A stretch of 64,000 nucleotides of DNA from Halorhabdus utahensis DSM 12940. GTDB lineage: Archaea > Halobacteriota > Halobacteria > Halobacteriales > Haloarculaceae. Shown one piece after another: positions 1 to 64,000 of this stretch. Numbering within the stretch: position 1 is the stretch's first letter; every line of letters starts with the position of its first letter. The position numbers and the translations under genes were made by a program. The stretch spans positions 1,240,001 through 1,304,000 of the forward strand of contig NC_013158.1 in the NCBI RefSeq assembly GCF_000023945.1, in the 5' to 3' direction. Under the pieces are notes generated by a model that saw only the letters and a program-made list of their open reading frames with translations, had not been told where the DNA came from and did not search any database.

Positions 1-89
1 TCCGTAATTCGCGATCGTGCGTGTTCGTCGAGATCGTCGTACGTCCGCTTGGCCGGTGCCCGTAGCTGCCACGTCCACTCTTCACTCAT
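1..89 (-). CDS. RelE/ParE-type toxin, N-terminal fragment (cut by window edge)
   Basis: Only the first 29 codons lie in the window; the gene runs off the left edge. The start codon overlaps the end of the upstream antitoxin-like gene by 8 nt (ATGAGTGA), the usual arrangement of a toxin-antitoxin pair. The visible peptide begins MSEEWTWQLRAPAKRTYDDL. The Trp-x-Trp near the start, an early Ala-x-x and a Leu/Arg/Ile helix pattern fit the N-terminus of RelE-family ribosome-dependent mRNA interferases. The catalytic C-terminal residues are outside the window, so the assignment rests on context plus this short match. Confidence 0.6.
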   Translation of the reverse strand, partial: MSEEWTWQLRAPAKRTYDDLDEHARSRIT

Positions 90-360
90 CGTCGTTCAGC
101 AACTCGTCGCGGGAGAACGTCTCGCTGTCACCCGTTCGGCGTGCGTGCTCGACCGCCGCGATCTCCTTCCAGCTCTTGCGGGTGAGACCGGGGTGCCGGA
201 CGGCATCACGAAGGGTTTCCCGAATGAACTCGCTTCGGCTATTGTACCCCTCCTCGCCCCACGTCGCGTCGATGTCTTCGAGTAACGTCTCCGTGAGACG
301 GACGTTGATATTCGTCTTTTCGGGTCCACCACCGCCACTATCCGTATCTGCATCAGACAT
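82..360 (-). CDS. Ribbon-helix-helix (CopG/RelB-like) antitoxin or regulator
   Basis: This is a 92-aa protein. After a Gly-rich start, residues about 16-55 carry a ribbon-helix-helix signature: a beta strand (TNINVRLTE), then the helices LLEDIDATW and SRSEFIRETLRDAVR. Proteins of this family bind DNA as dimers and repress their own operon. The C-terminal half is acidic and charged, as expected for the toxin-wrapping tail of an antitoxin. It overlaps the downstream RelE-like gene, so the two are translationally coupled. A plain CopG regulator is possible, but the overlap favours an antitoxin. Confidence 0.75.
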   Translation of the reverse strand: MSDADTDSGGGGPEKTNINVRLTETLLEDIDATWGEEGYNSRSEFIRETLRDAVRHPGLTRKSWKEIAAVEHARRTGDSETFSRDELLNDDE

Positions 361-671
361 ACGAATGTGTTACGTTCAGGATCGAATAAATGTTCGGGGT
401 CAACTGCTGTCCTCTCGGGAAATGGACGAGTCCCTCGATATTCCGATCGAAACTCGCCTGAATGAGTGGGACGCCGGTGAGAGATGGGACAGACTGGTTT
501 CAAAGAATCGTCGCCAAGGCGATGGCCCCCCGGAAGCTAACTCGGTTCGAGACGGCGGCCCAGCTCCACCGACAGCTCGACCAACTTGTCTGAGACGGGC
601 CGCCATCGGGAGTTCGATACATTGGGAAGGACGACAGTACATTTTTCAAATAGGATCGACCAGTGTCACGT
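361..671. other. Intergenic region between antitoxin and SHOCT gene
   Basis: About 310 nt without a convincing gene. The left part must hold the minus-strand promoter of the toxin-antitoxin pair. The right end has an AT-rich patch (acatttttcaaatagg, about 639-654) that could be the promoter of the next gene. Reading frames open here lack haloarchaeal codon bias and family resemblance. Confidence 0.5.
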
Positions 672-1145
672 ATGGAAAGTGTGCGTCGTCTCGCCGGCTT
701 TCTGATGGTGGTTTTCGCGATCGCGACGGTGCCCGGTGGCGTCGCCGCGTATGTGTCGGAAGGGCTGGGAGAGGCAGTGTGGGTGTTCGTAGTCGGGTGG
801 CTCTTTCTGACTCCGGCTTACGGCGTTCTCGCCGGGTATGTGCCCAACCCAATGGATGTGATCCATCAAAAACTGCGGCGAGACGAACAGACGGCAAATG
901 AGAGCGACAGCCGCTCGAAAGACCAAGACGGAGCGAACAGCGCTTCGGAGGAACTCCGTCGTCGATACGTAAAGGGGAAGATCAACGAGCAAGAATTTGA
1001 ACAGCGACTTGAAACGCTACTCAGGAGCGAAAAGTCCCAACCGGCAGACCCAGAGCGGATCGAAAGCGCACCCGGTAATTCAACGGGGACAAACGAGACG
1101 GGGGTTCGCCAGCGCGAACTCGAAACGACGAGGAAAGAGAACTAA
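672..1145 (+). CDS. SHOCT-domain membrane protein
   Basis: This is a 157-aa protein from ATG 672; a GTG nine bases earlier is an alternative start. Two hydrophobic segments near residues 5-27 and 33-55 form a membrane hairpin. A charged, low-complexity linker follows, then a short C-terminal domain near residues 92-118 with the pattern LRRRYVKGKINEQEFEQRL. That is the SHOCT motif (short C-terminal domain), common at the end of oligomeric membrane or nucleic-acid-binding proteins. The remaining tail is polar and disordered. The family gives no catalytic role. It is monocistronic, between the toxin-antitoxin locus and the convergent thermosome gene. Confidence 0.75.
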   Translation: MESVRRLAGFLMVVFAIATVPGGVAAYVSEGLGEAVWVFVVGWLFLTPAYGVLAGYVPNPMDVIHQKLRRDEQTANESDSRSKDQDGANSASEELRRRYVKGKINEQEFEQRLETLLRSEKSQPADPERIESAPGNSTGTNETGVRQRELETTRKEN

Positions 1146-1337
1146 CAACGGCTCGCTGCCAGTCTGCTCGGGAAAGAAATTCGTCGAATCAGTTAGTTCA
1201 CGTCCGCGAGGCAAGCGGACGGCGAGCGATGGCGTCAGGCGGTGGCCGGGGTGACGGCCTCTGTGAAATCGTTGACCGACTTCGCCTCGCGGGTCGTTCC
1301 TCCTCTCACGTGTCGCTTCGCTCCACGTTCGAGCAAT

Positions 1338-1410
1338 CGAGGCCTCACTCCGTTCGGCCTCGCGCTCCCCGCTCGGCGTTCCGAGGTTCTTCGCTGCGCT
1401 CAGAACCTCG
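1338..1410. repeat. Two stem-loops 3' of the thermosome gene
   Basis: Two inverted repeats lie just beyond the thermosome stop. cgaggcc (1338-1344) pairs with ggcctcg (1356-1362) around an 11-nt loop. cgaggttct (1382-1390) pairs perfectly with agaacctcg (1402-1410) around another 11-nt loop. They resemble the degenerate inverted repeats common in haloarchaeal intergenic DNA. The second, immediately 3' of the stop at 1412-1414, could act as an mRNA 3'-end structure. Confidence 0.55.
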
Positions 1411-1411
1411 C

Positions 1412-3103
1412 TTACATCGCGCCGCCCATGCCACCCATACCGCCCATGCCGCCCATGCCGCCGCCCATACCGCCGCCGGGGCCGCCAGCGGGCGGGCCGC
1501 CGTCGTCGCCGTCGTCGCTGCCGCCGCCCTTGAGGTCGCCGGCGGCGATCACGTCGTCGATCCGGAGGATCATCACGGCGGCCTCCGTCGCACTCTCGAC
1601 AGCCTGGGTCTTGACGCGCAGCGGCTCGTAGACGCCGTCCTCGCTCATGTCGACGATGTCGCCGGAGTAGGCGTCCAGGCCGACGCCGATGTCGCCGGCG
1701 TCGTGCTGACTGCGGAGGTCCACGAGGGAGTCGATCGGGTCGTGACCCGCGTTCTCGGCGAGGGTGCGCGGGACGACGTCGATGGCGTCCGCAAAGGCCT
1801 CGACGGCGAGCTGCTCGCGGCCACCGACGGAGTCGGCGTGGTCACGCAGTCCAAGCGCGAGTTCGGCTTCGGGAGCCCCGCCGCCGGGCAGGACCTTGCC
1901 GTCCTCGAGCGTGACGCGAACGACGCCCAGCGAGTCCTCGATGGCGCGTTCGACCTCGTCGACGACGTGCTCGGTGCCGCCGCGCAGGATGAGCGTGACG
2001 GCCTTGGCGTCCTCGACGTCCTCGACGAAGACGCGCTCGTCGCCGGCGACACCCTTCTGGGCGACGCTGCCGGCGAAGCCGAGATCGTCCTCGGTGATAT
2101 CGTCGATGTTCGAGACGGCGCGTGCGCCCGTGGCACGCGAGAGCGCCTTGATGTCGGACTTCTTGGCGCGACGGACCGCGAGGATGCCCTCCTGGGCGAG
2201 GTAGTGCTGGGCCATGTCGTCGATGCCCTTCTGGCAGAAGACGGCGTCGGCACCGACGTCGGCGAGTTGATCGACCATCTCCTGGAGCTGGGCCTCTTCC
2301 TGATCGAGGAACTCCTGGAGCTTGTCCGGGTCCGAGACGTTGACCTCGGCGTCGATCTCGGTCTCCTGGACCTCGATCGCCGTGTCCAGCAGCGCAACGT
2401 TGGCGTCCTCGACGGCGTAGGGCATGTTGTCGTGGACGCGCTCCTTGTCGATGATGACGCCTTCGACGAGTTCGGACTCGTCGGTCGACCCGCCGACGAC
2501 GGTCTCGACTTTGACGTTGTCCGTGTCGATGTCCTCACCGTTGGCGACGGACTGGACGGCGTTGACGACCAGTTCGGCGAGCGTTTCCTTGGAGCTCTCC
2601 GCACCCTTGCCGGTCATCGCGGTCGCCGCGATCTGTTCGAGGATCTCGTCGTCCTCGGGAGTGACCTCGATGGCGTTCTCCTCGAGAATCTGTTTCGCCT
2701 GCTCGGCCGCCTGGCGATACCCCTGTGCGAGGATCGTGGCGTGGATGTCCTGTTCGAGGAGGTCCTCGGCCTTGCTCAGGAGTTCACCGGCGATGATGAC
2801 GGCCGTGGTCGTGCCGTCGCCGACCTCGTCCTCCTGGGTCTCGGCGACCTCGACGATCATGTTCGCCGCGGGGTGCTCGATATCCATCTCGTCAAGGATG
2901 GTGACGCCGTCGTTCGTGACGACGACGTTGCCCGTCGAGTCGACGAGCATCTTGTCCATCCCCTTCGGGCCGAGCGTCGTCCGAACGGCCTCGGCGACGG
3001 CGGTCCCGGCGGTGATGTTCATCGATTGGGCGTCCTTCCCAGAGGTTCGCTGGCTGTCCTCGGAAAGTACGATGAGGGGCTGGTTACCCATTTGTTGAGC
3101 CAT
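1412..3103 (-). CDS. ths: Thermosome subunit (group II chaperonin)
   Basis: This 563-aa protein is a subunit of the archaeal ATP-driven double-ring chaperonin, which folds proteins in the cytosol with prefoldin (pfdA is also in this window). It has the equatorial, intermediate and apical domain order of the Cpn60/TCP-1 family. [12 protein letters not shown] lies near residues 43-54 and the ATPase motif GDGTTT at 95-100. The C-terminus is a Gly-Met repeat tail typical of haloarchaeal CCT proteins. ATG 3103 is chosen because MAQQMGNQP is the usual N-terminus and a TATA element sits 26 nt upstream, implying a nearly leaderless, possibly heat-inducible mRNA. Which paralogue (alpha, beta or gamma) cannot be decided here. 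Confidence 0.95.
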
Positions 3104-3128
3104 AGTCAGGCAAGGATTGAATGTCCTT

Positions 3129-3137
3129 CTATATAAG
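3129..3137 (-). promoter_or_regulatory. TATA element of the thermosome gene
   Basis: On the minus strand the sequence reads CTTATATAG, 26 nt before the ATG. That is the archaeal TATA box spacing for a transcript starting a few bases ahead of the start codon. Confidence 0.65.
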
Positions 3138-3217
3138 CATATCGTTACGGAGCACAATGAGACAGCCTCATGCCAGCGGACGTGGGTCCATGTGATCCCT
3201 TGGCAGCCATTTAAGTA

Positions 3218-4291
3218 CTACCTACCCATGCCGAACCGCCGGTGGCGGAGTTCGGGAGTGATCCGGATGCGCTCGACGTCCTGGCCGGTGCGATGCCAGA
3301 CGAACGCCGCGCGCGTGAACAGTTCTCGACATTCCAGGCGGACGTCCCGCGGGTTGCCACCGGTCCGTTCGTGAATGTCCGCGATGGCAGTCGGTTCAAA
3401 GAGGTCCGGCGACTCACCGTCGTATGCTTCCCCCCGGAAGTGTGCCAGCGACCGGGCGATGTACTCGGCGATGTCCTCGACGTCGAACGGATCGATCCCC
3501 TCGTAGTAGCGAAGACGGGAGTCAAGCGTCGCTTTGACGTCCTGGAGACGTTCCTTCCCCGCGGGCGTCCCGCTCAGGAACAGCCGGACGCCAGCGTCAC
3601 CCGCGATCTGGATCGCCGAAAGCAGGTCGCTGGGGAGATCCTCGATCTCGTCGACCACCAGGAGCAGCGTCACGTCCTCGGCCCGCGCGTCCTCGGCGAT
3701 TTCCTGGACGGCTTGTTTGGTTTCAGCCGTCGCCCACGGGATCCCGTCACGGACCTGCCAGTAGTTCCCGGGATCGATCTCGAATCCCGCCTCGGCTGCT
3801 CCCCGGAGAACCGTCTCGTAGAGACCTCTCGGCGTGGTTTCCCGAGGGTTGTCGACGTGGGCGACGACGAAGTCGTCACGTCGGCCCAGGTCCCGTTTGA
3901 GGATCTCCCGGAAGGCGGTCTTGCCGGTGCCGTAGCCGCTGATGAGGCCGATGTGCTGGCGCTGGAGCAGCCAGCTCGTCACCTGGTTGAGCAACGTCCG
4001 ATCGTGCCGGACGTACAGCGGCTCGGCCATGCCGTCCCGGCCCGCCTCTTCGGTGAACGGGAGGGCCGCGACGTCGTCCGGATCGCCCCCCAGGGCCCGC
4101 CCGAACGCGAGGAGTCGTTCCTCGACCGCATCGAGTTGATCCAGCACGACACCTGCCTCAGCGTGCTTCCGGCGCTGTTGGTCCGCAGCTCGCAGTTGTC
4201 GGAGTCGATCGACGATGTCTTCGACCCGTTCCCCCGTCTCGTCCTGATCGTGCTCGTCGGCTGTCTCCCCCATGAATCCACCACTAGCCAT
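3218..4291 (-). CDS. AAA+ ATPase (ExeA/TniB- or Orc/Cdc6-like STAND-type NTPase)
   Basis: This is a 357-aa ATPase. Residues about 5-75 are a charged helical N-terminal region. Walker A is GYGTGKTA and Walker B is LLLVVDEIED; a sensor-like Ser-Gly-Thr (LFLSGTPAG) and a sensor-2-type Asn-Pro-Arg (GGNPRDVRLE) follow near the C-terminus. This is the fold shared by Orc1/Cdc6, TniB and ExeA-type ATPases. No winged-helix domain of an origin-binding Cdc6 is evident after the ATPase core, so I do not call it a replication initiator. Two starts are possible, ATG 4291 or ATG 4273. A 15-bp dyad sits directly upstream of 4291. The partner or substrate is unknown. Confidence 0.7.
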   Translation of the reverse strand: MASGGFMGETADEHDQDETGERVEDIVDRLRQLRAADQQRRKHAEAGVVLDQLDAVEERLLAFGRALGGDPDDVAALPFTEEAGRDGMAEPLYVRHDRTLLNQVTSWLLQRQHIGLISGYGTGKTAFREILKRDLGRRDDFVVAHVDNPRETTPRGLYETVLRGAAEAGFEIDPGNYWQVRDGIPWATAETKQAVQEIAEDARAEDVTLLLVVDEIEDLPSDLLSAIQIAGDAGVRLFLSGTPAGKERLQDVKATLDSRLRYYEGIDPFDVEDIAEYIARSLAHFRGEAYDGESPDLFEPTAIADIHERTGGNPRDVRLECRELFTRAAFVWHRTGQDVERIRITPELRHRRFGMGR

Positions 4292-4306
4292 ACTGTTCAG
4301 TACAGT
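4292..4306 (-). promoter_or_regulatory. Dyad at the start of the AAA+ gene (candidate operator)
   Basis: The inverted repeat ACTGT-tcagt-ACAGT touches the putative start codon at 4291. A dyad in this position would block initiation on a short-leader archaeal transcript. It suggests control by a dimeric regulator or autoregulation. No regulator is identified. Confidence 0.4.
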
Positions 4307-4459
4307 GATGTATGTTACGGCCGCCTCTGAAATCCTCTCACGATGAAAGCCGTGGGGTCCCCCACTGAGGGTTGAGCCCACGGAAACGGAGCGGTACGGA
4401 GGTTTGGCGTCACGGTGGACGGTACCTGTCCCACAGCGACAAAATCGCAGATGGAGCGG

Positions 4460-5017
4460 TCAGCCGGTGAACTGGTGATATTCGAGACCCTGATGTTTCA
4501 TCTCGTTGTGGCGGCGTTCGAGGAACGAGTACACCGAGCCGTGGGGGGCCCCCTCGAGGATCATCTCGGCTGCCTCCCGGACTGCGTCGACTTGCTCGGG
4601 GCCGCCGATGATCGACAGCGTCGAACCGTAGATGACAACGTCCGCACCGGTGAGGTCCTCCATCAGCTCCCGGGTTCGGCCGTTCTCGCCGATAAGTCGA
4701 CCCTTGAGGCGCTTGAGATCGTTCGGGTTGCGCGCGACCGCGTCGATGTCGATCACGTCGAACATCATCATGTCGCCATCCAGCAGTCGAAGGGCGGCCT
4801 CAGGGGAGAATCCGCGACCGATCGCCTTGACGATGTCTGGTCCCTTGAGCCCCAGGACGGGATCGCCCACCGATTCGACCGCGACGGCGCCGGTCTCGCT
4901 ATCGATGTCGAGTCGAACTTCGGCTTCCTGCTCGATCTCCCGCATCGTCTCACCACCCTCGCCGATCACCACACCGATCCGGTCCTGCGGAATCTTCACG
5001 TGTTGCATATGCGCCAT
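4460..5017 (-). CDS. KH-domain RNA-binding protein, archaeal Pno1/Dim2-like
   Basis: This is a 185-aa protein with two KH domains. The first has the GxxG loop as IGEGGETMREI near the N-terminus. The second has LIGENGRTRELMEDLTGADVV in the middle, followed by the SIIGGPEQVDAVREA helix. Archaeal homologues of eukaryotic Pno1/Dim2 bind the 3' end of 16S rRNA during late small-subunit maturation, often with Rio1 and Nob1. ATG 5008 (MQHVKIP) is an alternative start three codons downstream. It stands alone here, between the AAA+ gene and radA on the same strand. Confidence 0.85.
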   Translation of the reverse strand: MAHMQHVKIPQDRIGVVIGEGGETMREIEQEAEVRLDIDSETGAVAVESVGDPVLGLKGPDIVKAIGRGFSPEAALRLLDGDMMMFDVIDIDAVARNPNDLKRLKGRLIGENGRTRELMEDLTGADVVIYGSTLSIIGGPEQVDAVREAAEMILEGAPHGSVYSFLERRHNEMKHQGLEYHQFTG

Positions 5018-5089
5018 ATAGCGGCCGCGTTCAGTTAAGTAGCTCGCACTGTCGATTCGGCGGGGACACGCCCTCGACCGCCCGAGGCC

Positions 5090-6136
5090 TTACTCCGCCA
5101 TCAGGCCGCCACCTTCGACGCGCATGACGCCCTCGCCGTCGGGCAGGTTCGGCGCGTCGACCAGGCGGACGATCCGCTTGTCACCCTTCGATTTCCGGAG
5201 GTAGAGTCGGAACGTCGAGGTGTGGCCCAGAATGTTCCCGCCGATGGGCTGGGTCGGGTCACCGAAGAAGGAATCGGGGTTGGCCGCGACCTGGTTCGTG
5301 ACGACGACGGCGGTGTTGTTGAGGTCGCCGACCCGCATCAGGTCGTGGAGGTGCTTGTTGAGCTTCTGCTGGCGGTCGGCGAGTTCGCCACGACCGACGT
5401 ACTCCGCCCGGAAGTGGGCGGTCAAGGAGTCCACACAAAGGAGGCGAACAGGGAACTCCTCGTCCTGGCCCTCGCTGGCGAGTTCCTGGGCCTTCTCGGC
5501 CAGGAGAATCTGGTGGTTGGAGTTGAACGCCTTCGCGACGTGGATCTTGTCGAGGATAGACTCGATGAGGTCGTCGAAATGGTCGTCGTCGGCGGGGTCG
5601 GCCTCGCCCTCTTCGGCAACGCCGTGGAGAACCATCGTGTCCGCGATCACGTCGTCTTCAAGGCCCTCGACCATCTGCTCGATACGTTCGGGCCGGAACG
5701 TATCTTCGCTGTCGATGAAGATCGAACTGCCTTCCAGTCCACCGTGCTCGGCCGGCAGCTGAACGTTGACGGCCAGCTGGTGCGTGACCTGGGACTTGCC
5801 GGCCCCGAACTCGCCGTATACTTCGGTGATCGATTGTGTCTCGACGCCACCCCCGAGCAACTCGTCGACCTCCTCGACGCCCCACGTGAGCTTGCCGATC
5901 TGTTCGCGGCGTTCGAGCACTTCGGCCCCGCTCTCGAACCCGCCGATGTCGGCGGCCTCGCGGGCGGCCTGGATGATGTCCGCCGCGCTCGATTCGCCGA
6001 CGTCGGCGGTGTTACTTAATTCGCCGGGACTCGCGACGGCGATGCCCTGATAGGAGTCGTAGCCGTTCTCGGTGAGCTTCTCTGCGGTCGCCGGACCCAC
6101 GCCCGGCAGATCTTCGAGATCTTCTGTTGCTGCCAT
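5090..6136 (-). CDS. radA: DNA repair and recombination protein RadA
   Basis: This 348-aa protein is the archaeal RecA/Rad51 recombinase, which forms filaments on single-stranded DNA and drives strand exchange. An N-terminal helix-hairpin-helix domain ([15 protein letters not shown], residues about 7-21) precedes the ATPase core. Walker A is GEFGAGKSQ (108-116) and Walker B lies in the [10 protein letters not shown] segment. The C-terminal part carries the L2-type NQV motif and [17 protein letters not shown]. No intein interrupts it, although radA is a known intein host in haloarchaea. A TATA element 25 nt upstream implies a leaderless message. Confidence 0.97.
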
Positions 6137-6160
6137 ACCAATCGGTTTGCCCGGCCCGGC

Positions 6161-6168
6161 ATATAAAG
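6161..6168 (-). promoter_or_regulatory. TATA element of radA
   Basis: The minus-strand reading CTTTATAT lies about 25 nt before ATG 6136, the position expected for a leaderless archaeal transcript. Confidence 0.65.
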
Positions 6169-6276
6169 CCTCGTTAACACCGGAGTGAAAGTGAAAAGGG
6201 AGAACGAAACCGGGAGACTGCACAGAAACAGCAAGTACGGCCCCGCTCCCGCCGGATCGTCGGGTCAAACGGCCAG

Positions 6277-6603
6277 TCAGGGTCGATCCGCGGGTTCGGG
6301 CAACTCGACGGCGGCCGGATCGGGCATCCAGAAGTAATCGATCGTCAGGCCGATGGTGAGGGGGCCGACGATGGTCAGACCGACGACGGCAACGCGGCTG
6401 TCGAGGTTGGGGCCGAGTCCGAGAAAGCCGGCCAGGATGAGCGTCGTGACGAACAGGATGAGTGTGCCAAACAGGACCGCGTAGATCGCCGCGCCCCAAC
6501 GAGTGTGCAGCCGCACACGGAAAAAGCGAGTCGCAAGCGCCACCACCGCCGTGTTGAGGAGGACGATCACAGCCAGCCCGACGGCGTCAGCCACCCCAGT
6601 CAT
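6277..6603 (-). CDS. Small haloarchaeal membrane protein
   Basis: This is a 108-aa protein with three predicted membrane segments (about residues 5-25, 37-62 and 70-92), separated by an Arg-rich loop ([12 protein letters not shown]), and a short Pro/Glu/Asp C-terminus. It lies upstream of radA on the same strand, 140 nt away; radA has its own promoter, so coexpression is uncertain. I do not recognise a function. No catalytic or binding motif is visible. Confidence 0.6.
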
Positions 6604-6782
6604 ATGTGCACCCAGGCAGCCCAGCCCCTTCGAGGTGTCGTTGTCGGCAGTCCGGAATCTGCCACGTCGTCCCCGACGGAGTGACCGCGATAGTAGCTGC
6701 TGGCGTCTGTGGTGCCTTCGCGTACCCGGGACGGAAACCGATCGCCACCACGGGACTCACCGCTCGACGGGTGGGGCGACCC

Positions 6783-7013
6783 TCACTCCAGACAAATGTA
6801 CGATCGAGTGTCAGTGACGCCGTCAAGGTCGCGAATGCCACTGGCCACCGATTCCATGATCTCGTAGATGGAGTCGCGTTCGGCCTCGACGACGAGGTCG
6901 TACTGTCCAGCTACGATGTGGGCCTCCTCGACGCCGATGGCCGCCCGCGCCTCCCCGAGGAGTTGCTCGGCCGTGCCGGCGGCGGTCTTCACCAGGATGA
7001 ACGCTCTGACCAT
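6783..7013 (-). CDS. Stand-alone Lrp/AsnC ligand-binding (RAM) domain protein
   Basis: This 76-aa protein consists only of the regulation-of-amino-acid-metabolism (RAM) ferredoxin-like fold: the strand MVRAFILVKTAAG, a helix, then EEAHIVAGQYDLVVEAE, with a final strand near VTDTRSYICLE. It lacks the DNA-binding domain of Lrp/AsnC proteins. RAM-only proteins bind small ligands and form oligomers. It is divergently oriented to the trkA-like gene, which is followed by a second RAM-only protein, so both probably serve that transport regulator or share its signal. Confidence 0.85.
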   Translation of the reverse strand: MVRAFILVKTAAGTAEQLLGEARAAIGVEEAHIVAGQYDLVVEAERDSIYEIMESVASGIRDLDGVTDTRSYICLE

Positions 7014-7142
7014 CGCGAACTATGGTACGTCGTAACATGACATGAATCTTTCCCTCCCGGGACCGCTTTCGTGTCGGGCGGGGCCGGTGTCGGTTTCGCC
7101 GGCGAGGATAGCTTTATTCGTTCGCACGTGAATAGCACACAT

Positions 7143-7829
7143 ATGCGATTCGTTATCGTGGGTTCCGGTCGCGTCGGACTCCGGACGGCCCGGGCACTCG
7201 ACGAGAGCGGCCACGAGGTTGTCCTCGTCGAGGCCGATCCGAAGACTGCCGACCGGGGGCGCGAAGCAGGGTTCGAGGTGATCCACGGAGACGGTTCCCT
7301 CGAACCTGTTCTCGAACAGACGGATCTCGAATCGGCGGACGCCGTCGGCGCACTCACGGGTGATCTCAACGCCAACTTCGCTACCTGTCTGATCGCCAGC
7401 GAGCACGGCTGTCGGACGGTGTTACGGATAGACGAAGACTACCGCGAGGACATCTACCGGCAGTACGCCGACGCCGTCGATGAGGTGATCTACCCCGAGC
7501 GACTCGGCGCGATCGCGACGAAAAACGCCCTGCTCGGAGGCAACAGCGTCGCGATCGCGGACATCGCCCAGCACCTCCAGTTGATCCAGTTCACCGTCAC
7601 CGCCGACGCGCCGGTCAACGGCTACAGCCTGAGCGAACTCGAACTGCCGGCCAACGCGCGGCTACTCGCCTTCGGCAAGCAGGACGACCCGGTCGACGTG
7701 CCGAACGTCGACGCGTCCCTGGAGGTCGGCGATCGATTGGTCGTCCTCGCGGATTTCACCGTTCTCGGGGACGTCCGACAGTTGATCGTGGGCGAACAGA
7801 CTCCACAGCAAGCACTCGGAGGTGCCTGA
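7143..7829 (+). CDS. trkA: TrkA-type (RCK/KTN) K+ transport regulatory protein
   Basis: This is a 228-aa soluble regulator of Trk/Ktr potassium transport. The N-terminal RCK/TrkA-N Rossmann domain starts with the dinucleotide motif IVGSGRVGLRTA and contains the acidic residue ending the second strand (VVLVEADP). The C-terminal TrkA-C domain (about residues 145-220) has the pattern VNGYSLSELELPANARLLAF. ATG 7143 is chosen because the glycine motif follows at once and an AT-rich element (agctttattcg) lies about 28 nt upstream. A RAM-domain gene begins one base after its stop, so they form an operon. No channel subunit is adjacent. Confidence 0.88.
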   Translation: MRFVIVGSGRVGLRTARALDESGHEVVLVEADPKTADRGREAGFEVIHGDGSLEPVLEQTDLESADAVGALTGDLNANFATCLIASEHGCRTVLRIDEDYREDIYRQYADAVDEVIYPERLGAIATKNALLGGNSVAIADIAQHLQLIQFTVTADAPVNGYSLSELELPANARLLAFGKQDDPVDVPNVDASLEVGDRLVVLADFTVLGDVRQLIVGEQTPQQALGGA

Positions 7830-7830
7830 C

Positions 7831-8061
7831 ATGGTCACAGCGTACGTAATGGTCAAAGCACACACCGGCGAGGCGGACCGACTCAAGAACACCATCGAAG
7901 CCATCGACGGCGTGGTGAGCGCCCACGTCGTCGCCGGCGACGTCGACCTCATCGCAAAGGTTGACGTCCCGTCACCGGCCGACGTCAAGGAGATCGCCGC
8001 GACACAGATCCAGGAAATCGACGGCATCGAGGACACCCAGACCTACGTCGCGATGGACTGA
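7831..8061 (+). CDS. Stand-alone Lrp/AsnC ligand-binding (RAM) domain protein
   Basis: This 76-aa protein starts at ATG 7831, one base after the trkA stop. It is a single RAM domain, close in sequence to the divergent 6783-7013 protein: MVTAYVMVKAHTGEADRL, then AHVVAGDVDLIAKVD, then a terminal DTQTYVAMD strand. It lacks a DNA-binding domain. Its position within the trkA operon suggests it senses a ligand or nucleotide that affects K+ uptake control. That link is inference from context. Confidence 0.88.
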   Translation: MVTAYVMVKAHTGEADRLKNTIEAIDGVVSAHVVAGDVDLIAKVDVPSPADVKEIAATQIQEIDGIEDTQTYVAMD

Positions 8062-8093
8062 GAGACGGGCGTCACGTCCGAGCTGCCAGCCTC

Positions 8094-8609
8094 TTACAGC
8101 GGGGTGCCGCCGCGCTCGTTGTCGCCGGCCGTTTTGGCGTTCTGGATGAGATCGGCGACCGGTTCGCGGTAGTCGTAGCCCGGCACGATCCCCTCGACGT
8201 AGGTACCCTCGACGTACTCGACGAGCGTCTTGGCGATCGCCGCGGCCTGATCCGGGTCCCCGTACGAGAAAACGAACGTGGCGACCGCCTGCCCGTCGTC
8301 GGCGACGAGTCGATGCTGGTCGAGTTCGATCTGCGCTCGCGTCGCCTGGGTCGCGTCCTCGAGCCGTCGAGCAAAGGTATCGAACCAGCCATCCGCAACG
8401 GCCGGGCCAACGACCTCGCCCTCGACGGCCGCTCCGAGCATCGGCGTCCGGACGGTCACCGTATATTCGTGGCCCACCCCTTCGATGTCGGTCGCCGTCA
8501 CCGTTGGGTCGAAGACGGTCGTCGTCACTCGATATCCCTCCGCAGCCGGTTCGAACGAATCGTGGTCGTCGAACGCGTCGGCGACGGCCGGCGGCAGCGT
8601 ATCAGTCAT
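8094..8609 (-). CDS. Conserved haloarchaeal protein (DUF5813-like)
   Basis: This 171-aa acidic cytosolic protein has no signal or membrane segment. It begins MTDTLPPAVADAFDDHDSFE and has alternating strand and helix patterns, ending in a basic-polar tail (NAKTAGDNERGGTPL). The pattern resembles the haloarchaeal DUF5813 family, whose function is unknown. ATG 8609 is preferred; upstream in-frame codons look unlike the family. It is convergent with the trkA-RAM operon and divergent from the lipoprotein gene at 8744. Confidence 0.65.
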   Translation of the reverse strand: MTDTLPPAVADAFDDHDSFEPAAEGYRVTTTVFDPTVTATDIEGVGHEYTVTVRTPMLGAAVEGEVVGPAVADGWFDTFARRLEDATQATRAQIELDQHRLVADDGQAVATFVFSYGDPDQAAAIAKTLVEYVEGTYVEGIVPGYDYREPVADLIQNAKTAGDNERGGTPL

Positions 8610-8743
8610 CGATCTCCCGTTGGGCCGGAGTACAAAAAAGAACGTCGCGTGAGTCGTTGCCGTCCTGTTTCCCCGCCGAAGTTCGGGCCGCAGTCCGACA
8701 TCCCAACCACAAAACACATGCCCATATCATGTGACTACAACGT

Positions 8744-9634
8744 ATGCACCGCCGCTCAGCCCTCCTCACCCTGCTTGTCCTCCTGCTGGTCGGGCTCTCA
8801 GGGTGTTCGGCGGCCGGATCGCTCTCGATGCACCCGGCACCGAACGCCACGGTGATCGCCGACCACGCCACGCTGAACACAAGCGACCTTGACGAGGAAG
8901 CACACCGACTCGCGGTCGGTGCCGTAAACGGCTCCGGCCCCACCGTGACGAATGACTATCCGCCGTTCACGCCGGACCGTCCGATCGCGGTCGACGGGAC
9001 GTACTACAACGTCTCCTGGTCGGCAATCGACTCCAGGCAGGTTCCCACGTTCGTGCTCGAAATTGAGAAGGACCCGACCAACACGACCGGCGATCGCATC
9101 GCGTATCAAGATCTCCCGGCTGTCGACCAGCACGCGCTCCCGGACCCCGGTTCGACAGCGGTCACCGGCGACGGGGATATCGCAACGCTGGCCGTCTACA
9201 ACAAGACCGAACAGGAGACGTCCGTGCTGGTTCCGGAACCGCGTTACGAACTGGTCGAGTTCGAGGATCGAACGGTCCGTATCACCGTGGACGGTCCGTC
9301 GCCGAAAACGATCTACACCTATCGATACGAGGCCGAACAGGTGGCAGCCAACAGTGACGAACTCGCGACCAGGCTCGAATCGACCCATCTGTTCACGCTA
9401 TCGAACCTCTCGACGCCACAACAAAAGATCATCAACGACGCGATCGGAGAAACGTACTATCAAGAGCAGGAATCGGACGCCTGGACCAGGCTCCTCGAGC
9501 GGTTCGACGCCGCCGATCCGGTCTACGGTGACGACGAGAACGACAGCGGTTACGTCGACGGCGAATATCTCGTCCGGTACGACGGCACCGTCTACTGGGC
9601 CGACATCTACGGCTATACGGACGGCGGGGCCTGA
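8744..9634 (+). CDS. Haloarchaeal lipoprotein of unknown function
   Basis: This is a 296-aa exported protein. The signal peptide has a basic start (MHRRS), a Leu-rich core and the lipobox LSGC with Cys21, so it is probably lipid-anchored on the outside of the membrane. The mature part is acidic, Thr/Asn-rich and contains repeated Y-x-N/T patterns with several possible N-glycosylation sites (for example NVSW and NTTG). No catalytic signature is visible. Similar lipoproteins occur widely in halophiles and are annotated as hypothetical. Confidence 0.75.
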   Translation: MHRRSALLTLLVLLLVGLSGCSAAGSLSMHPAPNATVIADHATLNTSDLDEEAHRLAVGAVNGSGPTVTNDYPPFTPDRPIAVDGTYYNVSWSAIDSRQVPTFVLEIEKDPTNTTGDRIAYQDLPAVDQHALPDPGSTAVTGDGDIATLAVYNKTEQETSVLVPEPRYELVEFEDRTVRITVDGPSPKTIYTYRYEAEQVAANSDELATRLESTHLFTLSNLSTPQQKIINDAIGETYYQEQESDAWTRLLERFDAADPVYGDDENDSGYVDGEYLVRYDGTVYWADIYGYTDGGA

Positions 9635-9777
9635 GATTGCAGGGTGCTGTCGACAGGACGGGACTCGTGCACGCTGTACGACAAAGTATCACACCGCATT
9701 CCGGAATGTACGAACGGTAGTTCCGCGCCACCAACCCGTCGACATAGCTATATGAACCGTGGCCACCACGCTCCGGT

Positions 9778-10278
9778 GTGCCGCTGACGCCCTTCCACCT
9801 TGGTCCCGCGGTGTTGCTCGGCAGTCTAGCCACCCGACGGCTCAACCTGCCGGCAATCTGTCTCGGGAGCGTCGTCATCGACGTCCGCGCCGTGCTGGTC
9901 ATCTTCGGCCCGCTGGAGCCCCCGACTCACGGCCCGCTCACGACGCTGCCTGGCGGTGCCGGCGTCGCCGCCGCCGTCACGATCGCCGTCCTGGCCGGGT
10001 ACGAACTGGCTGGCCCCTCGATCGAACGATACGGCCTCGACGTCCGCTGGTCCCGATCGAGTGTCGCCGCCGGTGCGCTCGTCGGTGCCTGGTCCCACGT
10101 GGTCCTGGACGCGGTTCTGTACACGGATGCCCGACCGCTGGCACCGCTCGTTGGGAACCCGCTGCTCGGCCTGCTCTCGCCCACAGTCGTCTACGCGGGG
10201 TGTGTCCTGGCTGGTGGTGTGGGGATTGGGCTCTACTGGCTCCACTCCGCTCGGGGAGAGGCAGGCGTGTGGACCTGA
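9778..10278 (+). CDS. Membrane-bound YdjM/DUF4184-like putative metal-dependent hydrolase
   Basis: This 166-aa membrane protein has about four hydrophobic segments. It starts at GTG 9778; no upstream ATG is in frame. Two His-containing motifs stand out: TPFHLGPA at the N-terminus and WSHVVLDAVLYTDARPLAP in the middle. Both are characteristic of membrane proteins often annotated as metal-dependent hydrolases, where His and Asp are thought to hold a metal. Enzymatic activity has rarely been shown for this group, so substrate and reaction are open. Confidence 0.65.
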   Translation: MPLTPFHLGPAVLLGSLATRRLNLPAICLGSVVIDVRAVLVIFGPLEPPTHGPLTTLPGGAGVAAAVTIAVLAGYELAGPSIERYGLDVRWSRSSVAAGALVGAWSHVVLDAVLYTDARPLAPLVGNPLLGLLSPTVVYAGCVLAGGVGIGLYWLHSARGEAGVWT

Positions 10279-10840
10279 AGGGCCTCGAAAGCGTCGCTGT
10301 CGATAGCAATCGGCGCGACTTTGCCGACCTCTCTACGGTCGGTCTCATTCCTCACGGCTGGCTTCGCTCGCCGTTCGTACTTTCGGAGACACTCACTCCG
10401 TTCGTGTCTCCCTGCTCACGGCTCACTACGTTCACCGCTCGCGAAAATCGAGACGTTCGCTTCGCTCACGTCTCGCCATGCGAGGGAGGGGAGTGAGCAA
10501 ACGCGAAGCGTTTGCGAACGTCGATCGACGCCCCGCATCGATCGGAATTCGAACCGAAATCAGACGGTCGGCCTCACTTCGTTCGGCCGCTGCGACTGAT
10601 AGGCTTCGAACCCCTCCGTTTGATTCACACGGCCCTCACGTCTGTTCGGGCCGATTTCATACGAGGACGGGGATTCGAACCACGGTCGCTCCCGTTCGCT
10701 CGCTGCACTCGCTCACCTCCCGCTCTCTGATTCGAATCGCGCTCGCATCGCTCCTCACGTCCGTTCGACCGCGCTACTCACGGTTCGCTTCGCTCGCCGT
10801 TCGCAATAATCGAGACGTTCGCTTCGCTCACGTCTCGCTA
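10279..10840. other. Repeat-rich noncoding region 3' of tRNA-Leu
   Basis: About 560 nt with no gene that I accept. It is full of short ttcgctcac/ttcgttcg-type palindromic motifs. It also holds a near-perfect 47-bp duplicate of the tRNA-Leu 3' end and flank (listed separately). Near 10660-10680 the string gggattcgaacc resembles a tRNA T-arm but lacks the rest of a tRNA. Open frames across it lack codon bias and repeat the same motifs. Confidence 0.6.
10446..10492. repeat. Direct repeat of the tRNA-Leu 3' end plus flank (copy 2 of 10808-10854)
   Basis: These 47 bp match 10808-10854 at 46 positions; the one difference is c10477 versus t10839. The offset is 362 bp. The shared block includes the last 14 nt of tRNA-Leu (its acceptor and part of the T-stem, 10841-10854) and 33 bp of sequence beyond the tRNA 3' end. 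Confidence 0.85.
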
Positions 10841-10923
10841 TGCGAGGGAGGGGATTCGAACCCCTGGACCCCTTCGGGAGCGGGTCTTAAGCCCGCCGCC
10901 TTTGGCCGCTCAGCCACCCTCGC
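10841..10923 (-). tRNA. tRNA-Leu (anticodon UAA)
   Basis: This is an 83-nt class II tRNA on the minus strand. The acceptor stem GCGAGGG/CCCTCGC is followed by discriminator A. The anticodon stem GCGGG/CCCGC closes the loop CTTAAGA, giving anticodon TAA for leucine. A long variable arm follows, then the T-arm AGGGG-TTCGAAT-CCCCT. CCA is not encoded and no intron is present. Confidence 0.95.
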
Positions 10924-10998
10924 GCATCAACCCCTCAGCCCGACAGCGGAAAATCGGTTTCGGTACCGACCGACGACCGACCACACCGGTCCCGATAC

Positions 10999-11048
10999 GC
11001 TTAAGTCGTTGTACGGATTTGTACACTACAATCCGAATACGTACAACA
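10999..11048 (+). promoter_or_regulatory. trp operon promoter with phased GTAC motifs
   Basis: The TATA-like element cgcttaagtc (about 10999-11008) lies about 45 nt before the trpD ATG. Between them gtac recurs at 11011, 11021 and 11041. The arms ttgtacggatt and aatccg...gtacaa form an imperfect dyad around 11009-11046. This arrangement in the leader is a plausible operator for a tryptophan-responsive repressor. No regulator gene is adjacent. Confidence 0.45.
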
Positions 11049-12059
11049 ATGTCCACACTACAGACACACATCGAACGCGTCACCGAGGGCGAGGATCTGA
11101 CGGTCGAACAGGCCAAAGAAGCATCGAGTGCGGTCTTCGAGGACGCGACGGAGGCCCAGATCGGCGCGCTCCTGAGCGCACTCCGGGCGAAAGGCGAGAC
11201 CGAGGCCGAGATCGCGGGCTTCGCCCAGGGGATGCGCGAGGCCGCCCGGACGATCAAACCCGATCGCGACCCGCTGGTCGACACCTGCGGGACGGGCGGG
11301 GACGACTACGACACGATCAACGTCTCGACGACGAGCGCCATCGTCGCCGCGGGCGCGGGCGTCCCGATCGCCAAGCACGGCAACTATTCGGTCTCCTCCT
11401 CCTCGGGCAGCGCCGACGTGCTGGAGGAGGTCGGCGTCACGGTCGACGCCGAACCGCCGGCTGTCGAGGACGCCATCGAGGACGAGGGCATCGGGTTCAT
11501 GCTCGCGCCCGTCTTCCACCCGGCGATGAAGGCCGTCATCGGCCCGCGCAAGGAACTCGGCATGCGGACGATCTTCAACGTCCTCGGCCCGCTCACGAAC
11601 CCCGCCGGCGCTGACGCGCAGGTGCTGGGCGTCTACGACCCCGATCTGGTCCCCCTCATCGCGCGCTCGCTCGCGCACATGCCCGTCGAACACGCCCTGG
11701 TCGTCCACGGCAGCGGCCTCGACGAGATCGCCATCCACGACGAGACGACCGTCGCCGAAGTGCAGGGCGACTCCGTCGAGGAGTATACCCTCTCTCCGAG
11801 TGACCTGGGGCTCGACCGCCACGACATCGCCGATGTGGCGGGCGGGACACCTGAGGAGAACGCCGAGGCCCTCCGCGGGATCGTCCGCGGCGAGGCCAAC
11901 GGCGCGAAACGGGACATCATCCTCGCGAACGCCGGCGCGGCGATCTACGTCGCGGGCGAGGCCGACTCTCTCGAGGACGGCGTCGAGGTCGCCCGCCAGG
12001 CGATCGACTCGGGCGCGGCGGGCGAGAAACTCGCCGGCCTCCGCGGTGTGGTCGCATGA
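11049..12059 (+). CDS. trpD: Anthranilate phosphoribosyltransferase
   Basis: This 336-aa enzyme transfers phosphoribose from PRPP to anthranilate, the second committed step of tryptophan synthesis. The N-terminal helical domain (residues 1-75) precedes the PRPP-binding motif DTCGTGGDDYDTIN and the KHGNYSVSSSSGSADVLE segment. FHPAMKAVIGPRKELGMRT and the LGPLTNPAG loop follow, in family order. ATG 11049 follows the AT-rich promoter region. It heads a trpDFEG operon; its stop overlaps the trpF start (ATGA). Confidence 0.96.
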   Translation: MSTLQTHIERVTEGEDLTVEQAKEASSAVFEDATEAQIGALLSALRAKGETEAEIAGFAQGMREAARTIKPDRDPLVDTCGTGGDDYDTINVSTTSAIVAAGAGVPIAKHGNYSVSSSSGSADVLEEVGVTVDAEPPAVEDAIEDEGIGFMLAPVFHPAMKAVIGPRKELGMRTIFNVLGPLTNPAGADAQVLGVYDPDLVPLIARSLAHMPVEHALVVHGSGLDEIAIHDETTVAEVQGDSVEEYTLSPSDLGLDRHDIADVAGGTPEENAEALRGIVRGEANGAKRDIILANAGAAIYVAGEADSLEDGVEVARQAIDSGAAGEKLAGLRGVVA

Positions 12060-12694
12060 CGCGCGTGAAGGTCTGTGGGCACACCCGCGAGGCGGACGTG
12101 CGGGCGAGCGTCGCCGCCGGCGCGGACGCCGTCGGCGTGATCAGCGGCGTTCCAGTCGAAACGCCCCGGGAAGTCGCCCCTGAGCGCGCCGCCGACCTGC
12201 TCGACGCCGTGCCGCCGCTCGTCTCAGGTGTCCTCGTGACGATGCCCGAGACAGTCGAGGAGGCCCGGGAACTCGTCGCGGAAACCCAGCCGGACGCCGT
12301 CCAGGTACACGGAACGCTCGATCCCGAGGAAGTCGAAGCACTCACAGCGGAAATTTCCCAGCCGATCCTGGTCGCACTCGACCACGACGCCGAACTAGAC
12401 GCCTACGCCGACGCGGCCGACGGACTCGTCGTGGACTCGCTGGACGAAGCCGGCGGCGGCGGGACTGGTCAAACCCACGACTGGGACCGAACGGCAGAAA
12501 TCGTCGAACGCCTCGACGTCCCGATCCTGCTGGCCGGCGGACTCACGCCCGAGAACGTCGCTGAGGCCGTCGAGACCGTCCGGCCCTTCGGTGTCGATAC
12601 CGCCAGCGGTGTCGAGCGCGACGGTGGGGTCAAGGATCACGACGCCGTCGAACAGTTCGTCGATCGGGCTGGGGAACCGCGGGTGGTGGCATGA
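12056..12694 (+). CDS. trpF: Phosphoribosylanthranilate isomerase
   Basis: This 212-aa TIM-barrel enzyme performs the Amadori isomerisation of phosphoribosylanthranilate. The first strand carries the catalytic Cys as VKVCGHTREAD; the usual family form is KICG. Asp in the DGLVVDS strand and the phosphate-binding ILLAGGLTPENV and GVDTASGVE loops are present. Start and stop both overlap neighbours by 4 nt (ATGA), so translation is coupled to trpD and trpE. Confidence 0.95.
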   Translation: MTRVKVCGHTREADVRASVAAGADAVGVISGVPVETPREVAPERAADLLDAVPPLVSGVLVTMPETVEEARELVAETQPDAVQVHGTLDPEEVEALTAEISQPILVALDHDAELDAYADAADGLVVDSLDEAGGGGTGQTHDWDRTAEIVERLDVPILLAGGLTPENVAEAVETVRPFGVDTASGVERDGGVKDHDAVEQFVDRAGEPRVVA

Positions 12695-14337
12695 CGGGCG
12701 AGCCGTCGCTCTCCCACGATGCGTTCGTGGACCTGGCCGACGCCGACGAACCGGGCGTGATCCGGGTCGCCGTTGAACTCGACGCCGACGTGGATCCGCT
12801 CGCGGCCTACGCGGCGGTGACCGGTCGCGAGAGTGACTCCGAGAACGCCAACGCCGACGAGTACGCGTTCCTTCTCGAAAGTGCCGAGAAGGTCGCCTCC
12901 AGCGATCCCAACGGCGCGTTCGCGCCCTCGACTGACGACCGCCACGCCCGGTATTCGTTCGTCGGCTACGATCCCGTCGCGGTCGCGACTGTCGAATCTG
13001 ACGGGACGGATCTGGATATCCTCGACGACCGGTACGCCGACATGCTCGAAACCAACGGCGGGGACGTCCTCGACGACCTGCGGGCCGTCCTGCCCGACGT
13101 CGAGCGCCGCGGCTTTCCGGCCCACGACCGCCAGACGCTCTCTGGCGGGCTCGTCGGGTTTCTGGCCTACGAGGCCGTCTACGACCTCTGGCTCGACGAA
13201 GTCGGCATCGATCGGCCGGACTCGCGGTTCCCGGATGCCCAGTTCGCGCTCGCGACGAAGACGCTGGTGTTCGACCACGCCGAGGACACGGTCTCGCTGG
13301 TGTTCACGCCGGTCGTTCGGCCCGAGGAGGACGCAGGCGCGCGATACGACGAGTTGCTTGCGGCGGTCGAGCGCGTCGAGTCGCTGCTTGCCGACGCGGG
13401 GGATCCCGAGACCGGCGGATTCCACCGGGTGCACGAGGACGCCGGCCCACAGGACGAGTACGAGCAGGCGGTCGAGCGCGCCAAGGAGCACGTCCTCGAC
13501 GGCGACATCTACCAGGGCGTCATCTCCCGGAAGCGAGAACTCTACGGCGATGTCGACCCGCTCGCGCTGTACGACTCGCTGCGCTCGATCAACCCCTCGC
13601 CGTACATGTATCTGCTGGGGTACGACGACCGCACGATCGTCGGCGCGAGCCCGGAGACACTCGTCTCGGTCGGCGGCGACCTGATTACATCGAACCCCAT
13701 CGCAGGGACATCCACGCGCGGAAACAGCCCTGTCGAGGACCGTCGGCTGGCGGGCGAGATGCTCGCCGACGAGAAAGAGCGGGCCGAGCACACGATGCTG
13801 GTCGATCTGGCACGCAACGACGTCCGCCGTGTGGCCGAGCCCGGCAGCGTCCGCGTCGAGGAGTTCATGAACGTCCTGAAGTACAGCCACGTCCAGCACA
13901 TCGAATCGACCGTGACGGGGACGCTCGCCGAGAATAGCGACGGCTTCGACGCGACGCGGGCGGCCTTCCCGGCCGGGACGCTCTCAGGTGCGCCGAAGAT
14001 CCGGGCGATGGAGATCATCGACGACCTCGAAGCGGATCCACGCGGGATCTACGGCGGCGGCGTGGGCTATTTCTCCTGGAACGGCGACGCCGACTTCGCG
14101 ATCGTCATCCGGTCGGCGGCGGTCGAACACGGGATCGATGCCGTCGACGGAAGTGGCGAGAAGCGAACGCAGGACCGGATCACCGTCCAGGCCGGGGCGG
14201 GGATCGTCGCTGATTCCGACCCGGCCAGCGAGTACGAGGAGACCGAACAGAAGATGGGCGGCGTGATCGACGCGCTCGAACGGATCGAGTCGCCGGACGA
14301 GGACGCTGAGACCCCAGTCGAGGAGGTGTCACAATGA
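12691..14337 (+). CDS. trpE: Anthranilate synthase component I
   Basis: This 548-aa subunit makes anthranilate from chorismate with ammonia supplied by TrpG. The C-terminal chorismate-binding domain has SNPIAGTSTRG, EHTMLVDLARND, AGTLSGAPKIRAMEIIDDL and VQAGAGIVADSDP. The N-terminal half resembles the tryptophan feedback-binding region. It is somewhat long for the family; acidic insertions are usual in halophiles. A PabB identity is less likely because it sits between trpF and trpG with ATGA overlaps at both ends. Confidence 0.95.
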   Translation: MTGEPSLSHDAFVDLADADEPGVIRVAVELDADVDPLAAYAAVTGRESDSENANADEYAFLLESAEKVASSDPNGAFAPSTDDRHARYSFVGYDPVAVATVESDGTDLDILDDRYADMLETNGGDVLDDLRAVLPDVERRGFPAHDRQTLSGGLVGFLAYEAVYDLWLDEVGIDRPDSRFPDAQFALATKTLVFDHAEDTVSLVFTPVVRPEEDAGARYDELLAAVERVESLLADAGDPETGGFHRVHEDAGPQDEYEQAVERAKEHVLDGDIYQGVISRKRELYGDVDPLALYDSLRSINPSPYMYLLGYDDRTIVGASPETLVSVGGDLITSNPIAGTSTRGNSPVEDRRLAGEMLADEKERAEHTMLVDLARNDVRRVAEPGSVRVEEFMNVLKYSHVQHIESTVTGTLAENSDGFDATRAAFPAGTLSGAPKIRAMEIIDDLEADPRGIYGGGVGYFSWNGDADFAIVIRSAAVEHGIDAVDGSGEKRTQDRITVQAGAGIVADSDPASEYEETEQKMGGVIDALERIESPDEDAETPVEEVSQ

Positions 14338-14957
14338 GCGAGTCAACCAGCGCGAACGCGACCGAGACACCCACCGACGACCTCGAGGTGCTGTTCGTGG
14401 ATAACTTCGACTCGTTCACGTACAACCTGGTGGAGTACACGTCGGAATACGCCAACACGACTGTCGTGAAGAACACGGCCTCGCTGTCGGACGTTCGGGC
14501 AGCCGACCCGGACGCCATCGTCATCAGCCCGGGGCCGGGCCATCCGAGAAACGACCGCGACGTCGGGGTATCGACCGACGTCCTCCGGGAGATCAGTCCG
14601 GACGTGCCGACGCTGGGCGTCTGTCTGGGCCTCGAAGCGGCGGTCTACGAATACGGCGGCACGGTCGGCCACGCACCCGAGCCGATCCACGGGAAAGCAG
14701 CCTCGATTTCCCACGACGGCAAGGGCGTCTTTGCGGGGCTCGACCAGGGATTCCAGGGTGGGCGGTACCACTCGCTGGTCGCGGGCGATGTCCCCGATTG
14801 CTTCGAGGTGACCGCGACCACGGAAACCGACGACGCCGACCTCGTCATGGGAATCCGCCACCGCGAGCATCCAATCGAAGCCGTCCAGTTCCACCCCGAA
14901 TCGGTGCTGACAGCCGTCGGCCACGACGTGATCCGGAACTTCCTCGTGAGTGTCTAA
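14334..14957 (+). CDS. trpG: Anthranilate synthase component II (glutamine amidotransferase)
   Basis: This 207-aa class I amidotransferase releases ammonia from glutamine for TrpE. After a 17-residue acidic extension it has DNFDSFTYNLVEY, PGPGHP, the nucleophile in TLGVCLGLEA, and the HPESVLT segment containing the catalytic His and Glu. The usual GHQ after the nucleophile Gly is GLE here. The Cys-His-Glu triad remains, so it should be active. It ends the trp operon. trpC, trpA and trpB are not in this window. Confidence 0.94.
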   Translation: MSESTSANATETPTDDLEVLFVDNFDSFTYNLVEYTSEYANTTVVKNTASLSDVRAADPDAIVISPGPGHPRNDRDVGVSTDVLREISPDVPTLGVCLGLEAAVYEYGGTVGHAPEPIHGKAASISHDGKGVFAGLDQGFQGGRYHSLVAGDVPDCFEVTATTETDDADLVMGIRHREHPIEAVQFHPESVLTAVGHDVIRNFLVSV

Positions 14958-15044
14958 CCGGCTGCTGCGGTCGAAGGCTGATCGCGGCGAGGGGCGATGT
15001 CGCCGGACGAGCGGGCGTTCGCGCTCGACACACACCCGCCGCGG

Positions 15045-15052
15045 GTTTAAGT
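15045..15052 (+). promoter_or_regulatory. TATA element of the TlpA-like gene
   Basis: The element gtttaagt lies about 25-30 nt before ATG 15076, so the transcript is probably leaderless. Confidence 0.55.
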
Positions 15053-15075
15053 ATGGATCTCCCCCCGTTCCGGCT

Positions 15076-15732
15076 ATGCAACCACCCTCGCGACGTGCCC
15101 TTCTGGCGGCTGCCGGGACCGCCGCTGTCTCACTCGCCGGGTGTGCGAGCGACGGGACGGACTCGCCGGCAGACGGAGACACCGATCAGACAGCCTCGAC
15201 TACCGAAGCGGATACCGGGGAGCCGACCGCGGATCCCCGGACGACGGCCGCGGAGACCATGGCTGCGAAGACCACGGCCGGTTCGAACGACACCGAGCCG
15301 GTGTGGTACACTGAGCAGCTGACCGACGCCCGAACGGGCGAGAGGTTTTCCATTGCGGAGCTGAACGCCGACGGCCCGGTCCTGCTGGAGACGTTCGCCA
15401 TCTGGTGTTCGAACTGTCAGCGCCAGCAGGTCGAACTGCAAACGTTCCACGAGCAGGCACCCGACGACGTCACAACGGTCGCGCTGAACGTCGACCCCAA
15501 CGAGGACCGGAGTGCAGTCGCCGATCACGCGGAAGAAAACGATTTCGACTGGCGGTACGCAGTCTCGCCACCGGCAATCACGCAATCGCTGATCGGCGAA
15601 TTCGGGCGGTCGATCACCGTCCCGCCGCAGGTGCCAATGGTCCGCATCTGCCCCGGTGGCGAAACAACCCGGTTACCTGACGGGCACAAGTCGACGGATG
15701 ATCTCCTCTCGGCGCTCGACTCCTGCGAATGA
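15076..15732 (+). CDS. TlpA/ResA-like thioredoxin-fold lipoprotein
   Basis: This 218-aa protein is an exported, lipid-anchored thiol-disulfide oxidoreductase. The signal RRALLAAAGTAAVSLAGC has twin Arg and a lipobox Cys23. A Thr/Ala/Asp-rich linker (about 24-75) follows, then a thioredoxin fold with active-site WCSNC (Cys111 and Cys114) and the cis-Pro loop VPPQVPMVRI. TlpA-like proteins reduce extracytoplasmic disulfides, for example during cytochrome c assembly. The next gene, a CcdA-like membrane protein, overlaps its stop (ATGA) and would supply the electrons. Confidence 0.9.
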   Translation: MQPPSRRALLAAAGTAAVSLAGCASDGTDSPADGDTDQTASTTEADTGEPTADPRTTAAETMAAKTTAGSNDTEPVWYTEQLTDARTGERFSIAELNADGPVLLETFAIWCSNCQRQQVELQTFHEQAPDDVTTVALNVDPNEDRSAVADHAEENDFDWRYAVSPPAITQSLIGEFGRSITVPPQVPMVRICPGGETTRLPDGHKSTDDLLSALDSCE

Positions 15733-16496
15733 GTACGCACGCCGCCTTGCTCGAAGTGTTTCTCATCGGCCTCGGGACCCCGCTGACTGCCGCCTGCGCC
15801 CTACCGCTGTACCCCGGCTTTCTGGCCTATCTGGCCGACCAGAGCGCTCGCGGTGAGGAGGCCGGCTGGACGGTACCAGTCTGGCTGCTCGGCGTGCTCG
15901 TCCTCGCCGGGGCCGTCTCGTTCATGGGGCTTGCGGGCCTGCTGTTCTCGTTCGTGCTCGAAATCTCGCTGACAGCGGTCGTCGAAGTCGCCTCGCCAAT
16001 TGCTTTCGTGTTCGTGCTGGCAATTTCGATGGCCCTCATCGCCGACGCGGAGGTTTTCGGTCGGATCCCGGCGGTCGAACCCCCACAGACCCAGTATCCG
16101 AGTGCGACCGCCTTCGGCTATGGCTTTCTGTTCGGCGCGATCGTCCTGCCCTGTAACCCCGGATTCATCGCGCTGTTTTTCGCCCGCGTGCCGATCCTCT
16201 TCGATTCGGCACTGGCGTCACTGCTTGGCTTTCTCTCGTTCGGCCTCGGTCTGGGCGCACCGTTGCTGGCCCTGGCGGTGGTGTCGGAAAGTCTCGGTCA
16301 GCGGGCCACCCGCTGGCTTGCCCGTCACCGGACGGCGATCAACCGCGTTGCGGGCACGATCATGCTCCTCGTGTCGATCTACTACCTGCTGGTCGTCTTC
16401 GACGTCCTCGCGATGGTCGGGATCGAGGGTGCCGACGACCTGATCAGTGCGGGCTACGATGTCATCTTTGGCCCCCTCGGCGACCTCCGCCCCTGA
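15729..16496 (+). CDS. ccdA: CcdA-like cytochrome c biogenesis / thiol-reductant transporter
   Basis: This 255-aa membrane protein has about six transmembrane segments and two conserved Cys-Pro motifs, TAACALPLYPGF in the first segment and IVLPCNPGFIALFF in the fourth. These are the redox-active cysteines of the DsbD/CcdA core. It carries reducing equivalents from cytosolic thioredoxin across the membrane. It starts inside the stop codon of the TlpA-like lipoprotein gene, its likely electron acceptor. Confidence 0.9.
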   Translation: MSTHAALLEVFLIGLGTPLTAACALPLYPGFLAYLADQSARGEEAGWTVPVWLLGVLVLAGAVSFMGLAGLLFSFVLEISLTAVVEVASPIAFVFVLAISMALIADAEVFGRIPAVEPPQTQYPSATAFGYGFLFGAIVLPCNPGFIALFFARVPILFDSALASLLGFLSFGLGLGAPLLALAVVSESLGQRATRWLARHRTAINRVAGTIMLLVSIYYLLVVFDVLAMVGIEGADDLISAGYDVIFGPLGDLRP

Positions 16497-16638
16497 GTGC
16501 CCGTTGTCTCACCGAAGCCGGCCCTCACAGTGTACATTTGGCAGGCTCCGCTTCGGTTTCCTGGGCGTTCTTTAGTATGGGAGTGTGTGACTTGCCGACA
16601 CCCCAACAATTACTTATTGTCCATTTCAGGTGAGGGGT

Positions 16639-17808
16639 ATGGTTCCGGAGGCAGGCCTCGTCTGGCGGGGGTTTCACCACGCCTGGCGATACAACCACCG
16701 GCTGAATCGACTCGCGAGTTACCTCGCGTGGACCGGCGGGGACTGGGAGTGCGTCCACGCCGCGGCGTCGGGCACGGGTCCGGACACGGCCCAGTTCTGT
16801 GACCTCTACACGCTGATCGAAGACCCGGACGTGGCCTTTCAGTCGGTGACTGAACCGTTCGAGGTCACCGGTGACGAGAACGTCTCACACACCGTCTCCC
16901 GGACACTGACGATCGACCTGGAGAGCGAACTCCAGGGCCGGGACACGATCGAAGTGGTGCTGAACGGCTTCGACATCGCCGCCGCAAGTGACGCCGACAA
17001 GCTCCAGAAACTCCACCTGTCGGTCGGCGAGCCGACCGAGTCGGCCGACGGGACGTCTCTCGACGTTCCTGTCGAGGTCACCTTTCAGGGTGACTGTGGG
17101 ACGCCCGAATGTCGCGAGGACGGGGTCGACTACGGGGTCGACGTGCGCTACCTCGTGGTGGCGGGTGACGACTCGACCGTTCGCTCGGGGTCGACGGTCA
17201 GCGCTGGCTCGGACTACACCTGGGATCGGTCACAGGAACCCGATCACAAGGCCGACGGCCTCGCCCGGGCGTCGATCACCGATCCGGACCGCTGGACGGG
17301 CGATAGCGTCGAGAACGCGCTCGGCTTTACCGAACTGCAGGTCGATCTGACGAAAACCGGGGACCCGGCGCTCATCGCGGCCGTTGGCGAGCTGGCCGAC
17401 CACGCCGAGGGGATGCACTTTCTGGAACTCGACGCGTCGATCGAATCGATCACGGCGGACAACGGAACCCTCGACGCGGCGTTCCTGCTGTTCTACAAGA
17501 ACTGGGAGCGCGGGATGAAACAGCTCGTCCCGCCGGATTTCCTCCAGACGATCACCGACTTCATCCCCGATGACACCGAGTCCGCGATCCGCAACGACCC
17601 CGACCTCTCCTGGACGGACGTGATCGACGCCTCGATCCTCGCTCACCGCAGTGCGGGCCGGGCCGACATCGACGCCACCGCCCGCCTGCTGCAGTTCGAC
17701 GATCCGGAACGGTTCCACCACAACGCCGTCCCCGGCGATGTCGACTGGGAGGGCGAGAACGCCGATCCGAACAGCGACGACGCCGTCCAGCGCACCCTCA
17801 TCGAATGA
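16639..17808 (+). CDS. Unknown protein, first gene of the repeat-phosphoesterase-CHAT operon
   Basis: This is a 389-aa protein that I do not recognise. ATG 16639 is chosen because a purine-rich ribosome-binding sequence (aggtgagggg) lies just upstream; GTG 16630 is an alternative. There is no signal peptide or membrane segment. The N-terminus is aromatic, basic and helical (VWRGFHHAWRYNHRLNRL). Residues about 60-200 look rich in beta strands and contain a Cys pair (GDCGTPEC). Residues about 230-389 are mixed and acidic, with a conserved-looking FLLFYKNWERGMKQLVPPDF stretch. It precedes the 44-aa ORF by 17 nt and leads a four-gene operon, so it probably acts with the large helical-repeat phosphoesterase. 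Confidence 0.8.
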   Translation: MVPEAGLVWRGFHHAWRYNHRLNRLASYLAWTGGDWECVHAAASGTGPDTAQFCDLYTLIEDPDVAFQSVTEPFEVTGDENVSHTVSRTLTIDLESELQGRDTIEVVLNGFDIAAASDADKLQKLHLSVGEPTESADGTSLDVPVEVTFQGDCGTPECREDGVDYGVDVRYLVVAGDDSTVRSGSTVSAGSDYTWDRSQEPDHKADGLARASITDPDRWTGDSVENALGFTELQVDLTKTGDPALIAAVGELADHAEGMHFLELDASIESITADNGTLDAAFLLFYKNWERGMKQLVPPDFLQTITDFIPDDTESAIRNDPDLSWTDVIDASILAHRSAGRADIDATARLLQFDDPERFHHNAVPGDVDWEGENADPNSDDAVQRTLIE

Positions 17809-17825
17809 TCGACACACGCCACATC

Positions 17826-17960
17826 ATGATCCAGACCCACTCCCGCGCTTGTTCGATCGCATCGGCTGAACACCACTCGATCGTATCGGCCGACCAGTAC
17901 TCGGTCGCGTCGACTGAACAGCACCGTGACAGGGCTTCCGTCGGAGGTGCGTCGCGATGA
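17826..17960 (+). CDS. 44-aa microprotein with three 8-residue tandem repeats
   Basis: This small frame opens at ATG 17826, 17 nt after the previous stop, and ends in an ATGA overlap with the start of the 1195-aa gene. Its centre (17853-17924) consists of three exactly 24-bp imperfect tandem repeats encoding SIASAEHH, SIVSADQY and SVASTEQH. The repeats differ mostly at positions that conserve or resemble the amino acid, and the frame is kept. The coupling overlap and in-frame repeats argue for translation. The alternative is a noncoding repeat that happens to stay open. Function unknown; it may only couple translation. Confidence 0.5.
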   Translation: MIQTHSRACSIASAEHHSIVSADQYSVASTEQHRDRASVGGASR

Positions 17961-20900
17961 CTCACGACTTCGACGTCGCCGCCGATCTGCCGGGGGTGAG
18001 CCGGGAGACTGTCGCCAGGAAACTCCGCCGGACCGAACTCAGCGAGGACCACTACTTCGACGCGGTCGAAGTGAGCATGAAGCGCGACCGGGCGGAGGGG
18101 CGGGAGGTACTCGAAGGCCTCATGCGGACCAAATCGGCTTCCCGGGTGGGCCAGCGACTCCTCAAGGACGCCTGTGCCTGCGGCGACGACCAGATCCGCC
18201 GGGACGTTGTCGCAGCGTTCCGTGAGACCCGTCGGGAGGACGCTTTAGTGACCAGTGCGGGTCTGCTCACGGTCGAGGACGCGACGCAGGTGTTCAAGGA
18301 CTTCTTCGAGGCCGGTGGCGACACCCGTCCGATCGCCGAGTGGCTGTCGGCCATCGGCCCGGGCTATCGACGCGAGAAGCGCCGTGGGAACGTCGACCTC
18401 GAATACGACGGCTGGTTCAGCGACGCCTGGGACACGATCAAGGACGCGGGCAAGACCGTCGCCGAAGCGGTCAAGACGGTCGTCGACTCGGTCGTCGAGG
18501 CCGGCAAATCCTTCGCCGAGGTCGTCAGCGACGTCGTCGACTACGCCCAGCGTCGAGTCAACTCGATCGTCGAGTCCCTGCTCGACGCCGGCAAGACGGT
18601 TGCGGACATCATCTCGGGACTCGCCCAGGAGGCCTACGCGACGATCAAGAAGATCGTCAAGGCGATCATCTCGGCCGGGAAGTCACTGGGTGCCATCCTC
18701 CGGGAGGCGATCGACATCGGCGAGTCATTCCTCCGGAGCGTCGCTCGGGCGCTCCGACAGGCCGGGACCGCGATCTCGGACCTCGTGGTCGCGGCAGGGA
18801 AAGCGTCGGTCGACGTGCTCCGGGTCGTCTCCCGAGCGCTCGTCGCCATGGTGACCTACGCTGAGTCCCGGGCCAACTACATCATCAATACCATCAAAGA
18901 CGAACTCCCGGCCCTCGCCGAGGACATCATCGACATCCTCGGCGATTTCGTCGACGAGGCGTTCGAACTCGCGAAAAACGCCGTCGAAGACGGGCTCTCA
19001 GCCGTGCTCGATCAGGTTCGGAAGGCCGCAAACAGCATCCGCTCGACAGCGAGGTCCGTCCTGCAGGGCTTGCTCGAAGGGGGTCTCGCGCTGGGGGACC
19101 TCATCGCCCACCTCCACCAGGAGGCCAGCCAGTTCTTCGAAGACGCCGTCTCGCTGCTCGGCGAGATCGTCGATCGTGCTGAGGACCTCTTCGCGGCGGC
19201 ACTCGATCTGGGCGAGTGGGCGCTCGGCGAGGTCATGGAGGCCCTGGCGGCGGCCGGCGAGTCGGTCGCCGACCTGATCGCGTGGGCCAGGGAAGCCGGG
19301 GCCGCCGCGCTCGATGCCGTCGTCGACACCCTCGACGCCATCGGTGAACTCACCAGCGAGGCGCTCGCCGAACTCGGTCAGGCCGTCGTCGAACTCGGTC
19401 GGGGACTCACCAGGCTGGTCGAGCGGGTCGCCGACTGGGGCGAACTGGCGGCCCGAGCGGCCTTCGACGGCATCCTCGACGCCGGCGGGGCGGTCCTCGA
19501 CGTGCTGGACGCGCTGTGGGATCGGGCCCGGAACTTCCTCGAGGCGGGCATCGACACCCTCCTGCGAGTCGGCGCACGCATCCGGGACGTGCTCGCGGCG
19601 GGGCTGGACATGGGACTGGACATCCTCGGCGAGTTCGTCCGCCACCTCCGGGACCTCGGGCGGTCGATCTGGTACATCCTCGACTGGGTGGTAGACACGG
19701 TCGGCCGCGTCGGGGACGCACTCGAAGTCGTCTTCGAGACGCTGATGGACGTCGGTGTCGCGCTGGGCGAACTCGTCGCCTGGGCGGCCCGGCGGACTGC
19801 CGACATCATGCGGACGGGCTTCAGCGCGCTGCTCGCGATCGGGGTCGGCCTCGGCGAGATCCTCGTCGCGCTGTTGACCGATCCGGGCAACGTCTTCTCG
19901 ACAGCCATCGACGCGTTGCGCGACATCGGAACCAGCCTCGAGGAGTTCTTCACCGCAATCACCGACGCCGGCCAGCAGGTGCTGGGCCGGCTCTACCGTG
20001 CACTGGAGTCGATCGGCGTCGCGCTGGCCGACATGCTCGGCGCGCTGGTGTCACTCGGCGCGGAGACGTTCAAACAGTTGCTCGACGGCCTGCTGAAGAT
20101 CGGCGTCACGGCCTTCGAGGTCGTGCTGTGGGCCGCCGACCGAGCCTTCGACGTCTTCGGCTGGGTGATGGAGGTCGTCGAGGCCGCACTCGACTCGCTG
20201 CTGGACCTGATCGAGTGGGCGGCCGGCCTCGGCGGCCCCGTGCTCGAACAACTGGCCGACTGGTTCGCGAAGGGGGTCGAAAACGCCTTCGACTTCGTGC
20301 GTGACAAGGTGATCGTCCCGCTGGTCTCGGCAGCCAAACTCGGGCTGGTCGTCGCACTGGCATCGGTGAGTCTCCCCTTCCTTGTGGTCGCCTACGTCGT
20401 GCTGGGGTCGCTCGTCAATCCCGACCAGACGACCTACAAACACTGGCCGGACGATCTGCGGACGTTCGAGTGCGAACAGCGCGTCGAGATCCGCGAACTC
20501 TCGCCGCCGAGCGACGACCGCGGGATCGTCGTCTTCAGCGACCTCCACATGGAGGACCAGGACGACATCGACGCCGGTCTGGGCCATTTCCACGAGAACG
20601 CCGACCTCGTCGAGTCCGTGCTGACCGAGTACGCCAGCGAGGAGTCGGCGGGCTACGACTGGACGGTCGTGTTCAACGGCGACAGCGAGGAGTTCTGGGT
20701 CGACAACGACCTCACGTCGAGCGAACCCGCCGACAAGGTCGACGAGATCGTCGCCACCCACCCCACGGTGCACGAGACCGTCTCCGAGGACTTCTACAAG
20801 TTCGAGTCACCACGACGGTTCGTCAAGGTCCGCGGGAACCACGACGCGAGTTACAACGATCCCCACGTCGTCAACGCCTACGAGGACCACGGCTTCCCGG

Positions 20901-21544
20901 ATCTGGAAGTCTACGACTACGTCACCACGCAGTTCGACGGCGAGGACGTGCTCATCACTCACGGCCACCAGTTCGATCCCTGGAACTGCGACCCGAACAA
21001 CGACTTCGGGAAGTTCTCCAGCAACTTCGTCGCCGAGTCGATCGACGCGATCAGCAACACCCTCGAAGACGTCTTCGGCGAGGACGCCAGCCTGGAGGGC
21101 GAGACCATCGAGGTGTTCGACCTCGAGATTCCGGTCCACGCTATCGCGCCGTACTACGATCCCGGCGAGTGGCGACCGATGGTGGAGAACAGCGTCAAAT
21201 CCCCCTCGATCGAGGACGGTGCGATGTTCGAGGAAAGCGCCGTCGTCGAGACGATCCGCGAACTGGATGCGAGCATGATCATCGGTCATACCCACGGCCC
21301 GAAGGTCATGCAGGACGGGACCGATTCCAGCCGGTTCTACGTCAACAGCGGGACCGCAGGCTGGTGGGAGGACTGCGTCTGGACGGTCGAGATCACCGAA
21401 GCGAACGTGACGCTCAACGGCTTCACGCCGGACGGGAGTGGCGGTCACCAGCGCGAGTACGTCATCGCGCTGGACGATCCGACCGACGACGGGTCCTTCG
21501 GTGCGGGCGACCCCGACCGGCTGGTGTCGAATGGGACGTTCTGA
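17957..21544 (+). CDS. Giant 29-residue helical-repeat protein with C-terminal metallophosphoesterase
   Basis: This is a 1195-aa protein. Residues 1-150 are a charged helical head. Residues about 164-750 are amphipathic Ala/Leu/Asp-rich helices built from a 29-residue repeat. The repeat begins with a small residue plus Gly (AGKSLGAIL, IGVALADML, VGVALGELV). Units start at 182, 211, 240 and 269; at 375, 404, 433 and 462; at 509, 538 and 567; and at 599, 628, 657, 686 and 715. A hydrophobic segment (about 793-818) is probably transmembrane. Residues 855-1150 are a calcineurin-like phosphoesterase with all metal motifs: SDLH (861-864), NGDS (907-910), GNHD (960-963), THGH (1001-1004) and GHTH (1110-1113). 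It overlaps both neighbouring genes. The domain combination is unfamiliar to me and its substrate is unknown. Confidence 0.85.
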   Translation: MTHDFDVAADLPGVSRETVARKLRRTELSEDHYFDAVEVSMKRDRAEGREVLEGLMRTKSASRVGQRLLKDACACGDDQIRRDVVAAFRETRREDALVTSAGLLTVEDATQVFKDFFEAGGDTRPIAEWLSAIGPGYRREKRRGNVDLEYDGWFSDAWDTIKDAGKTVAEAVKTVVDSVVEAGKSFAEVVSDVVDYAQRRVNSIVESLLDAGKTVADIISGLAQEAYATIKKIVKAIISAGKSLGAILREAIDIGESFLRSVARALRQAGTAISDLVVAAGKASVDVLRVVSRALVAMVTYAESRANYIINTIKDELPALAEDIIDILGDFVDEAFELAKNAVEDGLSAVLDQVRKAANSIRSTARSVLQGLLEGGLALGDLIAHLHQEASQFFEDAVSLLGEIVDRAEDLFAAALDLGEWALGEVMEALAAAGESVADLIAWAREAGAAALDAVVDTLDAIGELTSEALAELGQAVVELGRGLTRLVERVADWGELAARAAFDGILDAGGAVLDVLDALWDRARNFLEAGIDTLLRVGARIRDVLAAGLDMGLDILGEFVRHLRDLGRSIWYILDWVVDTVGRVGDALEVVFETLMDVGVALGELVAWAARRTADIMRTGFSALLAIGVGLGEILVALLTDPGNVFSTAIDALRDIGTSLEEFFTAITDAGQQVLGRLYRALESIGVALADMLGALVSLGAETFKQLLDGLLKIGVTAFEVVLWAADRAFDVFGWVMEVVEAALDSLLDLIEWAAGLGGPVLEQLADWFAKGVENAFDFVRDKVIVPLVSAAKLGLVVALASVSLPFLVVAYVVLGSLVNPDQTTYKHWPDDLRTFECEQRVEIRELSPPSDDRGIVVFSDLHMEDQDDIDAGLGHFHENADLVESVLTEYASEESAGYDWTVVFNGDSEEFWVDNDLTSSEPADKVDEIVATHPTVHETVSEDFYKFESPRRFVKVRGNHDASYNDPHVVNAYEDHGFPDLEVYDYVTTQFDGEDVLITHGHQFDPWNCDPNNDFGKFSSNFVAESIDAISNTLEDVFGEDASLEGETIEVFDLEIPVHAIAPYYDPGEWRPMVENSVKSPSIEDGAMFEESAVVETIRELDASMIIGHTHGPKVMQDGTDSSRFYVNSGTAGWWEDCVWTVEITEANVTLNGFTPDGSGGHQREYVIALDDPTDDGSFGAGDPDRLVSNGTF

Positions 21545-22124
21545 ATCGGTCCTGCTGCTGGGGTTTTACCATCCCCGGTACGTCGACCCGCTCCGGGCGT
21601 GGGCCGACCGGCTGCGGGCGGCCGGGTGTTCGGTCACGGAGGGCTATCCGGATACCTGGTACCCAGAGGACGTCCTCGACGCCCTCACAGCCCCGCGCGA
21701 CCTGGTGGTCTACTTCGGCCACGGCGAGCCCGGTGCCTGGTCCGGGTTGGGTCGGATCGACGCCGCTGCCGTCGCCAGTGTCGGGGGGGAGCCACACCGG
21801 CTCGTCCTGAGTGCCTGCTGTAGCACGTTCGAAGGGAAGCGTGCGGGGAGCGAGGGGAGTCAGAAGAATTCCGATGGCGCTGCCGAGGGCGGCGACGGCG
21901 AACGAGCGCAGTCGGTCGGTGCGGCGTTTCTGGAGGGCGGTCTCGCCGAGGCCGTCGTCGGGTACGACGATCGCATCCGCCACGACGATAACCGCGACGT
22001 GCTCGATCACCTCCTGGCTGGCTACCGGACGGCGATCCGTGACGGCGACGACGGGGCAAGCGCGGTCCTGGATCGAGCGCGTCGGGATCCCGCACTTCGC
22101 GTCGCCGGGCAACGCGAGCGGTGA
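21531..22124 (+). CDS. CHAT/caspase-like putative protease
   Basis: This is a 197-aa protein from ATG 21531, overlapping the end of the large phosphoesterase gene by 14 nt. It has the caspase-fold signature: a hydrophobic strand then His in VVYFGHGEPG (His64), a second strand then Cys in LVLSACCSTF (Cys96/97), and a later GAAFLEGGLAEAVVGY segment. This matches CHAT domains and other clan CD peptidases. An insertion rich in Ser, Gly and Asp (about 104-125) may be a flexible or cleavage loop. Substrate unknown; its neighbours in the operon are obvious candidates. Proteolysis is inferred, not shown. Confidence 0.75.
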   Translation: MGRSESVLLLGFYHPRYVDPLRAWADRLRAAGCSVTEGYPDTWYPEDVLDALTAPRDLVVYFGHGEPGAWSGLGRIDAAAVASVGGEPHRLVLSACCSTFEGKRAGSEGSQKNSDGAAEGGDGERAQSVGAAFLEGGLAEAVVGYDDRIRHDDNRDVLDHLLAGYRTAIRDGDDGASAVLDRARRDPALRVAGQRER

Positions 22125-22516
22125 CCTCCCCAGATACGTCGACCGGGACTGTCAATCCTCGTGGGGGGGTTGCCACGAACTCCAGTCCGGCGACGTAGCG
22201 AAGACCCCCTGCTTTCGAGTCCGTCCTGCCACAGGGGAAGGGGGTTGGGATGCTTTCGTTCACTTTCACTCCGGTCTACGAACGCTTATGTATCCCCATC
22301 TCGTTGGCTGTGAGCGTGTGAGCCAGCCCTTTGAGCCTCGGGCTTTGACACGAAACATACGGATTATGACAGAGGTTCGGATCGCAAACAATCGCGCAAG
22401 CCAAAGCGTTATGAGGCATCCAGGCTAACAGGACTTCCACCATATATGATACAAACGAGAGCGAAAACAAGGGGACGGAGTACCGGATCGACATCCGCGT
22501 CGTGGGGGGCCGAACA
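22125..22516. other. Intergenic region upstream of nrdJ
   Basis: This 392-nt stretch has no accepted gene. A G-rich tract (gtgggggggttg) and a later gaccccct could pair as the 3' structure of the preceding operon. The AT-rich catatatgata (about 22441-22452) is the probable TATA element of nrdJ, giving a leader of about 45 nt. I looked for a cobalamin riboswitch core, since the enzyme uses B12, and did not find one. Confidence 0.5.
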
Positions 22517-25500
22517 GTGAGCGACGCCGAACTCGCCGTCGACGAGGTCACGCTGCCGATCAAGCGTATCGAGGGCGACACCCTCGCCGACCGGCTGACC
22601 GACAACGCCTACCACAACATTCTGCCGGCACGGTACCTTCGGAAAGACGCCGACGGCGAACTCGTCGAGCAACAGGAGGATCTCTTCGAACGCGTCGGGA
22701 AGAACATCGCGCTGGCCGAAGCCGTCTACGAAGCGCGAAATCAGGACGTCGAGATCACCGTCACGCCCGACCAGCTCAAACCCGACCATCCCCGTCGGGA
22801 CGAGCTCGCCGAGGAAGTCTTCGGGAAAGGGACATCCATTGGCGACGACGCCGAGACGACCCTCTCGGTCTATAACGTCAACAAGTTCGCCTACGAGACT
22901 GTCGTCCCCGAACTCCCCGCGGACGTCCGCGAGCACGTCGAGGAGACCGCCACGGAGTTCCAGGACCTGATGGAGAATCTCTCCTTTATGCCGAACTCGC
23001 CGACGCTGATGAACGCCGGCGACGAACTTCAGCAGCTCTCTGCGTGTTTCGTCGACAGTCCCGAGGACGACATCGATGACATTCATCAAACAGCGAAAGA
23101 AGCCGCACAGGTTTTCCAGAGCGGCGGCGGAATGGGGTACGCCTTCTGGCGATTACGGCCCTATGGAGATGCTGTCGGATCGACGGGAGGAATCGCTTCC
23201 GGTCCGATAACGTTCATGCGGACGTTCGATCAGATGTGCGAGACGATCGCCCAGGGCGGTGCCCGGCGGGGTGCCCAGATGGGCGTCATGCGGGTCTCCC
23301 ATCCGGACGTCATCCAGTTCATCCACGCCAAGAACAAGGACGTCTCCCTGGCGCGGACCTTGCGGCTGAACGATCCCGACGATTTCACCCACACGTCCTT
23401 CTCGGACGCCTTGGAGGAAGCCCGCGAATTGATCGACGACGACGGGCGGGTTCCCGAACACCTCCGCAACGCCGTCGAGGGCCACCTCTCGAACTTCAAC
23501 ATCTCGGTGGGCATCACCGACGAGTTCATGGACGCCCTCCAGAACGACGAGGAGTTCACGTTCACCAATCCCCGGACGGGCGATCCCCACATCGTCACCG
23601 CCGAAACCAAGGAACTGTACGACATGTTCGGCCTCGGCGAGTACGTCGAGGTCGGCGAGGAACTGTCGATTCCAGCCAGCGAGCTCTGGGACGACATCGT
23701 CGAGGGCGCTCACGAGAACGGCGAACCCGGCGTGATCTATCTCGAACGCGCCAACAAGGAACATTCCTTCGACGTGGAAGAAAATTCAGACCATAGAATC
23801 CTTGCAACAAACCCGTGTGGTGAACAACCCTTGGAGGAGTACGAGGCCTGCAACCTCGGCCACATCAACCTCTCGACGCTGGCCGCCGAGGGGGCCCCGG
23901 ACTGGCGGGTCTGGTCCGAACGCCACGCCGACGACTATGACGACTTCGAGGCGGCGGTCGAGGCGTATCTCGACGAAGCCATCGACGTCGAGGAACTCGA
24001 ATACCGCATCGAGATGGCGACCCGGTTCCTCGAGAACGTCGTCACGATGTCGGACTTCCCGGTCGAGAAGATCGAGGAGAAAGTCCGGGACATGCGCAAG
24101 ATCGGGCTGGGGATCATGGGACTGGCCCAACTGTTCATCCAGCTCGGCGTCAAGTACGGCAGCGACGAGGGCGACGCGATCGCCGGCCACCTCATGCAGA
24201 AGATCAACCACGACTCCAAGTGGGCGAGCCACGAACTCGCCGAGGAGCGGGGCGTCTTCAACGACTGGGAGGACTCCAAATACGCCGACCCGACCGAGTA
24301 CCGCGAGTGGTTCGAACACTACGTCGGCGAGGACGCCGACGACTGGGCCGAGGGCTTCCCGATCCGCAACCACAACACGACGACCATCGCTCCGACCGGC
24401 ACGACCAGCATGGTCGGGAACACGACGGGTGGCTGTGAGCCCGTCTACAACGTCGCCTACTACAAGAACGTCTCCGACGACGTCCAGGGCGACGAGATGC
24501 TCGTGGAGTTCGACGACTACTTCCTCCGCGTGCTGGAGGAGAACGGCATCGACGTCGAGACCGTCAAGGAGGAGGCCCAGGAACAGATGGCGACAAACGA
24601 GTTCGACGGCGTCGAGGGGCTCTCGACGGTGCCCGACGCCATCGGCGAACTGTTCGTCACGACGGGCGACCTCTCGCCCAAGCAGCACGCCTCGATCCAG
24701 TGTACGCTCCAGGACGGCGTGGACAGCGCCATCTCGAAGACGGTCAACGCGCCCAACGACTCCACGATCGAGGACGCCAAAGATGTCTTCGAGTACATCT
24801 ACGAACACGGCGGCAAAGGCGTCACCTATTACCGGGACGGCACCCGGAGCAAGCAGGTGCTGACCACCAGGGCGGAGAACACCGACTTCGCCGACATGGA
24901 CACCGAGGAGGTCATCGCCCAGATCGAGGCCGTCTTCGGCGGGATCGAGGCCTTCCTCGATGACGAGGACGTCAGGGCAGCCCTCGACGGTGAAATCGAA
25001 ACGCTCCTCGGCGAAGCCGACGGCGAATACGCCGACTACGCCAAAAAGCGCCCGCGGCCTGACGTCCTCCATGGCGTGACCCAGCGTATCGACACCGGCT
25101 ACGGGAAGGTCTACGTCAACATCAACGAGGATCCCGAAGCCGAACGGCCCTTCGAGCTGTTCGCCAACATCGGCAACTCCGGCGGCTTCACGGCGTCGTT
25201 CACCGAGGCCCTCGCCAAGACCGTCTCGGCCGCACTCCGGGCCGGCGTCGATCCCAACGAGATCGCCGGCGAACTCCAGGGTATCCGCTCACCGAAGGTC
25301 GCCTGGGACAAGGGCGAACAGATCCAGTCGATCCCGGACGCCATCGGCACGGCGATGCGCCGATACCTCGATGGCGACATCGAGCGGGCCTATCCACAAC
25401 AGCAGACGCTCGAAGAGACCGCCGACGAAGAGGATCCGGAAGCCATGGGCCACTCGACTGACGGCGGCGCGACGACTGCGCCGAGTGAATCGGTTGAGCC

Positions 25501-25636
25501 GACCGAGCCGAGTGGTGACCAGCAGGAACTCATCGAGAACGGCGAGAGTCCCGAATGTCCCGAGTGTGGGTCGATGTCGCTGTATTACTCCGAAGGCTGC
25601 AAGACCTGTGAGTCCTGTGGCTGGTCGGAGTGTTGA
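22517..25636 (+). CDS. nrdJ: Adenosylcobalamin-dependent (class II) ribonucleoside-diphosphate reductase
   Basis: This 1039-aa enzyme makes deoxyribonucleotides using a cobalamin-generated thiyl radical. It shows the family order: MPNSPTLMNAG, SACFVDSPED with a redox Cys, VFQSGGGMGYAFWRLRP, the active-site NPCGEQPLEEYE (Cys434), and NTTTIAPTGTTSMV. A C-terminal zinc-ribbon tail has four CxxC-type cysteines (CPECG...CKTCESCG). GTG 22517 is favoured because a G-rich ribosome-binding stretch precedes it; GTG 22502 is an alternative. No intein is present, though this family often hosts them. Codon usage becomes AT-rich around two conserved motifs (about 23090-23215 and 23770-23835). Confidence 0.95.
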   Translation: MSDAELAVDEVTLPIKRIEGDTLADRLTDNAYHNILPARYLRKDADGELVEQQEDLFERVGKNIALAEAVYEARNQDVEITVTPDQLKPDHPRRDELAEEVFGKGTSIGDDAETTLSVYNVNKFAYETVVPELPADVREHVEETATEFQDLMENLSFMPNSPTLMNAGDELQQLSACFVDSPEDDIDDIHQTAKEAAQVFQSGGGMGYAFWRLRPYGDAVGSTGGIASGPITFMRTFDQMCETIAQGGARRGAQMGVMRVSHPDVIQFIHAKNKDVSLARTLRLNDPDDFTHTSFSDALEEARELIDDDGRVPEHLRNAVEGHLSNFNISVGITDEFMDALQNDEEFTFTNPRTGDPHIVTAETKELYDMFGLGEYVEVGEELSIPASELWDDIVEGAHENGEPGVIYLERANKEHSFDVEENSDHRILATNPCGEQPLEEYEACNLGHINLSTLAAEGAPDWRVWSERHADDYDDFEAAVEAYLDEAIDVEELEYRIEMATRFLENVVTMSDFPVEKIEEKVRDMRKIGLGIMGLAQLFIQLGVKYGSDEGDAIAGHLMQKINHDSKWASHELAEERGVFNDWEDSKYADPTEYREWFEHYVGEDADDWAEGFPIRNHNTTTIAPTGTTSMVGNTTGGCEPVYNVAYYKNVSDDVQGDEMLVEFDDYFLRVLEENGIDVETVKEEAQEQMATNEFDGVEGLSTVPDAIGELFVTTGDLSPKQHASIQCTLQDGVDSAISKTVNAPNDSTIEDAKDVFEYIYEHGGKGVTYYRDGTRSKQVLTTRAENTDFADMDTEEVIAQIEAVFGGIEAFLDDEDVRAALDGEIETLLGEADGEYADYAKKRPRPDVLHGVTQRIDTGYGKVYVNINEDPEAERPFELFANIGNSGGFTASFTEALAKTVSAALRAGVDPNEIAGELQGIRSPKVAWDKGEQIQSIPDAIGTAMRRYLDGDIERAYPQQQTLEETADEEDPEAMGHSTDGGATTAPSESVEPTEPSGDQQELIENGESPECPECGSMSLYYSEGCKTCESCGWSEC

Positions 25637-25730
25637 GCGCCGACTGAGCTGACTCGTTCGCTACAGCGATCGTTCACGTTCGTTTTTCCGCCTTCCGAAC
25701 TATCAAGCAGTCCGCTTGCCAGGAATACAC

Positions 25731-25850
25731 ATGGAAGAGTCCGGTGGCCGGCCCTGTCCACGCTGTGGTCGCCCGCTGTTCGAACGCCACTGCAAGTACG
25801 TCTGTCCAAGCCACGGCGTCGTCTACGACTGTGCGGACACCTTCTACTGA
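25731..25850 (+). CDS. 39-aa CPxCG zinc-finger microprotein
   Basis: This is a 39-codon gene from ATG 25731. It encodes PCPRCG near the start and KYVCPSHGVVYDCADTFY at the end, so four cysteines and two histidines could bind zinc. Haloarchaea carry many such one-domain CPxCG proteins, and this pattern matches a conserved one. They are thought to act in regulation or nucleic-acid or protein contacts. The reading frame has strong GC3 bias. It lies 94 nt downstream of nrdJ in the same direction, so cotranscription is possible. Confidence 0.8.
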   Translation: MEESGGRPCPRCGRPLFERHCKYVCPSHGVVYDCADTFY

Positions 25851-25882
25851 GGAGAAACAGCCGGCGAAGAGGATGGAATCGA

Positions 25883-26563
25883 TCACTGCGAGCCGGACGA
25901 TCCCATGGAGGGCAGTCGGTCGTAGTCGACGATGTGACGGATCACGGGACTGGCAAGAACGAGCACACCGACCGCAGCAGCCCCGACGACCAGGGGAAGG
26001 CCGCCGGCGCTCCCCTCGACGGCGAGCGTCCGCATCGAACTGCCGGCGACGACACCCGCGAGCACCCATGGAAGCTGACCCACGAGCGTCCCGGCGACGA
26101 ACGCTCGCGTCGGGACCGAGGAGAGGCCGGCCCCATACGAGATCACGTCCGCTGGCAGGGGGAGAAGTCGTGCAGCCGCCACGCCGCGGAACGCGCCGGT
26201 GGTCTCGACGACGTGGCTACCGCGGTCGTGGAGTCGGCCGAAGAGACCGCGCTCACGCGGGGCGTGACGGGCGAGCAGATACGCCGGCAGCGAGGTACAG
26301 ACGGCCCCGAGAAGGCCAACAGGGACGCCAAGCGGGATGCCGAGACCATACCCGACGAGGATCGACACCAGCGAGACAGGCCACAGCACCAGCGGCCGGA
26401 CAGCGTAAACGGCAAGCAGCACGGCAGCGAATGCGAGTGGCGACCCGACAGCCGTCTCGACGACCGAGCGCAGGGCGTCGAGCGAGCCGAACACCGCGAC
26501 GCCGGCAGTGGCGAGAGCGACGAGCGCGATCGCGCCGAGTTGGCGTCTCACTGCCGGTTCCAT
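25883..26563 (-). CDS. TVP38/TMEM64 (SNARE-associated/DedA-like) membrane protein
   Basis: This 226-aa protein has about six hydrophobic segments. The diagnostic region is LVGYGLGIPLGVPVGLLGA followed by the reentrant-type motif around FRGVAAARLLPLPADVISYGAGLS, as in TVP38/DedA-superfamily proteins linked to lipid scrambling or transport. ATG 26563 (MEPAVRRQLG) is preferred; ATG 26608 would add 15 residues. It is convergent with the zinc microprotein gene. Confidence 0.82.
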   Translation of the reverse strand: MEPAVRRQLGAIALVALATAGVAVFGSLDALRSVVETAVGSPLAFAAVLLAVYAVRPLVLWPVSLVSILVGYGLGIPLGVPVGLLGAVCTSLPAYLLARHAPRERGLFGRLHDRGSHVVETTGAFRGVAAARLLPLPADVISYGAGLSSVPTRAFVAGTLVGQLPWVLAGVVAGSSMRTLAVEGSAGGLPLVVGAAAVGVLVLASPVIRHIVDYDRLPSMGSSGSQ

Positions 26564-26998
26564 TACCAGAGAAAGGCGCGGGAGTCGGCAAACCTCTTGT
26601 GGTCCCATCTTTTTCGTCGTCGGGTGTCCTCGCTCACTTCGTTCGCTGCGGGCACCGCGTGGCGACTGCGAGGCGGCTTCACCGCCTCGATCGGAGACGG
26701 CAATGCCGTCTCCGTCGCCACGGCATTCGGTTGCGGGCCGTCGCCCCACAACCCGCTCCCGGCAAAAACATGGTCCACGCGAACGCAGTGAGTGTGGGCT
26801 CGGGAAAGCTTGCGCTCCCGGTGGTGAAAACGGCCGCCTCCGCCGTCTTCGACGGGTCCGGCGGTGAAACGTCTTGCTTCGCTCGGCGTACGTTCAACCC
26901 GATTTGCACTGGTAATCTATTCCGTTCGACACAGGCCCAACTAGAGACATCGCCAACGAAGGCCAACGATTCTTGGCGGCGGAGCACGAACGAGCGGT
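26564..26998. repeat. Hairpin-rich intergenic region
   Basis: This 435-nt stretch has no accepted gene and many short inverted repeats. Two are clear: gaggcgg (26670-26676) with ccgcctc (26682-26688), and the perfect 10-bp stem ggagacggca/tgccgtctcc (26693-26713) with a single-base loop. Repeated ccgcctccgcc and cttcgctcggcg motifs resemble degenerate haloarchaeal intergenic repeats. The promoter of the next gene must lie near its right end. Confidence 0.55.
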
Positions 26999-27364
26999 GT
27001 GGACGAGACGAACGACCCGGTGGAACTCGGCGTGACGCTGCTCGCGAACTTCGAGGACGCCGAACTGTCGATGGCCGAGGCGGTCGACCGGATCGAGACG
27101 GTCACGACCGATCCACACCTGACGCGTGAGATTCTCGATACCGCCGAACGCCGGGGGATCATCGAACGCGAGGCGGGACTCGTCCGCCCCACGACTGGAC
27201 AGTACGTCTCCTTCGAGAGCCAGGTCGTGACTCGCGATGGGGACTTTTCGTGTCAGCGCTGTGGCGCGGGGCTCTCGACGGGCCATTTCATCCGGTTCGA
27301 GGACGACCGCGAGCTGGGGCCCTTCGGGTCCTCGTGCATCCGAAAAGTCACCGGCAGAGACTGA
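26999..27364 (+). CDS. DUF5830-like haloarchaeal zinc-binding protein
   Basis: This is a 121-aa acidic protein with a GTG start (MDETNDPVELGV). Residues 1-60 are helical and resemble a winged-helix or HTH-like fold (DRIETVTTDPHLTREILDTA). The C-terminal half has paired cysteines (FSCQRCGAGLSTGHF and GSSCIRKVTG), probably holding a metal. The pattern resembles the haloarchaeal DUF5830 family, which has no known function. It converges with the next gene, leaving 26 nt between the stops. Confidence 0.7.
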   Translation: MDETNDPVELGVTLLANFEDAELSMAEAVDRIETVTTDPHLTREILDTAERRGIIEREAGLVRPTTGQYVSFESQVVTRDGDFSCQRCGAGLSTGHFIRFEDDRELGPFGSSCIRKVTGRD

Positions 27365-27390
27365 GCGAAAGGGGCTCCGTCGAACGGCCG

Positions 27391-28623
27391 TCACTCCGCT
27401 GAGCGGTTCTCGAGGAGGTGCTTGATCGCCCGATGTTGCTTTTTCAGCAGCTTGTTCTGTCGCTCGACGGCCGCGGAAAGCTCCGAAACCTGCTCGCGCA
27501 ACGCCTCGACTTCGTCTGCGGTGGCCACGTCCGCGTTCGACGCCAGAGAACCCCGAGTCGGTTGGTCGGCAGTCGATTGCTCAGCAGTCGGTTGGTCGGC
27601 AGTCGGGGTTTCAGTGGGTGCTGATCCCGTGGAGGCAAACTCATCGGTTGTCTCGACCGCCTCACGGTGCTCGTTCACCGGCGTATCGGCAGTCGATTCC
27701 CGGGACTCGTGATCGCCAGCATCGGAACCGGGCTGGGACCGCTTCGGCTCTCTGTCAGCTGCGGGTGTGCGGGTGTTGGCAGGCCCCGGCTCCGGTTCAG
27801 TCGTCGAATTGGCCGCCGGTTCCGGCTCGTTCTCAGCAATCCTCGACTGGTCATCTTCAGCAATGTTCGGCTGGTCGCCCTCGGCAGGGCTCGGCTGGTC
27901 GCCCTCGGTCCCAGAGACGAGCGGATCGATGTTCGAACCGAGCGTTAGATCGTCCGGTTCGTCGGTGGCCGGCGCATCCTCCTCGGTCGGTTCGACGACT
28001 TGCTGGAGTTCAGCCATCGTGGCCACGTCGTAGAACTCGAAAACGGCCTTCTTGATCGTCTCCTCGACGAGCCTGGCGTCCTCCCGCGGCGTCTTGATCC
28101 GCTGCGGTCGGCCGTCGATCGAGATGGCGATTTCCGTGGCGACACTGCCTTCCTGGAAGTCAAGCCCCGTGAGGTCGGCGTATTCGTACTGGGTAAAGTC
28201 CTCGTCCCAGACGGTCTCGCCGATATGCCTGACGAGACGGTTCTCGGCGATGACCAGCGTCAACTCGCTGAAGCGGAACGCGCCGACGACTGATTCGTCC
28301 TCGTCGAGGACGCCGTCGACGCCCAGAATCCCTTCGAGCAAGAGCGTCAGGACCTCCCGGCTATGCCTGGCAGGGACCGAAAACGATCGGGTCCCGTCGA
28401 CGTACGTGAGTTTGAACGTGGTTTTGCGGCGTCCTTCCGAGAGAACCAGCTGATCGACTTCGTGCGGAAATGTCTCGACGCGTTCGTCGCTCAGAAGTCC
28501 GTCTGGTCGATAGATAAGCGTCCGCGTCGCCGTCGCACAGACGACTTCCTCGTCACCGATCGCGACCCCGGATCGTATCTCTTCGCCCCCCAGCTCCTCG
28601 TGGACGAGGTCTGGAATCTCCAT
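27391..28623 (-). CDS. Conserved haloarchaeal protein with PH-like domain, disordered linker and coiled coil
   Basis: This is a 410-aa protein from ATG 28623; ATG 28650 is an alternative. Residues 1-190 are strand-rich and resemble two tandem PH-like or YokE-like modules (VVCATATRTLIYRPDGLLSD, then LVIAENRLVRHIG). Residues about 195-355 are low-complexity acidic repeats of Asp-Gln-Pro, Glu-Pro and Thr-Ala-Asp-Gln-Pro. The C-terminus (about 365-405) is a coiled coil (EALREQVSELSAAVERQNKL). The layout suggests a scaffolding or cytoskeleton-type adaptor. The function is not known to me. Confidence 0.65.
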   Translation of the reverse strand: MEIPDLVHEELGGEEIRSGVAIGDEEVVCATATRTLIYRPDGLLSDERVETFPHEVDQLVLSEGRRKTTFKLTYVDGTRSFSVPARHSREVLTLLLEGILGVDGVLDEDESVVGAFRFSELTLVIAENRLVRHIGETVWDEDFTQYEYADLTGLDFQEGSVATEIAISIDGRPQRIKTPREDARLVEETIKKAVFEFYDVATMAELQQVVEPTEEDAPATDEPDDLTLGSNIDPLVSGTEGDQPSPAEGDQPNIAEDDQSRIAENEPEPAANSTTEPEPGPANTRTPAADREPKRSQPGSDAGDHESRESTADTPVNEHREAVETTDEFASTGSAPTETPTADQPTAEQSTADQPTRGSLASNADVATADEVEALREQVSELSAAVERQNKLLKKQHRAIKHLLENRSAE

Positions 28624-28740
28624 ATCCAAGGTGTACCGGTCCGGTGGCATAAATCCGCGGGTGGCCCTGGATGACGGCGTCCACTGAACGAGGGGCTCGA
28701 TATCCCCACGGGGCCCGGCCGTCCGGCGGACAGATGAGAA

Positions 28741-28747
28741 GCTTAAA
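28741..28747 (+). promoter_or_regulatory. TATA element of tRNA-Met
   Basis: The element gcttaaa lies about 30 nt before the tRNA 5' end, the expected place for an archaeal tRNA promoter. Confidence 0.5.
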
Positions 28748-28774
28748 GAAGACCCTCACGCAATCTCGGAGTGA

Positions 28775-28910
28775 GCCCGGGTGGCTTAGCTGGACATAGC
28801 GCCGCACTCATAGGGTCGTTTCACTGTGTGCGCCATCGGCATGGCCACGGGGTTCGTCACCCCGGACCTGGGTCATGCGGAGATCGAGGGTTCGGAGCCC
28901 TCCCCGGGCA
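28775..28910 (+). tRNA. Elongator tRNA-Met (anticodon CAU) with a 62-nt intron
   Basis: Exon 1 is 28775-28812 and exon 2 is 28875-28910, giving a 74-nt mature tRNA. The acceptor GCCCGGG/CCCGGGC with discriminator A, the anticodon stem CCGCA/TGCGG, the loop CTCATA-A and the T-arm GAGGG-TTCGGAG-CCCTC all pair. The intron (28813-28874) sits between positions 37 and 38, the canonical archaeal site. Haloarchaeal elongator tRNA-Met is known to carry such an intron, removed by the bulge-helix-bulge endonuclease. CCA is not encoded. Confidence 0.95.
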
Positions 28911-28969
28911 CTTCTCAACGCGCCACTCACTCTGTTGAGTGGCAACTCCAGAGTGTGCCGGTGGCGGGC
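28896..28969. repeat. 74-bp direct repeat, copy 1 (tRNA-Met 3' end plus flank)
   Basis: This block is identical to 29315-29388 (offset 419 bp). It contains the last 15 nt of tRNA-Met and 59 nt of downstream sequence, including an inner dyad around ccactcac...gttgagtgg. Confidence 0.9.
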
Positions 28970-29015
28970 TCCGAACCCTGGAAGGTCTCGCGCGAGCGCC
29001 AGTGAGCGCGAGGGA

Positions 29016-29059
29016 GGGAAATCTCTGATTTCCCGTCGTTCGGCAGCCCTCCCCGGGCA
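29016..29059. repeat. Hairpin plus tRNA-Met 3'-end fragment, partial copy 2
   Basis: The stem gggaaatc/gatttccc (29016-29034, loop tct) is followed by cgtcgttcggc and then agccctccccgggca (29045-29059), the 3' end of tRNA-Met. The same order recurs at 29287-29329 with stem loop tt. After this copy the sequence diverges from copies 1 and 3. Confidence 0.85.
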
Positions 29060-29286
29060 CTACTTATCCGTGGCTCGCGTCGGCGAGCCACAGCTCCAAG
29101 GTTGATCGGCGGTGGGCGACGAACCCTGCAAGGTTCTGCACGAGCGCCAGCGAGTGCGTGACCGAGTGTAACGAGGTCACGTTTACTCGAACGGGGAGAG
29201 CGAGGCGTGAGCGAACGCGAGCGCCTCGTTTGCGAGCGGGGAGCGAAGTGACCCGTGAGCGAAGCGACCCGTGAGAGGCGCGAGGG

Positions 29287-29388
29287 GGGAAATCTTGATT
29301 TCCCGTCGTTCGGCAGCCCTCCCCGGGCACTTCTCAACGCGCCACTCACTCTGTTGAGTGGCAACTCCAGAGTGTGCCGGTGGCGGGC
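29287..29388. repeat. Hairpin plus 74-bp direct repeat, copy 3
   Basis: The stem gggaaatc/gatttccc (29287-29304) and cgtcgttcggc match copy 2. From 29315 the sequence is identical to copy 1 for 74 bp. So the third copy joins the left flank of copy 2 to the right flank of copy 1. Confidence 0.9.
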
Positions 29389-29421
29389 GGAGAACCCTGT
29401 AAAACCGACCTGACGAGAATG

Positions 29422-29724
29422 CTAGAAAAGGGAATTGACGATAAACTCCCCGATCGTTGCGCCAATCACTCTCGGAACGAGGAATCCAACCACGACCAAG
29501 ACTTCGACCACACCCAGTACAGTCACACCTAACTGTAGCGGATTCGAAATGAGCGAGCCGAGGCTCCCGACCAACAGACCAATCCCGACGAATAATCCGA
29601 TTACTGGGATGAGGACACTGATCGTGCCAGTTCGACCGACATGGTCCCGGTCGGGAGAACTCAGATAATACCCAACCGGAAACACGCTACTCCCAAACAA
29701 AACGAGGGCTGGTAGCCAGGACAT
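29422..29724 (-). CDS. Small membrane protein, unknown
   Basis: This is a 100-aa hydrophobic protein with three predicted membrane segments and a short charged loop (SSPDRDHVGRTG) after the first. G+C is lower than in neighbouring genes and the codon choice is less biased. The flanking DNA is AT-rich and repeat-laden, so it may be recently acquired. No family recognised. Confidence 0.55.
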   Translation of the reverse strand: MSWLPALVLFGSSVFPVGYYLSSPDRDHVGRTGTISVLIPVIGLFVGIGLLVGSLGSLISNPLQLGVTVLGVVEVLVVVGFLVPRVIGATIGEFIVNSLF

Positions 29725-30159
29725 ACCACCAATTTTAGACGATGATTAATAAAGGCATCTCTCCAATTTTAGTTAGCACTAATATATATTTATTTACTTG
29801 ATTAGTTACTGATTGATTTGGTACATTCCGCAACTGCCCGATCTAGTATCACGTCCACCACTGTCGAAAGGATGTGCCCGGATTTGGATAGTGCCGGGGT
29901 GGGGGCCCGGCCACCGACAATTGATAGTGGACGAGTCCATGGGGGTGAACTCGGTCGATGCACCGCGATGGGATGGCAACTCGACAGCGATCGAGGGTCA
30001 CCCAGGGCCGGCGACAGGGAGAAAGACGTCGCGGCCCAGGTGGTCGAAAGCGTGAGTCATACCGAAAGACCCGAGAAGAGTTTCAGAATCGCTCAACGGT
30101 ACAGGGTTCGAGAAGAGAGTGGCGTTGTGAGACCGTCCAAGCCCTGCTCGCGGGGATGG
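29725..30159. other. AT-rich intergenic region with first copy of a duplicated unit
   Basis: From 29725 to about 29820 the DNA is strikingly AT-rich (aatatatatttatttacttg), unlike the rest of the window. Positions about 29895-30040 form a G-rich unit with a diverged second copy at about 30450-30586. No gene is accepted; a short open frame through the unit encodes RQLIVDESMGVNS. Confidence 0.5.
29895..30040 (+). repeat. Diverged duplicated unit, copy 1
   Basis: About 145 bp resembling 30450-30586. Shared words in order are caattg, gagt, gaactcg, cacc, atggg, cgag, ggccgg and cggcccagg. In the same reading frame both copies give (K/R)QL(I/V)V then a small-Gly-(V/A)NS motif. This could be a pair of tiny paralogous genes, or a noncoding element. 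Confidence 0.55.
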
Positions 30160-30261
30160 CTACCCCCCGCGAATGATCCACTCGAAGCCACACTCCTCAC
30201 AGGTGAAGTCGATCCCGGAACCCGATGCCGCTGCGCCACATTTCGGGCAATAGTTCCCCAT
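30160..30261 (-). CDS. 33-aa zinc-ribbon microprotein
   Basis: This is a 34-codon frame from ATG 30261 to TAG 30160-30162. It encodes MGNYCPKCG, a short Ala/Gly/Ser linker, then FTCEECGFEW. The two CxxC pairs form a complete zinc ribbon. One-domain zinc ribbons of this size are common and often overlooked in haloarchaea. It sits between the two copies of the duplicated unit. Function unknown. Confidence 0.7.
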   Translation of the reverse strand: MGNYCPKCGAAASGSGIDFTCEECGFEWIIRGG

Positions 30262-30933
30262 TCTAGAGGGTTGGACAACTGAATCCCGAATAAAGGTTGT
30301 CATCTTGGAATATCAACCGAAACAGGTTCAGGATTCGACTTTCCAAAGAGGAGAGGTACCAACAGACGGTTCGCTGACAGTGGTGGATCAAGAGAGGGAA
30401 GCGTATCCAAAGACGAGTTCAGAGAAGATTCAAAATGGGGGGTATGCCAGGCGGGGGGAGCCTGGCAGAAAACAATTGGTGGTGGGAGAGTTCGGGGGGG
30501 CGAACTCGTCCGAGACACCATGGGGATGGAGTCCCGAGTATGTCGAGACCTATCCTGGCCGGTGACGGGGAACGTCCCGGCCCAGGCCAGTCATTGGCAG
30601 TGACGTATATAAACGGGTCCGATCGTTTTCGGGCCGAACTGTCGTATGGCGATACAGGCGCTGAGACGCAATTCTGGCTGGCTCTTGCGGAGGTTGAAAA
30701 CGGAATTTCCGAGAGTCTAATCGCTCATGAACGGACAACAGTGATCGAGGGGTCGGGTTTGGGACTGCCGGGCGGTCATCACGGACCCGCCGTGCGTCCG
30801 GTCTGCAGCGTGGCAACCGGTCGCGAGCACAGCGTAACCCCGACGATTGGGACGAGTGTTGGACAGCAGACGAGAGCAGCGGCCGCCCACCGACCGAAGA
30901 GGCTACCACGGTGCCCGTTCGTAGAATTCGCTA
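30262..30933. other. Intergenic region with second copy of the duplicated unit
   Basis: A 670-nt stretch with no gene that I accept. It holds unit copy 2 (about 30450-30586). Upstream of the unit gaaacaggttcaggattcg (30318-30336) is present, and cagggttcgag after copy 1 is a weak echo of it. An AT-richer patch (gacgtatataaacggg, 30602-30617) looks like a promoter with no obvious gene after it; it might drive an unlisted RNA or the PspAB gene from far upstream. Confidence 0.45.
30450..30586 (+). repeat. Diverged duplicated unit, copy 2
   Basis: This is the counterpart of 29895-30040. The same frame encodes KQLVVGEFGGANS followed by a Trp/Pro/Glu-rich segment. Conservation appears higher at the peptide level than between the surrounding bases, which hints at a coding past. 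Confidence 0.55.
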
Positions 30934-31566
30934 ATGGGACTGCTCGATGGGATCAAGTCCGCGCTGGGACTGAAAGCCGAGGCCGACGCGACCCGGGACG
31001 CCGATCCCGAGGACCTCTTCGGGATGAGCACCGCCTACGTCACGATGGCGGCCGACCTGGGCTACGAGCCGGCGGGCGAGGCGGCGCTGTGTTTCTCCGA
31101 CGTCGACAGCACGGACTTCCAGGACGCGATCTCGGAAGTCAGGCAGATCCTGGCCGCCGGCGAGATCGAGACGGGCACCACCGCGGAGTTCGTCGAGGAC
31201 GCCCACGGCTACACCTGGGTCGTCCTCGAGGACGACGACGTCGAGGATCTCGTCACGAGCGTCCACTTCGCCGCGGACACGCTCGTCGAGAACGGCTACG
31301 GCTCGCGGCTGCTCGCGGCTGTCTTCGCCTTTCGCGATCCCGAGGATTCGACCGCCTGGGACGACAGCGACCGGTACGTCTACTGGGTCTACTCCTTCCG
31401 TCGCGGGTCGTACTACCCCTTCGCGCCCAAACCCGGCGAGCGTGAGCGCGACGCCACCGCGGAGTTCAAACTCCAGAGCGTGCTCGACGGCGAACTCGAC
31501 CTTGAGGACGACGAGGCCTACTGGTATCCCCTCTGGCCCGAGGACGAGGGCCACCCCTGGGAGTGA
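30934..31566 (+). CDS. pspAB: PspA-associated protein PspAB
   Basis: This is a 210-aa acidic soluble protein beginning MGLLDGIKSALGLKAEADAT. Conserved-looking blocks include DLFGMSTAYVTMAADLGYEP and VYWVYSFRRGSYYPFAPKPG. The pattern fits the archaeal PspAB family, named for genomic association with PspA and the membrane protease HtpX in envelope stress. Neither partner is present in this window. Biochemical function is not established. Confidence 0.7.
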   Translation: MGLLDGIKSALGLKAEADATRDADPEDLFGMSTAYVTMAADLGYEPAGEAALCFSDVDSTDFQDAISEVRQILAAGEIETGTTAEFVEDAHGYTWVVLEDDDVEDLVTSVHFAADTLVENGYGSRLLAAVFAFRDPEDSTAWDDSDRYVYWVYSFRRGSYYPFAPKPGERERDATAEFKLQSVLDGELDLEDDEAYWYPLWPEDEGHPWE

Positions 31567-31698
31567 CTCGGCAGTGTGGATCTGAGACCGATACTGGCAC
31601 TACTGTGGTAGCAATCACAGAGAACACGCGATTGGACCGGACAGCAGTCGTTCAATCTACCAACAGGTATATGCGCAGCAACGTCGTTACTCACGGCC

Positions 31699-31836
31699 AT
31701 GGCTACCACGGAGATGCTCTCCCTCCTCGCCCTCGCTGCACTGCCCGCCCTTGCCCTGCTCGGACTTGCCGGGAAATACCTGCTGGGATGGATGCAGGAA
31801 GGATACGAAAGTGCTGAGGGACAGGCGAACAAGTAG
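31699..31836 (+). CDS. 45-aa single-pass membrane microprotein
   Basis: This is a 46-codon frame from ATG 31699 to TAG 31836. After MATTEM a continuous Leu/Ala-rich helix (LSLLALAALPALALLGLAG) spans the membrane, and a short polar tail with Glu and Lys follows. A TATA-like stretch (aggtatatgcg) lies 20-30 nt upstream, so the mRNA would be leaderless. Codon bias fits the genome. Partner and function unknown. Confidence 0.6.
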   Translation: MATTEMLSLLALAALPALALLGLAGKYLLGWMQEGYESAEGQANK

Positions 31837-31920
31837 TCCTCTTTGTGAGTCGGAGTGATTGCTTCAAGAGCCGCCGGATCGGATGTAAGATCCGTTCGTC
31901 CGAGTGGACTCCGAGAACGG

Positions 31921-32520
31921 TTATTGTTCTGAAAGCAACCGTTCGACCGCATCGAAAACGTCCGCCCGTACCGCTTCAGCTGCTCGAGTCGCGTCGATCC
32001 GGACGAACCGGTCCGGGTCATCGTCGATCAGTCGCTCGTAGTTCGCCCGAACAGCCCGCAGGTGCTCGACGCGCTCGAACTTGTTCGTCCCGCCGCTGCG
32101 CTCAGCCCCGGTCTCGGCGTCGACGTCGAGGTAAATCGTCGCGTCAGGCGGTCGCGTCCAGGGCTCGTGAATCTCCCGGACGAAGGCGAGGGGATCGTCC
32201 AGCCGGTCTTCGAGCGTCGCACCCTGGTAGGCATATCGCGAGTCCGAGTAGCGATCGGAGACGACGACCTCGCCGCGGTCGAGGGCTGGTTGGACCGTAT
32301 TCGCGAGGTGGGCGGCGTGGTCGGCAGTGTAGAGGAACAGCTCGGCGAGAGAGTCGGCGTCGTCTTCCTGAATCGAGCGCTGGACGGCCTCGCCATACCA
32401 CGACTCGGTCGGCTCCCGGGTGAAGGTGAAATCGGGGTCGAGGTCGGCGGCGTGCTCCCGCAAGGATTCCCAGGCGGAGGACTTCCCGCTGCCGTCGATC
32501 CCTTCGAGCGTGATGAGCAT
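31921..32520 (-). CDS. tmk: Thymidylate kinase
   Basis: This 199-aa enzyme phosphorylates dTMP to dTDP. It has the P-loop [11 protein letters not shown] at residues 3-13, the [13 protein letters not shown] segment, the [12 protein letters not shown] substrate motif, and a Lys/Glu-rich lid near [12 protein letters not shown]. The start at 32520 places the P-loop immediately at the N-terminus, as usual. It is divergently transcribed from the epimerase gene at 32644. Confidence 0.95.
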
Positions 32521-32643
32521 AGCGATCGATCGAACCCGGGATACGTAAGCCCGCCGGCTCGTCGTGAGGAAGTGGCTGTGTACCATCCCGTCCGGCTTGC
32601 CGGCCACCGTAGGTTTAGGGTGCGTGAGACCAAATGTCGTGGT

Positions 32644-33519
32644 ATGAATGTCCTTGTCACTGGCGGCGACGGCTTCGTCGGCCGACACCTCTGTGCAGAA
32701 CTGGACGAGCGCGGCCACGACGTGACGGCGCTGTCGCGTGATCCCGATCCGACCGTGCTTCCCGACGGCGTGGAGACAGTCGCGGGCGACGTGACCGATC
32801 GCTCGTCGATCGAACCGGCAGTCGAGGGCGTGGACGTCCTCGTGAACCTGGTGGCGCTCTCGCCGCTGTTCATCCCGAGCGGCGGCAACGAGATGCACGA
32901 GCGCATCCACCTCGGCGGCACCGAGAACCTGGTCGCGGCCGCCGAGGACGAAGGCGTCGAGCGCTTCGTCCAGATGAGCGCGCTGGGAGCCGACCCCGAG
33001 GGGCCAACGCACTACATCCGCGCGAAGGGGCGGGCCGAGGAAGTCGTCCGGGAGTCCGCCCTGAAGTGGGTGATCGTCCGTCCCTCGGTGATCTTCGGCG
33101 ACGGCGGGGAGTTCGTCGGCTTTACGAAGAAGCTCACGCCGCCGCTGGTCGCGCCGCTGCCTGGCGGCGGGAAGACGCGATTCCAGCCGATCTGGGTCGA
33201 GGACCTCGCGCCGATGCTCGCAGATTGCGTCGAGGACGACGAGCGGGCTGGGGAAACCTACGAACTCGGCGGACCCGAGAGACTGACGCTCAAGCAGATC
33301 GCCAAACTCGTTCGGGGGAAGGTCGCGGTCGTCCCCGTCCCGATGGCGCTGGCCGGCGTCGGCCTCTCGGTCGCCGGGGCGATCCCCGGGTTCCCGATGG
33401 GGAAAGACCAGTACCGCTCGCTGCGGTTCGACAACACCACTGCTGACAACGACGTGACGGCCTTCGGCACCGAACCCGACGTGCTGTTCACGCTCGAAGA
33501 CTACCTCGACGGCGTCTGA
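32644..33519 (+). CDS. NAD(P)-dependent epimerase/dehydratase, NDUFA9-like
   Basis: This is a 291-aa atypical short-chain dehydrogenase. The Rossmann motif [12 protein letters not shown] is at the N-terminus. The active-site area has the [22 protein letters not shown] segment, with Tyr and Lys in a YxxxK spacing, and the downstream [15 protein letters not shown] and WVEDLA motifs follow. The overall pattern matches the complex I NDUFA9/YfcH-like branch. Substrate unknown. Confidence 0.88.
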
Positions 33520-33577
33520 AGGGGCACGTGGCCGGCAGCTTCCTGTTTCTGAGTATCAGGCTCGGGAACGGGGCAAA

Positions 33578-33588
33578 AAGCTTATACG
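33578..33588 (+). promoter_or_regulatory. TATA element of cetZ
   Basis: The element aagcttatacg lies about 40 nt before ATG 33625, leaving a short leader with a purine-rich stretch (caagagg). Confidence 0.5.
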
Positions 33589-33624
33589 CACATTCCGACT
33601 GTTTTCACGCCAAGAGGCACACTT

Positions 33625-34803
33625 ATGAAACTCGCGATGATCGGCTTCGGGCAGGCCGGCGGGAAGATCGTCGACAAGTTCCTGGAGTACGACGACAGGA
33701 CGGGCAGCGGGATTGTCCGGTCGGCGGTCGCGGTCAACACCGCTAAGGCTGATTTGCTCGGCCTCGAACGCGTCCCAGAGGAGAACCGGGTCCTGATCGG
33801 ACAGGCGCGGGTCAAGGGGCATGGCGTCGGTGCGGACAACGAACTCGGCGCGGAGATCGCCGAGGAGGACATCGACGAAATCCAGGGGGCCATCGACAAT
33901 ATCCCTGTCCACGAGATCGACGCGTTCCTCATCATCGCCGGGCTCGGCGGCGGAACGGGCTCGGGCGGGTCGCCGGTTCTCGCCAAACACTTGAAGCGGA
34001 TCTACACCGAGCCGGTCTACGGCCTCGGGATCCTGCCCGGCAGCGACGAGGGTGGCATCTACACGCTCAACGCCGCCCGGTCGTTCCAGACGTTCGTCCG
34101 GGAAGTGGACAATCTCCTCGTCTTCGACAACGACGCCTGGCGGAAAACAGGCGAGTCCATGGAGGCGGGCTACGCGGAGATCAACGACGAGATCGTCAAA
34201 CGCTTTGGTATCCTCTTTGGCGCAGGTGAAGTCGAACACGGCGGCGAGGTCGCCGAGAGCGTCGTCGACTCCAGCGAGATCATCAACACGCTCGCGGGCG
34301 GTGGCGTCTCGACAGTCGGGTACGCGGCCGAGGAGGTCGATCTCGACGATTCCAGCGGATTGCTCTCGCGGTTCCGCGGCGACGATTCCGCGGACTCGAT
34401 GGAGTCGGCGAACACGACCAACCGCATCACGTCGCTGGTCCGAAAGGCCGCACTTGGCCGGCTGACGCTGCCCTGTGAGATCGACGGGTCCGAGCGCGCG
34501 CTGCTCGTACTCTCGGGGCCACCCGGCCACCTCAATCGGAAGGGTATCGAACGCGGGCGAAAGTGGCTCGAAGAGCAGACCGGCAGCATGGAAGTCCGGG
34601 GCGGGGACTACCCCGTCTCCGATTCGGGATACGTCGCAAGCGTCATCCTGCTCTCTGGGGTCCACAACGTCCCCCGGATCAAGGAGCTCCAGCAGGTCGC
34701 CATCGAGGCCCAGGACAACATCGACGACATCCGGGACGAAAGCGAAGAGAACTTAGAGGCGTTGGTAGAAGATGATGAAGATGAGTTGGATCCGCTCTTC
34801 TAA
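33625..34803 (+). CDS. cetZ: CetZ tubulin/FtsZ-family cytoskeletal GTPase
   Basis: This 392-aa protein is a member of the archaeal CetZ group, which controls cell shape and motility-linked rod development. The N-terminus MKLAMIGFGQAGGKIVDKFL and the GTP-binding tubulin signature GGGTGSG (108-114) are intact. The T7-type loop and the acidic C-terminal tail ([11 protein letters not shown]) follow. The N-terminus is close to the CetZ1 form known from Haloferax. The next gene overlaps its end by 32 nt, so the two are probably coexpressed. Confidence 0.95.
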   Translation: MKLAMIGFGQAGGKIVDKFLEYDDRTGSGIVRSAVAVNTAKADLLGLERVPEENRVLIGQARVKGHGVGADNELGAEIAEEDIDEIQGAIDNIPVHEIDAFLIIAGLGGGTGSGGSPVLAKHLKRIYTEPVYGLGILPGSDEGGIYTLNAARSFQTFVREVDNLLVFDNDAWRKTGESMEAGYAEINDEIVKRFGILFGAGEVEHGGEVAESVVDSSEIINTLAGGGVSTVGYAAEEVDLDDSSGLLSRFRGDDSADSMESANTTNRITSLVRKAALGRLTLPCEIDGSERALLVLSGPPGHLNRKGIERGRKWLEEQTGSMEVRGGDYPVSDSGYVASVILLSGVHNVPRIKELQQVAIEAQDNIDDIRDESEENLEALVEDDEDELDPLF

Positions 34804-35557
34804 GGGGGTCACCCTACTGGCGGTGCTGATGGTCGCGTTCGCCGGGGTCGGCGTCGTTACAGCCGTCTCCGTCTCACCGGACGCACCAGCAGAGGCACAG
34901 GTCGGCGAAGAAATCACTGTCTCGGCGACGATTTCTGCGGTCTACGAGCCCTCGTCGGAGTGGACGCTCAACGGGACGACCGAACTCCGGAACGTGACCG
35001 GCTGGGAAGTCACGAAAATCACACCCAGCGGAGACGAAAATACGACCCGCTTCGACGGTTCGACGAGTTTCGAGGTACCGATCACCAGCGATGAGAACCT
35101 CGACCGTATCGACGTCTCGATCACCGGGGACGTTCCCCCGGTCGAGACGTTCTCCTATGATCCGCCACAGTCGTTCGTCGGGGCCGACTTCACCCGGATC
35201 GAAGGGAACAACGAAAACGACATCGAGACTATCTCGATCCATCACTACACGGAAAACAGTAGCCAAACTCGCGCGTTGCTCGACGAGGCGAGTACAGCTG
35301 TCGAGAACGCAAGCAGCCAGGACGCCCGTGACACACTCGACAACGCGATCGGCGTCTTCAACGGCGGCGGCGAGAACTTCCAGCAAGCTCGCAGCCTCGC
35401 TGAGGATGCGAAAGACACGGCCGAATCCGCCAAGCAGTCCGCCCAGACCACCCAGCTGGTCCTGTACGGTGTGGGCGCACTCGTCGTGCTCGCGCTGATC
35501 GGTGGCGGGATCTACTACTGGCGCTCCCAGCAGAACGACTACGACAAACTCCGGTAG
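34772..35557 (+). CDS. Exported membrane-anchored protein linked to CetZ
   Basis: This is a 261-aa protein whose start overlaps the cetZ end; ATG 34772, 34775 or 34781 are possible. A signal-like helix (about residues 11-32) precedes a beta-rich extracellular domain with several N-x-T/S sites (NGTT, NVTG, NTTR). A helical stalk with [13 protein letters not shown] and [14 protein letters not shown] repeats follows, then a C-terminal membrane helix (about 232-252). It may be a cell-surface factor working with CetZ. No catalytic motif is seen. Confidence 0.75.
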
Positions 35558-36166
35558 ATGCACGTCGTCGTTCCGTTCGACGGTCGCGATCCGAAAACCC
35601 GTTTGGCCCCCGTTCTCGACGCTCCGGAGCGACGGGATTTCGCACGCGCGATGCTTGCAGACGTCGCGGAGACGATCGAATCCATCAGCTTCGAGCCGAC
35701 GATCCTCGCGACGACTGACGTCGAGTGCGAATGGCCCGTCGTCGTCGACGAACGGTCGCTCGACGCGGCCGTGAACGACCAACTGGCGGTGGCTGACGGA
35801 CCGGTCGCAGTCGTTATGGCCGATCTGGCGCTTGTGACGCCTGACGCACTGGATCGACTGTTCAGGGCCGGCGGCGAGGTCGTCCTGGCCCCGGGCCGTG
35901 GCGGCGGAACCAACGCGTTCGTGGCCCGCCATCACGACTTCCGCGTCGACTATCACGACGCCTCGATCACGGACCACCGATCGATCGCCGAGGAAATCGG
36001 CGCGGACACTGTCGAGGTCGACTCCTTCCGGCTGGCGAGTGACGTCGACGAACCCGACGACCTCGCCGAGGTGCTGTTACATGGTGAGGGCCGGGCGGCG
36101 GCGTGGCTTCGCGAACACGGATTCGACCTCTCGATGGACGAGGGCCGTGTCAGCGTCCAGCGGTGA
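35558..36166 (+). CDS. cofC: 2-phospho-L-lactate guanylyltransferase
   Basis: This 202-aa enzyme activates phospholactate (or a related phosphoacid) with GTP to give the side-chain donor of coenzyme F420. It starts at the base after the preceding stop. Conserved blocks include [44 protein letters not shown] and a late [17 protein letters not shown]. The family fold is a nucleotidyltransferase like MobA. Other F420 genes in the window are cofG (36470) and cofH (41365). Confidence 0.93.
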
Positions 36167-36183
36167 CCGCCGCTGTCGTCCCG

Positions 36184-36369
36184 TCAAAGATCTCGCCAGT
36201 TGATCTCCACGAACCGCTTCTCGACGTTGATCCCCGCAAGTAGTGTGGCTGCACTCATCGTCAGGAAAAGCACTGACAGGCCCAGGTTTTCCTTCGGTAT
36301 TTTAAATAATATCGACACTAACACGAGATAGATGCTGACGGCAAAAAGGAGCTCCGCGTTTCGTTCCAT
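36184..36369 (-). CDS. Small two-helix membrane protein
   Basis: This is a 61-aa protein with two hydrophobic segments (about 6-24 and 30-48), a short KIPKEN turn and a basic end (NVEKRFVEINWRDL). It lies between the convergent cofC gene and the divergent cofG gene. Codon usage is less biased than in its neighbours. Function unknown; a real gene is likely but not certain. Confidence 0.5.
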   Translation of the reverse strand: MERNAELLFAVSIYLVLVSILFKIPKENLGLSVLFLTMSAATLLAGINVEKRFVEINWRDL

Positions 36370-36469
36370 CTCAGAGTAATGTCCTGACCGGATCGAGTAT
36401 AAATATGGCTATTTCAGCGCAATTCAGCGTTGCAGTTCGACGTTCGCGACTGCCGTCGACAGAACGTTT

Positions 36470-37585
36470 TTGACCGACGTGATCCGAAACCCGGACGTGA
36501 TCCCCGGGGCCGAGGAATACGACGTCGACGTCACGATCGATCCGGCCGAGCGCGAGCGACTGCTGTCGGTCGGCCCCGAGGACGTCGCCGGACCCGGCGA
36601 GGACGGCGGCCCCGACCACCTCTCCTTTGCCAGAAATGTCTTCATCCCATTGACGACGGCCTGCCGGTACACCTGCACCTACTGTACGTACTACGATCCG
36701 CCGGGCCAGGCCTCGTTGCTTTCGCCCGAAGACGTCCGCGAGATCTGCCGGGAGGGGGCCGACGCCGGCTGTACGGAAGCCCTCTTTACCTTCGGCGACG
36801 ATCCCGACGACCGCTACGACGCAATCTACGACCAACTCGCCGAGTGGGGCCACGACTCGATTCACACCTATCTCCGGGAGGCCTGCGAGATCGCGCTGGA
36901 GGAGGGACTGCTGCCCCACGCCAATCCGGGCGATCAGACCCGCGAGCAGATGGCCGAAGTCGCCGATCTGAACGCGAGCATGGGTGTGATGCTAGAGACA
37001 ACCGCCGATCTTGAGGCCCACTCGGGTTCGCGCCGCAAAGAGCCGGGCCAACGACTCGCAACGATCCGGACGGCAGGGGAACTCGGCGTGCCTTTCACAA
37101 CCGGGATTCTGGTCGGCATCGGCGAGGACTGGGCGGATCGCGCCGAGAGCCTGCTGGCAATCGCTGCCCTCCACGAGCGGTACAACCACGTCCAGGAGGT
37201 GATCGTCCAGCCCGTTTCGCCGAACGAACGCTGGGATCGCGAGCCGCCGAGTCTGGAGACGATGCGCCGGACGGTCGCGATGGCACGGGCGGGATTGCCA
37301 GAGACGGTCAGCGTCCAGGTCCCGCCGAATCTGGCCCGGACGCGCGACCTGCTCGACTGCGGCGTCGACGATCTTGGCGGTGTCTCCCCGGTCACCGATG
37401 ACCACGTCAATCCCGACTACGCCTGGCCGGCACTGGACGAACTCCGCGCGATCGCAGACGATGCGGGTGTCCCGCTACGCGAGCGGTTACCGGTCTACGA
37501 TCGCTACGTGGACGAAGACTGGCTGAGCGAGCAGGTATTGGCAACGGTCTCGACAGTGACATCGACGGACGAAACAGGGACCTGA
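36470..37585 (+). CDS. cofG: 7,8-didemethyl-8-hydroxy-5-deazariboflavin synthase, CofG subunit
   Basis: This 371-aa radical-SAM protein works with CofH to build the F0 chromophore of F420 from tyrosine and a pyrimidine precursor. The [4Fe-4S] motif is CRYTCTYCTYYDPPG (CxxxCxxC) after VFIPLTTA. Radical-SAM barrel motifs such as GVMLETTA and GILVGIGED follow. TTG 36470 is taken as the start; GTG 36479 is equally plausible. A TATA element (gtataaat) lies near 36397-36404. Confidence 0.93.
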   Translation: MTDVIRNPDVIPGAEEYDVDVTIDPAERERLLSVGPEDVAGPGEDGGPDHLSFARNVFIPLTTACRYTCTYCTYYDPPGQASLLSPEDVREICREGADAGCTEALFTFGDDPDDRYDAIYDQLAEWGHDSIHTYLREACEIALEEGLLPHANPGDQTREQMAEVADLNASMGVMLETTADLEAHSGSRRKEPGQRLATIRTAGELGVPFTTGILVGIGEDWADRAESLLAIAALHERYNHVQEVIVQPVSPNERWDREPPSLETMRRTVAMARAGLPETVSVQVPPNLARTRDLLDCGVDDLGGVSPVTDDHVNPDYAWPALDELRAIADDAGVPLRERLPVYDRYVDEDWLSEQVLATVSTVTSTDETGT

Positions 37586-37662
37586 AAGCAGGATTGCTCG
37601 GCGAGTGGCGAGAAACAGATTTCCGATAGTTTCAAACCGATGTTGTGAGAGGATAATCCATC

Positions 37663-39744
37663 ATGGCGACAGATGACGACGTTCACCCGGCAGCATCACG
37701 GGAGGACAAAAAAGTGTCCAGTGTGGAGCAATCCGACCCGGCAAACCAACAAGAGACCGACTCATCACGAGACAGAGCCCTGGGGACAGATATGCAGACG
37801 ACGCGACGATTGTTCCTCAGTCTCGCGGGGGTCGGAGTGAGTGCCGGGGCAGGATGCACCACGCTGGGGCCGGACGATGATGGGAACACGGAGACACCCA
37901 CGAGCACGCCGACAGGAACTGAAACGGACACACCGACGACAACAGACACGAACACACCGACAGAGACCGACACGCCGACGGAGACTGACACGGACACACC
38001 GACTGAAACCGAGTCCGACACACCGACTGAAACCGAAGCGGAAGAGACGACTGAGGAAGGAAGAGAGACGGAGGAAGAGACGAACGAGGAAGCGGACGAT
38101 GAGACGGTTTACGACGTCACGGTTGACTCCGTCGACGCCCGTTCGATGGACATGCTGGACTGGAACTCCCAGTACGCGGGCTGGCCATACATTTGGGGGC
38201 GGTGGGCTGCCTACGAGCGCTTTGTGCAGTATGATCTGGAGAACAACGTCTGGATCCCCCGCCTCATCGATAACTGGTCGATTGACGGGACGACAATCAC
38301 GCTGGACATCCGTGATCCACATAAATACGAGGACGGGGACGAGGTGACGGCCGAGGATGTCAAGGCCAACATCGTGATGAATCTCGCGACCGGGGCACCG
38401 TTCTCGGAGATCTTCGAATCGTTCGACGAACCCGACGACAAAACCCTCGTGATCGAGACGAAGAAGTCTGTCAACAAGACGATCCTCGAGTTTTCGATCT
38501 TCTCGCAGTTGCAACAGGCCAAAATGGCACCACCGTACGACGAGTTCTATCAGCGCTTTTGGGTAGACGGCGAAGAGGGCGTCGGCAGAGATATTCAGGC
38601 CATGGAACCCAACGAGCCCCACTACGTCTCGGGTATCTTCGGCCAAATGAGGAAGGACTCCGAGCAGTACCTCATGGAACGCAACCCCGAGCACCCGGAC
38701 GCCGATAACGTCAACTTCGAGCGGTACCGGTTCCGGACCTACCCGGGGAACCAGGCCAAGTGGGACGCGATGTTAGCCGATGAGGTGGACACGGTGATGA
38801 GTGCGTTCACCCCGGCGAATGTCAAAGCGGAGCTCCCGGATCACTGGCAGGAGTACAACTTCCCCGGCAACTGGGGCGTCGGGCTACTGCCCCAGCACGA
38901 TCCGGACACCGCGCCCCACATTTCAAAGCGACCGGTTCGCCAGGCCATCACGCATGCGATTAGCCGCGAAGCTGTCCGGAGCGCCGGTGGTCCGCGGGTC
39001 AAGACGGCATTCCCGACCCCAGCCGCGATCTCCGCGAGCGTGCAGGATGAATGGATTGACGTCGATGGGACGTTCGGCCCAATGCAGGGAGGCAAAGCGA
39101 AAGCCGCCGAACGCATGCAAGACGCCGGCTACGAGAAAAACGCCAACGGTATCTGGGCGATGGACGGCGACACCGTTTCCTTCGACATCTCAGTGCCGGG
39201 TAGCTGGAGTGACTGGGTGACGGTGATCCAGGCAACGGTTTCCCAGCTAACCCAGGCCGGGTTCGACGCACGACTGAACCGCGTCAACAACATCTATAGG
39301 ATTGTCGCCAGCGGCGAGTTCAAGATGGCTGCCCGCCCGTGGTCGTCGGGTTACGCACGGTCGTCGTTCCCGTATTTCCCGCTGGACTGGGTGTTCGGGC
39401 GAGCCTACGGCAACGCTCACAGCTACCCCGGTGGCGAGGAAGGCACCGAGATCACGGTTCCCGCCATGGACGGAGACGGCACCATGTCGGTCGATGTCCA
39501 GCAGCACCTCGCGGATCTCTCGATGGCTCGTGGCGACGACGTCAAGCCGATCGTCGAGGAACTCGCGTGGGTTTCCCATCAGGATCTACCGATGATACCG
39601 ATCGTCGAAAAGCTGGAGCAGTCGTTCATCAGCACGAACAATCTCTCTGCGCCCGATCCTGACTCTTTGGCCGGCAACGTCAAATGGCCGTGCTTTTACG
39701 CTCCACGGGAGGGCGAGATGCAGTGGCAGGGCGGCCAAGAGTGA
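37663..39744 (+). CDS. ABC transporter substrate-binding lipoprotein (family 5, dipeptide/oligopeptide type)
   Basis: This is a 693-aa exported binding protein. The signal TTRRLFLSLAGVGVSAGAGC carries a twin-Arg and a lipobox Cys. ATG 37792 (MQTTRRLFL) may be the true start, because a 43-residue hydrophilic extension before a Tat signal is unusual. A Thr-Pro-Thr-Glu repeat linker follows (37890-38100). The mature domain has DppA/OppA-like elements: WSIDGTTITLDIRDPHKYED, DGDEVTAEDVKANI and RPVRQAITHAISREAV. No permease or ATPase genes are adjacent, so the transporter partners lie elsewhere. Confidence 0.88.
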   Translation: MATDDDVHPAASREDKKVSSVEQSDPANQQETDSSRDRALGTDMQTTRRLFLSLAGVGVSAGAGCTTLGPDDDGNTETPTSTPTGTETDTPTTTDTNTPTETDTPTETDTDTPTETESDTPTETEAEETTEEGRETEEETNEEADDETVYDVTVDSVDARSMDMLDWNSQYAGWPYIWGRWAAYERFVQYDLENNVWIPRLIDNWSIDGTTITLDIRDPHKYEDGDEVTAEDVKANIVMNLATGAPFSEIFESFDEPDDKTLVIETKKSVNKTILEFSIFSQLQQAKMAPPYDEFYQRFWVDGEEGVGRDIQAMEPNEPHYVSGIFGQMRKDSEQYLMERNPEHPDADNVNFERYRFRTYPGNQAKWDAMLADEVDTVMSAFTPANVKAELPDHWQEYNFPGNWGVGLLPQHDPDTAPHISKRPVRQAITHAISREAVRSAGGPRVKTAFPTPAAISASVQDEWIDVDGTFGPMQGGKAKAAERMQDAGYEKNANGIWAMDGDTVSFDISVPGSWSDWVTVIQATVSQLTQAGFDARLNRVNNIYRIVASGEFKMAARPWSSGYARSSFPYFPLDWVFGRAYGNAHSYPGGEEGTEITVPAMDGDGTMSVDVQQHLADLSMARGDDVKPIVEELAWVSHQDLPMIPIVEKLEQSFISTNNLSAPDPDSLAGNVKWPCFYAPREGEMQWQGGQE

Positions 39745-39977
39745 AGCGGGGGGCAAGGCGAGCAAGCGACCCGTCCACGAAAAAACACGGCTCCGTTCGG
39801 ATTGGTCGAGTACCCGGATGCGATACAGCGCGACAGGGGCGCGGGTGACACGCGTCACTGAATTTGGACGCCACCTTCGTCAAAGACACCGCCGACGAGC
39901 GGTCTCGCGCAGTGCTCGCGCCCCAAGCGCTGTGCTGACGGCCACTTTGATACTGGTTCGGCCCGTCAGTGAGAGAC

Positions 39978-40406
39978 ATGCGCGAGTCACTCCGATCGGC
40001 GTTGGCCTGGCAGGCGCTCGCCCTCGGCTGTTACATGGCAGGTGTCACCCTGTTCGTTCTCGGGGGCGTCGGGCCGTTTCTCGCCCCGCCGGAGCGGTCG
40101 CTGGCGAACCTGACGACAGTCGACATCGCGTTCGTCGCCGGCAGTATCGTACTGTTCGCAGCCGGTGGCGTGGCCAGCTGGAAAAGCGGCTGGCGAAATA
40201 CGTTGCCCGCCACCTCGTCGTGGGGAACGCAGCCCGATCAATCTCACGGGGGTCTCCCCGACCGGAACGGCCGAGAAGCCGACCGCGAGCCGACCACGGC
40301 CTACGAAGACGGCGAGCTGTACCTTCGCTGTCCCGAATGCGGGGCGACGAACGACACGTCCTACTCCTATTGTGGGGAGTGTTCGACCAAGCTACCACGA
40401 CCCTGA
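39978..40406 (+). CDS. Two-helix membrane protein with C-terminal zinc ribbon
   Basis: This is a 142-aa protein from ATG 39978. Two membrane helices (about 10-32 and 48-67) precede a polar linker and a C-terminal zinc ribbon (LRCPECGATNDTSYSYCGECSTKL, with two CxxC pairs). Zinc-ribbon membrane proteins are frequent in haloarchaea; no function can be named. It is convergent with the HTH regulator gene. Confidence 0.65.
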   Translation: MRESLRSALAWQALALGCYMAGVTLFVLGGVGPFLAPPERSLANLTTVDIAFVAGSIVLFAAGGVASWKSGWRNTLPATSSWGTQPDQSHGGLPDRNGREADREPTTAYEDGELYLRCPECGATNDTSYSYCGECSTKLPRP

Positions 40407-40461
40407 AGATGGCGTCGCGTGACCGGGTCGGTAGACGGGTGATCGAAACGGTGGGCCAGCG

Positions 40462-41112
40462 TCATTCGACGAGATGTGAGAACACTCGCGACTCGATCTT
40501 CCGGAGGTGTTCACCGACGGTGCCCGGCGCGAGATCGACAGCATCGGCCAGCTCATCCTGTGTCGCCTCGCGCGGGCACTCGTAGTAGCCCTCCTCGACA
40601 GCGCTCAACAGCACCCGCTGCTGGGTCGGCGTCAGGGACGCAATCGGATCGTCAGGTTCGGGTTCGTATTCGCCCGTCTCGAGCAGTTCGACGTCGACAG
40701 CCGCCGGGACAGCGTCCAGTGAGTCGTCGAAGGACTCGTCGTCGCCGAGTAGTGTCGCGACCGGCGCGCCGTCCGTCTGGCGAAACTGGAGGGGCATCAC
40801 CAGGATGATGTCAGTCTCTCGCTGGAACCGGAGCATCTGTCGTGGTTCGGTCGGCATCTCGACGCGCAACGAGAGCAGCCCACGAGCAGCGTCCACAAGC
40901 GTTGCAGTCCTGACAAGCGGGTGATCACGGGTTAGCCCAAAGCCATGCTCGACATCGCCATAGACCCGGCAGAGCATTTTCGCGACCTCGTCGTCGACCA
41001 TCTCCATCACGTACATCGGCCCCCGAAGCACCGATTCGTCCCGAGCCAACGTCTCTCCCCAGGGATGTATCGCCCCGCCGTCCTTGGTGAACACCGCGCG
41101 GAGATACCGCAT
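40462..41112 (-). CDS. Bat-like helix-turn-helix transcription regulator (HTH-10 family)
   Basis: This is a 216-aa protein. The C-terminal HTH-10 domain (about residues 160-215) has LTPTQQRVLLSAVEEGYYEC, then ATQDELADAVDLAPGTVGEHLRKIE, as in the bacterio-opsin activator family. The N-terminal 150 residues form a sensor-like region (probably Bat-type) with no PAS or GAF motif that I can identify. A clear TATA sequence (minus-strand ATTTAAATATTC) sits about 22-32 nt upstream of the ATG. Targets unknown. Confidence 0.85.
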   Translation of the reverse strand: MRYLRAVFTKDGGAIHPWGETLARDESVLRGPMYVMEMVDDEVAKMLCRVYGDVEHGFGLTRDHPLVRTATLVDAARGLLSLRVEMPTEPRQMLRFQRETDIILVMPLQFRQTDGAPVATLLGDDESFDDSLDAVPAAVDVELLETGEYEPEPDDPIASLTPTQQRVLLSAVEEGYYECPREATQDELADAVDLAPGTVGEHLRKIESRVFSHLVE

Positions 41113-41133
41113 ACACGTCGGTGTTCGGCCGAA

Positions 41134-41143
41134 TATTTAAATC
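41134..41143 (-). promoter_or_regulatory. TATA element of the HTH-10 gene
   Basis: The AT-rich hexamer pair tatttaaatc (plus-strand view) lies 22-31 nt upstream of ATG 41112, consistent with a leaderless transcript. Confidence 0.6.
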
Positions 41144-41364
41144 CACCTCGGATGTGAGGCACCAATATTTCACTGTCTCGGCCCCGTTATATTTAGTGCC
41201 GGGGTGGCGCCTCTGACACGCAATTTTACCTCGGCGTCCCTGTTCGATCGTGACGCACTCGGTCGATCTGGAGGGCAATAACCCGAGTAGTGATACTGTC
41301 GGCAAACACTCCGTGCCGAGACTGGTCACCCCGAGATGTCGATGCTTCGCACACGGGCGCTCGA

Positions 41365-42729
41365 TCAAGCACTGTCATCGAGCAGTGGCGTCCCGTCGGC
41401 TTGCGGGCCGAGTCGGGGGCCCGGTGGCTCACCGCGGATCGGCTCTCGCTGTCGGTAATCCGTCGAGCGCTCGACGGGCCGGCGACCGACCGACCGGATG
41501 AGTTCGTCGTAATCCGCGAACGAGCGATACTGGCCGAAGTCCCCGCCAGCGCGCGCGGTGATCTCCTCGGAGAGGATCGTCCCCATGAAATCGTCGGCAC
41601 CGCAGGACAGCAGTTTCAGCCCGAACTCGTCGCCGTACTTGACCCATGACGATTGAATGTGCTCGATATTGTCGAGGAAGAGTCGCGAAACGGCGATCAT
41701 GAGTTCGTCCTCCGATCGGGTCGCCCCGCTGTCGACCATGCCGTTCTCCGCCAGCGGCGTGTTCGGGTGGACAAAGGAGAGCGGAACGAACTCCGTGATC
41801 GCGCCCGTTCGGTCCTGGAGATCACGGACCCGTTTCAGGTGGAGCGCCCGGTGGGCCTCGTTCTCGACGTGGCCGTACATGATCGTCGACGTGACGTCGA
41901 GTCCCACGTCGGCGGCAGCTTCCATCGCCGCGAGCCACTCGCCGGTGTCGATCTTGGCGGGACAGATCACGTCCCGAACTTCGTCGACGAGGATCTCGGC
42001 AGCGGTGCCGGGGACGCTGTCCAGCCCGGCATCGGCGAGCCGACGGTAGACCTCGCGATAGTCCCAGTCAGTGCCACGACGGGCGTGGGCGGCCTCTTCC
42101 GGGGTCATCGAGTGAACGTGAACGTCCCCGACGGACATCGCCTCGATCTGTTCGACGTACGTGCCGGGGTCGGTTGTGTAGGCGTCGGGCGGGCGGTAGT
42201 TCACCGTCCCCCGGTCCGCGGGATCGACGGCCTCCAGCAGCTCGCGGTGCTCCTCGTCCAAGGCGAAGGCAGGGTGGAGCCCCGAGACGGACGTCACTTC
42301 GTAAATGCCGCGCTCGACCGCCTCGGCGACGATCTCGCGGGACTCTGCAGGCGTCTTCGTAAAGCCCGGGTGATCGTCCGGTCGGTCGGCACGGAACTGT
42401 TCGGCGCTATCCTTGAAGTTACAGAACAGACACCCCGTATCACAGGCGGTCGTGACGTTGTTGTTGAGGTTGGCGACGACAGTGACCTCCTCGCCGACGA
42501 CCTCGGCACGCCGGCGATCAGCGGCCTCGAGGACGGCCTCCTTGCGCTCGCGGTCGATCCCCGGCGCGTCGCTCCCGGTCGTCAGAAGTTCGATCGCGTC
42601 CGCGACGGTCAGCCGGCTGCCGTCCCGGGCCCTCCGGAGGGCGTCCGCGAAGGACTGGTCGCTCGTCGGTCGGATCTCGAAGTCGAACTCGTCCCGGGGG
42701 ACGTTCGTCTCCGGTTCGAAAGCGGCCAT
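41365..42729 (-). CDS. cofH: 7,8-didemethyl-8-hydroxy-5-deazariboflavin synthase, CofH subunit
   Basis: This 454-aa radical-SAM partner of CofG makes the F0 chromophore of F420. The cluster motif is CDTGCLFCNF (CxxxCxxC). The VTSVSGLHPAF segment, the VHVHSMTPEEAAHARRG stretch, IMYGHVENEAHRALHLKR and FVPLSFVHPNTPLAE follow in family order. The start at 42729 (MAAFEPETNVP) avoids a Ser/Asp-rich upstream extension. It is longer than the usual 360-380 aa because of an acidic N-terminal part and a C-terminal tail. Confidence 0.93.
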   Translation of the reverse strand: MAAFEPETNVPRDEFDFEIRPTSDQSFADALRRARDGSRLTVADAIELLTTGSDAPGIDRERKEAVLEAADRRRAEVVGEEVTVVANLNNNVTTACDTGCLFCNFKDSAEQFRADRPDDHPGFTKTPAESREIVAEAVERGIYEVTSVSGLHPAFALDEEHRELLEAVDPADRGTVNYRPPDAYTTDPGTYVEQIEAMSVGDVHVHSMTPEEAAHARRGTDWDYREVYRRLADAGLDSVPGTAAEILVDEVRDVICPAKIDTGEWLAAMEAAADVGLDVTSTIMYGHVENEAHRALHLKRVRDLQDRTGAITEFVPLSFVHPNTPLAENGMVDSGATRSEDELMIAVSRLFLDNIEHIQSSWVKYGDEFGLKLLSCGADDFMGTILSEEITARAGGDFGQYRSFADYDELIRSVGRRPVERSTDYRQREPIRGEPPGPRLGPQADGTPLLDDSA

Positions 42730-42856
42730 CGTTACCACACCGGGCGTCGGGGGGCATAACGCCACTGTTCGCGTCGAACGTGGCCGGCGTCGACGACGCG
42801 GTCTGCGTGCTCCGGGATCACAACGTTGATTGAGTGGCCGAACATCGGGGAGAGCA

Positions 42857-44473
42857 GTGAACGATCGTCCCCCCAGTGACAAGTCGGACGGCAGTGGGAC
42901 TGACCCATCATCATCGTCCGCCAAGGGGCCAGACCCGAATGACGACGGGCCGGACCTCGACTCGGACGGTCCCGAGTCCACAGCCGACCCGAGCGATGGG
43001 GACGACTCGGGTGACTCGATCACCCAGGGGAGCCTCATCCGGCCGCTGATCGGCCTGGCCTGGCCGATCGTCGTCATTCAGCTGTTGCAGGTCACCTACA
43101 ACATCGCCGACACGCTGTGGCTCGGCCGACTCTCGGCGGACGCCGTCGGCGCGATCAGTCTCGCCTTTCCGCTGATCTTCCTGCTGATCGCCGTCGCGGG
43201 CGGCTTTACGACCGCCGGGGCGATCCTCGTCGCCCAGTACACCGGTGCGAAGGGTGAGCGGTCAGCCGGCCACGTGACCGGCCAGACCGTCTCGTTCGTC
43301 GGATTGCTGTCGGTCGTGATCGGGGTCGTCGGGTACTTCTACACCCGCCCAGCGCTCGAACTCCTCCCGAGCGATCCCGAGACGTCGGCGTCGGTCATCC
43401 CGCTGGCGGCTGATTACATGGAGGTCATCTTCATGGGGATTCCGCTGATGTTCGGGTTTTTCATCTTCTCGGCGCTCATGCGAGGGTACGGCGACACGCG
43501 GACCCCGATGTTCGTGATGGTGGTCTCCGTCGGGTTGAACGTCGTCCTCGATCCCTTCTTCATCTTCGGATTTGCCGGCAATCCCCTGTTCGAGTGGGTC
43601 GGCCTCGGCGGCCTGGAAGCGACCCTGGAAGCCGCGACTGGCTTTACCGGCCTCGGTATCGAAGGCGCAGCACTGGCGACGATCCTCTCTCGAGGCGTCG
43701 GCACGGCGATCGGCCTCTGGCTGCTGTTCGGCACGGGCATCGGCCCCGCCGTCACGTTCGAGCATCTGCGGCCCGATTTCCCGGTCATCAGAGATATCAT
43801 TCGATTGGGAACCCCGAGCATGGTCGAGCAATCGACCAGCGCCCTGGCGATGATCACGCTGACGGCCATGATCGTCACGTTCACGCCGCCAGTCGTCGCC
43901 GCCTACGGCCTGGGCAACCGGCTCATCTCGCTGGTCTTCCTGCCGGCGATGGGGCTGGGCCGGGCGATCGACACCATGGTGGGCCAGAATCTGGGAGCCA
44001 ACCGGCCGGACCGGGCGTCCCGGGCGACCTGGCTGGCCGCCGGGACGGGGGCAGGAGTCATGGCGGTCGTGGCCGTCGTCGCCGTCGTGTTCACCGAGCC
44101 GATCGTCGGCGCGTTCATGGGCGACGTGCCCGACGCGGCCGCGACGATCGCAAACGGCGTCGAGTACGTCCGGATCCGCTCGGTCGAGTTCACGTTCATC
44201 GGTGTCACGCAGGTGATCCTCGGGGCGTTCCGGGGAGCCGGCAACACCCGGACGGCGATGGTCATCTCGATCATGACCCTGTGGGTCGGCCGCGTTACCA
44301 GCGTCTACGCCCTCGTGTTCGTCTTCGAGTGGGGCGCGACCGGCGTCTGGGTCGGGATGGCGCTTGGCAACATCGTCGGCGCAGTCCTTGGCGTCGCGTG
44401 GTTCCTCCGGGGGACCTGGAAAGAGCGATACATCGACGAACCGGCCCTCGACGCCGACGAGGCGGTCTCGTAA
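42857..44473 (+). CDS. MATE-family multidrug exporter
   Basis: This is a 538-aa polytopic protein from GTG 42857; GTG 42830 would add nine residues. A 55-residue Asp/Ser/Pro-rich cytosolic N-terminus precedes twelve predicted membrane helices. MATE signatures are visible: PIVVIQLLQVTYNIADTLWL and the GLNVVLDPFFIFGF segment, with the symmetrical second half beginning TPSMVEQSTSALAM. Such proteins export cationic drugs or metabolites with Na+ or H+. It is divergent from cofH, 127 nt away. Confidence 0.92.
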   Translation: MNDRPPSDKSDGSGTDPSSSSAKGPDPNDDGPDLDSDGPESTADPSDGDDSGDSITQGSLIRPLIGLAWPIVVIQLLQVTYNIADTLWLGRLSADAVGAISLAFPLIFLLIAVAGGFTTAGAILVAQYTGAKGERSAGHVTGQTVSFVGLLSVVIGVVGYFYTRPALELLPSDPETSASVIPLAADYMEVIFMGIPLMFGFFIFSALMRGYGDTRTPMFVMVVSVGLNVVLDPFFIFGFAGNPLFEWVGLGGLEATLEAATGFTGLGIEGAALATILSRGVGTAIGLWLLFGTGIGPAVTFEHLRPDFPVIRDIIRLGTPSMVEQSTSALAMITLTAMIVTFTPPVVAAYGLGNRLISLVFLPAMGLGRAIDTMVGQNLGANRPDRASRATWLAAGTGAGVMAVVAVVAVVFTEPIVGAFMGDVPDAAATIANGVEYVRIRSVEFTFIGVTQVILGAFRGAGNTRTAMVISIMTLWVGRVTSVYALVFVFEWGATGVWVGMALGNIVGAVLGVAWFLRGTWKERYIDEPALDADEAVS

Positions 44474-44497
44474 GTCGCGAATTCGGGACAGCGGCGT

Positions 44498-44866
44498 TCA
44501 GGAAAACAGCAACCCGAGGTTGATCCCCGTGATCACCGTGCCGACGAGGGCGAGGAAGATCGGCGGCCCGTAAAACAGCAGGCGATCGTCTTCGAGGCGG
44601 CCGGCCCAGATGCTGATCCCGAGACAGAGATAGAACACGAGTAACTTCATCGCCAGGAAACCGCCGCCGCCGAAGAGATCGATCGAGAGGTTGACGATCG
44701 GGTTCGCCTCGACGTGGATCCGGCTGAAATAGGCGATCGTGATCGTCGTGACGATGTCGCCGACGCCGTAGGTCGCCAGCGCGAGCAACCACACGTTGCG
44801 GAAGGAATCCTCTTCGAAGGGAGAGCCATCCAGGTGGAGCCATTCAGGGCGGGCCGTTGCCATCAT
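44498..44866 (-). CDS. DUF5658-like membrane protein
   Basis: This is a 122-aa protein with three to four membrane helices. The central motif YGVGDIVTTITIAYFSRI followed by HVEANPIVN matches the D-x-x-TT...EANP pattern of the DUF5658 family, whose function is unknown. The N-terminus (MMATARPEWLHLDGS) is cytosolic. It is convergent with the MATE exporter gene. Confidence 0.65.
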   Translation of the reverse strand: MMATARPEWLHLDGSPFEEDSFRNVWLLALATYGVGDIVTTITIAYFSRIHVEANPIVNLSIDLFGGGGFLAMKLLVFYLCLGISIWAGRLEDDRLLFYGPPIFLALVGTVITGINLGLLFS

Positions 44867-44994
44867 TTACTAATTGAACTGACAGCCCTAATCGTTGGCG
44901 ATGCAAGTATCAGTGGCGATATTTAATGAGTTGAGAATGAGTACCCATTGCCAAAATGGTGTGATATACGAATGTTCCCACTGTTTCTGGCTAG

Positions 44995-46059
44995 TCAGGG
45001 ATTCGAACTTGGGCTGACAGCGCCAAGCCCCTGTTTCGGAGTTCCCACGATGGAGATATCAGCAGGATCGTAGACAAGAGTATTGGTGTACTCGATATCC
45101 GTGTTGTCCACGTACAGCGTTGTAGCGCTAGTCCCGAGATCCGCGGTCACATCACCGTTCTGCGTCGTGAGTGTGGAATCGTTCAGCCACATCGATCCGA
45201 CCGATTCAAGCACGATCCCTGCGTTTCCACCGGTCATGTCCGCACCAGTCGCATCGAGTGTTCCGCTAGTGGCGTTCAAGACAGTGCCACCGTTCGATGC
45301 CTGTACGGACGCATAGCGGGCCGTGACCGTTTGTGCCTGTAGATCTATATCATAGCTCCCTGAGCTCGTAAGTGTCGCGTCGTCGATATCCAGATCGGAA
45401 TCAGCAGTGATGTCGATAGCTCTCCCGGAATCGATAGTGGTTGACTGGGCAGTGATCGTCTGTGCCTGTAGGTATATGTCACAATTACTCGATAGATGTG
45501 CATTATCCAGATCAAGATGTCCGTCAGTACTGACGGTGATCGCCCCGTTATCACTCTCAACTGTTACCCCATTGAGATCAATGTCTTTCGTCGCTTCAAT
45601 CGTGACGTCGCCAGTCTGGCCGATCACCGAGTCCGCACTGATCGATATTTCCCCATCCGTCGCATTGAGATGAATACCACCGTTCTTGGCATCAAAACCA
45701 GCAGATGAGGTGATGCTCTTTGCCGTAATCGAGACATTACCGTTTCCGTTCCGTGACACTGAACCGATATCGCTTGGAATGACAAGGTTAGCGTCGGGAT
45801 CGTTGAAATCTCGAAGACGGTTCTTGTTAATTGTCTGTTCGTCAGAATCGTACTCACCATCGCCATCGGCATCATTGTACGCCTTCTTTCCTGGCGGTGT
45901 ACCACCGCCCGGACCACCACCTTGGAACGAGTCCGCAGCCTGGATCGTTCCGGACGCCTGCTCGGTGTCTGAGAAGTAACTGACGGTGGCCGCGCTACCA
46001 GCCGTCACGAATAGGACCACACAGAGTACAGCCGCAAAGGACCGAAGCGGGACAGTCAT
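44995..46059 (-). CDS. Exported beta-helix-like protein with SipW-type signal
   Basis: This is a 354-aa exported protein. The signal FVTAGSAATVSYFSDTEQASG fits SipW-processed signals, with the FSDTE box. Beyond a Gly/Pro linker and a Ca-binding-like DADGDGEYDSDE stretch, residues 95-340 are repeated strands of 18-30 residues rich in Thr, Ser, Asp and Asn (for example GDVTIEATKDIDLNGVTVES). This suggests a parallel beta-helix, as in adhesins. Its start overlaps the signal peptidase stop (46056-46059). G+C is lower than in the rest of the window. Confidence 0.75.
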   Translation of the reverse strand: MTVPLRSFAAVLCVVLFVTAGSAATVSYFSDTEQASGTIQAADSFQGGGPGGGTPPGKKAYNDADGDGEYDSDEQTINKNRLRDFNDPDANLVIPSDIGSVSRNGNGNVSITAKSITSSAGFDAKNGGIHLNATDGEISISADSVIGQTGDVTIEATKDIDLNGVTVESDNGAITVSTDGHLDLDNAHLSSNCDIYLQAQTITAQSTTIDSGRAIDITADSDLDIDDATLTSSGSYDIDLQAQTVTARYASVQASNGGTVLNATSGTLDATGADMTGGNAGIVLESVGSMWLNDSTLTTQNGDVTADLGTSATTLYVDNTDIEYTNTLVYDPADISIVGTPKQGLGAVSPSSNP

Positions 46060-46616
46060 CCGGTTTCACCCTCTGTACGTTCCGGTTCGTCCTCATCCCG
46101 GGCTACAAACAATTCCCATAGCTCAGTCGCTGCCAACAGCAACGCAGGGACAATAATCAGTAACGCGATACCAAGATCCGTGCCGGCGAACGCGACGACG
46201 TACCCCATATACGGAATCGAAAAAGCAACCCGACCGATGACCTGATCCGCCGAGACAAGAGTCGGATCGGGCCCCTCGTTCGCGTCGCCCTTCGTGCGGT
46301 ACAACTCTTGACCATCGCGCTCAACGACCTCCACGATCCGATGTGTCACCGGATTCTCGGATCCACGACGGTACGTGATTATCTCGTTCTCGGACAATCG
46401 GTCGGGAGTGACATCAGCCACGTATACGACCGATCCCGCATCGATCGTCGGCGACATACTGTCGGATTGGACAACGTAACTCTGGTCAGCGCCAACGATC
46501 TGGGGGATCGCGATCGAGACGAACAGAAGGACGACGGCGATGAACAACACCGTTCCGAGAAGTTTGCCAGTCCGCCGCCAGTCGATCGCGCGCACGGCCG
46601 GCAGTGATCGACTCAC
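46056..46616 (-). CDS. sipW: SipW-type signal peptidase I
   Basis: This is a 186-aa ER-type signal peptidase. An N-terminal membrane helix (about 18-40) leads to the catalytic Ser box SDSMSPTIDAGSVV (Ser53). His92 in NPVTHRIVEV replaces the bacterial Lys, as in archaeal, ER and SipW enzymes. RTKGDANEGPDP and the conserved Asp follow, with a second membrane helix near 145-170. It is surrounded by three proteins with the matching signal type, so it probably matures them. Confidence 0.9.
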   Translation of the reverse strand: MSRSLPAVRAIDWRRTGKLLGTVLFIAVVLLFVSIAIPQIVGADQSYVVQSDSMSPTIDAGSVVYVADVTPDRLSENEIITYRRGSENPVTHRIVEVVERDGQELYRTKGDANEGPDPTLVSADQVIGRVAFSIPYMGYVVAFAGTDLGIALLIIVPALLLAATELWELFVARDEDEPERTEGETG

Positions 46617-46649
46617 GACCGATCACCGTCGTGTGCGCTCGCTATCCGG

Positions 46650-47258
46650 TTACTGACTGTCATTCTGGTTCAGATGGAAGTCGAACGTAACCGCCACGCC
46701 ATCGCCCTGGAACTTGTTCTTGACGTCCTTCAGTTTGAAGCCGACAGTAAAAGTCGTTCCGTCGCCAGGATCTGGCAGGTCCGTTAGATCGTTCGGTGTC
46801 GCTTCCCCCGAGGTCTGATCATTATATTTGAGGTCAAAAAGCGTAGGTGGCGAGCCACCATCTATCCTTCCGGTGAGATCAGTGTTATCGTAATCGAGGG
46901 TCTGGACTTCCAGGTTCTGGGCGAACTCCTGGGCCGTCTTGTCGTGATTCCCGGTGTTGCCGTCGTCTTCGGTGTAATCCACGTCGACATCAAGCGATCC
47001 CGAGAGCGATCCGTCACTAACCAGCGTCACGCTTTTCGTAGTCGTTTCGTTCGGTTTTAGATTCCCACTGAACGCGAACGAGCCGCCGCTGTCGAACGAG
47101 AGATTCAGTGTGCCGGCTTGTACAGTGTTCCCAGTGCTGGATTCAGTATCGGAGAAAAGTGCCATCGTCCCTGCCCCGGCGGCGGCACTGGCGGCACCGA
47201 CGGTCACGAGACCGCCGAGCAGCCGTCGCCGGGTGACTTTCTTTCCCTCGTCCGACAT
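46650..47258 (-). CDS. TasA/camelysin-like SipW-dependent exported protein
   Basis: This is a 202-aa protein from ATG 47258. The signal KVTRRRLLGGLVTVGAASAA has a twin-Arg-like start and then AGTMALFSDTESSTGNTVQAG. FSDTE plus GNTVQAGTL is the usual mature start of TasA/camelysin-type proteins. The rest looks like a beta-sandwich with LKPNETTTKSVTLVSDGSL and ends in HLNQNDSQ. Such proteins assemble into extracellular fibres by donor-strand exchange. It is paralogous to the 47362-48003 gene. Confidence 0.85.
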   Translation of the reverse strand: MSDEGKKVTRRRLLGGLVTVGAASAAAGAGTMALFSDTESSTGNTVQAGTLNLSFDSGGSFAFSGNLKPNETTTKSVTLVSDGSLSGSLDVDVDYTEDDGNTGNHDKTAQEFAQNLEVQTLDYDNTDLTGRIDGGSPPTLFDLKYNDQTSGEATPNDLTDLPDPGDGTTFTVGFKLKDVKNKFQGDGVAVTFDFHLNQNDSQ

Positions 47259-47361
47259 TACGCGAGTGTGTCTTGCCGTCGTTTCTCTGAATTGTATCGT
47301 ACTCAACTATCCAGAAGATCTTTCCCACTTTCGGGACTCGGAATGGGCTTCGAAGACGGAT

Positions 47362-48003
47362 TTATTGGCCGTCCTGCTGGTTCAGCATGAACTCAAACGT
47401 TACATCCACTCCTTCGCCTTGGAAATCGTTACCAGCGTCTTCATGCAAGCTGAGTCCGATTTTGAAATCTGTTCCATCTCCAGGATCTACATGATTGCTT
47501 AGATCATCATCCCCATCGGCATTGTTCGCTAAATCGTAAAGGGACTCGTAAGGATTGGCACTTGAATTGTCGAATACGTCGTTGGGATCCGTTTCGCCAC
47601 TGATGTTGCTAATCAGACCGCCGTCATAATTGAGGGTATCCACCTGCACGGCCTTCGCAAACTTTTCCTTATCGATATCGCCAGTGATAGACTCATCGTC
47701 GTTATTGTCGGAGACAGTGACAGACACATCTAAGGAACCAGATATACTCCCAGTGTTTTTTAGAGTCCACGTATGTTCATTCGCTGACCCCCCCGGCTTT
47801 ATTCCATCAAATGTGAAGGTGCTTATGCTAGCCTCATTAGTTGTAAGCTCTATCGTTCCTGCCTGTACCGTGTTTCCGTCACTCGTTTCCGAATCACTGA
47901 ACAGCGCAAACGTCCCGGCACCAGCCGCCGCACTCGCGGCCCCGACCGTAATCAATCCGCCCAGTACACGCCGCCGTGTGAATTTGCTGTCTTCCTCTGT
48001 CAT
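47362..48003 (-). CDS. TasA/camelysin-like SipW-dependent exported protein
   Basis: This is a 213-aa paralogue of the next protein. The signal FTRRRVLGGLITVGAASAA leads into AGTFALFSDSETSDGNTVQAG. The mature part has the same order of motifs: TFDGIKPGGSANEHTWTLKN, SGSLDVSVTV, DPGDGTDFKIGLSL, and the end EFMLNQQDGQ. The gene has A/T-rich codons unlike most of the window. It leads the cluster, with a TATA element about 65 nt upstream. Confidence 0.85.
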   Translation of the reverse strand: MTEEDSKFTRRRVLGGLITVGAASAAAGAGTFALFSDSETSDGNTVQAGTIELTTNEASISTFTFDGIKPGGSANEHTWTLKNTGSISGSLDVSVTVSDNNDDESITGDIDKEKFAKAVQVDTLNYDGGLISNISGETDPNDVFDNSSANPYESLYDLANNADGDDDLSNHVDPGDGTDFKIGLSLHEDAGNDFQGEGVDVTFEFMLNQQDGQ

Positions 48004-48499
48004 AGTTCGATCGCTGTGGGTTGCGCCCTCAAAAGGCGTTTCTACGTAAGTAGACACCCTACACCCACTTAAATCACCGTACGTCTATTCTCCGCATGAA
48101 AAAGCAAGCAAAAATTTGATAAATAGGTATAAAACTGGAGAAAATCAAGTGAATAGCCAGAATACGGATCGTCCCGCCACCAATCCGGCTCAGACTGTGA
48201 AGTCTCACAACACCTCGTCGTGATAATAGCGTATCAGAACGCTTCTCTGTCCCGATTTCGCTAGTTTTAGCGATCCTATCTCTTGAGAGAACAGTATCAC
48301 CAGTGATATCGTTGGTTTCAGACTCCAAAACGCGTGTTTCCTGAGTGTTTCCATCAGCGAAAACTAATTCCCATACGATCTATCTATCGAGAATACACTG
48401 TCAGCAGACAGAAATCCAGGATCGAGCGGCCGAAGCTGCGAGTATCGATTTTGAAGAGTGTGGGCAGACGCGCATGGGTCTCGGCGGCCTCGACAGCGT
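48004..48499. other. AT-rich region upstream of the SipW cluster
   Basis: About 495 nt of low G+C. A TATA-like element (cacttaaatc, plus-strand view, about 48066-48075) can drive the leftward TasA-like genes. Between 48090 and 48410 the sequence is AT-rich with no frame showing halophile codon bias. From about 48420 it returns to high G+C next to the decayed K+ channel. Confidence 0.5.
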
Positions 48500-49702
48500 T
48501 CACCCCTCGATATCCGTCGGCGAGGCGTCGTACCGGCGGAGGAACTGCTGGATCGACTCGTCGGAGCCGACGACCGTGATGCGTTCCTCGCCCGTGAGGG
48601 AGCGGTCGGGATCGAGAGTCGTCGTGTGGCCGGCGTCGTCCTCGACGACGATACGCTCGTGGCGATCGAACGCGTGGGCGGAGCGGACGACATCGCCGAA
48701 CACTGTCAGGCAGTCGTGTGAACCGGTAACGATCAACACGGTGTTGGGCTGGATGGTCGCGTCCGGATCCAGGGGCAACTGGAGTTCGCCGTCGATCCAC
48801 GCGCCGACGGCGGTCGCGCCGGTCCGCTCGCGGATCTCCGAGTCCCGGATCCGGGTCCCGATAAGCTGGCTCCCGTGGGGGATCGGGACCTCCGTCACCT
48901 CGAGGTCGGTTCCGACGTCGATCGTGTCGGACAGCTCGGCACTGAACGCGGAGACGGCCTTCTCGGCGAGTCGATGTCCGAGGACGCCGTGAGGCGAGAG
49001 GACGCTGTCCGCGCCGGTTTCGAGGAGGATCTCCCGCATGTCGCTGTCGTCGGTCAGGGCGATGATCTCGACGTCGGGATCGACCGATCGGACCGTCAGG
49101 ATGGTGTTGACGGTGGCGTCACCGGCGTCGGTGATGACGGCCCGCGCTTCGTCGATCCCGGCCCGCTCCAGCGCGGCGGCGTCCTGCGGGGAGTCGTGGA
49201 TGGCCGCGTAGCCGTCGTCACTCAGCGCGGTCGCCGCGTCGCGGTCAGCTGACAGCAGGACGTACTCGATCCCGAATTCGTCGAGCTCGTCCAGGAACAC
49301 GGCCGAGTCCCGGCGGTACTCACAAACGATGACGTGGTCGTGTTTGGGCGACAGCCGGTCGTCGAGATTGCGTTCGGACACCGAGAACAGGGGGGATGAT
49401 GATCAGCCGGAGCGTCAAAAAGCCGATTTCGATCCCCGAAAGCTAGGCCAGTGTCACGAAGATGAACATCAGGGGATGGCTCCACAGCCCGGCGTCCTGA
49501 CCGTACCCCGTCGTCGTCATCGTCTGGACGATGAACTCGAGGGAGGCGAAGACTGGGATTCCCCCTCGAGTACCAGCAGTGCCGTGTTGTAGACGACTGT
49601 GTAGGTGACGATGAGGATCGCGAGACCCACGATGTAGTACGCGATCAGCCCGTTGCGCCGGGAGAACTCGAACCGCCGTCGGAGGCCGGTGACTGAGACC
49701 AT
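48500..49702 (-). pseudogene. K+ channel with C-terminal TrkA (RCK) domains, broken by two frameshifts and a stop
   Basis: Read leftward from 49702, the gene begins MVSVTGLRRRFEFSRRNGLI with a membrane helix. It shifts frame in a G5 run near 49565-49570 and continues as GIPVFASLEFIVQTMTTTGYGQDAG, the pore helix and selectivity filter. It then meets an in-frame TAG (49443-49445) where Gln is expected, and continues as LSGIEIGFLTLRLIIIPP. It shifts again in a C6 run near 49396-49401 into the intact RCK part (48500-49381, NLDDRLSPKHDHVIVCEYRRD). The RCK part alone could still be translated (293 aa). Both shifts lie in homopolymers, so sequencing error is possible for those. Confidence 0.8.
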
Positions 49703-49918
49703 CTGATTCTACCGGTGGGACCCACCAAGGACGGAGAAAGGATCGGGGCGTTGACGGCCGAGGGACAGAGACGAATCGAACAGAAGCGTGTTTCTGCTCC
49801 ACAGGTTGCTGAATCCCGGCGGCATGGGAACTCGGAGAGGAGAGCCCACCAGCAGCCGACGGCGTCTAGTACCATGGCAGGGCGCGACTCGCGTGATGGC
49901 AGGGTGACGGGGGCTCGC

Positions 49919-50950
49919 TCACGCGTTCGGCAACAGGTCGACGAGCACGTCCAGTGTTTCGAGGACCACCCAGCCCACGAACAGGGCGTAGATACCGAGC
50001 AAGCCGAGCGCCTCCCGATCGGACAGCCAGAGATCAGTCCGAAGCGCGGTGAAAAGCGCGATCGTTGCTGCCGTGAGCACGCCGAACATCGGGACAGCCA
50101 TCGCGAAGTCGACTGCCGCGTCCCCAACAATGAGAACACCGACTGGGATCGCCACCAGCAGGTCGAACGTGTTCGAGCCGAGGACGTTCGCCAGCGACGT
50201 CACGCCGCGATCCTCCCGAGCGGCGCGGACGCTCACCAGCGCGTCCGGCAGGCTGGTCGCGGCGGCGATGATCGTCACGCCGAGTAGAAAGGCAGGAATA
50301 CCGAAGGTTTCGGCCAGCGCGGAAACCGACTCGACGAGAAAGTGAACGGCGACAACGATCACGACCAGGCCGGCCGCGAGCAGGCCCCACTGTCGACGCG
50401 GATCGGTGTCATCGCCATCCGTCGGCGGGACCGTACTTGCCCGGTGGTCGGCGGTGTCCTGATACTGAATGAAGACGTACAGCCCGTAGAGAGCCAACGG
50501 GAGGACTGCGAGCGGGCGGGTGATCGTCCCCGCCAGGGCGACACCGTCGACGGGGTAGTAGATGACCCCCAGCGCGAACGTGATCAGCAGGACCGAGACT
50601 GCGAGCATGTAAAACTGGGCCTCCTTGTAGACGAGCGTTCGGTTGGACTCGATCGGATCGTCGGTCAAGAGCCCGGCGAGAGCAGGGATGACGAGAACGT
50701 TGAAGATCGCGGAGCCGACGATCCCACCGACGCCGAGGGCGAGCGAGCCGGCCAGTCCAGCGATGACGACGGTCGCGAGTTCGGGCATGCTCGATCCCAC
50801 GGCCGCGATCACCGCCCCCTGGACGACCTGTGGGAGTCCGTAGTGGGTAGCGAGTCGATCGCTAGCCGCTTCGAGCCACCCGCTCCCGAGCCAGATCGCA
50901 CTCGACGTGAGGAGAACGATCGCCACGTCGGCCAGGACACCGCTACTCAT
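49919..50950 (-). CDS. Ca2+/Na+ (CaCA-family) exchanger
   Basis: This is a 343-aa membrane protein with ten to eleven helices in two inverted repeats. The alpha-repeat motifs are VIAAVGSSMPELATVVIAGL in the first half and IIAAATSLPDALVSVRAA in the second. Each has the ion-binding Glu or Asp after Ser/Pro. GSAIFNVLVIPALAGLL and LGSNTFDLLVAIPVG complete the pattern. Such proteins export calcium in exchange for sodium. It lies 48 nt downstream of the antiporter gene on the same strand, so an operon is likely. Confidence 0.93.
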   Translation of the reverse strand: MSSGVLADVAIVLLTSSAIWLGSGWLEAASDRLATHYGLPQVVQGAVIAAVGSSMPELATVVIAGLAGSLALGVGGIVGSAIFNVLVIPALAGLLTDDPIESNRTLVYKEAQFYMLAVSVLLITFALGVIYYPVDGVALAGTITRPLAVLPLALYGLYVFIQYQDTADHRASTVPPTDGDDTDPRRQWGLLAAGLVVIVVAVHFLVESVSALAETFGIPAFLLGVTIIAAATSLPDALVSVRAAREDRGVTSLANVLGSNTFDLLVAIPVGVLIVGDAAVDFAMAVPMFGVLTAATIALFTALRTDLWLSDREALGLLGIYALFVGWVVLETLDVLVDLLPNA

Positions 50951-50998
50951 GTTTGTGTGTTCCTCACAAAGATCATCTCGTTCAGCGAATCACGTGTT

Positions 50999-52885
50999 CT
51001 ATGACTGGTGACAGAATGCCATGCCCTCGCGGACGGCATCGCTCTCGCCCAGCAGCGTCACCTTGTCGCCTGCCTGGATCGTAAACTCCGCGTTCGGAAC
51101 GATCGTCTCGCCGTCACGGTTGACGAGTGCGATCAGACAGGAATCGGGAAGTTCCGGACCGATCTCGCGGAGGGACCGACCGATCAAGTTCTCGCTGGTC
51201 ACTTCCACTTCCTGAACGTCACCGACGCGGTCGATGTCCGTCATCCAGTGGGCGATCGCCGGGCGCTCGATCTGGTTGTCGATCGCCCACGCGACCGCCA
51301 TCGACGAGGAAATCGTCCGGACACCCAGATCCTCGAACGCCTCGACATTGTCGGGGTTGTTCGCCCGAGCGATGACGTCCTCGATCTCGAAGTTCGTGCT
51401 TGCAAGCTGGGCGACGAGCAGGTTGGTGTCGTCGTCGCCTGTCGCGGCGACCACTGTCTTGGCGTTGTTCGCCCCGGATTCCCGTAACACGTCAGTATCC
51501 GTTCCGTCGCCGATAATTGCGGTGAACCCGTCGTTTCGGATTTCCTCGACCTGTGTTTCGTCGTCCTCGATGATGACGACGTTCTCTCCACGATCCTCTA
51601 ACCGGTCGGCGAGCGCACGGCCGACGCGGCCGCCGCCCACGATGATGACTCGCATTGGTATCACGTCGAAGTATTGTGCCACGTATCTCGCCAGGCCGCC
51701 CTCGACGACGGCCGTGGCAAGGATAACCAGGAAGACGGTACCGATCAGAACGTTGGCCTCGGCGGCCATGCCCTGTGACTGCAGTTCGATGGCGAACAGC
51801 GTCGCGACGGACGCCGGGATGATCCCACGCGGGCCGACGAAGCTCATGAACGCCCGTTCGCCGAAGGTGAATCGGCCACCGACCGTCGAGACGTACATCA
51901 AGAGGGGTCGGATCACCGCCGCGACCGCGACCGCGACGATCAATCCGGGCACCAGGACATCAAACAGGACCTCCAGTTCGAGGATCGCCGCCAGCGTGAT
52001 GAACACAAAGGATAGCACGAGCAACGTCACGTCACCCTTGAAGGCGGTGATATCCTCCTCGTAGGGGATGTCAAGGTTGCCCAGGACGATCCCCGCCGTC
52101 GCAGCAGCGGCGACGCCGGCCTCACCCGAGAGATAGTTCGCGCCGGCATACGAGACGATCGCGCCGGCGAGCACCAGCAGTCGGGCGTTCCGCGGGGCAT
52201 CGCCCGGCGAGAGGTCGATGTACCGCAACAGGTAGTAGACAACGCCGGCGACGATCACCCCGACCAGAACGCCCTGGCCGAGGCGTTCGGCGAACGCACT
52301 GAGCAGTTCGACGGGCGGGTTACCGCTGAGAACGACAACCTCGAAGACCACGACCGCGGTGATCGCCGCCGTCACGTCGTTGACGATCCCCTCGGTTTCC
52401 AGTGCGGCAGCGACGCGGTCCCGAACTGGCACGACCTGCAGGATGGGAGCGATGACGGTCGGCCCCGTTGCCACGAGCAACGCACCGATCAAAAACGACA
52501 ACCCCCAGGTGGCGGTTCCGAAAGCAAGTTTGACGGCGACAGCCGTCCCGACAAGCGCGATACCCGCACCAAGGGTGACCAGCCTGAACGTCGCCGCCGG
52601 CGCTTCGCGCAACCGGTCCAGATGGAGATGGAAGGCCCCCTCGAAGACGATGATCGCCACCGAGAGGCCGACGATCGCCGAGAGTGGCCCGGCACCGAAG
52701 GTTTCCAGCGAGAACAACCGTGACGGGAGGACGAACCCGGACAGCGGTCCGATCGCCAGTCCGGCCGCGATGTAGAAGATGATGCTCGGGAGGCGCAAGC
52801 GCGCCGCCAGCAGTTGTGCGCCGACGCCGAGCGCGAAGATCATCGCGACCAGCAGGACGATCACGTCCGCGCCGCCTGCGCTCAC
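50999..52885 (-). CDS. NhaP/KefB-like cation:proton antiporter with TrkA-N and TrkA-C domains
   Basis: This is a 628-aa protein. Residues 1-400 form about twelve membrane helices of the CPA family, with the motif VATGPTVIAPILQ and a VNDVTAAITAVVV stretch. The TrkA-N domain starts at residue about 410 (VIIVGGGRVGRALADRL), and the TrkA-C domain covers about 545-622. It exchanges Na+ or K+ for H+, gated by nucleotides bound to the TrkA part. The following gene is a Ca2+/Na+ exchanger, which fits joint ion homeostasis. Confidence 0.92.
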   Translation of the reverse strand: MSAGGADVIVLLVAMIFALGVGAQLLAARLRLPSIIFYIAAGLAIGPLSGFVLPSRLFSLETFGAGPLSAIVGLSVAIIVFEGAFHLHLDRLREAPAATFRLVTLGAGIALVGTAVAVKLAFGTATWGLSFLIGALLVATGPTVIAPILQVVPVRDRVAAALETEGIVNDVTAAITAVVVFEVVVLSGNPPVELLSAFAERLGQGVLVGVIVAGVVYYLLRYIDLSPGDAPRNARLLVLAGAIVSYAGANYLSGEAGVAAAATAGIVLGNLDIPYEEDITAFKGDVTLLVLSFVFITLAAILELEVLFDVLVPGLIVAVAVAAVIRPLLMYVSTVGGRFTFGERAFMSFVGPRGIIPASVATLFAIELQSQGMAAEANVLIGTVFLVILATAVVEGGLARYVAQYFDVIPMRVIIVGGGRVGRALADRLEDRGENVVIIEDDETQVEEIRNDGFTAIIGDGTDTDVLRESGANNAKTVVAATGDDDTNLLVAQLASTNFEIEDVIARANNPDNVEAFEDLGVRTISSSMAVAWAIDNQIERPAIAHWMTDIDRVGDVQEVEVTSENLIGRSLREIGPELPDSCLIALVNRDGETIVPNAEFTIQAGDKVTLLGESDAVREGMAFCHQS

Positions 52886-52948
52886 GGGGATACCTCCATA
52901 CCATCCAGCACACGCCCGATCGGCATAAAACGGGCGATTCCGGCGGTG

Positions 52949-53857
52949 TCACGCTGTCCGGTCAAGGTATGTTAGCACACCTCTCACATTCATTGCAGTC
53001 TCGCCGCGTCCCTTATCGGGCCCCCAGATGTCGCTGGCGGCCGTCTCGCCGGCGAAGTGCTCGATCACGGCGTCGTCGTCTTCGAGTTCCGCCCGTGCCG
53101 CCGCCACGGCCTGCACCCAGTCACTCAGCGTCCGTGCGTACTCAGCCAGTTGCCCGGTCGCCATCGCTGGCCCGAAGTGGGAGTACAGCAACGTCTCCGG
53201 GTCGATGGCCTGGATCGTCTCGACGTCCCGGAGGGCCTGCTCCAGGTCGAAGTCCGGTGGCGGCGAAGTCGGCTCCACTCGCCCACGTTCGGGGACGTAC
53301 AGTCCGGCCGCGTCACCGGTGAAGACGGCGTCGTTGGCCGGATCCTCGTACACCACCTGATGCGGGGCGTGGCCCGGTGCGTGATGGGCGCGAAGTGCGT
53401 GATCGCCGAGGTCGATCCGATCGCCGTCTTCGATTTCCCGGATCCGCGCCTCGGGGACGGGTTCCGGTTCGACGTAGTGGGTGATCTGGTCGCCGACAGC
53501 CTGTTTGGTTCCCGCCCAGAGACGTTCGGGAGCAGCCAGATGGGGAGCCCCGATCTCGTGGACCACGATCGACGCGTTCGGACACGCCTCGGCCAGGAAT
53601 CCGGCCCCGCCCGCGTGATCGAGGTGGACGTGCGTGACCGCGATCACCTCGATCGCTTCGGGGGCCAGTCCAACTTCTTCGAGTGCATCCAGAATCCGGT
53701 CGTGGTGGGTCCCGATCCCGGTCTCGACGATCGCCGGCCGCTCGGCGTCGAGGATATACACCGACCCGTACTGGCTCACCGCGTACATGCCGGTGTCGAC
53801 GAACCAGAGATCCGAACACGACCCAGTCGCTACCTGTCTGACGTCACCGATTCCCAT
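52949..53857 (-). CDS. Metallo-beta-lactamase-fold hydrolase
   Basis: This is a 302-aa enzyme from ATG 53857 (MGIGDVRQVATGSCSDLWFV). The metal motif THVHLDHAGG (HxHxDH) is complete. Further ligands appear as HHAPGHAPHQVVY and AVFTGDAAG, and SHFGPA is late. Substrates of such glyoxalase-II-like halophile proteins vary (thioesters, lactones). The upstream 30 or so codons open in frame look like noncoding sequence. Confidence 0.9.
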   Translation of the reverse strand: MGIGDVRQVATGSCSDLWFVDTGMYAVSQYGSVYILDAERPAIVETGIGTHHDRILDALEEVGLAPEAIEVIAVTHVHLDHAGGAGFLAEACPNASIVVHEIGAPHLAAPERLWAGTKQAVGDQITHYVEPEPVPEARIREIEDGDRIDLGDHALRAHHAPGHAPHQVVYEDPANDAVFTGDAAGLYVPERGRVEPTSPPPDFDLEQALRDVETIQAIDPETLLYSHFGPAMATGQLAEYARTLSDWVQAVAAARAELEDDDAVIEHFAGETAASDIWGPDKGRGETAMNVRGVLTYLDRTA

Positions 53858-53999
53858 GCCCGACAGTGTGCGTTGGCGCGAGAAAAGGGCTTCCAACCGG
53901 GCGCGAGTGCGAGGTGGCCCATCGGGAAGCGCGACCGATCGAAACGCGTGAACCCGAGAGCCGGTCGGAAAACGGACCCAGGACGTCTCGTCCGTCGAA

Positions 54000-54149
54000 T
54001 CAGGCGTTTCGTGGTTCCTTGGCCTTCGGACGGAGGTTGCCGTAGCCACACTTCCGACAGCGGTCGGCACGTTCGGGGTTGCGGGCGTTACAGCGCATGC
54101 AGATCTGCTTGTCGAGGGTTCGCCCCTCTGCCTTGTCGAATTGAGCCAT
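54000..54149 (-). CDS. rpl40e: 50S ribosomal protein L40e
   Basis: This is a 49-aa protein beginning [20 protein letters not shown]. The zinc finger [19 protein letters not shown] has four cysteines. The length and basic end ([11 protein letters not shown]) match archaeal L40e. ATG 54149 is preceded by a small leader. It is divergent from the enolase-like gene. Confidence 0.96.
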
Positions 54150-54243
54150 ATGGCCTCGCTTGCCGGTGTGGGCGTATAACGTTTGCGAGACCAGCTTCTT
54201 CCGGCGACACATTGCTTATGCCGCTTCGATCACAGGAGGCGAC

Positions 54244-55287
54244 ATGGACTACGCAGACGTTGCCGATCTTTCGGTCACGATCGACGACATCGAACTACGA
54301 CAGCAAGAACAGGAGACCTCGAGTGGGTTCACGCGAACGACGACGACAATCACGCTGCGGGGCGAGGAACGCGTCGGTCGGGGCGAGGACGTCACCTACG
54401 ACGAAGAGGACCATCGCGCACTTGCCGAGTCAGGGGGCTTTTCGATCGAGGGGAGCTACACACTCGATGAGTTTGCCGAACGGGTGGAGTCCATGGATCT
54501 CTTTCCGGGAGGACCGCAGCGACCCCCCTCCCGGCGATACCGGCGGTGGGCCCTCGAAAGCGCAGCCCTCGACCTGGGGCTTCGACAGGCCGGAGTTTCC
54601 CTCGGCGAAGCGGTCGATCGATCCCCCGAGCCGGTCCGGTTCGTCGTGAGTACGACCCTCGGCGAGTCACCCTCATTCGATCGGATCGCCCAGTTGCGGG
54701 AGGCGTATCCGGACGTCGAACTCAAACTCGACCCGACGCCGGAGTGGACGGCCGAACTGATCGATCGGCTGGCTGCGATCGATGCCGTCCGGATCCTGGA
54801 TCTGAAAGGGCAATACGCCCACGCCGACGTCCACCAGCCACCCAACGCGACCCTATACGAACGGGTGTTCGGCGCGTTCCCCGACGCGATCGTCGAAGAT
54901 CCGGCGACCAGCGAGGAGACCCAGCCGTTGCTTGCCGACCACGCCGACCGACTCTCGTGGGACGTCCCCATCACAGACGTCGACGCGATCGAGTCACTCC
55001 CGTTCGAGCCGGAATGGGTCAACGTCAAGCCCTCCCGGATCGGCAGCGTCGAAGGGCTCTGTGACGTCGTCTCGTACTGTCAGGAAAACGATATCACGAT
55101 GTACGGCGGTGGCCAGTTCGAACTCGACGTCGGCCGCTCACAGATCCAGACACTGGCGTCACTGTGCTATCCCGACGGCCCGAACGACGTCGCCCCGAGC
55201 GCGTTCAACGACCCCGATGTCGAAGGTGGACTGCCAGCGAGTCCGCTGGGTCCGCCGGAGCAGACGCCCGGTTTCGGTACGCACTGA
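54244..55287 (+). CDS. Enolase-superfamily (muconate-cycloisomerase-like) enzyme
   Basis: This is a 347-aa protein from ATG 54244. The N-terminal capping domain (residues 1-110) leads into a barrel with typical blocks: VELKLDPTPEW, RILDLKGQYA, AIVEDPATSEE and VNVKPSRIGSVEGLCDVVSY. The family abstracts a proton next to a carboxylate with Mg2+. o-Succinylbenzoate synthase, dipeptide epimerase and sugar dehydratase activities cannot be separated by eye. It is convergent with the Tsr3 gene. Confidence 0.78.
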   Translation: MDYADVADLSVTIDDIELRQQEQETSSGFTRTTTTITLRGEERVGRGEDVTYDEEDHRALAESGGFSIEGSYTLDEFAERVESMDLFPGGPQRPPSRRYRRWALESAALDLGLRQAGVSLGEAVDRSPEPVRFVVSTTLGESPSFDRIAQLREAYPDVELKLDPTPEWTAELIDRLAAIDAVRILDLKGQYAHADVHQPPNATLYERVFGAFPDAIVEDPATSEETQPLLADHADRLSWDVPITDVDAIESLPFEPEWVNVKPSRIGSVEGLCDVVSYCQENDITMYGGGQFELDVGRSQIQTLASLCYPDGPNDVAPSAFNDPDVEGGLPASPLGPPEQTPGFGTH

Positions 55288-55313
55288 GGACCTGGATCGA
55301 AGGGCCCACCTCG

Positions 55314-55814
55314 CTACGCCGACTCCTCGACGAGGTACTCCTCCTGGACGGCGACGACCTCGCTGGAATCCCCACAGTTGGCGTAGCGTTCGAGGGGCTC
55401 GGCGTTGAGTTCCAGGAACGTATGGCCCCACCGGAACTTCGAGAGGATGCGTTCGGCGTGGGCGCGCTCGCCGAGGATGACCAGCCCGCCGGCCAGCGCC
55501 TCGACGGTGTTCAACTGGAACGGCGTCCCGTAGTTGACGGGATTGGCAGCGACCAGAAACGGCAAGGATCGCTGGACGCCCGCGAAGTCGAAGGCCTCCC
55601 GTTCGGCTGTCTCCCAGGAACAATCCAGCGCGACCAGCCGGTCGTGATCGGCGTCGGCCGGTGAGAGTGCGCGGTCGGCGAAGGGATTAAGCACGACCCC
55701 GGCCGGCGTCGCCCGGGCCGATCGATGGAGCGTCACCATGTCCATGCGGTCGAGTTTCCGGGCCGTGCACTTCTCGGGATCGTCGTCACCCTCGTAGCGG
55801 ACGTGTAACTCCAC
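55314..55814 (-). CDS. tsr3: Tsr3/DUF367 16S rRNA aminocarboxypropyltransferase
   Basis: This is a 166-aa protein from GTG 55814. It begins [20 protein letters not shown], the standard archaeal DUF367 N-terminus. Other conserved parts are [44 protein letters not shown] and [12 protein letters not shown]. Tsr3 transfers the aminocarboxypropyl group of S-adenosylmethionine to a hypermodified nucleotide in small-subunit rRNA. It pairs functionally with the Pno1-like KH gene elsewhere in the window, though not physically. Confidence 0.93.
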
Positions 55815-55952
55815 GGGCGAGCTAGCGGCCAGCGGGACAAAAACTCCCCGGAGCGCCAGCGGGTCACGCGCCCAGGGAAACACCGATCCGGGCGTCTTCA
55901 GGCGACGAAAGCGCGAGGTAGCCTTATCCCGGCGGCAGTACAATCCCCACCA

Positions 55953-57404
55953 ATGCTGTCGCCGGGTGAACAACCGCCAGCCTTTACGCTCCCTGCGGTC
56001 GTCGAGGGCGACATCGAGACGGTGTCGCTGGACGAGTACCTCGGCGATCGGATCGTCATTCTGGCGTTCTATCCCGGCGACTTCAATCCGGCGTGTGGCG
56101 AAGAAAGCGACCTCGACGAACTGGATCTGTTCACGATGCAGCCGGACGTCGCCGTGATCGGGATCGCGCCGGACACGGTGTTCAGCCATCGAAAGTTCGC
56201 CGAGGAGTACGATCTGGCGATCCCGCTAGCTGCGGACACCCGCGGCGAGGTCGCGAGCGCCTACGGGGTCGATTTCGAGGACGAGCACGGTCAGCACCTG
56301 GCTGAACGGGCGGTGTTCGTGATCGATCTGGATGGCGTTGTCCAGTATACCTGGTCGACACAGGATCTCCGGAAGGTCCCGCCAACCGAACCGATCCAGC
56401 GAGCGGTCGGCGACATCGGGGGGGACAGGGCGGCAGTCTCGCGATATCGAGTCGCCCACGCCCACTACATCGAAGGACGCCGGGCGTTCACGAGTGCGAT
56501 GGGCGAGTTCGAGGACCACGACTGGATGGTTTCCCGGTCGGACTTCGAACGCGCCCGCGAGGAGTTCACGACTGCCACCGATCAGTTCGCGTCGGCCGGC
56601 CGGTTCGTCGACGACGATCGGCTGTCAGAGCACTTCGAGCGTGCCCGGCGGAAGGCGAACGCACTCTGGCAGGCCGCCGACTGGCTCGCCGAGGCGGCCG
56701 ACGCCTTCTCGAGTGGTGACGGCGAGGAGGGCAACGCCTACCGTTCGGACGCCGAATCACCCTTAGAGACGGCTCGGGACCTGGCCGAGCCGCTCGATCC
56801 AGACGACATCACTGTCGAGGACGACGAGATAACCATCGATCCCGACGCACTCGAGGACGACGACACCGTCTCCGCGATGGAGGCGATTCGGTCAGGCATG
56901 GACGAGGGGGCGGCGGCCGGCGGTGTCGACCTCGAACTCGAGGAGGTGACGATCGAGACCGATGATGACGACGAGTTGCCGGATCATGACGACCCGGATA
57001 CCGAGACAGCCAGGCGAATGCGCGAGTACGCCGGGGCGGGAATGGAGATCGACGACCCCGGCGGGGCCGAGGACGATCAGATCGCCGACGCACTGGCCGA
57101 AGCCGACGAGAGCATCGAGCCGGCCGACGCCACCGACGAAGGAGAGGCAAAAACAGATGCGGGGGAGCAACCGCCCGATGGGTCACGCGGGCAGAACGGA
57201 CCGGCCGAGACCGAGGGTAGCGACAGACCGGCCCAGCGGGAAGCCGAGACCGGTCATGAGAATGAAGCGACCGGCGAGACCGAGACGAGCGACACAGCTG
57301 CGGACGCCGAAGCGGACGTCACGGACGAAGAAATCGAGGAGATCGCCGAGGAACTCCAGTCCCAGAGTGACGAGACAGCAGCCGACGATGAGCGCTCAGA
57401 ATAG
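55953..57404 (+). CDS. Peroxiredoxin-domain protein with long acidic C-terminal extension
   Basis: This is a 483-aa protein. Residues 1-155 are an AhpC/TSA-type peroxiredoxin: [16 protein letters not shown], then [15 protein letters not shown] with the peroxidatic Cys48. No obvious second Cys follows, so it may be 1-Cys type. Residues about 165-265 are a helical domain with Trp and Arg, like a tetratricopeptide-type bundle ([20 protein letters not shown]). Residues about 280-483 are disordered and extremely acidic with many Asp/Glu/Thr. The combination is unusual for peroxiredoxins. It may be a scaffolded or membrane-near antioxidant factor. Confidence 0.8.
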
Positions 57405-57466
57405 GCTCGGCCGAGCAGCCACGCCCGAGTCGAGAGGCCCTTGTGTCCGGTCGTCGTGGGTCGAGT

Positions 57467-57805
57467 ATGCCCACTGACGATCCCGCAGACCGCGTGCGAT
57501 CGTTCTATGACGCCCTGGACGATCACGACTACGATCGGTTGACTTCGCTGCTCGCTCCCGATTTCGTCCACGACCGTCCGGGACTCACCCTCGACGGACG
57601 CGACCGGTTCGTCCAGTTCATGCGGGAGGAGCGACCGAACCGGGAGACGAGCCACCCGATCGACGCGATCTATCGCGACGGCGACGGCGAACTCGCCGTC
57701 CGTGGCCGACTGCTCGACGATGACGGCGAGAAAATGGCTGCCTTCGTGGATGTCTTCGGATTCGGAGATGACGGAATCGAATCAGTGCGGACGTACACCA
57801 GGTAG
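57467..57805 (+). CDS. NTF2/SnoaL-like domain protein
   Basis: This is a 112-aa protein from ATG 57467. The cone-like alpha+beta fold is indicated by VRSFYDALDDHDYDRLTSLL, FVHDRPGLTLDGRDRFVQFM and a final FVDVFGFGDDGIESVRTYTR. Such proteins can be enzymes (isomerases, dehydratases) or simple ligand binders. No catalytic pair can be named. It lies 62 nt downstream of the peroxiredoxin-type gene in the same direction. Confidence 0.8.
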   Translation: MPTDDPADRVRSFYDALDDHDYDRLTSLLAPDFVHDRPGLTLDGRDRFVQFMREERPNRETSHPIDAIYRDGDGELAVRGRLLDDDGEKMAAFVDVFGFGDDGIESVRTYTR

Positions 57806-58225
57806 TCAATGAGCACCCGCACGGTGGCCGGTTTTCACGACCCGTTCGAGCGCCCGACGAAGCCGTCGGCCCGTCTCGATCACCCCCCAGTGGAACGCGA
57901 CCACGAAGCTGATCGCGAGAATGGCAACCCGTGTGGGCAGATACACCCACGACCAGCCGGGGACGAAAAACCACCAGAAGGCAACCGGAAAGAGAAACAC
58001 TGTCACACCCAAGAATGCGAGCGCGCTCCCGACAGCGGGCCGCCGATCACCGACATCCATCACAGCGAGGACGACTGCAACGAACGTGGCTCGCGGCACG
58101 CTGGGACCGACGGCCAGACTTATCAACGCCCAGACCACGAGCAGTTTGACGTACTCCGCCGTCTCGGCGGCAAAGAGACGAGCAATCTGGCCCGCCGTGG
58201 TCGACTCGCTCGAAAGCAGCGACAC
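57806..58225 (-). CDS. Haloarchaeal membrane protein, unknown
   Basis: This is a 139-aa protein with four predicted membrane helices (about 22-42, 45-60, 66-88 and 95-115) and a basic C-terminus (RRLRRALERVVKTGHRAG). Its stop abuts the end of the convergent NTF2-like gene. An aromatic stretch (AFWWFFVPGWSWVYLP) marks the third loop. No family function recognised. Confidence 0.6.
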   Translation of the reverse strand: MSLLSSESTTAGQIARLFAAETAEYVKLLVVWALISLAVGPSVPRATFVAVVLAVMDVGDRRPAVGSALAFLGVTVFLFPVAFWWFFVPGWSWVYLPTRVAILAISFVVAFHWGVIETGRRLRRALERVVKTGHRAGAH

Positions 58226-58294
58226 TACAACATTATTTTCGATTGATGCAAATAGGTGTTCGGGATCGCGGGAGTCCCTATTCGAGGCCGCGCC

Positions 58295-59791
58295 TCAATG
58301 GCCCTCGTCATGAGGATTCATGGTCGTCCCGTAGTCCTCGACGTGGTCGGTGTACTCGATGAATCGTGGCGCGTCGGGGTCGAACGGGCGCTCTAAGGCG
58401 TCGAACGCTTTCTTCTTGTCCCAGGACTGCAGACCGCCGACGGCCGAGCGGTCCTCCAGGTCGTGATAGTCCAGATCGTCCTTGGTCAGGTTCCAGGCGT
58501 CCAGTCCCGCCTCGGTGCGGACGATCACCGAGGAGTACTCGTCGCTCGATCCGACGGAGCCGACCGTCAGGTCCGCACAGTAGCCGGTGAAGTCCGCACA
58601 CTCGTCACAGCCCTTCAGCGCGGCGTCGTGGAAGTTTTCGACGTCCTCGTCGACGATCAACTCGCCGTCGCGGTCGTACACCATCATCTTCCCGTCGAGG
58701 ACGTCCATCTTGCCCACGTTGTCGAGGTCGATGTCCCGCTGTTCGACGAGTTGCTCGCCCATCAGGCGCTCGTAGTTGAAGTTCTTCGTACACATCAACG
58801 CGATGGCGTAGTCTATCGCCCGGACGCCCTCCTCGTGGCTGCCGTACTCCCACTCGAAGTCCTGCAGGGCGCGGATCCCCTCGATCTCGCAGGGCGTGCC
58901 CACGAGGGCAAGCGAGGCGTCCTCGATCAGCCCGTCGATCTTGTGATCCCACTGCTGCAAGTCGAGATTCCCCAGCGCCATCGTCTGGGTGTAGATCGAC
59001 CCGGCGTTTTCGATGCACTCCTCGGGGGACGTGGCGAGAAAGGCCTCGGCCTTCCAGGGGTCCTCGTCGCTCTCGGTGGCGATGAGCGCGCCGTCGATCT
59101 CGCCAGCCTCCAGCAGGTGGCACAGCACGCTCGTGACGAGCCCGCCGTCCTGGGCGTTCTCCCGCCAGTCGTCCTCGACCTTCGCCGAGAACTCGGTGAT
59201 CGGATCGCCGGCCCCGGAGACGTTGTCGTCGCCGCCCGTGATCTTCCACTGGCGTTCGTACCGGAGGCCACCGCGGGGACAGAAGTCCCAGCACAGCGAG
59301 CAGCCGGTGCACATCTTGACGAGTTCGGGCAAGCCATTTTCGTCGACGCCGATGGAGTCGCTGGGACACGAGGCGACGCAGGTCCCACACTGGATGCACC
59401 GCCCGTCGTCGATGACGGCGTCGTCGAGTTCCATGAACCACGTCTTCTCGTCGGGCGTCTCGATGTCGCTCATCCGCGAGCGGATCTCGTACGAGGGCGT
59501 GTCGAGTTCGAGGTGCTCTTCGCCGGGGCGCTGGACGCGCTGGTCGGGCGGCGTCTCGTAGACGTCCTGGCTCTCGTCGGCGGCGGGTTCGGTAAACTCG
59601 GTGTCCCGAAGCTGGCCGTGCTCGTCGACGTTCGCTGGCTTCGAGCCACCGTCTGACCGGACATCGGCCGTTCCGCCCGATGTGGTCTGTCCGCCACAGC
59701 CACAGGACGATCCACAGCCACAGGCGTCGCCCTGGTCACGTTCCGACTCGTCGCGACCGCCAGGGACGCCCGGCAGCGGGTCATCAGTCAT
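58295..59791 (-). CDS. FrhB-like F420-binding iron-sulfur/flavin protein, partner of the siroheme reductase
   Basis: This is a 498-aa protein. A Cys-rich start (CGCGSSCGCG, Cys24-Cys32) and an acidic linker lead to two [4Fe-4S] clusters: CIQCGTCVASCP (132-143) and CTGCSLCWDFCP (161-172). The following FrhB/FdhB-type domain (about 185-440) has LALVGTPCEIEGIRALQ, MCTKNFNYERLM and GCDECADFTGYCADLTVGSVG. FrhB-family proteins carry FAD and take hydride from F420H2. The start overlaps the end of the sulfite/nitrite reductase gene by 8 nt. F420-linked electron supply to that enzyme is a strong inference. Confidence 0.85.
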   Translation of the reverse strand: MTDDPLPGVPGGRDESERDQGDACGCGSSCGCGGQTTSGGTADVRSDGGSKPANVDEHGQLRDTEFTEPAADESQDVYETPPDQRVQRPGEEHLELDTPSYEIRSRMSDIETPDEKTWFMELDDAVIDDGRCIQCGTCVASCPSDSIGVDENGLPELVKMCTGCSLCWDFCPRGGLRYERQWKITGGDDNVSGAGDPITEFSAKVEDDWRENAQDGGLVTSVLCHLLEAGEIDGALIATESDEDPWKAEAFLATSPEECIENAGSIYTQTMALGNLDLQQWDHKIDGLIEDASLALVGTPCEIEGIRALQDFEWEYGSHEEGVRAIDYAIALMCTKNFNYERLMGEQLVEQRDIDLDNVGKMDVLDGKMMVYDRDGELIVDEDVENFHDAALKGCDECADFTGYCADLTVGSVGSSDEYSSVIVRTEAGLDAWNLTKDDLDYHDLEDRSAVGGLQSWDKKKAFDALERPFDPDAPRFIEYTDHVEDYGTTMNPHDEGH

Positions 59792-61556
59792 CACTCGACC
59801 CCCGGCCGCCCGTCTCCTGGGCGACCCCGGCCGCGACGGGCGCGTCGGCCCGCTGCATGATCGATCGCAGGCGGTCGTTCTCGACACGGCGACACCACGC
59901 GTAGAACCGTTCGCCCTCGTTGCGCTCCTCGGTGTAGGCCGCGAACAGTTCCTCCAGGGCGGGAATCACCGCCCGGGCGGGCACCGCGGTCTCGACCCAA
60001 TCGAGGAACTCGTTGTCGGTCCCGAGCGCGCCGCCCAGGCCGAAGTCCATCCCCTCGACGATGGCGTCGCCCTCGAAATTCGTCGAGTCCTCGGGATCGT
60101 CGACCTTCACCGTCTCCCCGCGGAACCCGATGTCGGCGATCTGTGGCTGGGCGCAGGAGGCCGAACAGCCGGACATGTGCATCCGGACGACATCCAGATC
60201 GTCGGGCGTCTCGATGCGGCGGTCGAGGGCCTTCGCCCACCGGTAGACCCGATTCTTCGTCTCGATGATGCCGTAGTTGCAGAACTCCGAGCCGGTACAG
60301 CCGACCGCGCCCCGAGAGAAGGGCCCGGGATCGGGGCTGTACTTCCGGGCGAACGGTTCGGCCATGAGGTCGCCGACGTTCTCGGCCGGAATGTGCGTGA
60401 TCAGGAAGTTCTGGTCGGTCGCCAGCCGGATCGAGGCGTCGTCGGTGCCGTATTTCTTCGCCGCGCGGGCGGCCTCGACGAACTCCTCGCCGCTCATCCG
60501 GCCCGCGATCACGTTGAAGCCGACGTACTTCAGGCCGTCCTGTTTCTGGTCGTGGACGCCGACGTGATCGCCGGCGTAGCCCTCGGTGAGGTCGACGCCG
60601 CTCTCCGGGAGATCGACGCTACAGCGCCGTCGGACCGCAGCCTCGAACTCCTCGGTGCCGAGCTGCTCGACAAGGTAGCGCATCCGGCAGACGCCGCGAT
60701 TCGACCGATCGCCCAGCTCCTTGAACGTCTGGGCGATGGCACGACAGAACTCGACAGCGTCTTCGGGTGGAACAAAGACATCCATCTGCGTGGCCATCCG
60801 CGGGCCATCGGAGAGCCCGCCGCCGACCTTGCAGTGGAAGCCGTAGATGTCCTTCCCACCGTCGGACGAGTCCGACGAGCCTCCGGCTTCGCCGGAGACG
60901 TCCACTTCCTTCCGGGCCGGCGTCAGCCCGACGTCGTTGATCTGGGACTGGCCACAATCGTGGGCACAGCCGGTGATCGTCATCTTGAACTTCCGGGGCA
61001 GGTTGGCGTACTCCCGGTTCTCCGTGAAGAACTCGTTGACGGCATCGATCACGGGCTGGGCGTCGAAGCACTCGTGGCCGTCCAGGCCGGCGGCCGGACA
61101 CCCCAGGACGTTCCGCGCGGAGTCGCCACACCCCTGGACCGTCGTCAGGCCGACCTCGTCGTAGGTCGCCCAGATCTCGGGGACGTCCTCGACCTCGATC
61201 CAGTGCATCTGGATGTCCTGACGCGTCGTGATGTCGAGATACGCGTCGCCCCAGATTTCGTTCTGGTCCTCGCCACCGTGTTCGGCTGGAGCGGTGGCGT
61301 ATTCCTCGGCCACCTCGCCGATCACCTCGGCCTGCTCGGGCGTGAGGTACCCGCCGGGCACCTTCGTCCGTTTCATGAAGAAATCGTCGTGCTCACCGTG
61401 GGCGTACAGCCCGGCCCACTTCAGGCGCTCCCACTCGCCGTCGCCCGCCCGATCCTCGATCTCGGAAAAGGAGAGGCCATCCTCTGCGTATTCCGTGACG
61501 TCCTCGATCACGTCGAGGGGGTGTTTCTCCTGTTTCCACTGTTCGACTGTATTCAT
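59784..61556 (-). CDS. Siroheme-dependent sulfite/nitrite reductase
   Basis: This is a 590-aa enzyme reducing sulfite to sulfide or nitrite to ammonium with six electrons. It has the two-fold repeat of the family: VPGGYLTPEQAEVIGEVAEE and LDITTRQDIQMHWIE in the first half, with an SARNVLGCPAAGLDG segment. The coupled siroheme/[4Fe-4S] motif is CTGSEFC (420-426) then CSASC (464-468). Ser-rich insertion 222-234 is a halophile feature. It resembles both assimilatory nitrite reductase and sulfite reductase. The overlapping FrhB-like gene suggests F420H2 rather than ferredoxin as donor. Confidence 0.88.
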   Translation of the reverse strand: MNTVEQWKQEKHPLDVIEDVTEYAEDGLSFSEIEDRAGDGEWERLKWAGLYAHGEHDDFFMKRTKVPGGYLTPEQAEVIGEVAEEYATAPAEHGGEDQNEIWGDAYLDITTRQDIQMHWIEVEDVPEIWATYDEVGLTTVQGCGDSARNVLGCPAAGLDGHECFDAQPVIDAVNEFFTENREYANLPRKFKMTITGCAHDCGQSQINDVGLTPARKEVDVSGEAGGSSDSSDGGKDIYGFHCKVGGGLSDGPRMATQMDVFVPPEDAVEFCRAIAQTFKELGDRSNRGVCRMRYLVEQLGTEEFEAAVRRRCSVDLPESGVDLTEGYAGDHVGVHDQKQDGLKYVGFNVIAGRMSGEEFVEAARAAKKYGTDDASIRLATDQNFLITHIPAENVGDLMAEPFARKYSPDPGPFSRGAVGCTGSEFCNYGIIETKNRVYRWAKALDRRIETPDDLDVVRMHMSGCSASCAQPQIADIGFRGETVKVDDPEDSTNFEGDAIVEGMDFGLGGALGTDNEFLDWVETAVPARAVIPALEELFAAYTEERNEGERFYAWCRRVENDRLRSIMQRADAPVAAGVAQETGGRGSSDD

Positions 61557-61686
61557 TTATCTGACAGGTCATACTGTACCCGCACGGATAATCGTGATTG
61601 ACACGGCAGCACGTGTCAGTGCTCGTGGGAAGGGGCGAGGCGTGCCGACAGCTACGACACAGCCGAGGTGATTGTCGGGGAGACGC

Positions 61687-62871
61687 TCACTCGCCGAGCG
61701 TCAGTTGATCGACGACCTCCTCGGGGTCGAACCGTTCGAGGTGATCGTAGCCCTGGCCGGTGCCGAGAAAGAGAATCGGCTTGCCCGTGACGTGGGCGAT
61801 CGAGATCGCCGCGCCGCCCTGCGGGTCGGCGTCGGCCTTCGTGAGGATCGTCCCGTCGATCTCGGCAGCGGCGTCAAACTCGGTCGCCCGAGTGACGGCG
61901 TCCTGGCCGGCGACGGCCTCATCGACGAACAGCGTCATGTCCGGCTCGATGATGCGCTCGATCTTCGAGAGCTGATCCATCAGCCCCTCGCTGGTGTGGA
62001 GTCGCCCCGCCGTGTCGCCCAGCACGACGTCGACATCGTTGGCTTCAGCGTACTCGACGGCGTCGTAGATGACCGCCGTCGGATCGCCGCCCTGCTCGTG
62101 GGAGATGTAGGGGACATCGAGTGCCTCGGCGTGTTCGCCGAGTTGCTGGTTCGCGCCGGCCCGGTAGGTGTCGCCGTTGGCCAGCACCGAGGAGTGGCCC
62201 CGATCTTCGAGATACTGGGCAAGCTTGGCGATCGTCGTGGTCTTGCCGACGCCATTGACGCCCGTAAAGACGATCACGACCGGCTTCTCTGCCGCGGCGA
62301 TTCGTTCCTCGAAATCGAACTGCCCGACGCTGATGACGTCGTACAGTGCCTCCCGGAGGGAATCCTGGACGAGATTGCCCGTGCTCTGGAGGCGACGGCG
62401 AGTCTCGCCCACGAGATTCGCCTCGACGCCGTCGAGGATCTCGCCCGCGACACTCATCTCGACGTCGCTGCTCAGCAACGCGAGTTCGAGATCATCGAGA
62501 TGGTCCTGGAGGTCGTCCTCGTCGATGACGGTCTTACCGGTCGCAAAGAGTTTCGCCCGCTCGGCGACGCCACGGTCGGGTTCCGCCGCGTCCTCGGTGG
62601 ACGCGTCCGGTTCGGCAGACGTCTCAGTAGCGGCTGTGCCGTCTGCTGGCTGCGTGTCGACCGTCGATTCAGCGTCTGCATCGGATTGGCTGGATGCGTC
62701 GCTCTCTGCCGCGGATTGGGTGACATCTCCCGCAGACCCACCCTCACCCGGGGCCTCAGCGTCGGCCCCGCTGTCATCGATATCGTCGGCCTCACCTTCT
62801 TCGACGGCGTCGACATCTTCCTCGACGTCGTCGCTGAAGCGGCCGAGCTTCTCGCGCAGTCCGTCGAACAT
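61687..62871 (-). CDS. ftsY: Signal recognition particle receptor FtsY
   Basis: This is a 394-aa SRP receptor GTPase at the membrane that docks ribosomes making membrane or exported proteins. A 100-residue acidic, Ser/Asp/Glu-rich A domain precedes the N domain (about 110-185) and the GTPase. Motifs are TGVNGVGKTTTIAKLA (G1), DTYRAGA (G2), LGDTAGRLHTSEGL (G3) and LTKADADPQGG (G4/G5). It is last in the L18Ae-pfdA-ftsY operon. Confidence 0.96.
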   Translation of the reverse strand: MFDGLREKLGRFSDDVEEDVDAVEEGEADDIDDSGADAEAPGEGGSAGDVTQSAAESDASSQSDADAESTVDTQPADGTAATETSAEPDASTEDAAEPDRGVAERAKLFATGKTVIDEDDLQDHLDDLELALLSSDVEMSVAGEILDGVEANLVGETRRRLQSTGNLVQDSLREALYDVISVGQFDFEERIAAAEKPVVIVFTGVNGVGKTTTIAKLAQYLEDRGHSSVLANGDTYRAGANQQLGEHAEALDVPYISHEQGGDPTAVIYDAVEYAEANDVDVVLGDTAGRLHTSEGLMDQLSKIERIIEPDMTLFVDEAVAGQDAVTRATEFDAAAEIDGTILTKADADPQGGAAISIAHVTGKPILFLGTGQGYDHLERFDPEEVVDQLTLGE

Positions 62872-62874
62872 CGC

Positions 62875-63342
62875 CTACTCTTCGCCGCCTTCCTGCTGTT
62901 GCATCTGCTGCATCTGCTGTTGCATCTGCTGCTGTTGCATCTGCTGGGCCTGCTGTTCGAGCTGTTGGCTCTCCTCTTCGAGCTCCGAAATTTCCTCGGA
63001 GAGCTGCTCGATCTGGTCGTCGATGGCGTCTTGCTTGCGTTCGAGGGTGTCGGTCGCGTCGTCCTGTCCCTGCTCGGCCGCGTAATCGGCACCGAGGCTC
63101 ACGGTGATCTCGTCCATATCGAGGACTTCCGCGCGGACGTAGGCGTCGCCGCCGAGGGGAACCTGCACGGTCGAGCCCGTTTCGAGCGTCTCGATGGCCT
63201 CGATCGCCTCGTCGATCTCGGTCTGCTTGTTGCGGAGGTCCTGGACTTCCGCTTCGAGTTCCTCGCGTTCCTCGTCGATCGCTTCGATCGCCTGGGCGAT
63301 CTCCTGGAGTTGTTGCTGACCGCCGCCACCACCGAGACTCAT
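62875..63342 (-). CDS. pfdA: Prefoldin subunit alpha
   Basis: This is a 155-aa coiled-coil subunit of the hexameric prefoldin chaperone, which passes unfolded proteins to the thermosome. The first helix (about 8-45) and the last (about 112-150) form the coiled coil. Between them lies the beta hairpin TLETGSTVQVPLGGDAYVRA with a following VSLGADYAAE. The last 20 residues are Gln/Met-rich (a QQQMQQQM type). The start overlaps the L18Ae stop (ATGA) and the stop is 3 nt before ftsY. Confidence 0.95.
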   Translation of the reverse strand: MSLGGGGGQQQLQEIAQAIEAIDEEREELEAEVQDLRNKQTEIDEAIEAIETLETGSTVQVPLGGDAYVRAEVLDMDEITVSLGADYAAEQGQDDATDTLERKQDAIDDQIEQLSEEISELEEESQQLEQQAQQMQQQQMQQQMQQMQQQEGGEE

Positions 63343-63512
63343 GCGTCTACCCCCTCGATCTCGATCTGGGTGCGTTTGAGTCCGTGCTGGGAGCCGAACT
63401 CGGCGAGAGTGTGCTCCTCGGCGACGTTCTCGTTCGGTGCCTCGATCTCTGTCTCGAACGATTGCCAGCCGTCACGGGCCTGGAAGGTCCCGGTAACTGT
63501 ATATTCGCTCAT
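63339..63512 (-). CDS. rpl18a: 50S ribosomal protein L18Ae (L20e)
   Basis: This is a 57-aa archaeal ribosomal protein, MSEYTVTGTFQARDGWQSFE then NENVAEEHTLAEFGSQHGLK. Length and motif order match the family. ATG 63512 is chosen over an upstream start because the family begins there. Its partners pfdA and ftsY follow directly, as in many archaea. The frequent upstream genes L39e, L31e and eIF6 are absent here. Confidence 0.92.
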   Translation of the reverse strand: MSEYTVTGTFQARDGWQSFETEIEAPNENVAEEHTLAEFGSQHGLKRTQIEIEGVDA

Positions 63513-63604
63513 GTTCACTGAAAGGGAGGGCAATGGGGAAGTATCTTCTCATCGAGTGTTCGCCGAAGCCGAGAGGGGCTCGCCAGTCGTTCCCCCCACA
63601 GGCC

Positions 63605-64000
63605 TCACTCGCGAGCGTCTTCGACCGCCGCGACGAACTCGCCAGCGTGTGCTTCGACGGCCTCGAAGTCGCCACGCTCGATGGCGTCATAATCGATAAG
63701 CGCGCTGCCTGCACCCACGACGGTCGCCCCAGCCTCGAAAAAGTCCGCGACGTTGTCCGGCCCGACGCCGCCGGTCGGCATCAACGGCAGGTCCCCAAGC
63801 GGGGCCTGGATCGCACTGAGATGACCCGGGCCGACGGTCGCGGCCGGGAACACCTTGATCAGGTCCGCCCCGGCTTCGGCGGCCCGCAGCGCCTCGGTCG
63901 GGGTCATCACGCCCGGCGCGACGAGCGTATCGTAGCGGTTGGCCGTCTCGATGACGTCTTCTTCGAGTGTGGGGCCGACGACGAATTCCGCGCCGGCCTC
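63605..64000 (-). CDS. KDPG/KHG aldolase family protein, 3'-terminal part (5' end outside window)
   Basis: 131 codons plus the stop lie in the window. The order TLVAPGVMTPTEALRAAEAG, DLIKVFPAATVGPGHL, LPLMPTGGVGPDNVADFFEA and VGAGSALI matches the 2-dehydro-3-deoxy-phosphogluconate aldolase fold. The Lys in LIKVFPA is the Schiff-base Lys. The enzyme splits KDPG to pyruvate and glyceraldehyde phosphate in the haloarchaeal semi-phosphorylative Entner-Doudoroff route. The missing N-terminal part leaves the exact subclass open. It is 92 nt from the L18Ae gene. Confidence 0.85.
   Translation of the reverse strand, partial: EAGAEFVVGPTLEEDVIETANRYDTLVAPGVMTPTEALRAAEAGADLIKVFPAATVGPGHLSAIQAPLGDLPLMPTGGVGPDNVADFFEAGATVVGAGSALIDYDAIERGDFEAVEAHAGEFVAAVEDARE

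Follow-up and report, generated by a model that had tools for sequence, protein, structure and literature searches.

A conserved archaeal gene pair of Halorhabdus utahensis encoding a giant repeat phosphoesterase and a predicted clan-CD cysteine peptidase

The core feature of the 64,000-nucleotide stretch of the Halorhabdus utahensis DSM 12940 genome analysed here (NC_013158.1:1240001-1304000, hereafter the window) is a two-gene unit on the plus strand. Its first gene, P3 (17957-21544), encodes a giant protein of 1195 residues in which a long array of amphipathic repeats and a hydrophobic segment precede a calcineurin-like phosphoesterase domain, and its second gene, P4 (21531-22124), encodes a predicted clan-CD cysteine peptidase of 197 residues. 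The two genes overlap by 14 nt (21531-21544) and adjoin in all four loci at which the pair was found, a distant archaeon included. The pair would be a variant of the known arrangement in which a clan-CD protease is encoded beside its target. In the open-access papers searched, the pair is undescribed.

Composition of the locus and its relatives

A first-pass annotation of this DNA had proposed a system of four components, and its frames and spacings are present: P1 (16639-17808, plus strand), a micro-ORF (17826-17960, plus strand) that starts 17 nt past the end of P1, an ATGA overlap of the micro-ORF with P3, and the overlap of P3 with P4. Only the coupling of P3 and P4 survives as a system, since we judge the micro-ORF not to be a gene and the distant genome that carries the pair lacks P1. 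The spacer of a second Halorhabdus species (G006) orthologous to the micro-ORF has stops in every frame, and the micro-ORF itself has an atypical, non-haloarchaeal codon GC and contains a 24-nt tandem repeat. Because it is not conserved, we regard its overlap with P3 as coincidental. A Shine-Dalgarno-like GGAGGTG (17943-17949, plus strand) lies 7 nt 5' of the P3 start, with GGAGATG as its counterpart in G006. That GC-rich DNA produced all four frames by chance, without any functional connection between them, is extremely improbable. Such DNA yields many spurious ORFs, the micro-ORF among them, but P1, P3 and P4 are under purifying selection relative to G006 (dN/dS 0.24-0.30, a faster protein evolution than in most housekeeping neighbours), P1 and P3 have codon GC of the haloarchaeal type, and the order and overlap of P3 and P4 are kept across families; for P3-P4 this explanation is already refuted.

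P1 is a genuine, constrained orphan gene upstream of the pair and outside its invariant core. The 389-residue protein is acidic, has no membrane segment, is 70% identical in G006 (dN/dS 0.27), and found no family match in Pfam, PADLOC or the other profile libraries searched. Its model, of low confidence (pLDDT 43), may contain a beta-sandwich domain at about residues 66-180; Foldseek matches to viral jelly rolls had low TM-scores and, given this model, are uninterpretable. P1 is preceded by a TATA-like box, TTACTTAT (16610-16617, plus strand), and G006 shows ATACTTAA at the equivalent place. In both species some 25 nt separate the box from the ATG, a spacing that would point to a leaderless transcript.

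Homologues were sought in 2000 archaeal genomes (some repeated) and by scanning the genomes of 84,980 species, and adjacent P3 and P4 were recovered at four loci. In G006 the complete operon occupies the corresponding site; its two genes have the same 14-nt overlap, and its P3 is 76% identical to that of the window. A halobacterial MAG of another family (QS_1_68_20, G063) retains a decayed remnant in which P3 stops where the phosphoesterase begins; both genes are broken and P1 is absent. The fourth locus, on a 41% GC contig of a distant archaeon (G752), holds an intact pair without P1; its P3 has 890 residues, about 12 repeats, 42% identity and the same domain order, and its P4 starts one base downstream of P3 (a 1-nt gap). 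All three haloarchaeal copies, the remnant included, thus have the 14-nt overlap in common. Among phages, plasmids and viral contigs, no real homologue of P3-P4 was found. The pair is very rare among archaeal genomes, although these counts may underestimate it, because pattern-based scans can miss diverged relatives. Several further matches were set aside: weak ones in G385, G281, G001, G158 and G160 were noise by score (the region was inspected for G385 only), weak phosphoesterase (MPE) matches in G162, G025, G375 and G077 come from another haloarchaeal phosphoesterase family, which has no P4, and those in G689 and G687 are to a helical-repeat protein and to a 764-aa frame containing a weak P4-like stretch, with no P3-P4 pair seen in either genome.

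The operon occupies a variable site. The site is empty in five other genomes of the genus (G001-G005), where only about 300-420 bp separate trpG from the ribonucleotide reductase (RNR) gene, whereas in the window and G006 the operon lies between them, immediately before the conserved RNR promoter region. In the window, the interval from trpG to this promoter region (14958-22240) also holds thioredoxin-like and DsbD-like genes (14950-16496) on the trpG side; the extra genes on that side differ in G006, where they encode a subtilase and a small membrane protein (L006:13618-15488). Between the window and G006, dS of the operon is four to five times that of its nearest neighbours. A recently exchanged allele was considered as the source of this value and dropped, since regional dS ranges from about 0.05 to 0.87 and trpG itself reaches 0.78. 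Such a mosaic between adjoining genes extends over window positions 1412-52885 in the comparison with G006 (L006, L063 and L064), and suggests recombination tracts between the two species. The RNR gene is uninterrupted in the window (22502-25636) and in G006; in the five other Halorhabdus genomes its frames are much longer (1445-2761 aa), and in L040 and L042 it is interrupted by an intein-like start, CLTEDTTVTVEGKGVVSIADVEPGD.

The predicted peptidase P4

Two residues of P4, His64 (21720-21722, within YFGHG) and Cys97 (21819-21821, within SACC), are invariant in all four members. The first-pass annotation had named Cys96/97 as the catalytic position of a CHAT-like protease; since the G752 homologue reads SLSCGS, with Ser at the position of Cys96, we assign the catalytic role to Cys97. 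The His/Cys pair was rightly noticed, but the CHAT label is too narrow. The CHAT profile PF12770 matched neither the window P4 nor that of G006, and the comparison of P4 with haloarchaeal CHAT proteins by hhalign was not significant (E 0.011, probability 4%). By sequence, the nearest family is Peptidase C25, the gingipains: PF01364 matched all four members, with a best E of 8.7e-7 in G752, and against a cut-off of 23 bits G752 scored above it (28.9) and G006 (22.5) and the window (17.0) below it. Unlike gingipains, which are large and secreted, P4 is small, and the C25 match spans the catalytic stretch only. Because PF12770 missed and the CHAT profile comparison was not significant, we place P4 at the level of clan CD, as a candidate member of either C25 or CHAT. 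As a separate observation, haloarchaea contain CHAT-domain proteins (L017-L024; frames of about 690-1070 aa, mostly under the Pfam cut-off) that share a conserved signature, HYIGH / LNACxSY.

Structure prediction of P4 bears out this placement at modest confidence. An AlphaFold2 model built from three sequences (pLDDT 59) has six strands (residues 6-11, 34-38, 58-62, 92-94, 142-145 and 189-192), with strand 3 directly followed by His64 and strand 4 by Cys97. In clan CD, the His follows strand 3 and the Cys strand 4 of a six-stranded sheet (PMC4357240), and P4 is thus predicted to have both the His-first His-Cys dyad and the strand layout of this clan. In a Foldseek search the model retrieved the TPR-CHAT of Craspase first (E 2.0e-4, probability 1.00) and separase next. 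The coupling of a caspase-fold protease to a giant membrane phosphoesterase, as originally suggested, is supported by these structural matches, by the C25 matches and by the adjacency of the two genes at every locus found.

The giant repeat phosphoesterase P3

P3 has four parts. Its N-terminal domain (residues 1-152; 17957-18412, plus strand) belongs to no known family and is the fastest-evolving part of the protein (dN 0.32 against G006), and its conserved core is present in G752. There follow an array of about 22 amphipathic 29-residue repeats (residues 153-784; 18413-20308), a hydrophobic, putative membrane segment (residues ~795-818; 20339-20410) and the calcineurin-like phosphoesterase domain (residues 854-1195; 20516-21541), all on the plus strand. 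This combination of repeat array, membrane segment and complete phosphoesterase domain had been read from the sequence at the outset, and each element was recovered. The 29-residue period is highly significant (lag-29 autocorrelation +0.34, against -0.68 +/- 0.06 in shuffles), and the helical hydrophobic moment reaches 1.52 (shuffles, 0.66 +/- 0.04). The periodicity has secondary peaks at 11 and 18 residues, in keeping with a continuous amphipathic helix, in which 3, 5 and 8 turns take up 11, 18 and 29 residues. Between the two lineages the arrays differ in length by 272 residues, or 9 x 29 + 11, so that the helical phase would be kept. The hydrophobic segment holds the highest Kyte-Doolittle window of the protein (2.54, at residues 797-798), and its position is conserved in G752.

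Like phage tape-measure proteins and the tail of ZorA (Zorya), P3 has long alpha-helical repeat stretches, and its repeats match tape-measure PHROGs (down to E 2.1e-15), tape-measure proteins of Gordonia phages, and the ZorA tail model of PADLOC (ZorA2, E 1.6e-5). Together with a length that varies in near-29-residue steps of repeat number, these matches could make P3 a relic of a phage or tailocin tape measure, or a part of a contractile injection apparatus. Such an origin is disfavoured and in our view very improbable. No tail, sheath or baseplate genes were recognised beside any of the loci (the window, L006, L007 and L067), no tape-measure protein among the matches bears a phosphoesterase of the P3 type, and the matches fall mainly on the helical repeats and over many unrelated tail families, as composition and periodicity predict. 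P3 also lacks motor, plug or tail domains. Because no tail or motor genes are nearby, we read the tape-measure and ZorA matches as a common helical periodicity.

The phosphoesterase domain is assigned by profile (PF12850, 30.6 bits; cut-off 27) and by its motifs SDLH, GDSEEFW, GNHD, HGHQFDP and GHTH; the D-x-H, GD, GNHD, H and GHTH motifs are conserved in the four members, with HGH changed to HGQ in G752. By both measures the domain belongs to the calcineurin-like phosphoesterases. As a whole architecture, P3 matches no family in the searched libraries. The nearest wider relatives of the domain are membrane-embedded metallophosphoesterases of haloarchaea (about 450-470 aa, e.g. L055:8593-10002), which are weakly similar to LpxH models and share with P3 the HGHQxDPN signature and membrane association, but lack the repeat array, the N-terminal domain and an adjoining P4. 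This haloarchaeal family, also represented by L056, L057 and L058, has a hydrophobic insert and no NCBIfam name.

These relatives, the slow evolution of the phosphoesterase domain (the slowest part of P3, with a dN of 0.09 against G006) and the suitability of amphipathic repeats for membrane surfaces are the grounds for the main rival to our reading of P3 as the partner of a protease. P3 would then be a phosphodiesterase that lies on the membrane and acts on lipid or isoprenoid pyrophosphates, P4 would be its maturation or quality-control protease, and neither death nor defence would be involved. Patchy distribution and the empty sites in related genomes oppose a housekeeping lipid function, and we consider this role unlikely.

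Proposed function and known systems

Since the translational coupling of P3 and P4 is conserved and substrates of CHAT-type proteases are commonly encoded by neighbouring genes (PMC9729208), we propose that the two proteins form a dedicated protease-partner pair. P3 is most likely the dedicated partner and substrate of P4, although P4 could instead process another protein. Cytosolic P4 would be produced in step with P3 through translational coupling, and the amphipathic helical repeats and hydrophobic segment of P3 would keep the phosphoesterase membrane-bound. Once triggered, P4 would cut P3 and so change where the phosphoesterase or the membrane-active helices are located or how active they are, and the outcome could be a stress, antiviral or cell-death response; P1 might act as a sensor. 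Against the proposal stand the modest confidence of the P4 model, the housekeeping character of the neighbours in the window, the scarcity of defence-family matches described below, and the fact that neither a cleavage site nor a trigger could be demonstrated. Stated broadly, P3-P4 would be an accessory module with P4 as a dedicated processing protease that switches a membrane-tethered phosphoesterase in one of these responses, a proposal that we consider tentative, falling somewhat short of probable. A more specific form, in which the caspase-fold protease controls a membrane-tethered phosphoesterase on a length-variable amphipathic scaffold and the two serve as a death or immunity switch in haloarchaea and a distant archaeal lineage, is rather doubtful.

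The type of enzyme and its scattered occurrence make a role in defence or death plausible. As a special case of the proposal above, a virus signal might activate P4 so that fragments of P3 bring about death or arrest of the host. Immune effectors that pair a caspase-fold protease with a co-encoded target are known, such as Craspase-Csx30 and CHAT-gasdermin (PMC9729208), and the sporadic insertion site, the decayed copy in G063 and the fast evolution of P1 and the P3 N-terminal domain would agree with such a strict abortive-infection system. Against it, PADLOC returned no defence-family match for P1 or P4, and for P3 only the repeat-region ZorA2 match and a marginal one to DpdD (E 0.034). Viral contigs yielded no homologues, and the suggested co-location with defence islands found no backing in defence neighbours near the locus, the neighbours in the window being housekeeping genes. 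We regard this case as somewhat unlikely.

Two known systems resemble the pair as protease-partner arrangements. In type III-E CRISPR, Craspase/TPR-CHAT (Csx29) is, like P4, a caspase-fold protease with an adjacently encoded target, Csx30, and its TPR-CHAT is the top structural match of the P4 model; P4 differs in having neither a TPR sensor nor a CRISPR partner, and in being paired with a giant membrane phosphoesterase. The CHAT proteases of bacterial gasdermin systems likewise stand beside a membrane-acting partner, possibly as a suicide switch. P3 differs from that partner in joining helical repeats to an enzyme domain, in being a predicted cleavage partner only, and in having no gasdermin match in the Pfam search. 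Regulated proteolysis in archaeal cell death and immunity is little understood; one report describes caspase-like activity in Haloferax, although archaea seemed to be without caspase homologues (PMC3615174). H. utahensis can be cultured and has been sequenced, and with a clear predicted catalytic Cys in P4 and P3 as an evident candidate target, the relation of the two proteins is directly testable.

Elsewhere in the window, a 675-aa ORF at 61672-63699 has tandem repeats at 62892-62957 and no Pfam match, and a solute-binding-protein-like gene (37663-39744) contains in-frame tandem repeats at 37905-38036. A lower-GC cluster at 44995-48057, strongly diverged from G006, encodes two camelysin/TasA-like proteins (Peptidase_M73) and, next to them, two unassigned proteins.

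What the first reader, a model, noticed from the sequence alone, without database searches (positions are those of the whole stretch)
18440..20210. Strict 29-residue (87-bp) helical repeat array
Small-Gly unit starts fall exactly 29 residues apart in several runs: 182-269, 375-462, 509-567 and 599-715. One 32-residue spacer and irregular gaps separate the runs. Twenty-nine residues is eight helical turns, so the array could form a long membrane-lying or rod-like helix, as in apolipoproteins or tape-measure proteins. Such fixed spacing in a cytoskeleton-free archaeal protein attached to a phosphoesterase is striking.
Basis: seen in the sequence. Interest (0 to 1): 0.75.

Follow-up and report, generated by a model that had tools for sequence, protein, structure and literature searches.

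The report
Giant periodic helix fused to phosphoesterase
A salt-loving archaeon and one close relative carry a protein whose middle 630 residues repeat every 29 residues like an extremely long half-greasy helix, followed by a membrane segment and an enzyme domain; it looks like a molecular rod or ruler, but what it does is untested.

Summary
The 29-residue repeat is real. In the 1195-aa product of window 17957-21544, residues 153-785 show a dominant lag of 29 (BLOSUM autocorrelation z = 13.4; 15 Gly-Gly pairs against 5.4 expected). The hydrophobicity spectrum peaks at 3.626 residues (29/8 = 3.625) with phase broadly kept across 22 consecutive units, in the ortholog too (76% identity, no indel in the array). 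It is a protein-level repeat; the DNA is not tandem.

The simplest reading is one or a few very long, nearly straight amphipathic helices with a hydrophobic half-face, leading into a membrane segment and a metallophosphoesterase domain with its motifs. A C25-like peptidase gene overlaps the 3' end. The three-gene block was found in 2 of 7 genomes of the genus and nowhere else in up to 391 haloarchaeal genomes. It is under purifying selection.

In pattern it resembles phage tape-measure proteins, but homology is not shown: a reversed array matches the same profile families about as well, the tape-measure aromatic pattern is absent, and no tail genes flank it. I favour a membrane-anchored helical rod over a lipid-lying coat; neither was tested. 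AlphaFold models were too poor to use.

The parts
16611..22204 (+). Block shared by the window genome and G005 between trpG and nrdJ; absent at that site in the other 5 genomes of the genus
16639..17808 (+). Gene 1, 389 aa, no known family; low-confidence model with a beta-rich middle (pLDDT 42.8). AT-rich stretch about 27 bp upstream of the ATG (16611-16620), as for a leaderless haloarchaeal promoter (inference)
17957..21544 (+). Gene 2, 1195 aa: N-terminal region, 29-residue helical array, membrane segment, metallophosphoesterase
17957..18412 (+). N-terminal region, residues 1-152, mostly helical in the poor model, fastest-evolving part (59% identity)
18413..20311 (+). The array, residues 153-785: about 22 units of 29 residues, coherent amphipathic period 3.626; conserved prolines at 643 and 761 may break the helix
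20306..20416 (+). Hydrophobic segment, residues 784-820, Kyte-Doolittle 19-window mean up to 2.54: likely membrane anchor
20450..21541 (+). Metallophosphoesterase domain, residues 832-1195; motifs SDLH 861, NGD 907, GNHD 960, HGH 1002, GHTH 1110, all kept in the ortholog
21531..22124 (+). Gene 3, 197 aa, start overlaps the stop of gene 2 by 14 bases; C25-peptidase-like (E 0.0048; ortholog 8.1e-5, 22.5 bits vs cut-off 23), invariant His64-Gly and Cys96-Cys97

Best explanation
Residues 153-785 form a giant amphipathic alpha-helix (about 73 nm to the first conserved proline at 643, up to about 95 nm in all at 1.5 A per residue) with a period of 29 residues per 8 turns, so its hydrophobic half-face runs nearly straight along the helix. 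Several copies bundle by these faces, with Gly and Ala on the flanks allowing close packing, into a rod of fixed length, anchored at its C-terminal end by one membrane segment that leads into a phosphoesterase domain. The rod holds the N-terminal region at a set distance from the membrane; a signal passed along it controls the phosphoesterase, and the co-encoded C25-like peptidase may cut or release it. Shown: the period, phase coherence, domain order, kept motifs, gene overlap, purifying selection. Inferred: helix, bundling, membrane insertion, catalysis, peptidase link, role.
For: Spectral peak at 3.626 with power 89.9; shuffles reach 12.0 at most, phase-randomised 29-mers 50.8 (ortholog 88.8 vs 11.6 and 53.4). 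Power/variance 67.9 vs 12.0 for the next frame elsewhere in the window, of 116 open frames (a higher 24.6 is antisense to the array itself). Hydrophobic arc 180 deg, arc with under 10% charge 160 deg, Gly at +54 and Ala at -54 deg. Four phage tape-measure windows, chosen because they matched, give hydrophobic arcs of 180-220 deg and power 27-55. Archaeal virus HFTV1 has a hexameric helical tape-measure bundle (PMC12494034, one section read); ZorA has a pentameric cytoplasmic rod (PMC11890865, abstract and passages). Array dN/dS 0.26, phosphoesterase 0.14. Membrane segment.
Against: No usable 3D model: whole-protein pLDDT 36.8. A half-hydrophobic helix fits lying on lipid equally well. Pfam Phasin_2 passes its cut-off (42.0 vs 24.9 bits for the array) while the reversed array does not (16.5). 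Conserved prolines at 643 and 761 argue against one unbroken helix. The phase wanders by about 120-140 degrees along the array. Absence of indels in 633 columns is not exceptional: gene 1 and the phosphoesterase have none either. Topology and oligomer state untested.
Confidence: 0.45

Rival explanations
1. Membrane- or inclusion-lying coat helix: the array lies flat with its hydrophobic half-face in the cell membrane or on PHA granules, like phasins, perilipin 4 or apolipoproteins, and brings the phosphoesterase to that surface.
For: Nearly straight hydrophobic half-face; Phasin_2 above Pfam cut-off, reversed control below it; PHA synthase PhaC over cut-off in 7 of 7 genus genomes and PhaE in the 2 of 2 searched; perilipin 4 is a published giant repeat amphipathic helix (PMC5889406, passages).
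Against: The block is in 2 of 7 genomes that all have PhaC, and lies far from phaC (2.21 Mb vs 1.26 Mb). Ortholog Phasin_2 score only equals the cut-off (24.9). Polar face strongly acidic, poor for anionic archaeal lipids (inference; high salt screens charge).
Confidence: 0.3
2. Domesticated viral tape-measure protein: the array descends from a tail tape measure and kept its ruler role, or serves a tail-like device.
For: In tblastn, 38 of the 40 listed rows (92 records in all) are annotated tape measure, best listed E 3e-4; reversed array best listed E about 0.1, 20 of 20 listed rows (58 records) tape measure. Forward local alignment beats reversed for 3 of 4 tape measures and exceeds the highest of 100 class shuffles for the same 3.
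Against: Reversed wins for the fourth (218 vs 180). Reversed array hits PHROG tape-measure profiles at 1.6e-14. Published [FW] patterns: 0 matches in both orthologs. Flanks are trpG and nrdJ, no tail genes between them.
Confidence: 0.12
3. Alpha-solenoid or bundle of 29-residue helical hairpin units.
For: Period in the range of helical repeats; weak match to a designed helical repeat protein (5cwo, E 0.019).
Against: Phase broadly held across 22 units; only three prolines between 150 and 785 (two conserved); phase-randomised units never reach the observed peak in 300 trials.
Confidence: 0.1

Closest known systems
Tape-measure proteins of tailed viruses
   Same: Long half-hydrophobic helices built of 11- and 18-residue steps (29 = 11 + 18); local spectral power of the same order.
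   Different: Four examples peak at 3.638-3.674, none with 29 as top lag; no [FW] 11/18 chain, no tail genes; fused to membrane segment and phosphoesterase.
SF-assemblin rod (algal and protist rootlets)
   Same: Consecutive 29-residue motifs in a helical rod (PMC8435291, passage).
   Different: There four heptads plus a skip residue, eukaryotic. Here the local best angle is about 97-103 deg with a global 3.626 period.
Perilipin 4 giant amphipathic helix
   Same: Very long repeat amphipathic helix without indels between repeats (PMC5889406, passages).
   Different: 11/33-residue period and weak hydrophobic face there; 29 residues, Leu/Val/Ile-rich face and strongly acidic polar face here; units here are far less alike, with one 32-residue spacer.
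ZorA cytoplasmic tail (Zorya)
   Same: Membrane-anchored long helical rod; PADLOC ZorA model E 1.6e-5, best on residues 260-401.
   Different: The best stretch covers positions 388-525 of that 590-position model; ZorB was not searched for.
Phasin_2 family
   Same: Amphipathic helix; residues 160-232 above cut-off.
   Different: About 630 residues against a profile of 100, fused to other domains, unlinked to PHA synthase genes.

Membership tests
Tail tape-measure protein | Lies in a tail gene cluster | tested here: not met
   Flanks trpEG and nrdJ; site empty in 5 of 5 other genus genomes
Tail tape-measure protein | [FW] markers at 11 or 11-11-18 spacing (patterns of PMC3271669; there found in about 5% of tape measures) | tested here: not met
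   0 matches to either pattern in both orthologs; longest 11/18 chain 3, null mean 2.5
Tail tape-measure protein | Sequence homology beyond helical periodicity | tested here: inconclusive
Tail tape-measure protein | Length sets tail length | not testable with these tools
   No tail known
Phasin (Phasin_2) | Score above Pfam cut-off | tested here: met
   36.7 vs 24.9 whole protein; array alone 42.0, reversed 16.5; ortholog 24.9
Phasin (Phasin_2) | Tied to PHA genes | tested here: not met
   PhaC in 7 of 7 genomes, block in 2 of 7, unlinked
Phasin (Phasin_2) | Binds PHA granules | not testable with these tools
   Needs experiment
SF-assemblin | 29-residue motif of four heptads plus skip residue | tested here: inconclusive
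   29 met; lag 7 significant, but local period nearer 3.6 than 3.5
Calcineurin-like metallophosphoesterase | Profile match and metal-binding motifs | tested here: met
   Metallophos_2 31.0 vs 27 for the domain alone; five motifs in both orthologs; motif roles recalled
Peptidase C25 | Profile above cut-off | tested here: not met
   16.6 and 22.5 vs 23 bits
Peptidase C25 | Catalytic His and Cys (assignment recalled) | tested here: met
   His64, Cys96 and Cys97 invariant in 2 of 2
Zorya ZorA | MotA-like core with ZorB partner | tested here: inconclusive
   PADLOC match best on residues 260-401, model 388-525 of 590; the two other genes of the block match no PADLOC model

The most novel reading that the evidence does not exclude
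The block is a proteolytically gated membrane device of archaea: a C25-like peptidase cuts the giant helical protein, freeing a 630-residue amphipathic array to assemble on or break the membrane and unleashing the phosphoesterase, by analogy with caspase-gasdermin pairs in bacterial immunity (recalled; listings only). Overlapping genes, patchy occurrence and neighbour turnover fit; nothing here tests it.
Probability: 0.08. Interest if true: 0.85.

Novelty: new variant of a known kind. Interest (0 to 1): 0.45.

Why it matters
Long amphipathic helices with strict periods are known as viral rulers, lipid coats and sensor tails. A cellular one joined to a membrane segment and a phosphoesterase with its motifs kept, next to a peptidase-like gene, in two archaea only, would add a new use. 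It also gives a clean sequence test case (29/8 = 3.625, close to the natural helix pitch) for how helix period sets straight or coiled bundles.

Tried and rejected
Recent DNA-level duplication of an 87-bp unit: no 87-bp array in Tandem Repeats Finder. Polytopic membrane protein of 29-residue spans: unit Kyte-Doolittle means within the array are at most 1.07, low for membrane spans, and the units are amphipathic. Rep_fac_C, Baculo_PEP_C, ApoLp-III, DUF7217 and similar Pfam matches: taken as helical-composition hits; Baculo_PEP_C and DUF7217 recur in the reversed control, Rep_fac_C and ApoLp-III do not at E <= 0.01. Weak class-wide hits: A2 gave 4 besides the two orthologs in 391 genomes (E 6.3e-6 to 8.2e-4, within the phosphoesterase domain; not examined further); A3 gave 1 (L009, read, no relative seen); A5 gave 4, of which L036 and L037 were read (unrelated genes) and L038 and L039 were not. 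Family hits: L003, L004 and L006 carry separate phosphoesterases without the array, L005 a transducer-like gene on the other strand. Viral contigs: one phosphoesterase relative in a virus without the array (L032); none for A1, A4, A3. Plasmids: no match for P0001, P0005, the phosphoesterase domain or P0006; the array alone gave 10 Rhizobium chemotaxis receptors (best E 2e-3), taken as coil similarity. Solved structures: no match for the array profile at E <= 0.01, none for gene 1 at E <= 5. Fold search of gene 1's model: no match at E <= 0.001; the top of the list is virus capsid proteins, on a model too poor to interpret. Indel-free array as proof of length constraint: dropped, since other parts are indel-free too.

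Full report
What is there. The finding lies in one gene, window 17957-21544 (+), 1195 aa, single copy in its genome. The repeat stretch is residues 153-785, window 18413-20311. Lag 29 dominates all lags from 1 to 120 by four measures and is confined to this stretch; it is as strong in the ortholog P0002 of genome G005. It survives shuffles that keep each position hydrophobic, small or polar and a Gly-only test. The repeat is one of protein pattern: no 87-bp DNA array is found, and adjacent units share 2-10 of 29 residues.

Shape. The hydrophobicity spectrum of residues 153-790 peaks at 3.626 residues per turn, power 89.9, against at most 12.0 in 300 shuffles and 50.8 in 300 sets of phase-randomised 29-mers; the ortholog gives 88.8, 11.6 and 53.4. 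The phase of the 22 units stays between -117 and +1 degrees in P0001 and -131 and +7 in P0002, so it wanders by about 120-140 degrees and returns. The hydrophobic face spans 180 degrees, 120 of them without any charge in P0001; Gly gathers on one flank and Ala on the other. Among 116 open frames of 200 or more codons in the window, power/variance is 67.9 here; the next is antisense to the array (24.6), then 12.0 in the nrdJ frame. Two conserved prolines, 643 and 761, may break the helix. Two AlphaFold jobs with two-sequence alignments gave pLDDT 36.8 and 42.8 and are not used as evidence.

Other parts. Residues 784-820 are strongly hydrophobic. Residues 832-1195 match Metallophos_2 (31.0 bits, cut-off 27, on residues 862-1195), with five motifs kept in both orthologs. 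Gene 3 overlaps gene 2 by 14 bases and resembles peptidase family C25 just below its cut-off. Gene 1 (389 aa) matches no Pfam, NCBIfam, PHROG or PADLOC family at the limits used (for NCBIfam the ortholog P0003 was scanned).

Distribution and evolution. The whole protein was found in 2 of 7 genomes of the genus and strongly in the same 2 of 146 of the family. By parts, strong matches: gene 1 2 of 391, phosphoesterase domain 2 of 391, N-terminal region 2 of 391, array 2 of 341, gene 3 2 of 292 haloarchaeal genomes, samples drawn evenly from the class; weak extra matches are told under Tried and rejected. The first look scored only a few candidates per genome, so distant relatives may be missed. 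Two genome-collection scans found none. In the other 5 genomes trpG and nrdJ are neighbours. Left of the block stand a thioredoxin-like and a DsbD-like gene here (the second below its cut-off) and a subtilase-like gene in G005 (named by eye). dS of the block genes is 0.64-0.90, like trpG (0.82) but unlike trpE (0.18); dN/dS is 0.14-0.35, array 0.26. The genes are therefore kept by selection; their proteins are 59-86% identical by part, trpG 87% and trpE 96%.

What it resembles. PHROG tape-measure families match at E down to 2.1e-15 (8.1e-16 for the array alone), but the reversed array matches three of the same families at 1.6e-14 to 2.2e-13, a class shuffle at 1.9e-5 and a full shuffle not at all: the profiles see amphipathic period and composition. 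tblastn favours the forward array (3e-4 against about 0.1). Local alignment to four tape measures is mixed. Those four peak at 3.638-3.674, so the 29/8 lattice is not simply theirs. The published aromatic patterns (PMC3271669, outline and first part read; PMC5099701, passages) are absent. Phasin_2 passes its cut-off and the reversed control does not, which keeps the lipid-coat rival alive, yet PHA synthase occurs in all 7 genomes and the block in 2. SF-assemblin has 29-residue motifs too, as four heptads plus a skip residue (PMC8435291, passage).

Mechanism. I favour a bundled, membrane-anchored rod of fixed length carrying a phosphoesterase (0.45), over a lipid-lying coat (0.30), a domesticated tape measure (0.12) and a hairpin solenoid (0.10). 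The half-hydrophobic face with small residues on both flanks suits bundling, as in the hexameric HFTV1 tape measure (PMC12494034, one section read) and the pentameric ZorA rod (PMC11890865, abstract and passages). It would suit lipid as well; this is a preference, not a result.

Novelty. Five phrasings of a 29-residue repeat or 3.625 period returned 6 papers (5 listed), of which I read passages of one, on SF-assemblin; no listed title described such an archaeal protein. Searches joining haloarchaea, metallophosphoesterase and caspase-like, or metallophosphoesterase, tape measure and archaea, listed none describing this architecture by title or start of abstract. Only openly licensed papers are held. 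I rate it a new variant of a known kind: long periodic amphipathic helices are known, this period with these partners is not, as far as searched.

Noticed in passing
window 22502-25636: nrdJ is one frame of 1044 aa here and its open frame is equally long (1073 codons) in G005, while in the other 5 genus genomes its match lies in much longer open frames (1445-2761 codons) and is split, as inteins would do.
   Followed up: partly
window 17853-17924: Three imperfect tandem 24-bp repeats between genes 1 and 2, not seen in the ortholog's intergenic stretch.
   Followed up: partly
window 14950-16496: Thioredoxin-like and DsbD-like genes left of the block; in G005 a subtilase-like gene stands there instead (L044 10118-11560).
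   Followed up: partly
window 12691-14337: trpE is far less diverged at silent sites between the two genomes (dS 0.18) than trpG next to it (0.82), as if recently recombined.
   Followed up: no
window 44000-48100: Low-GC stretch (54-58%) with two genes that look like secreted proteins with SipW/camelysin-like starts (by eye).
   Followed up: no
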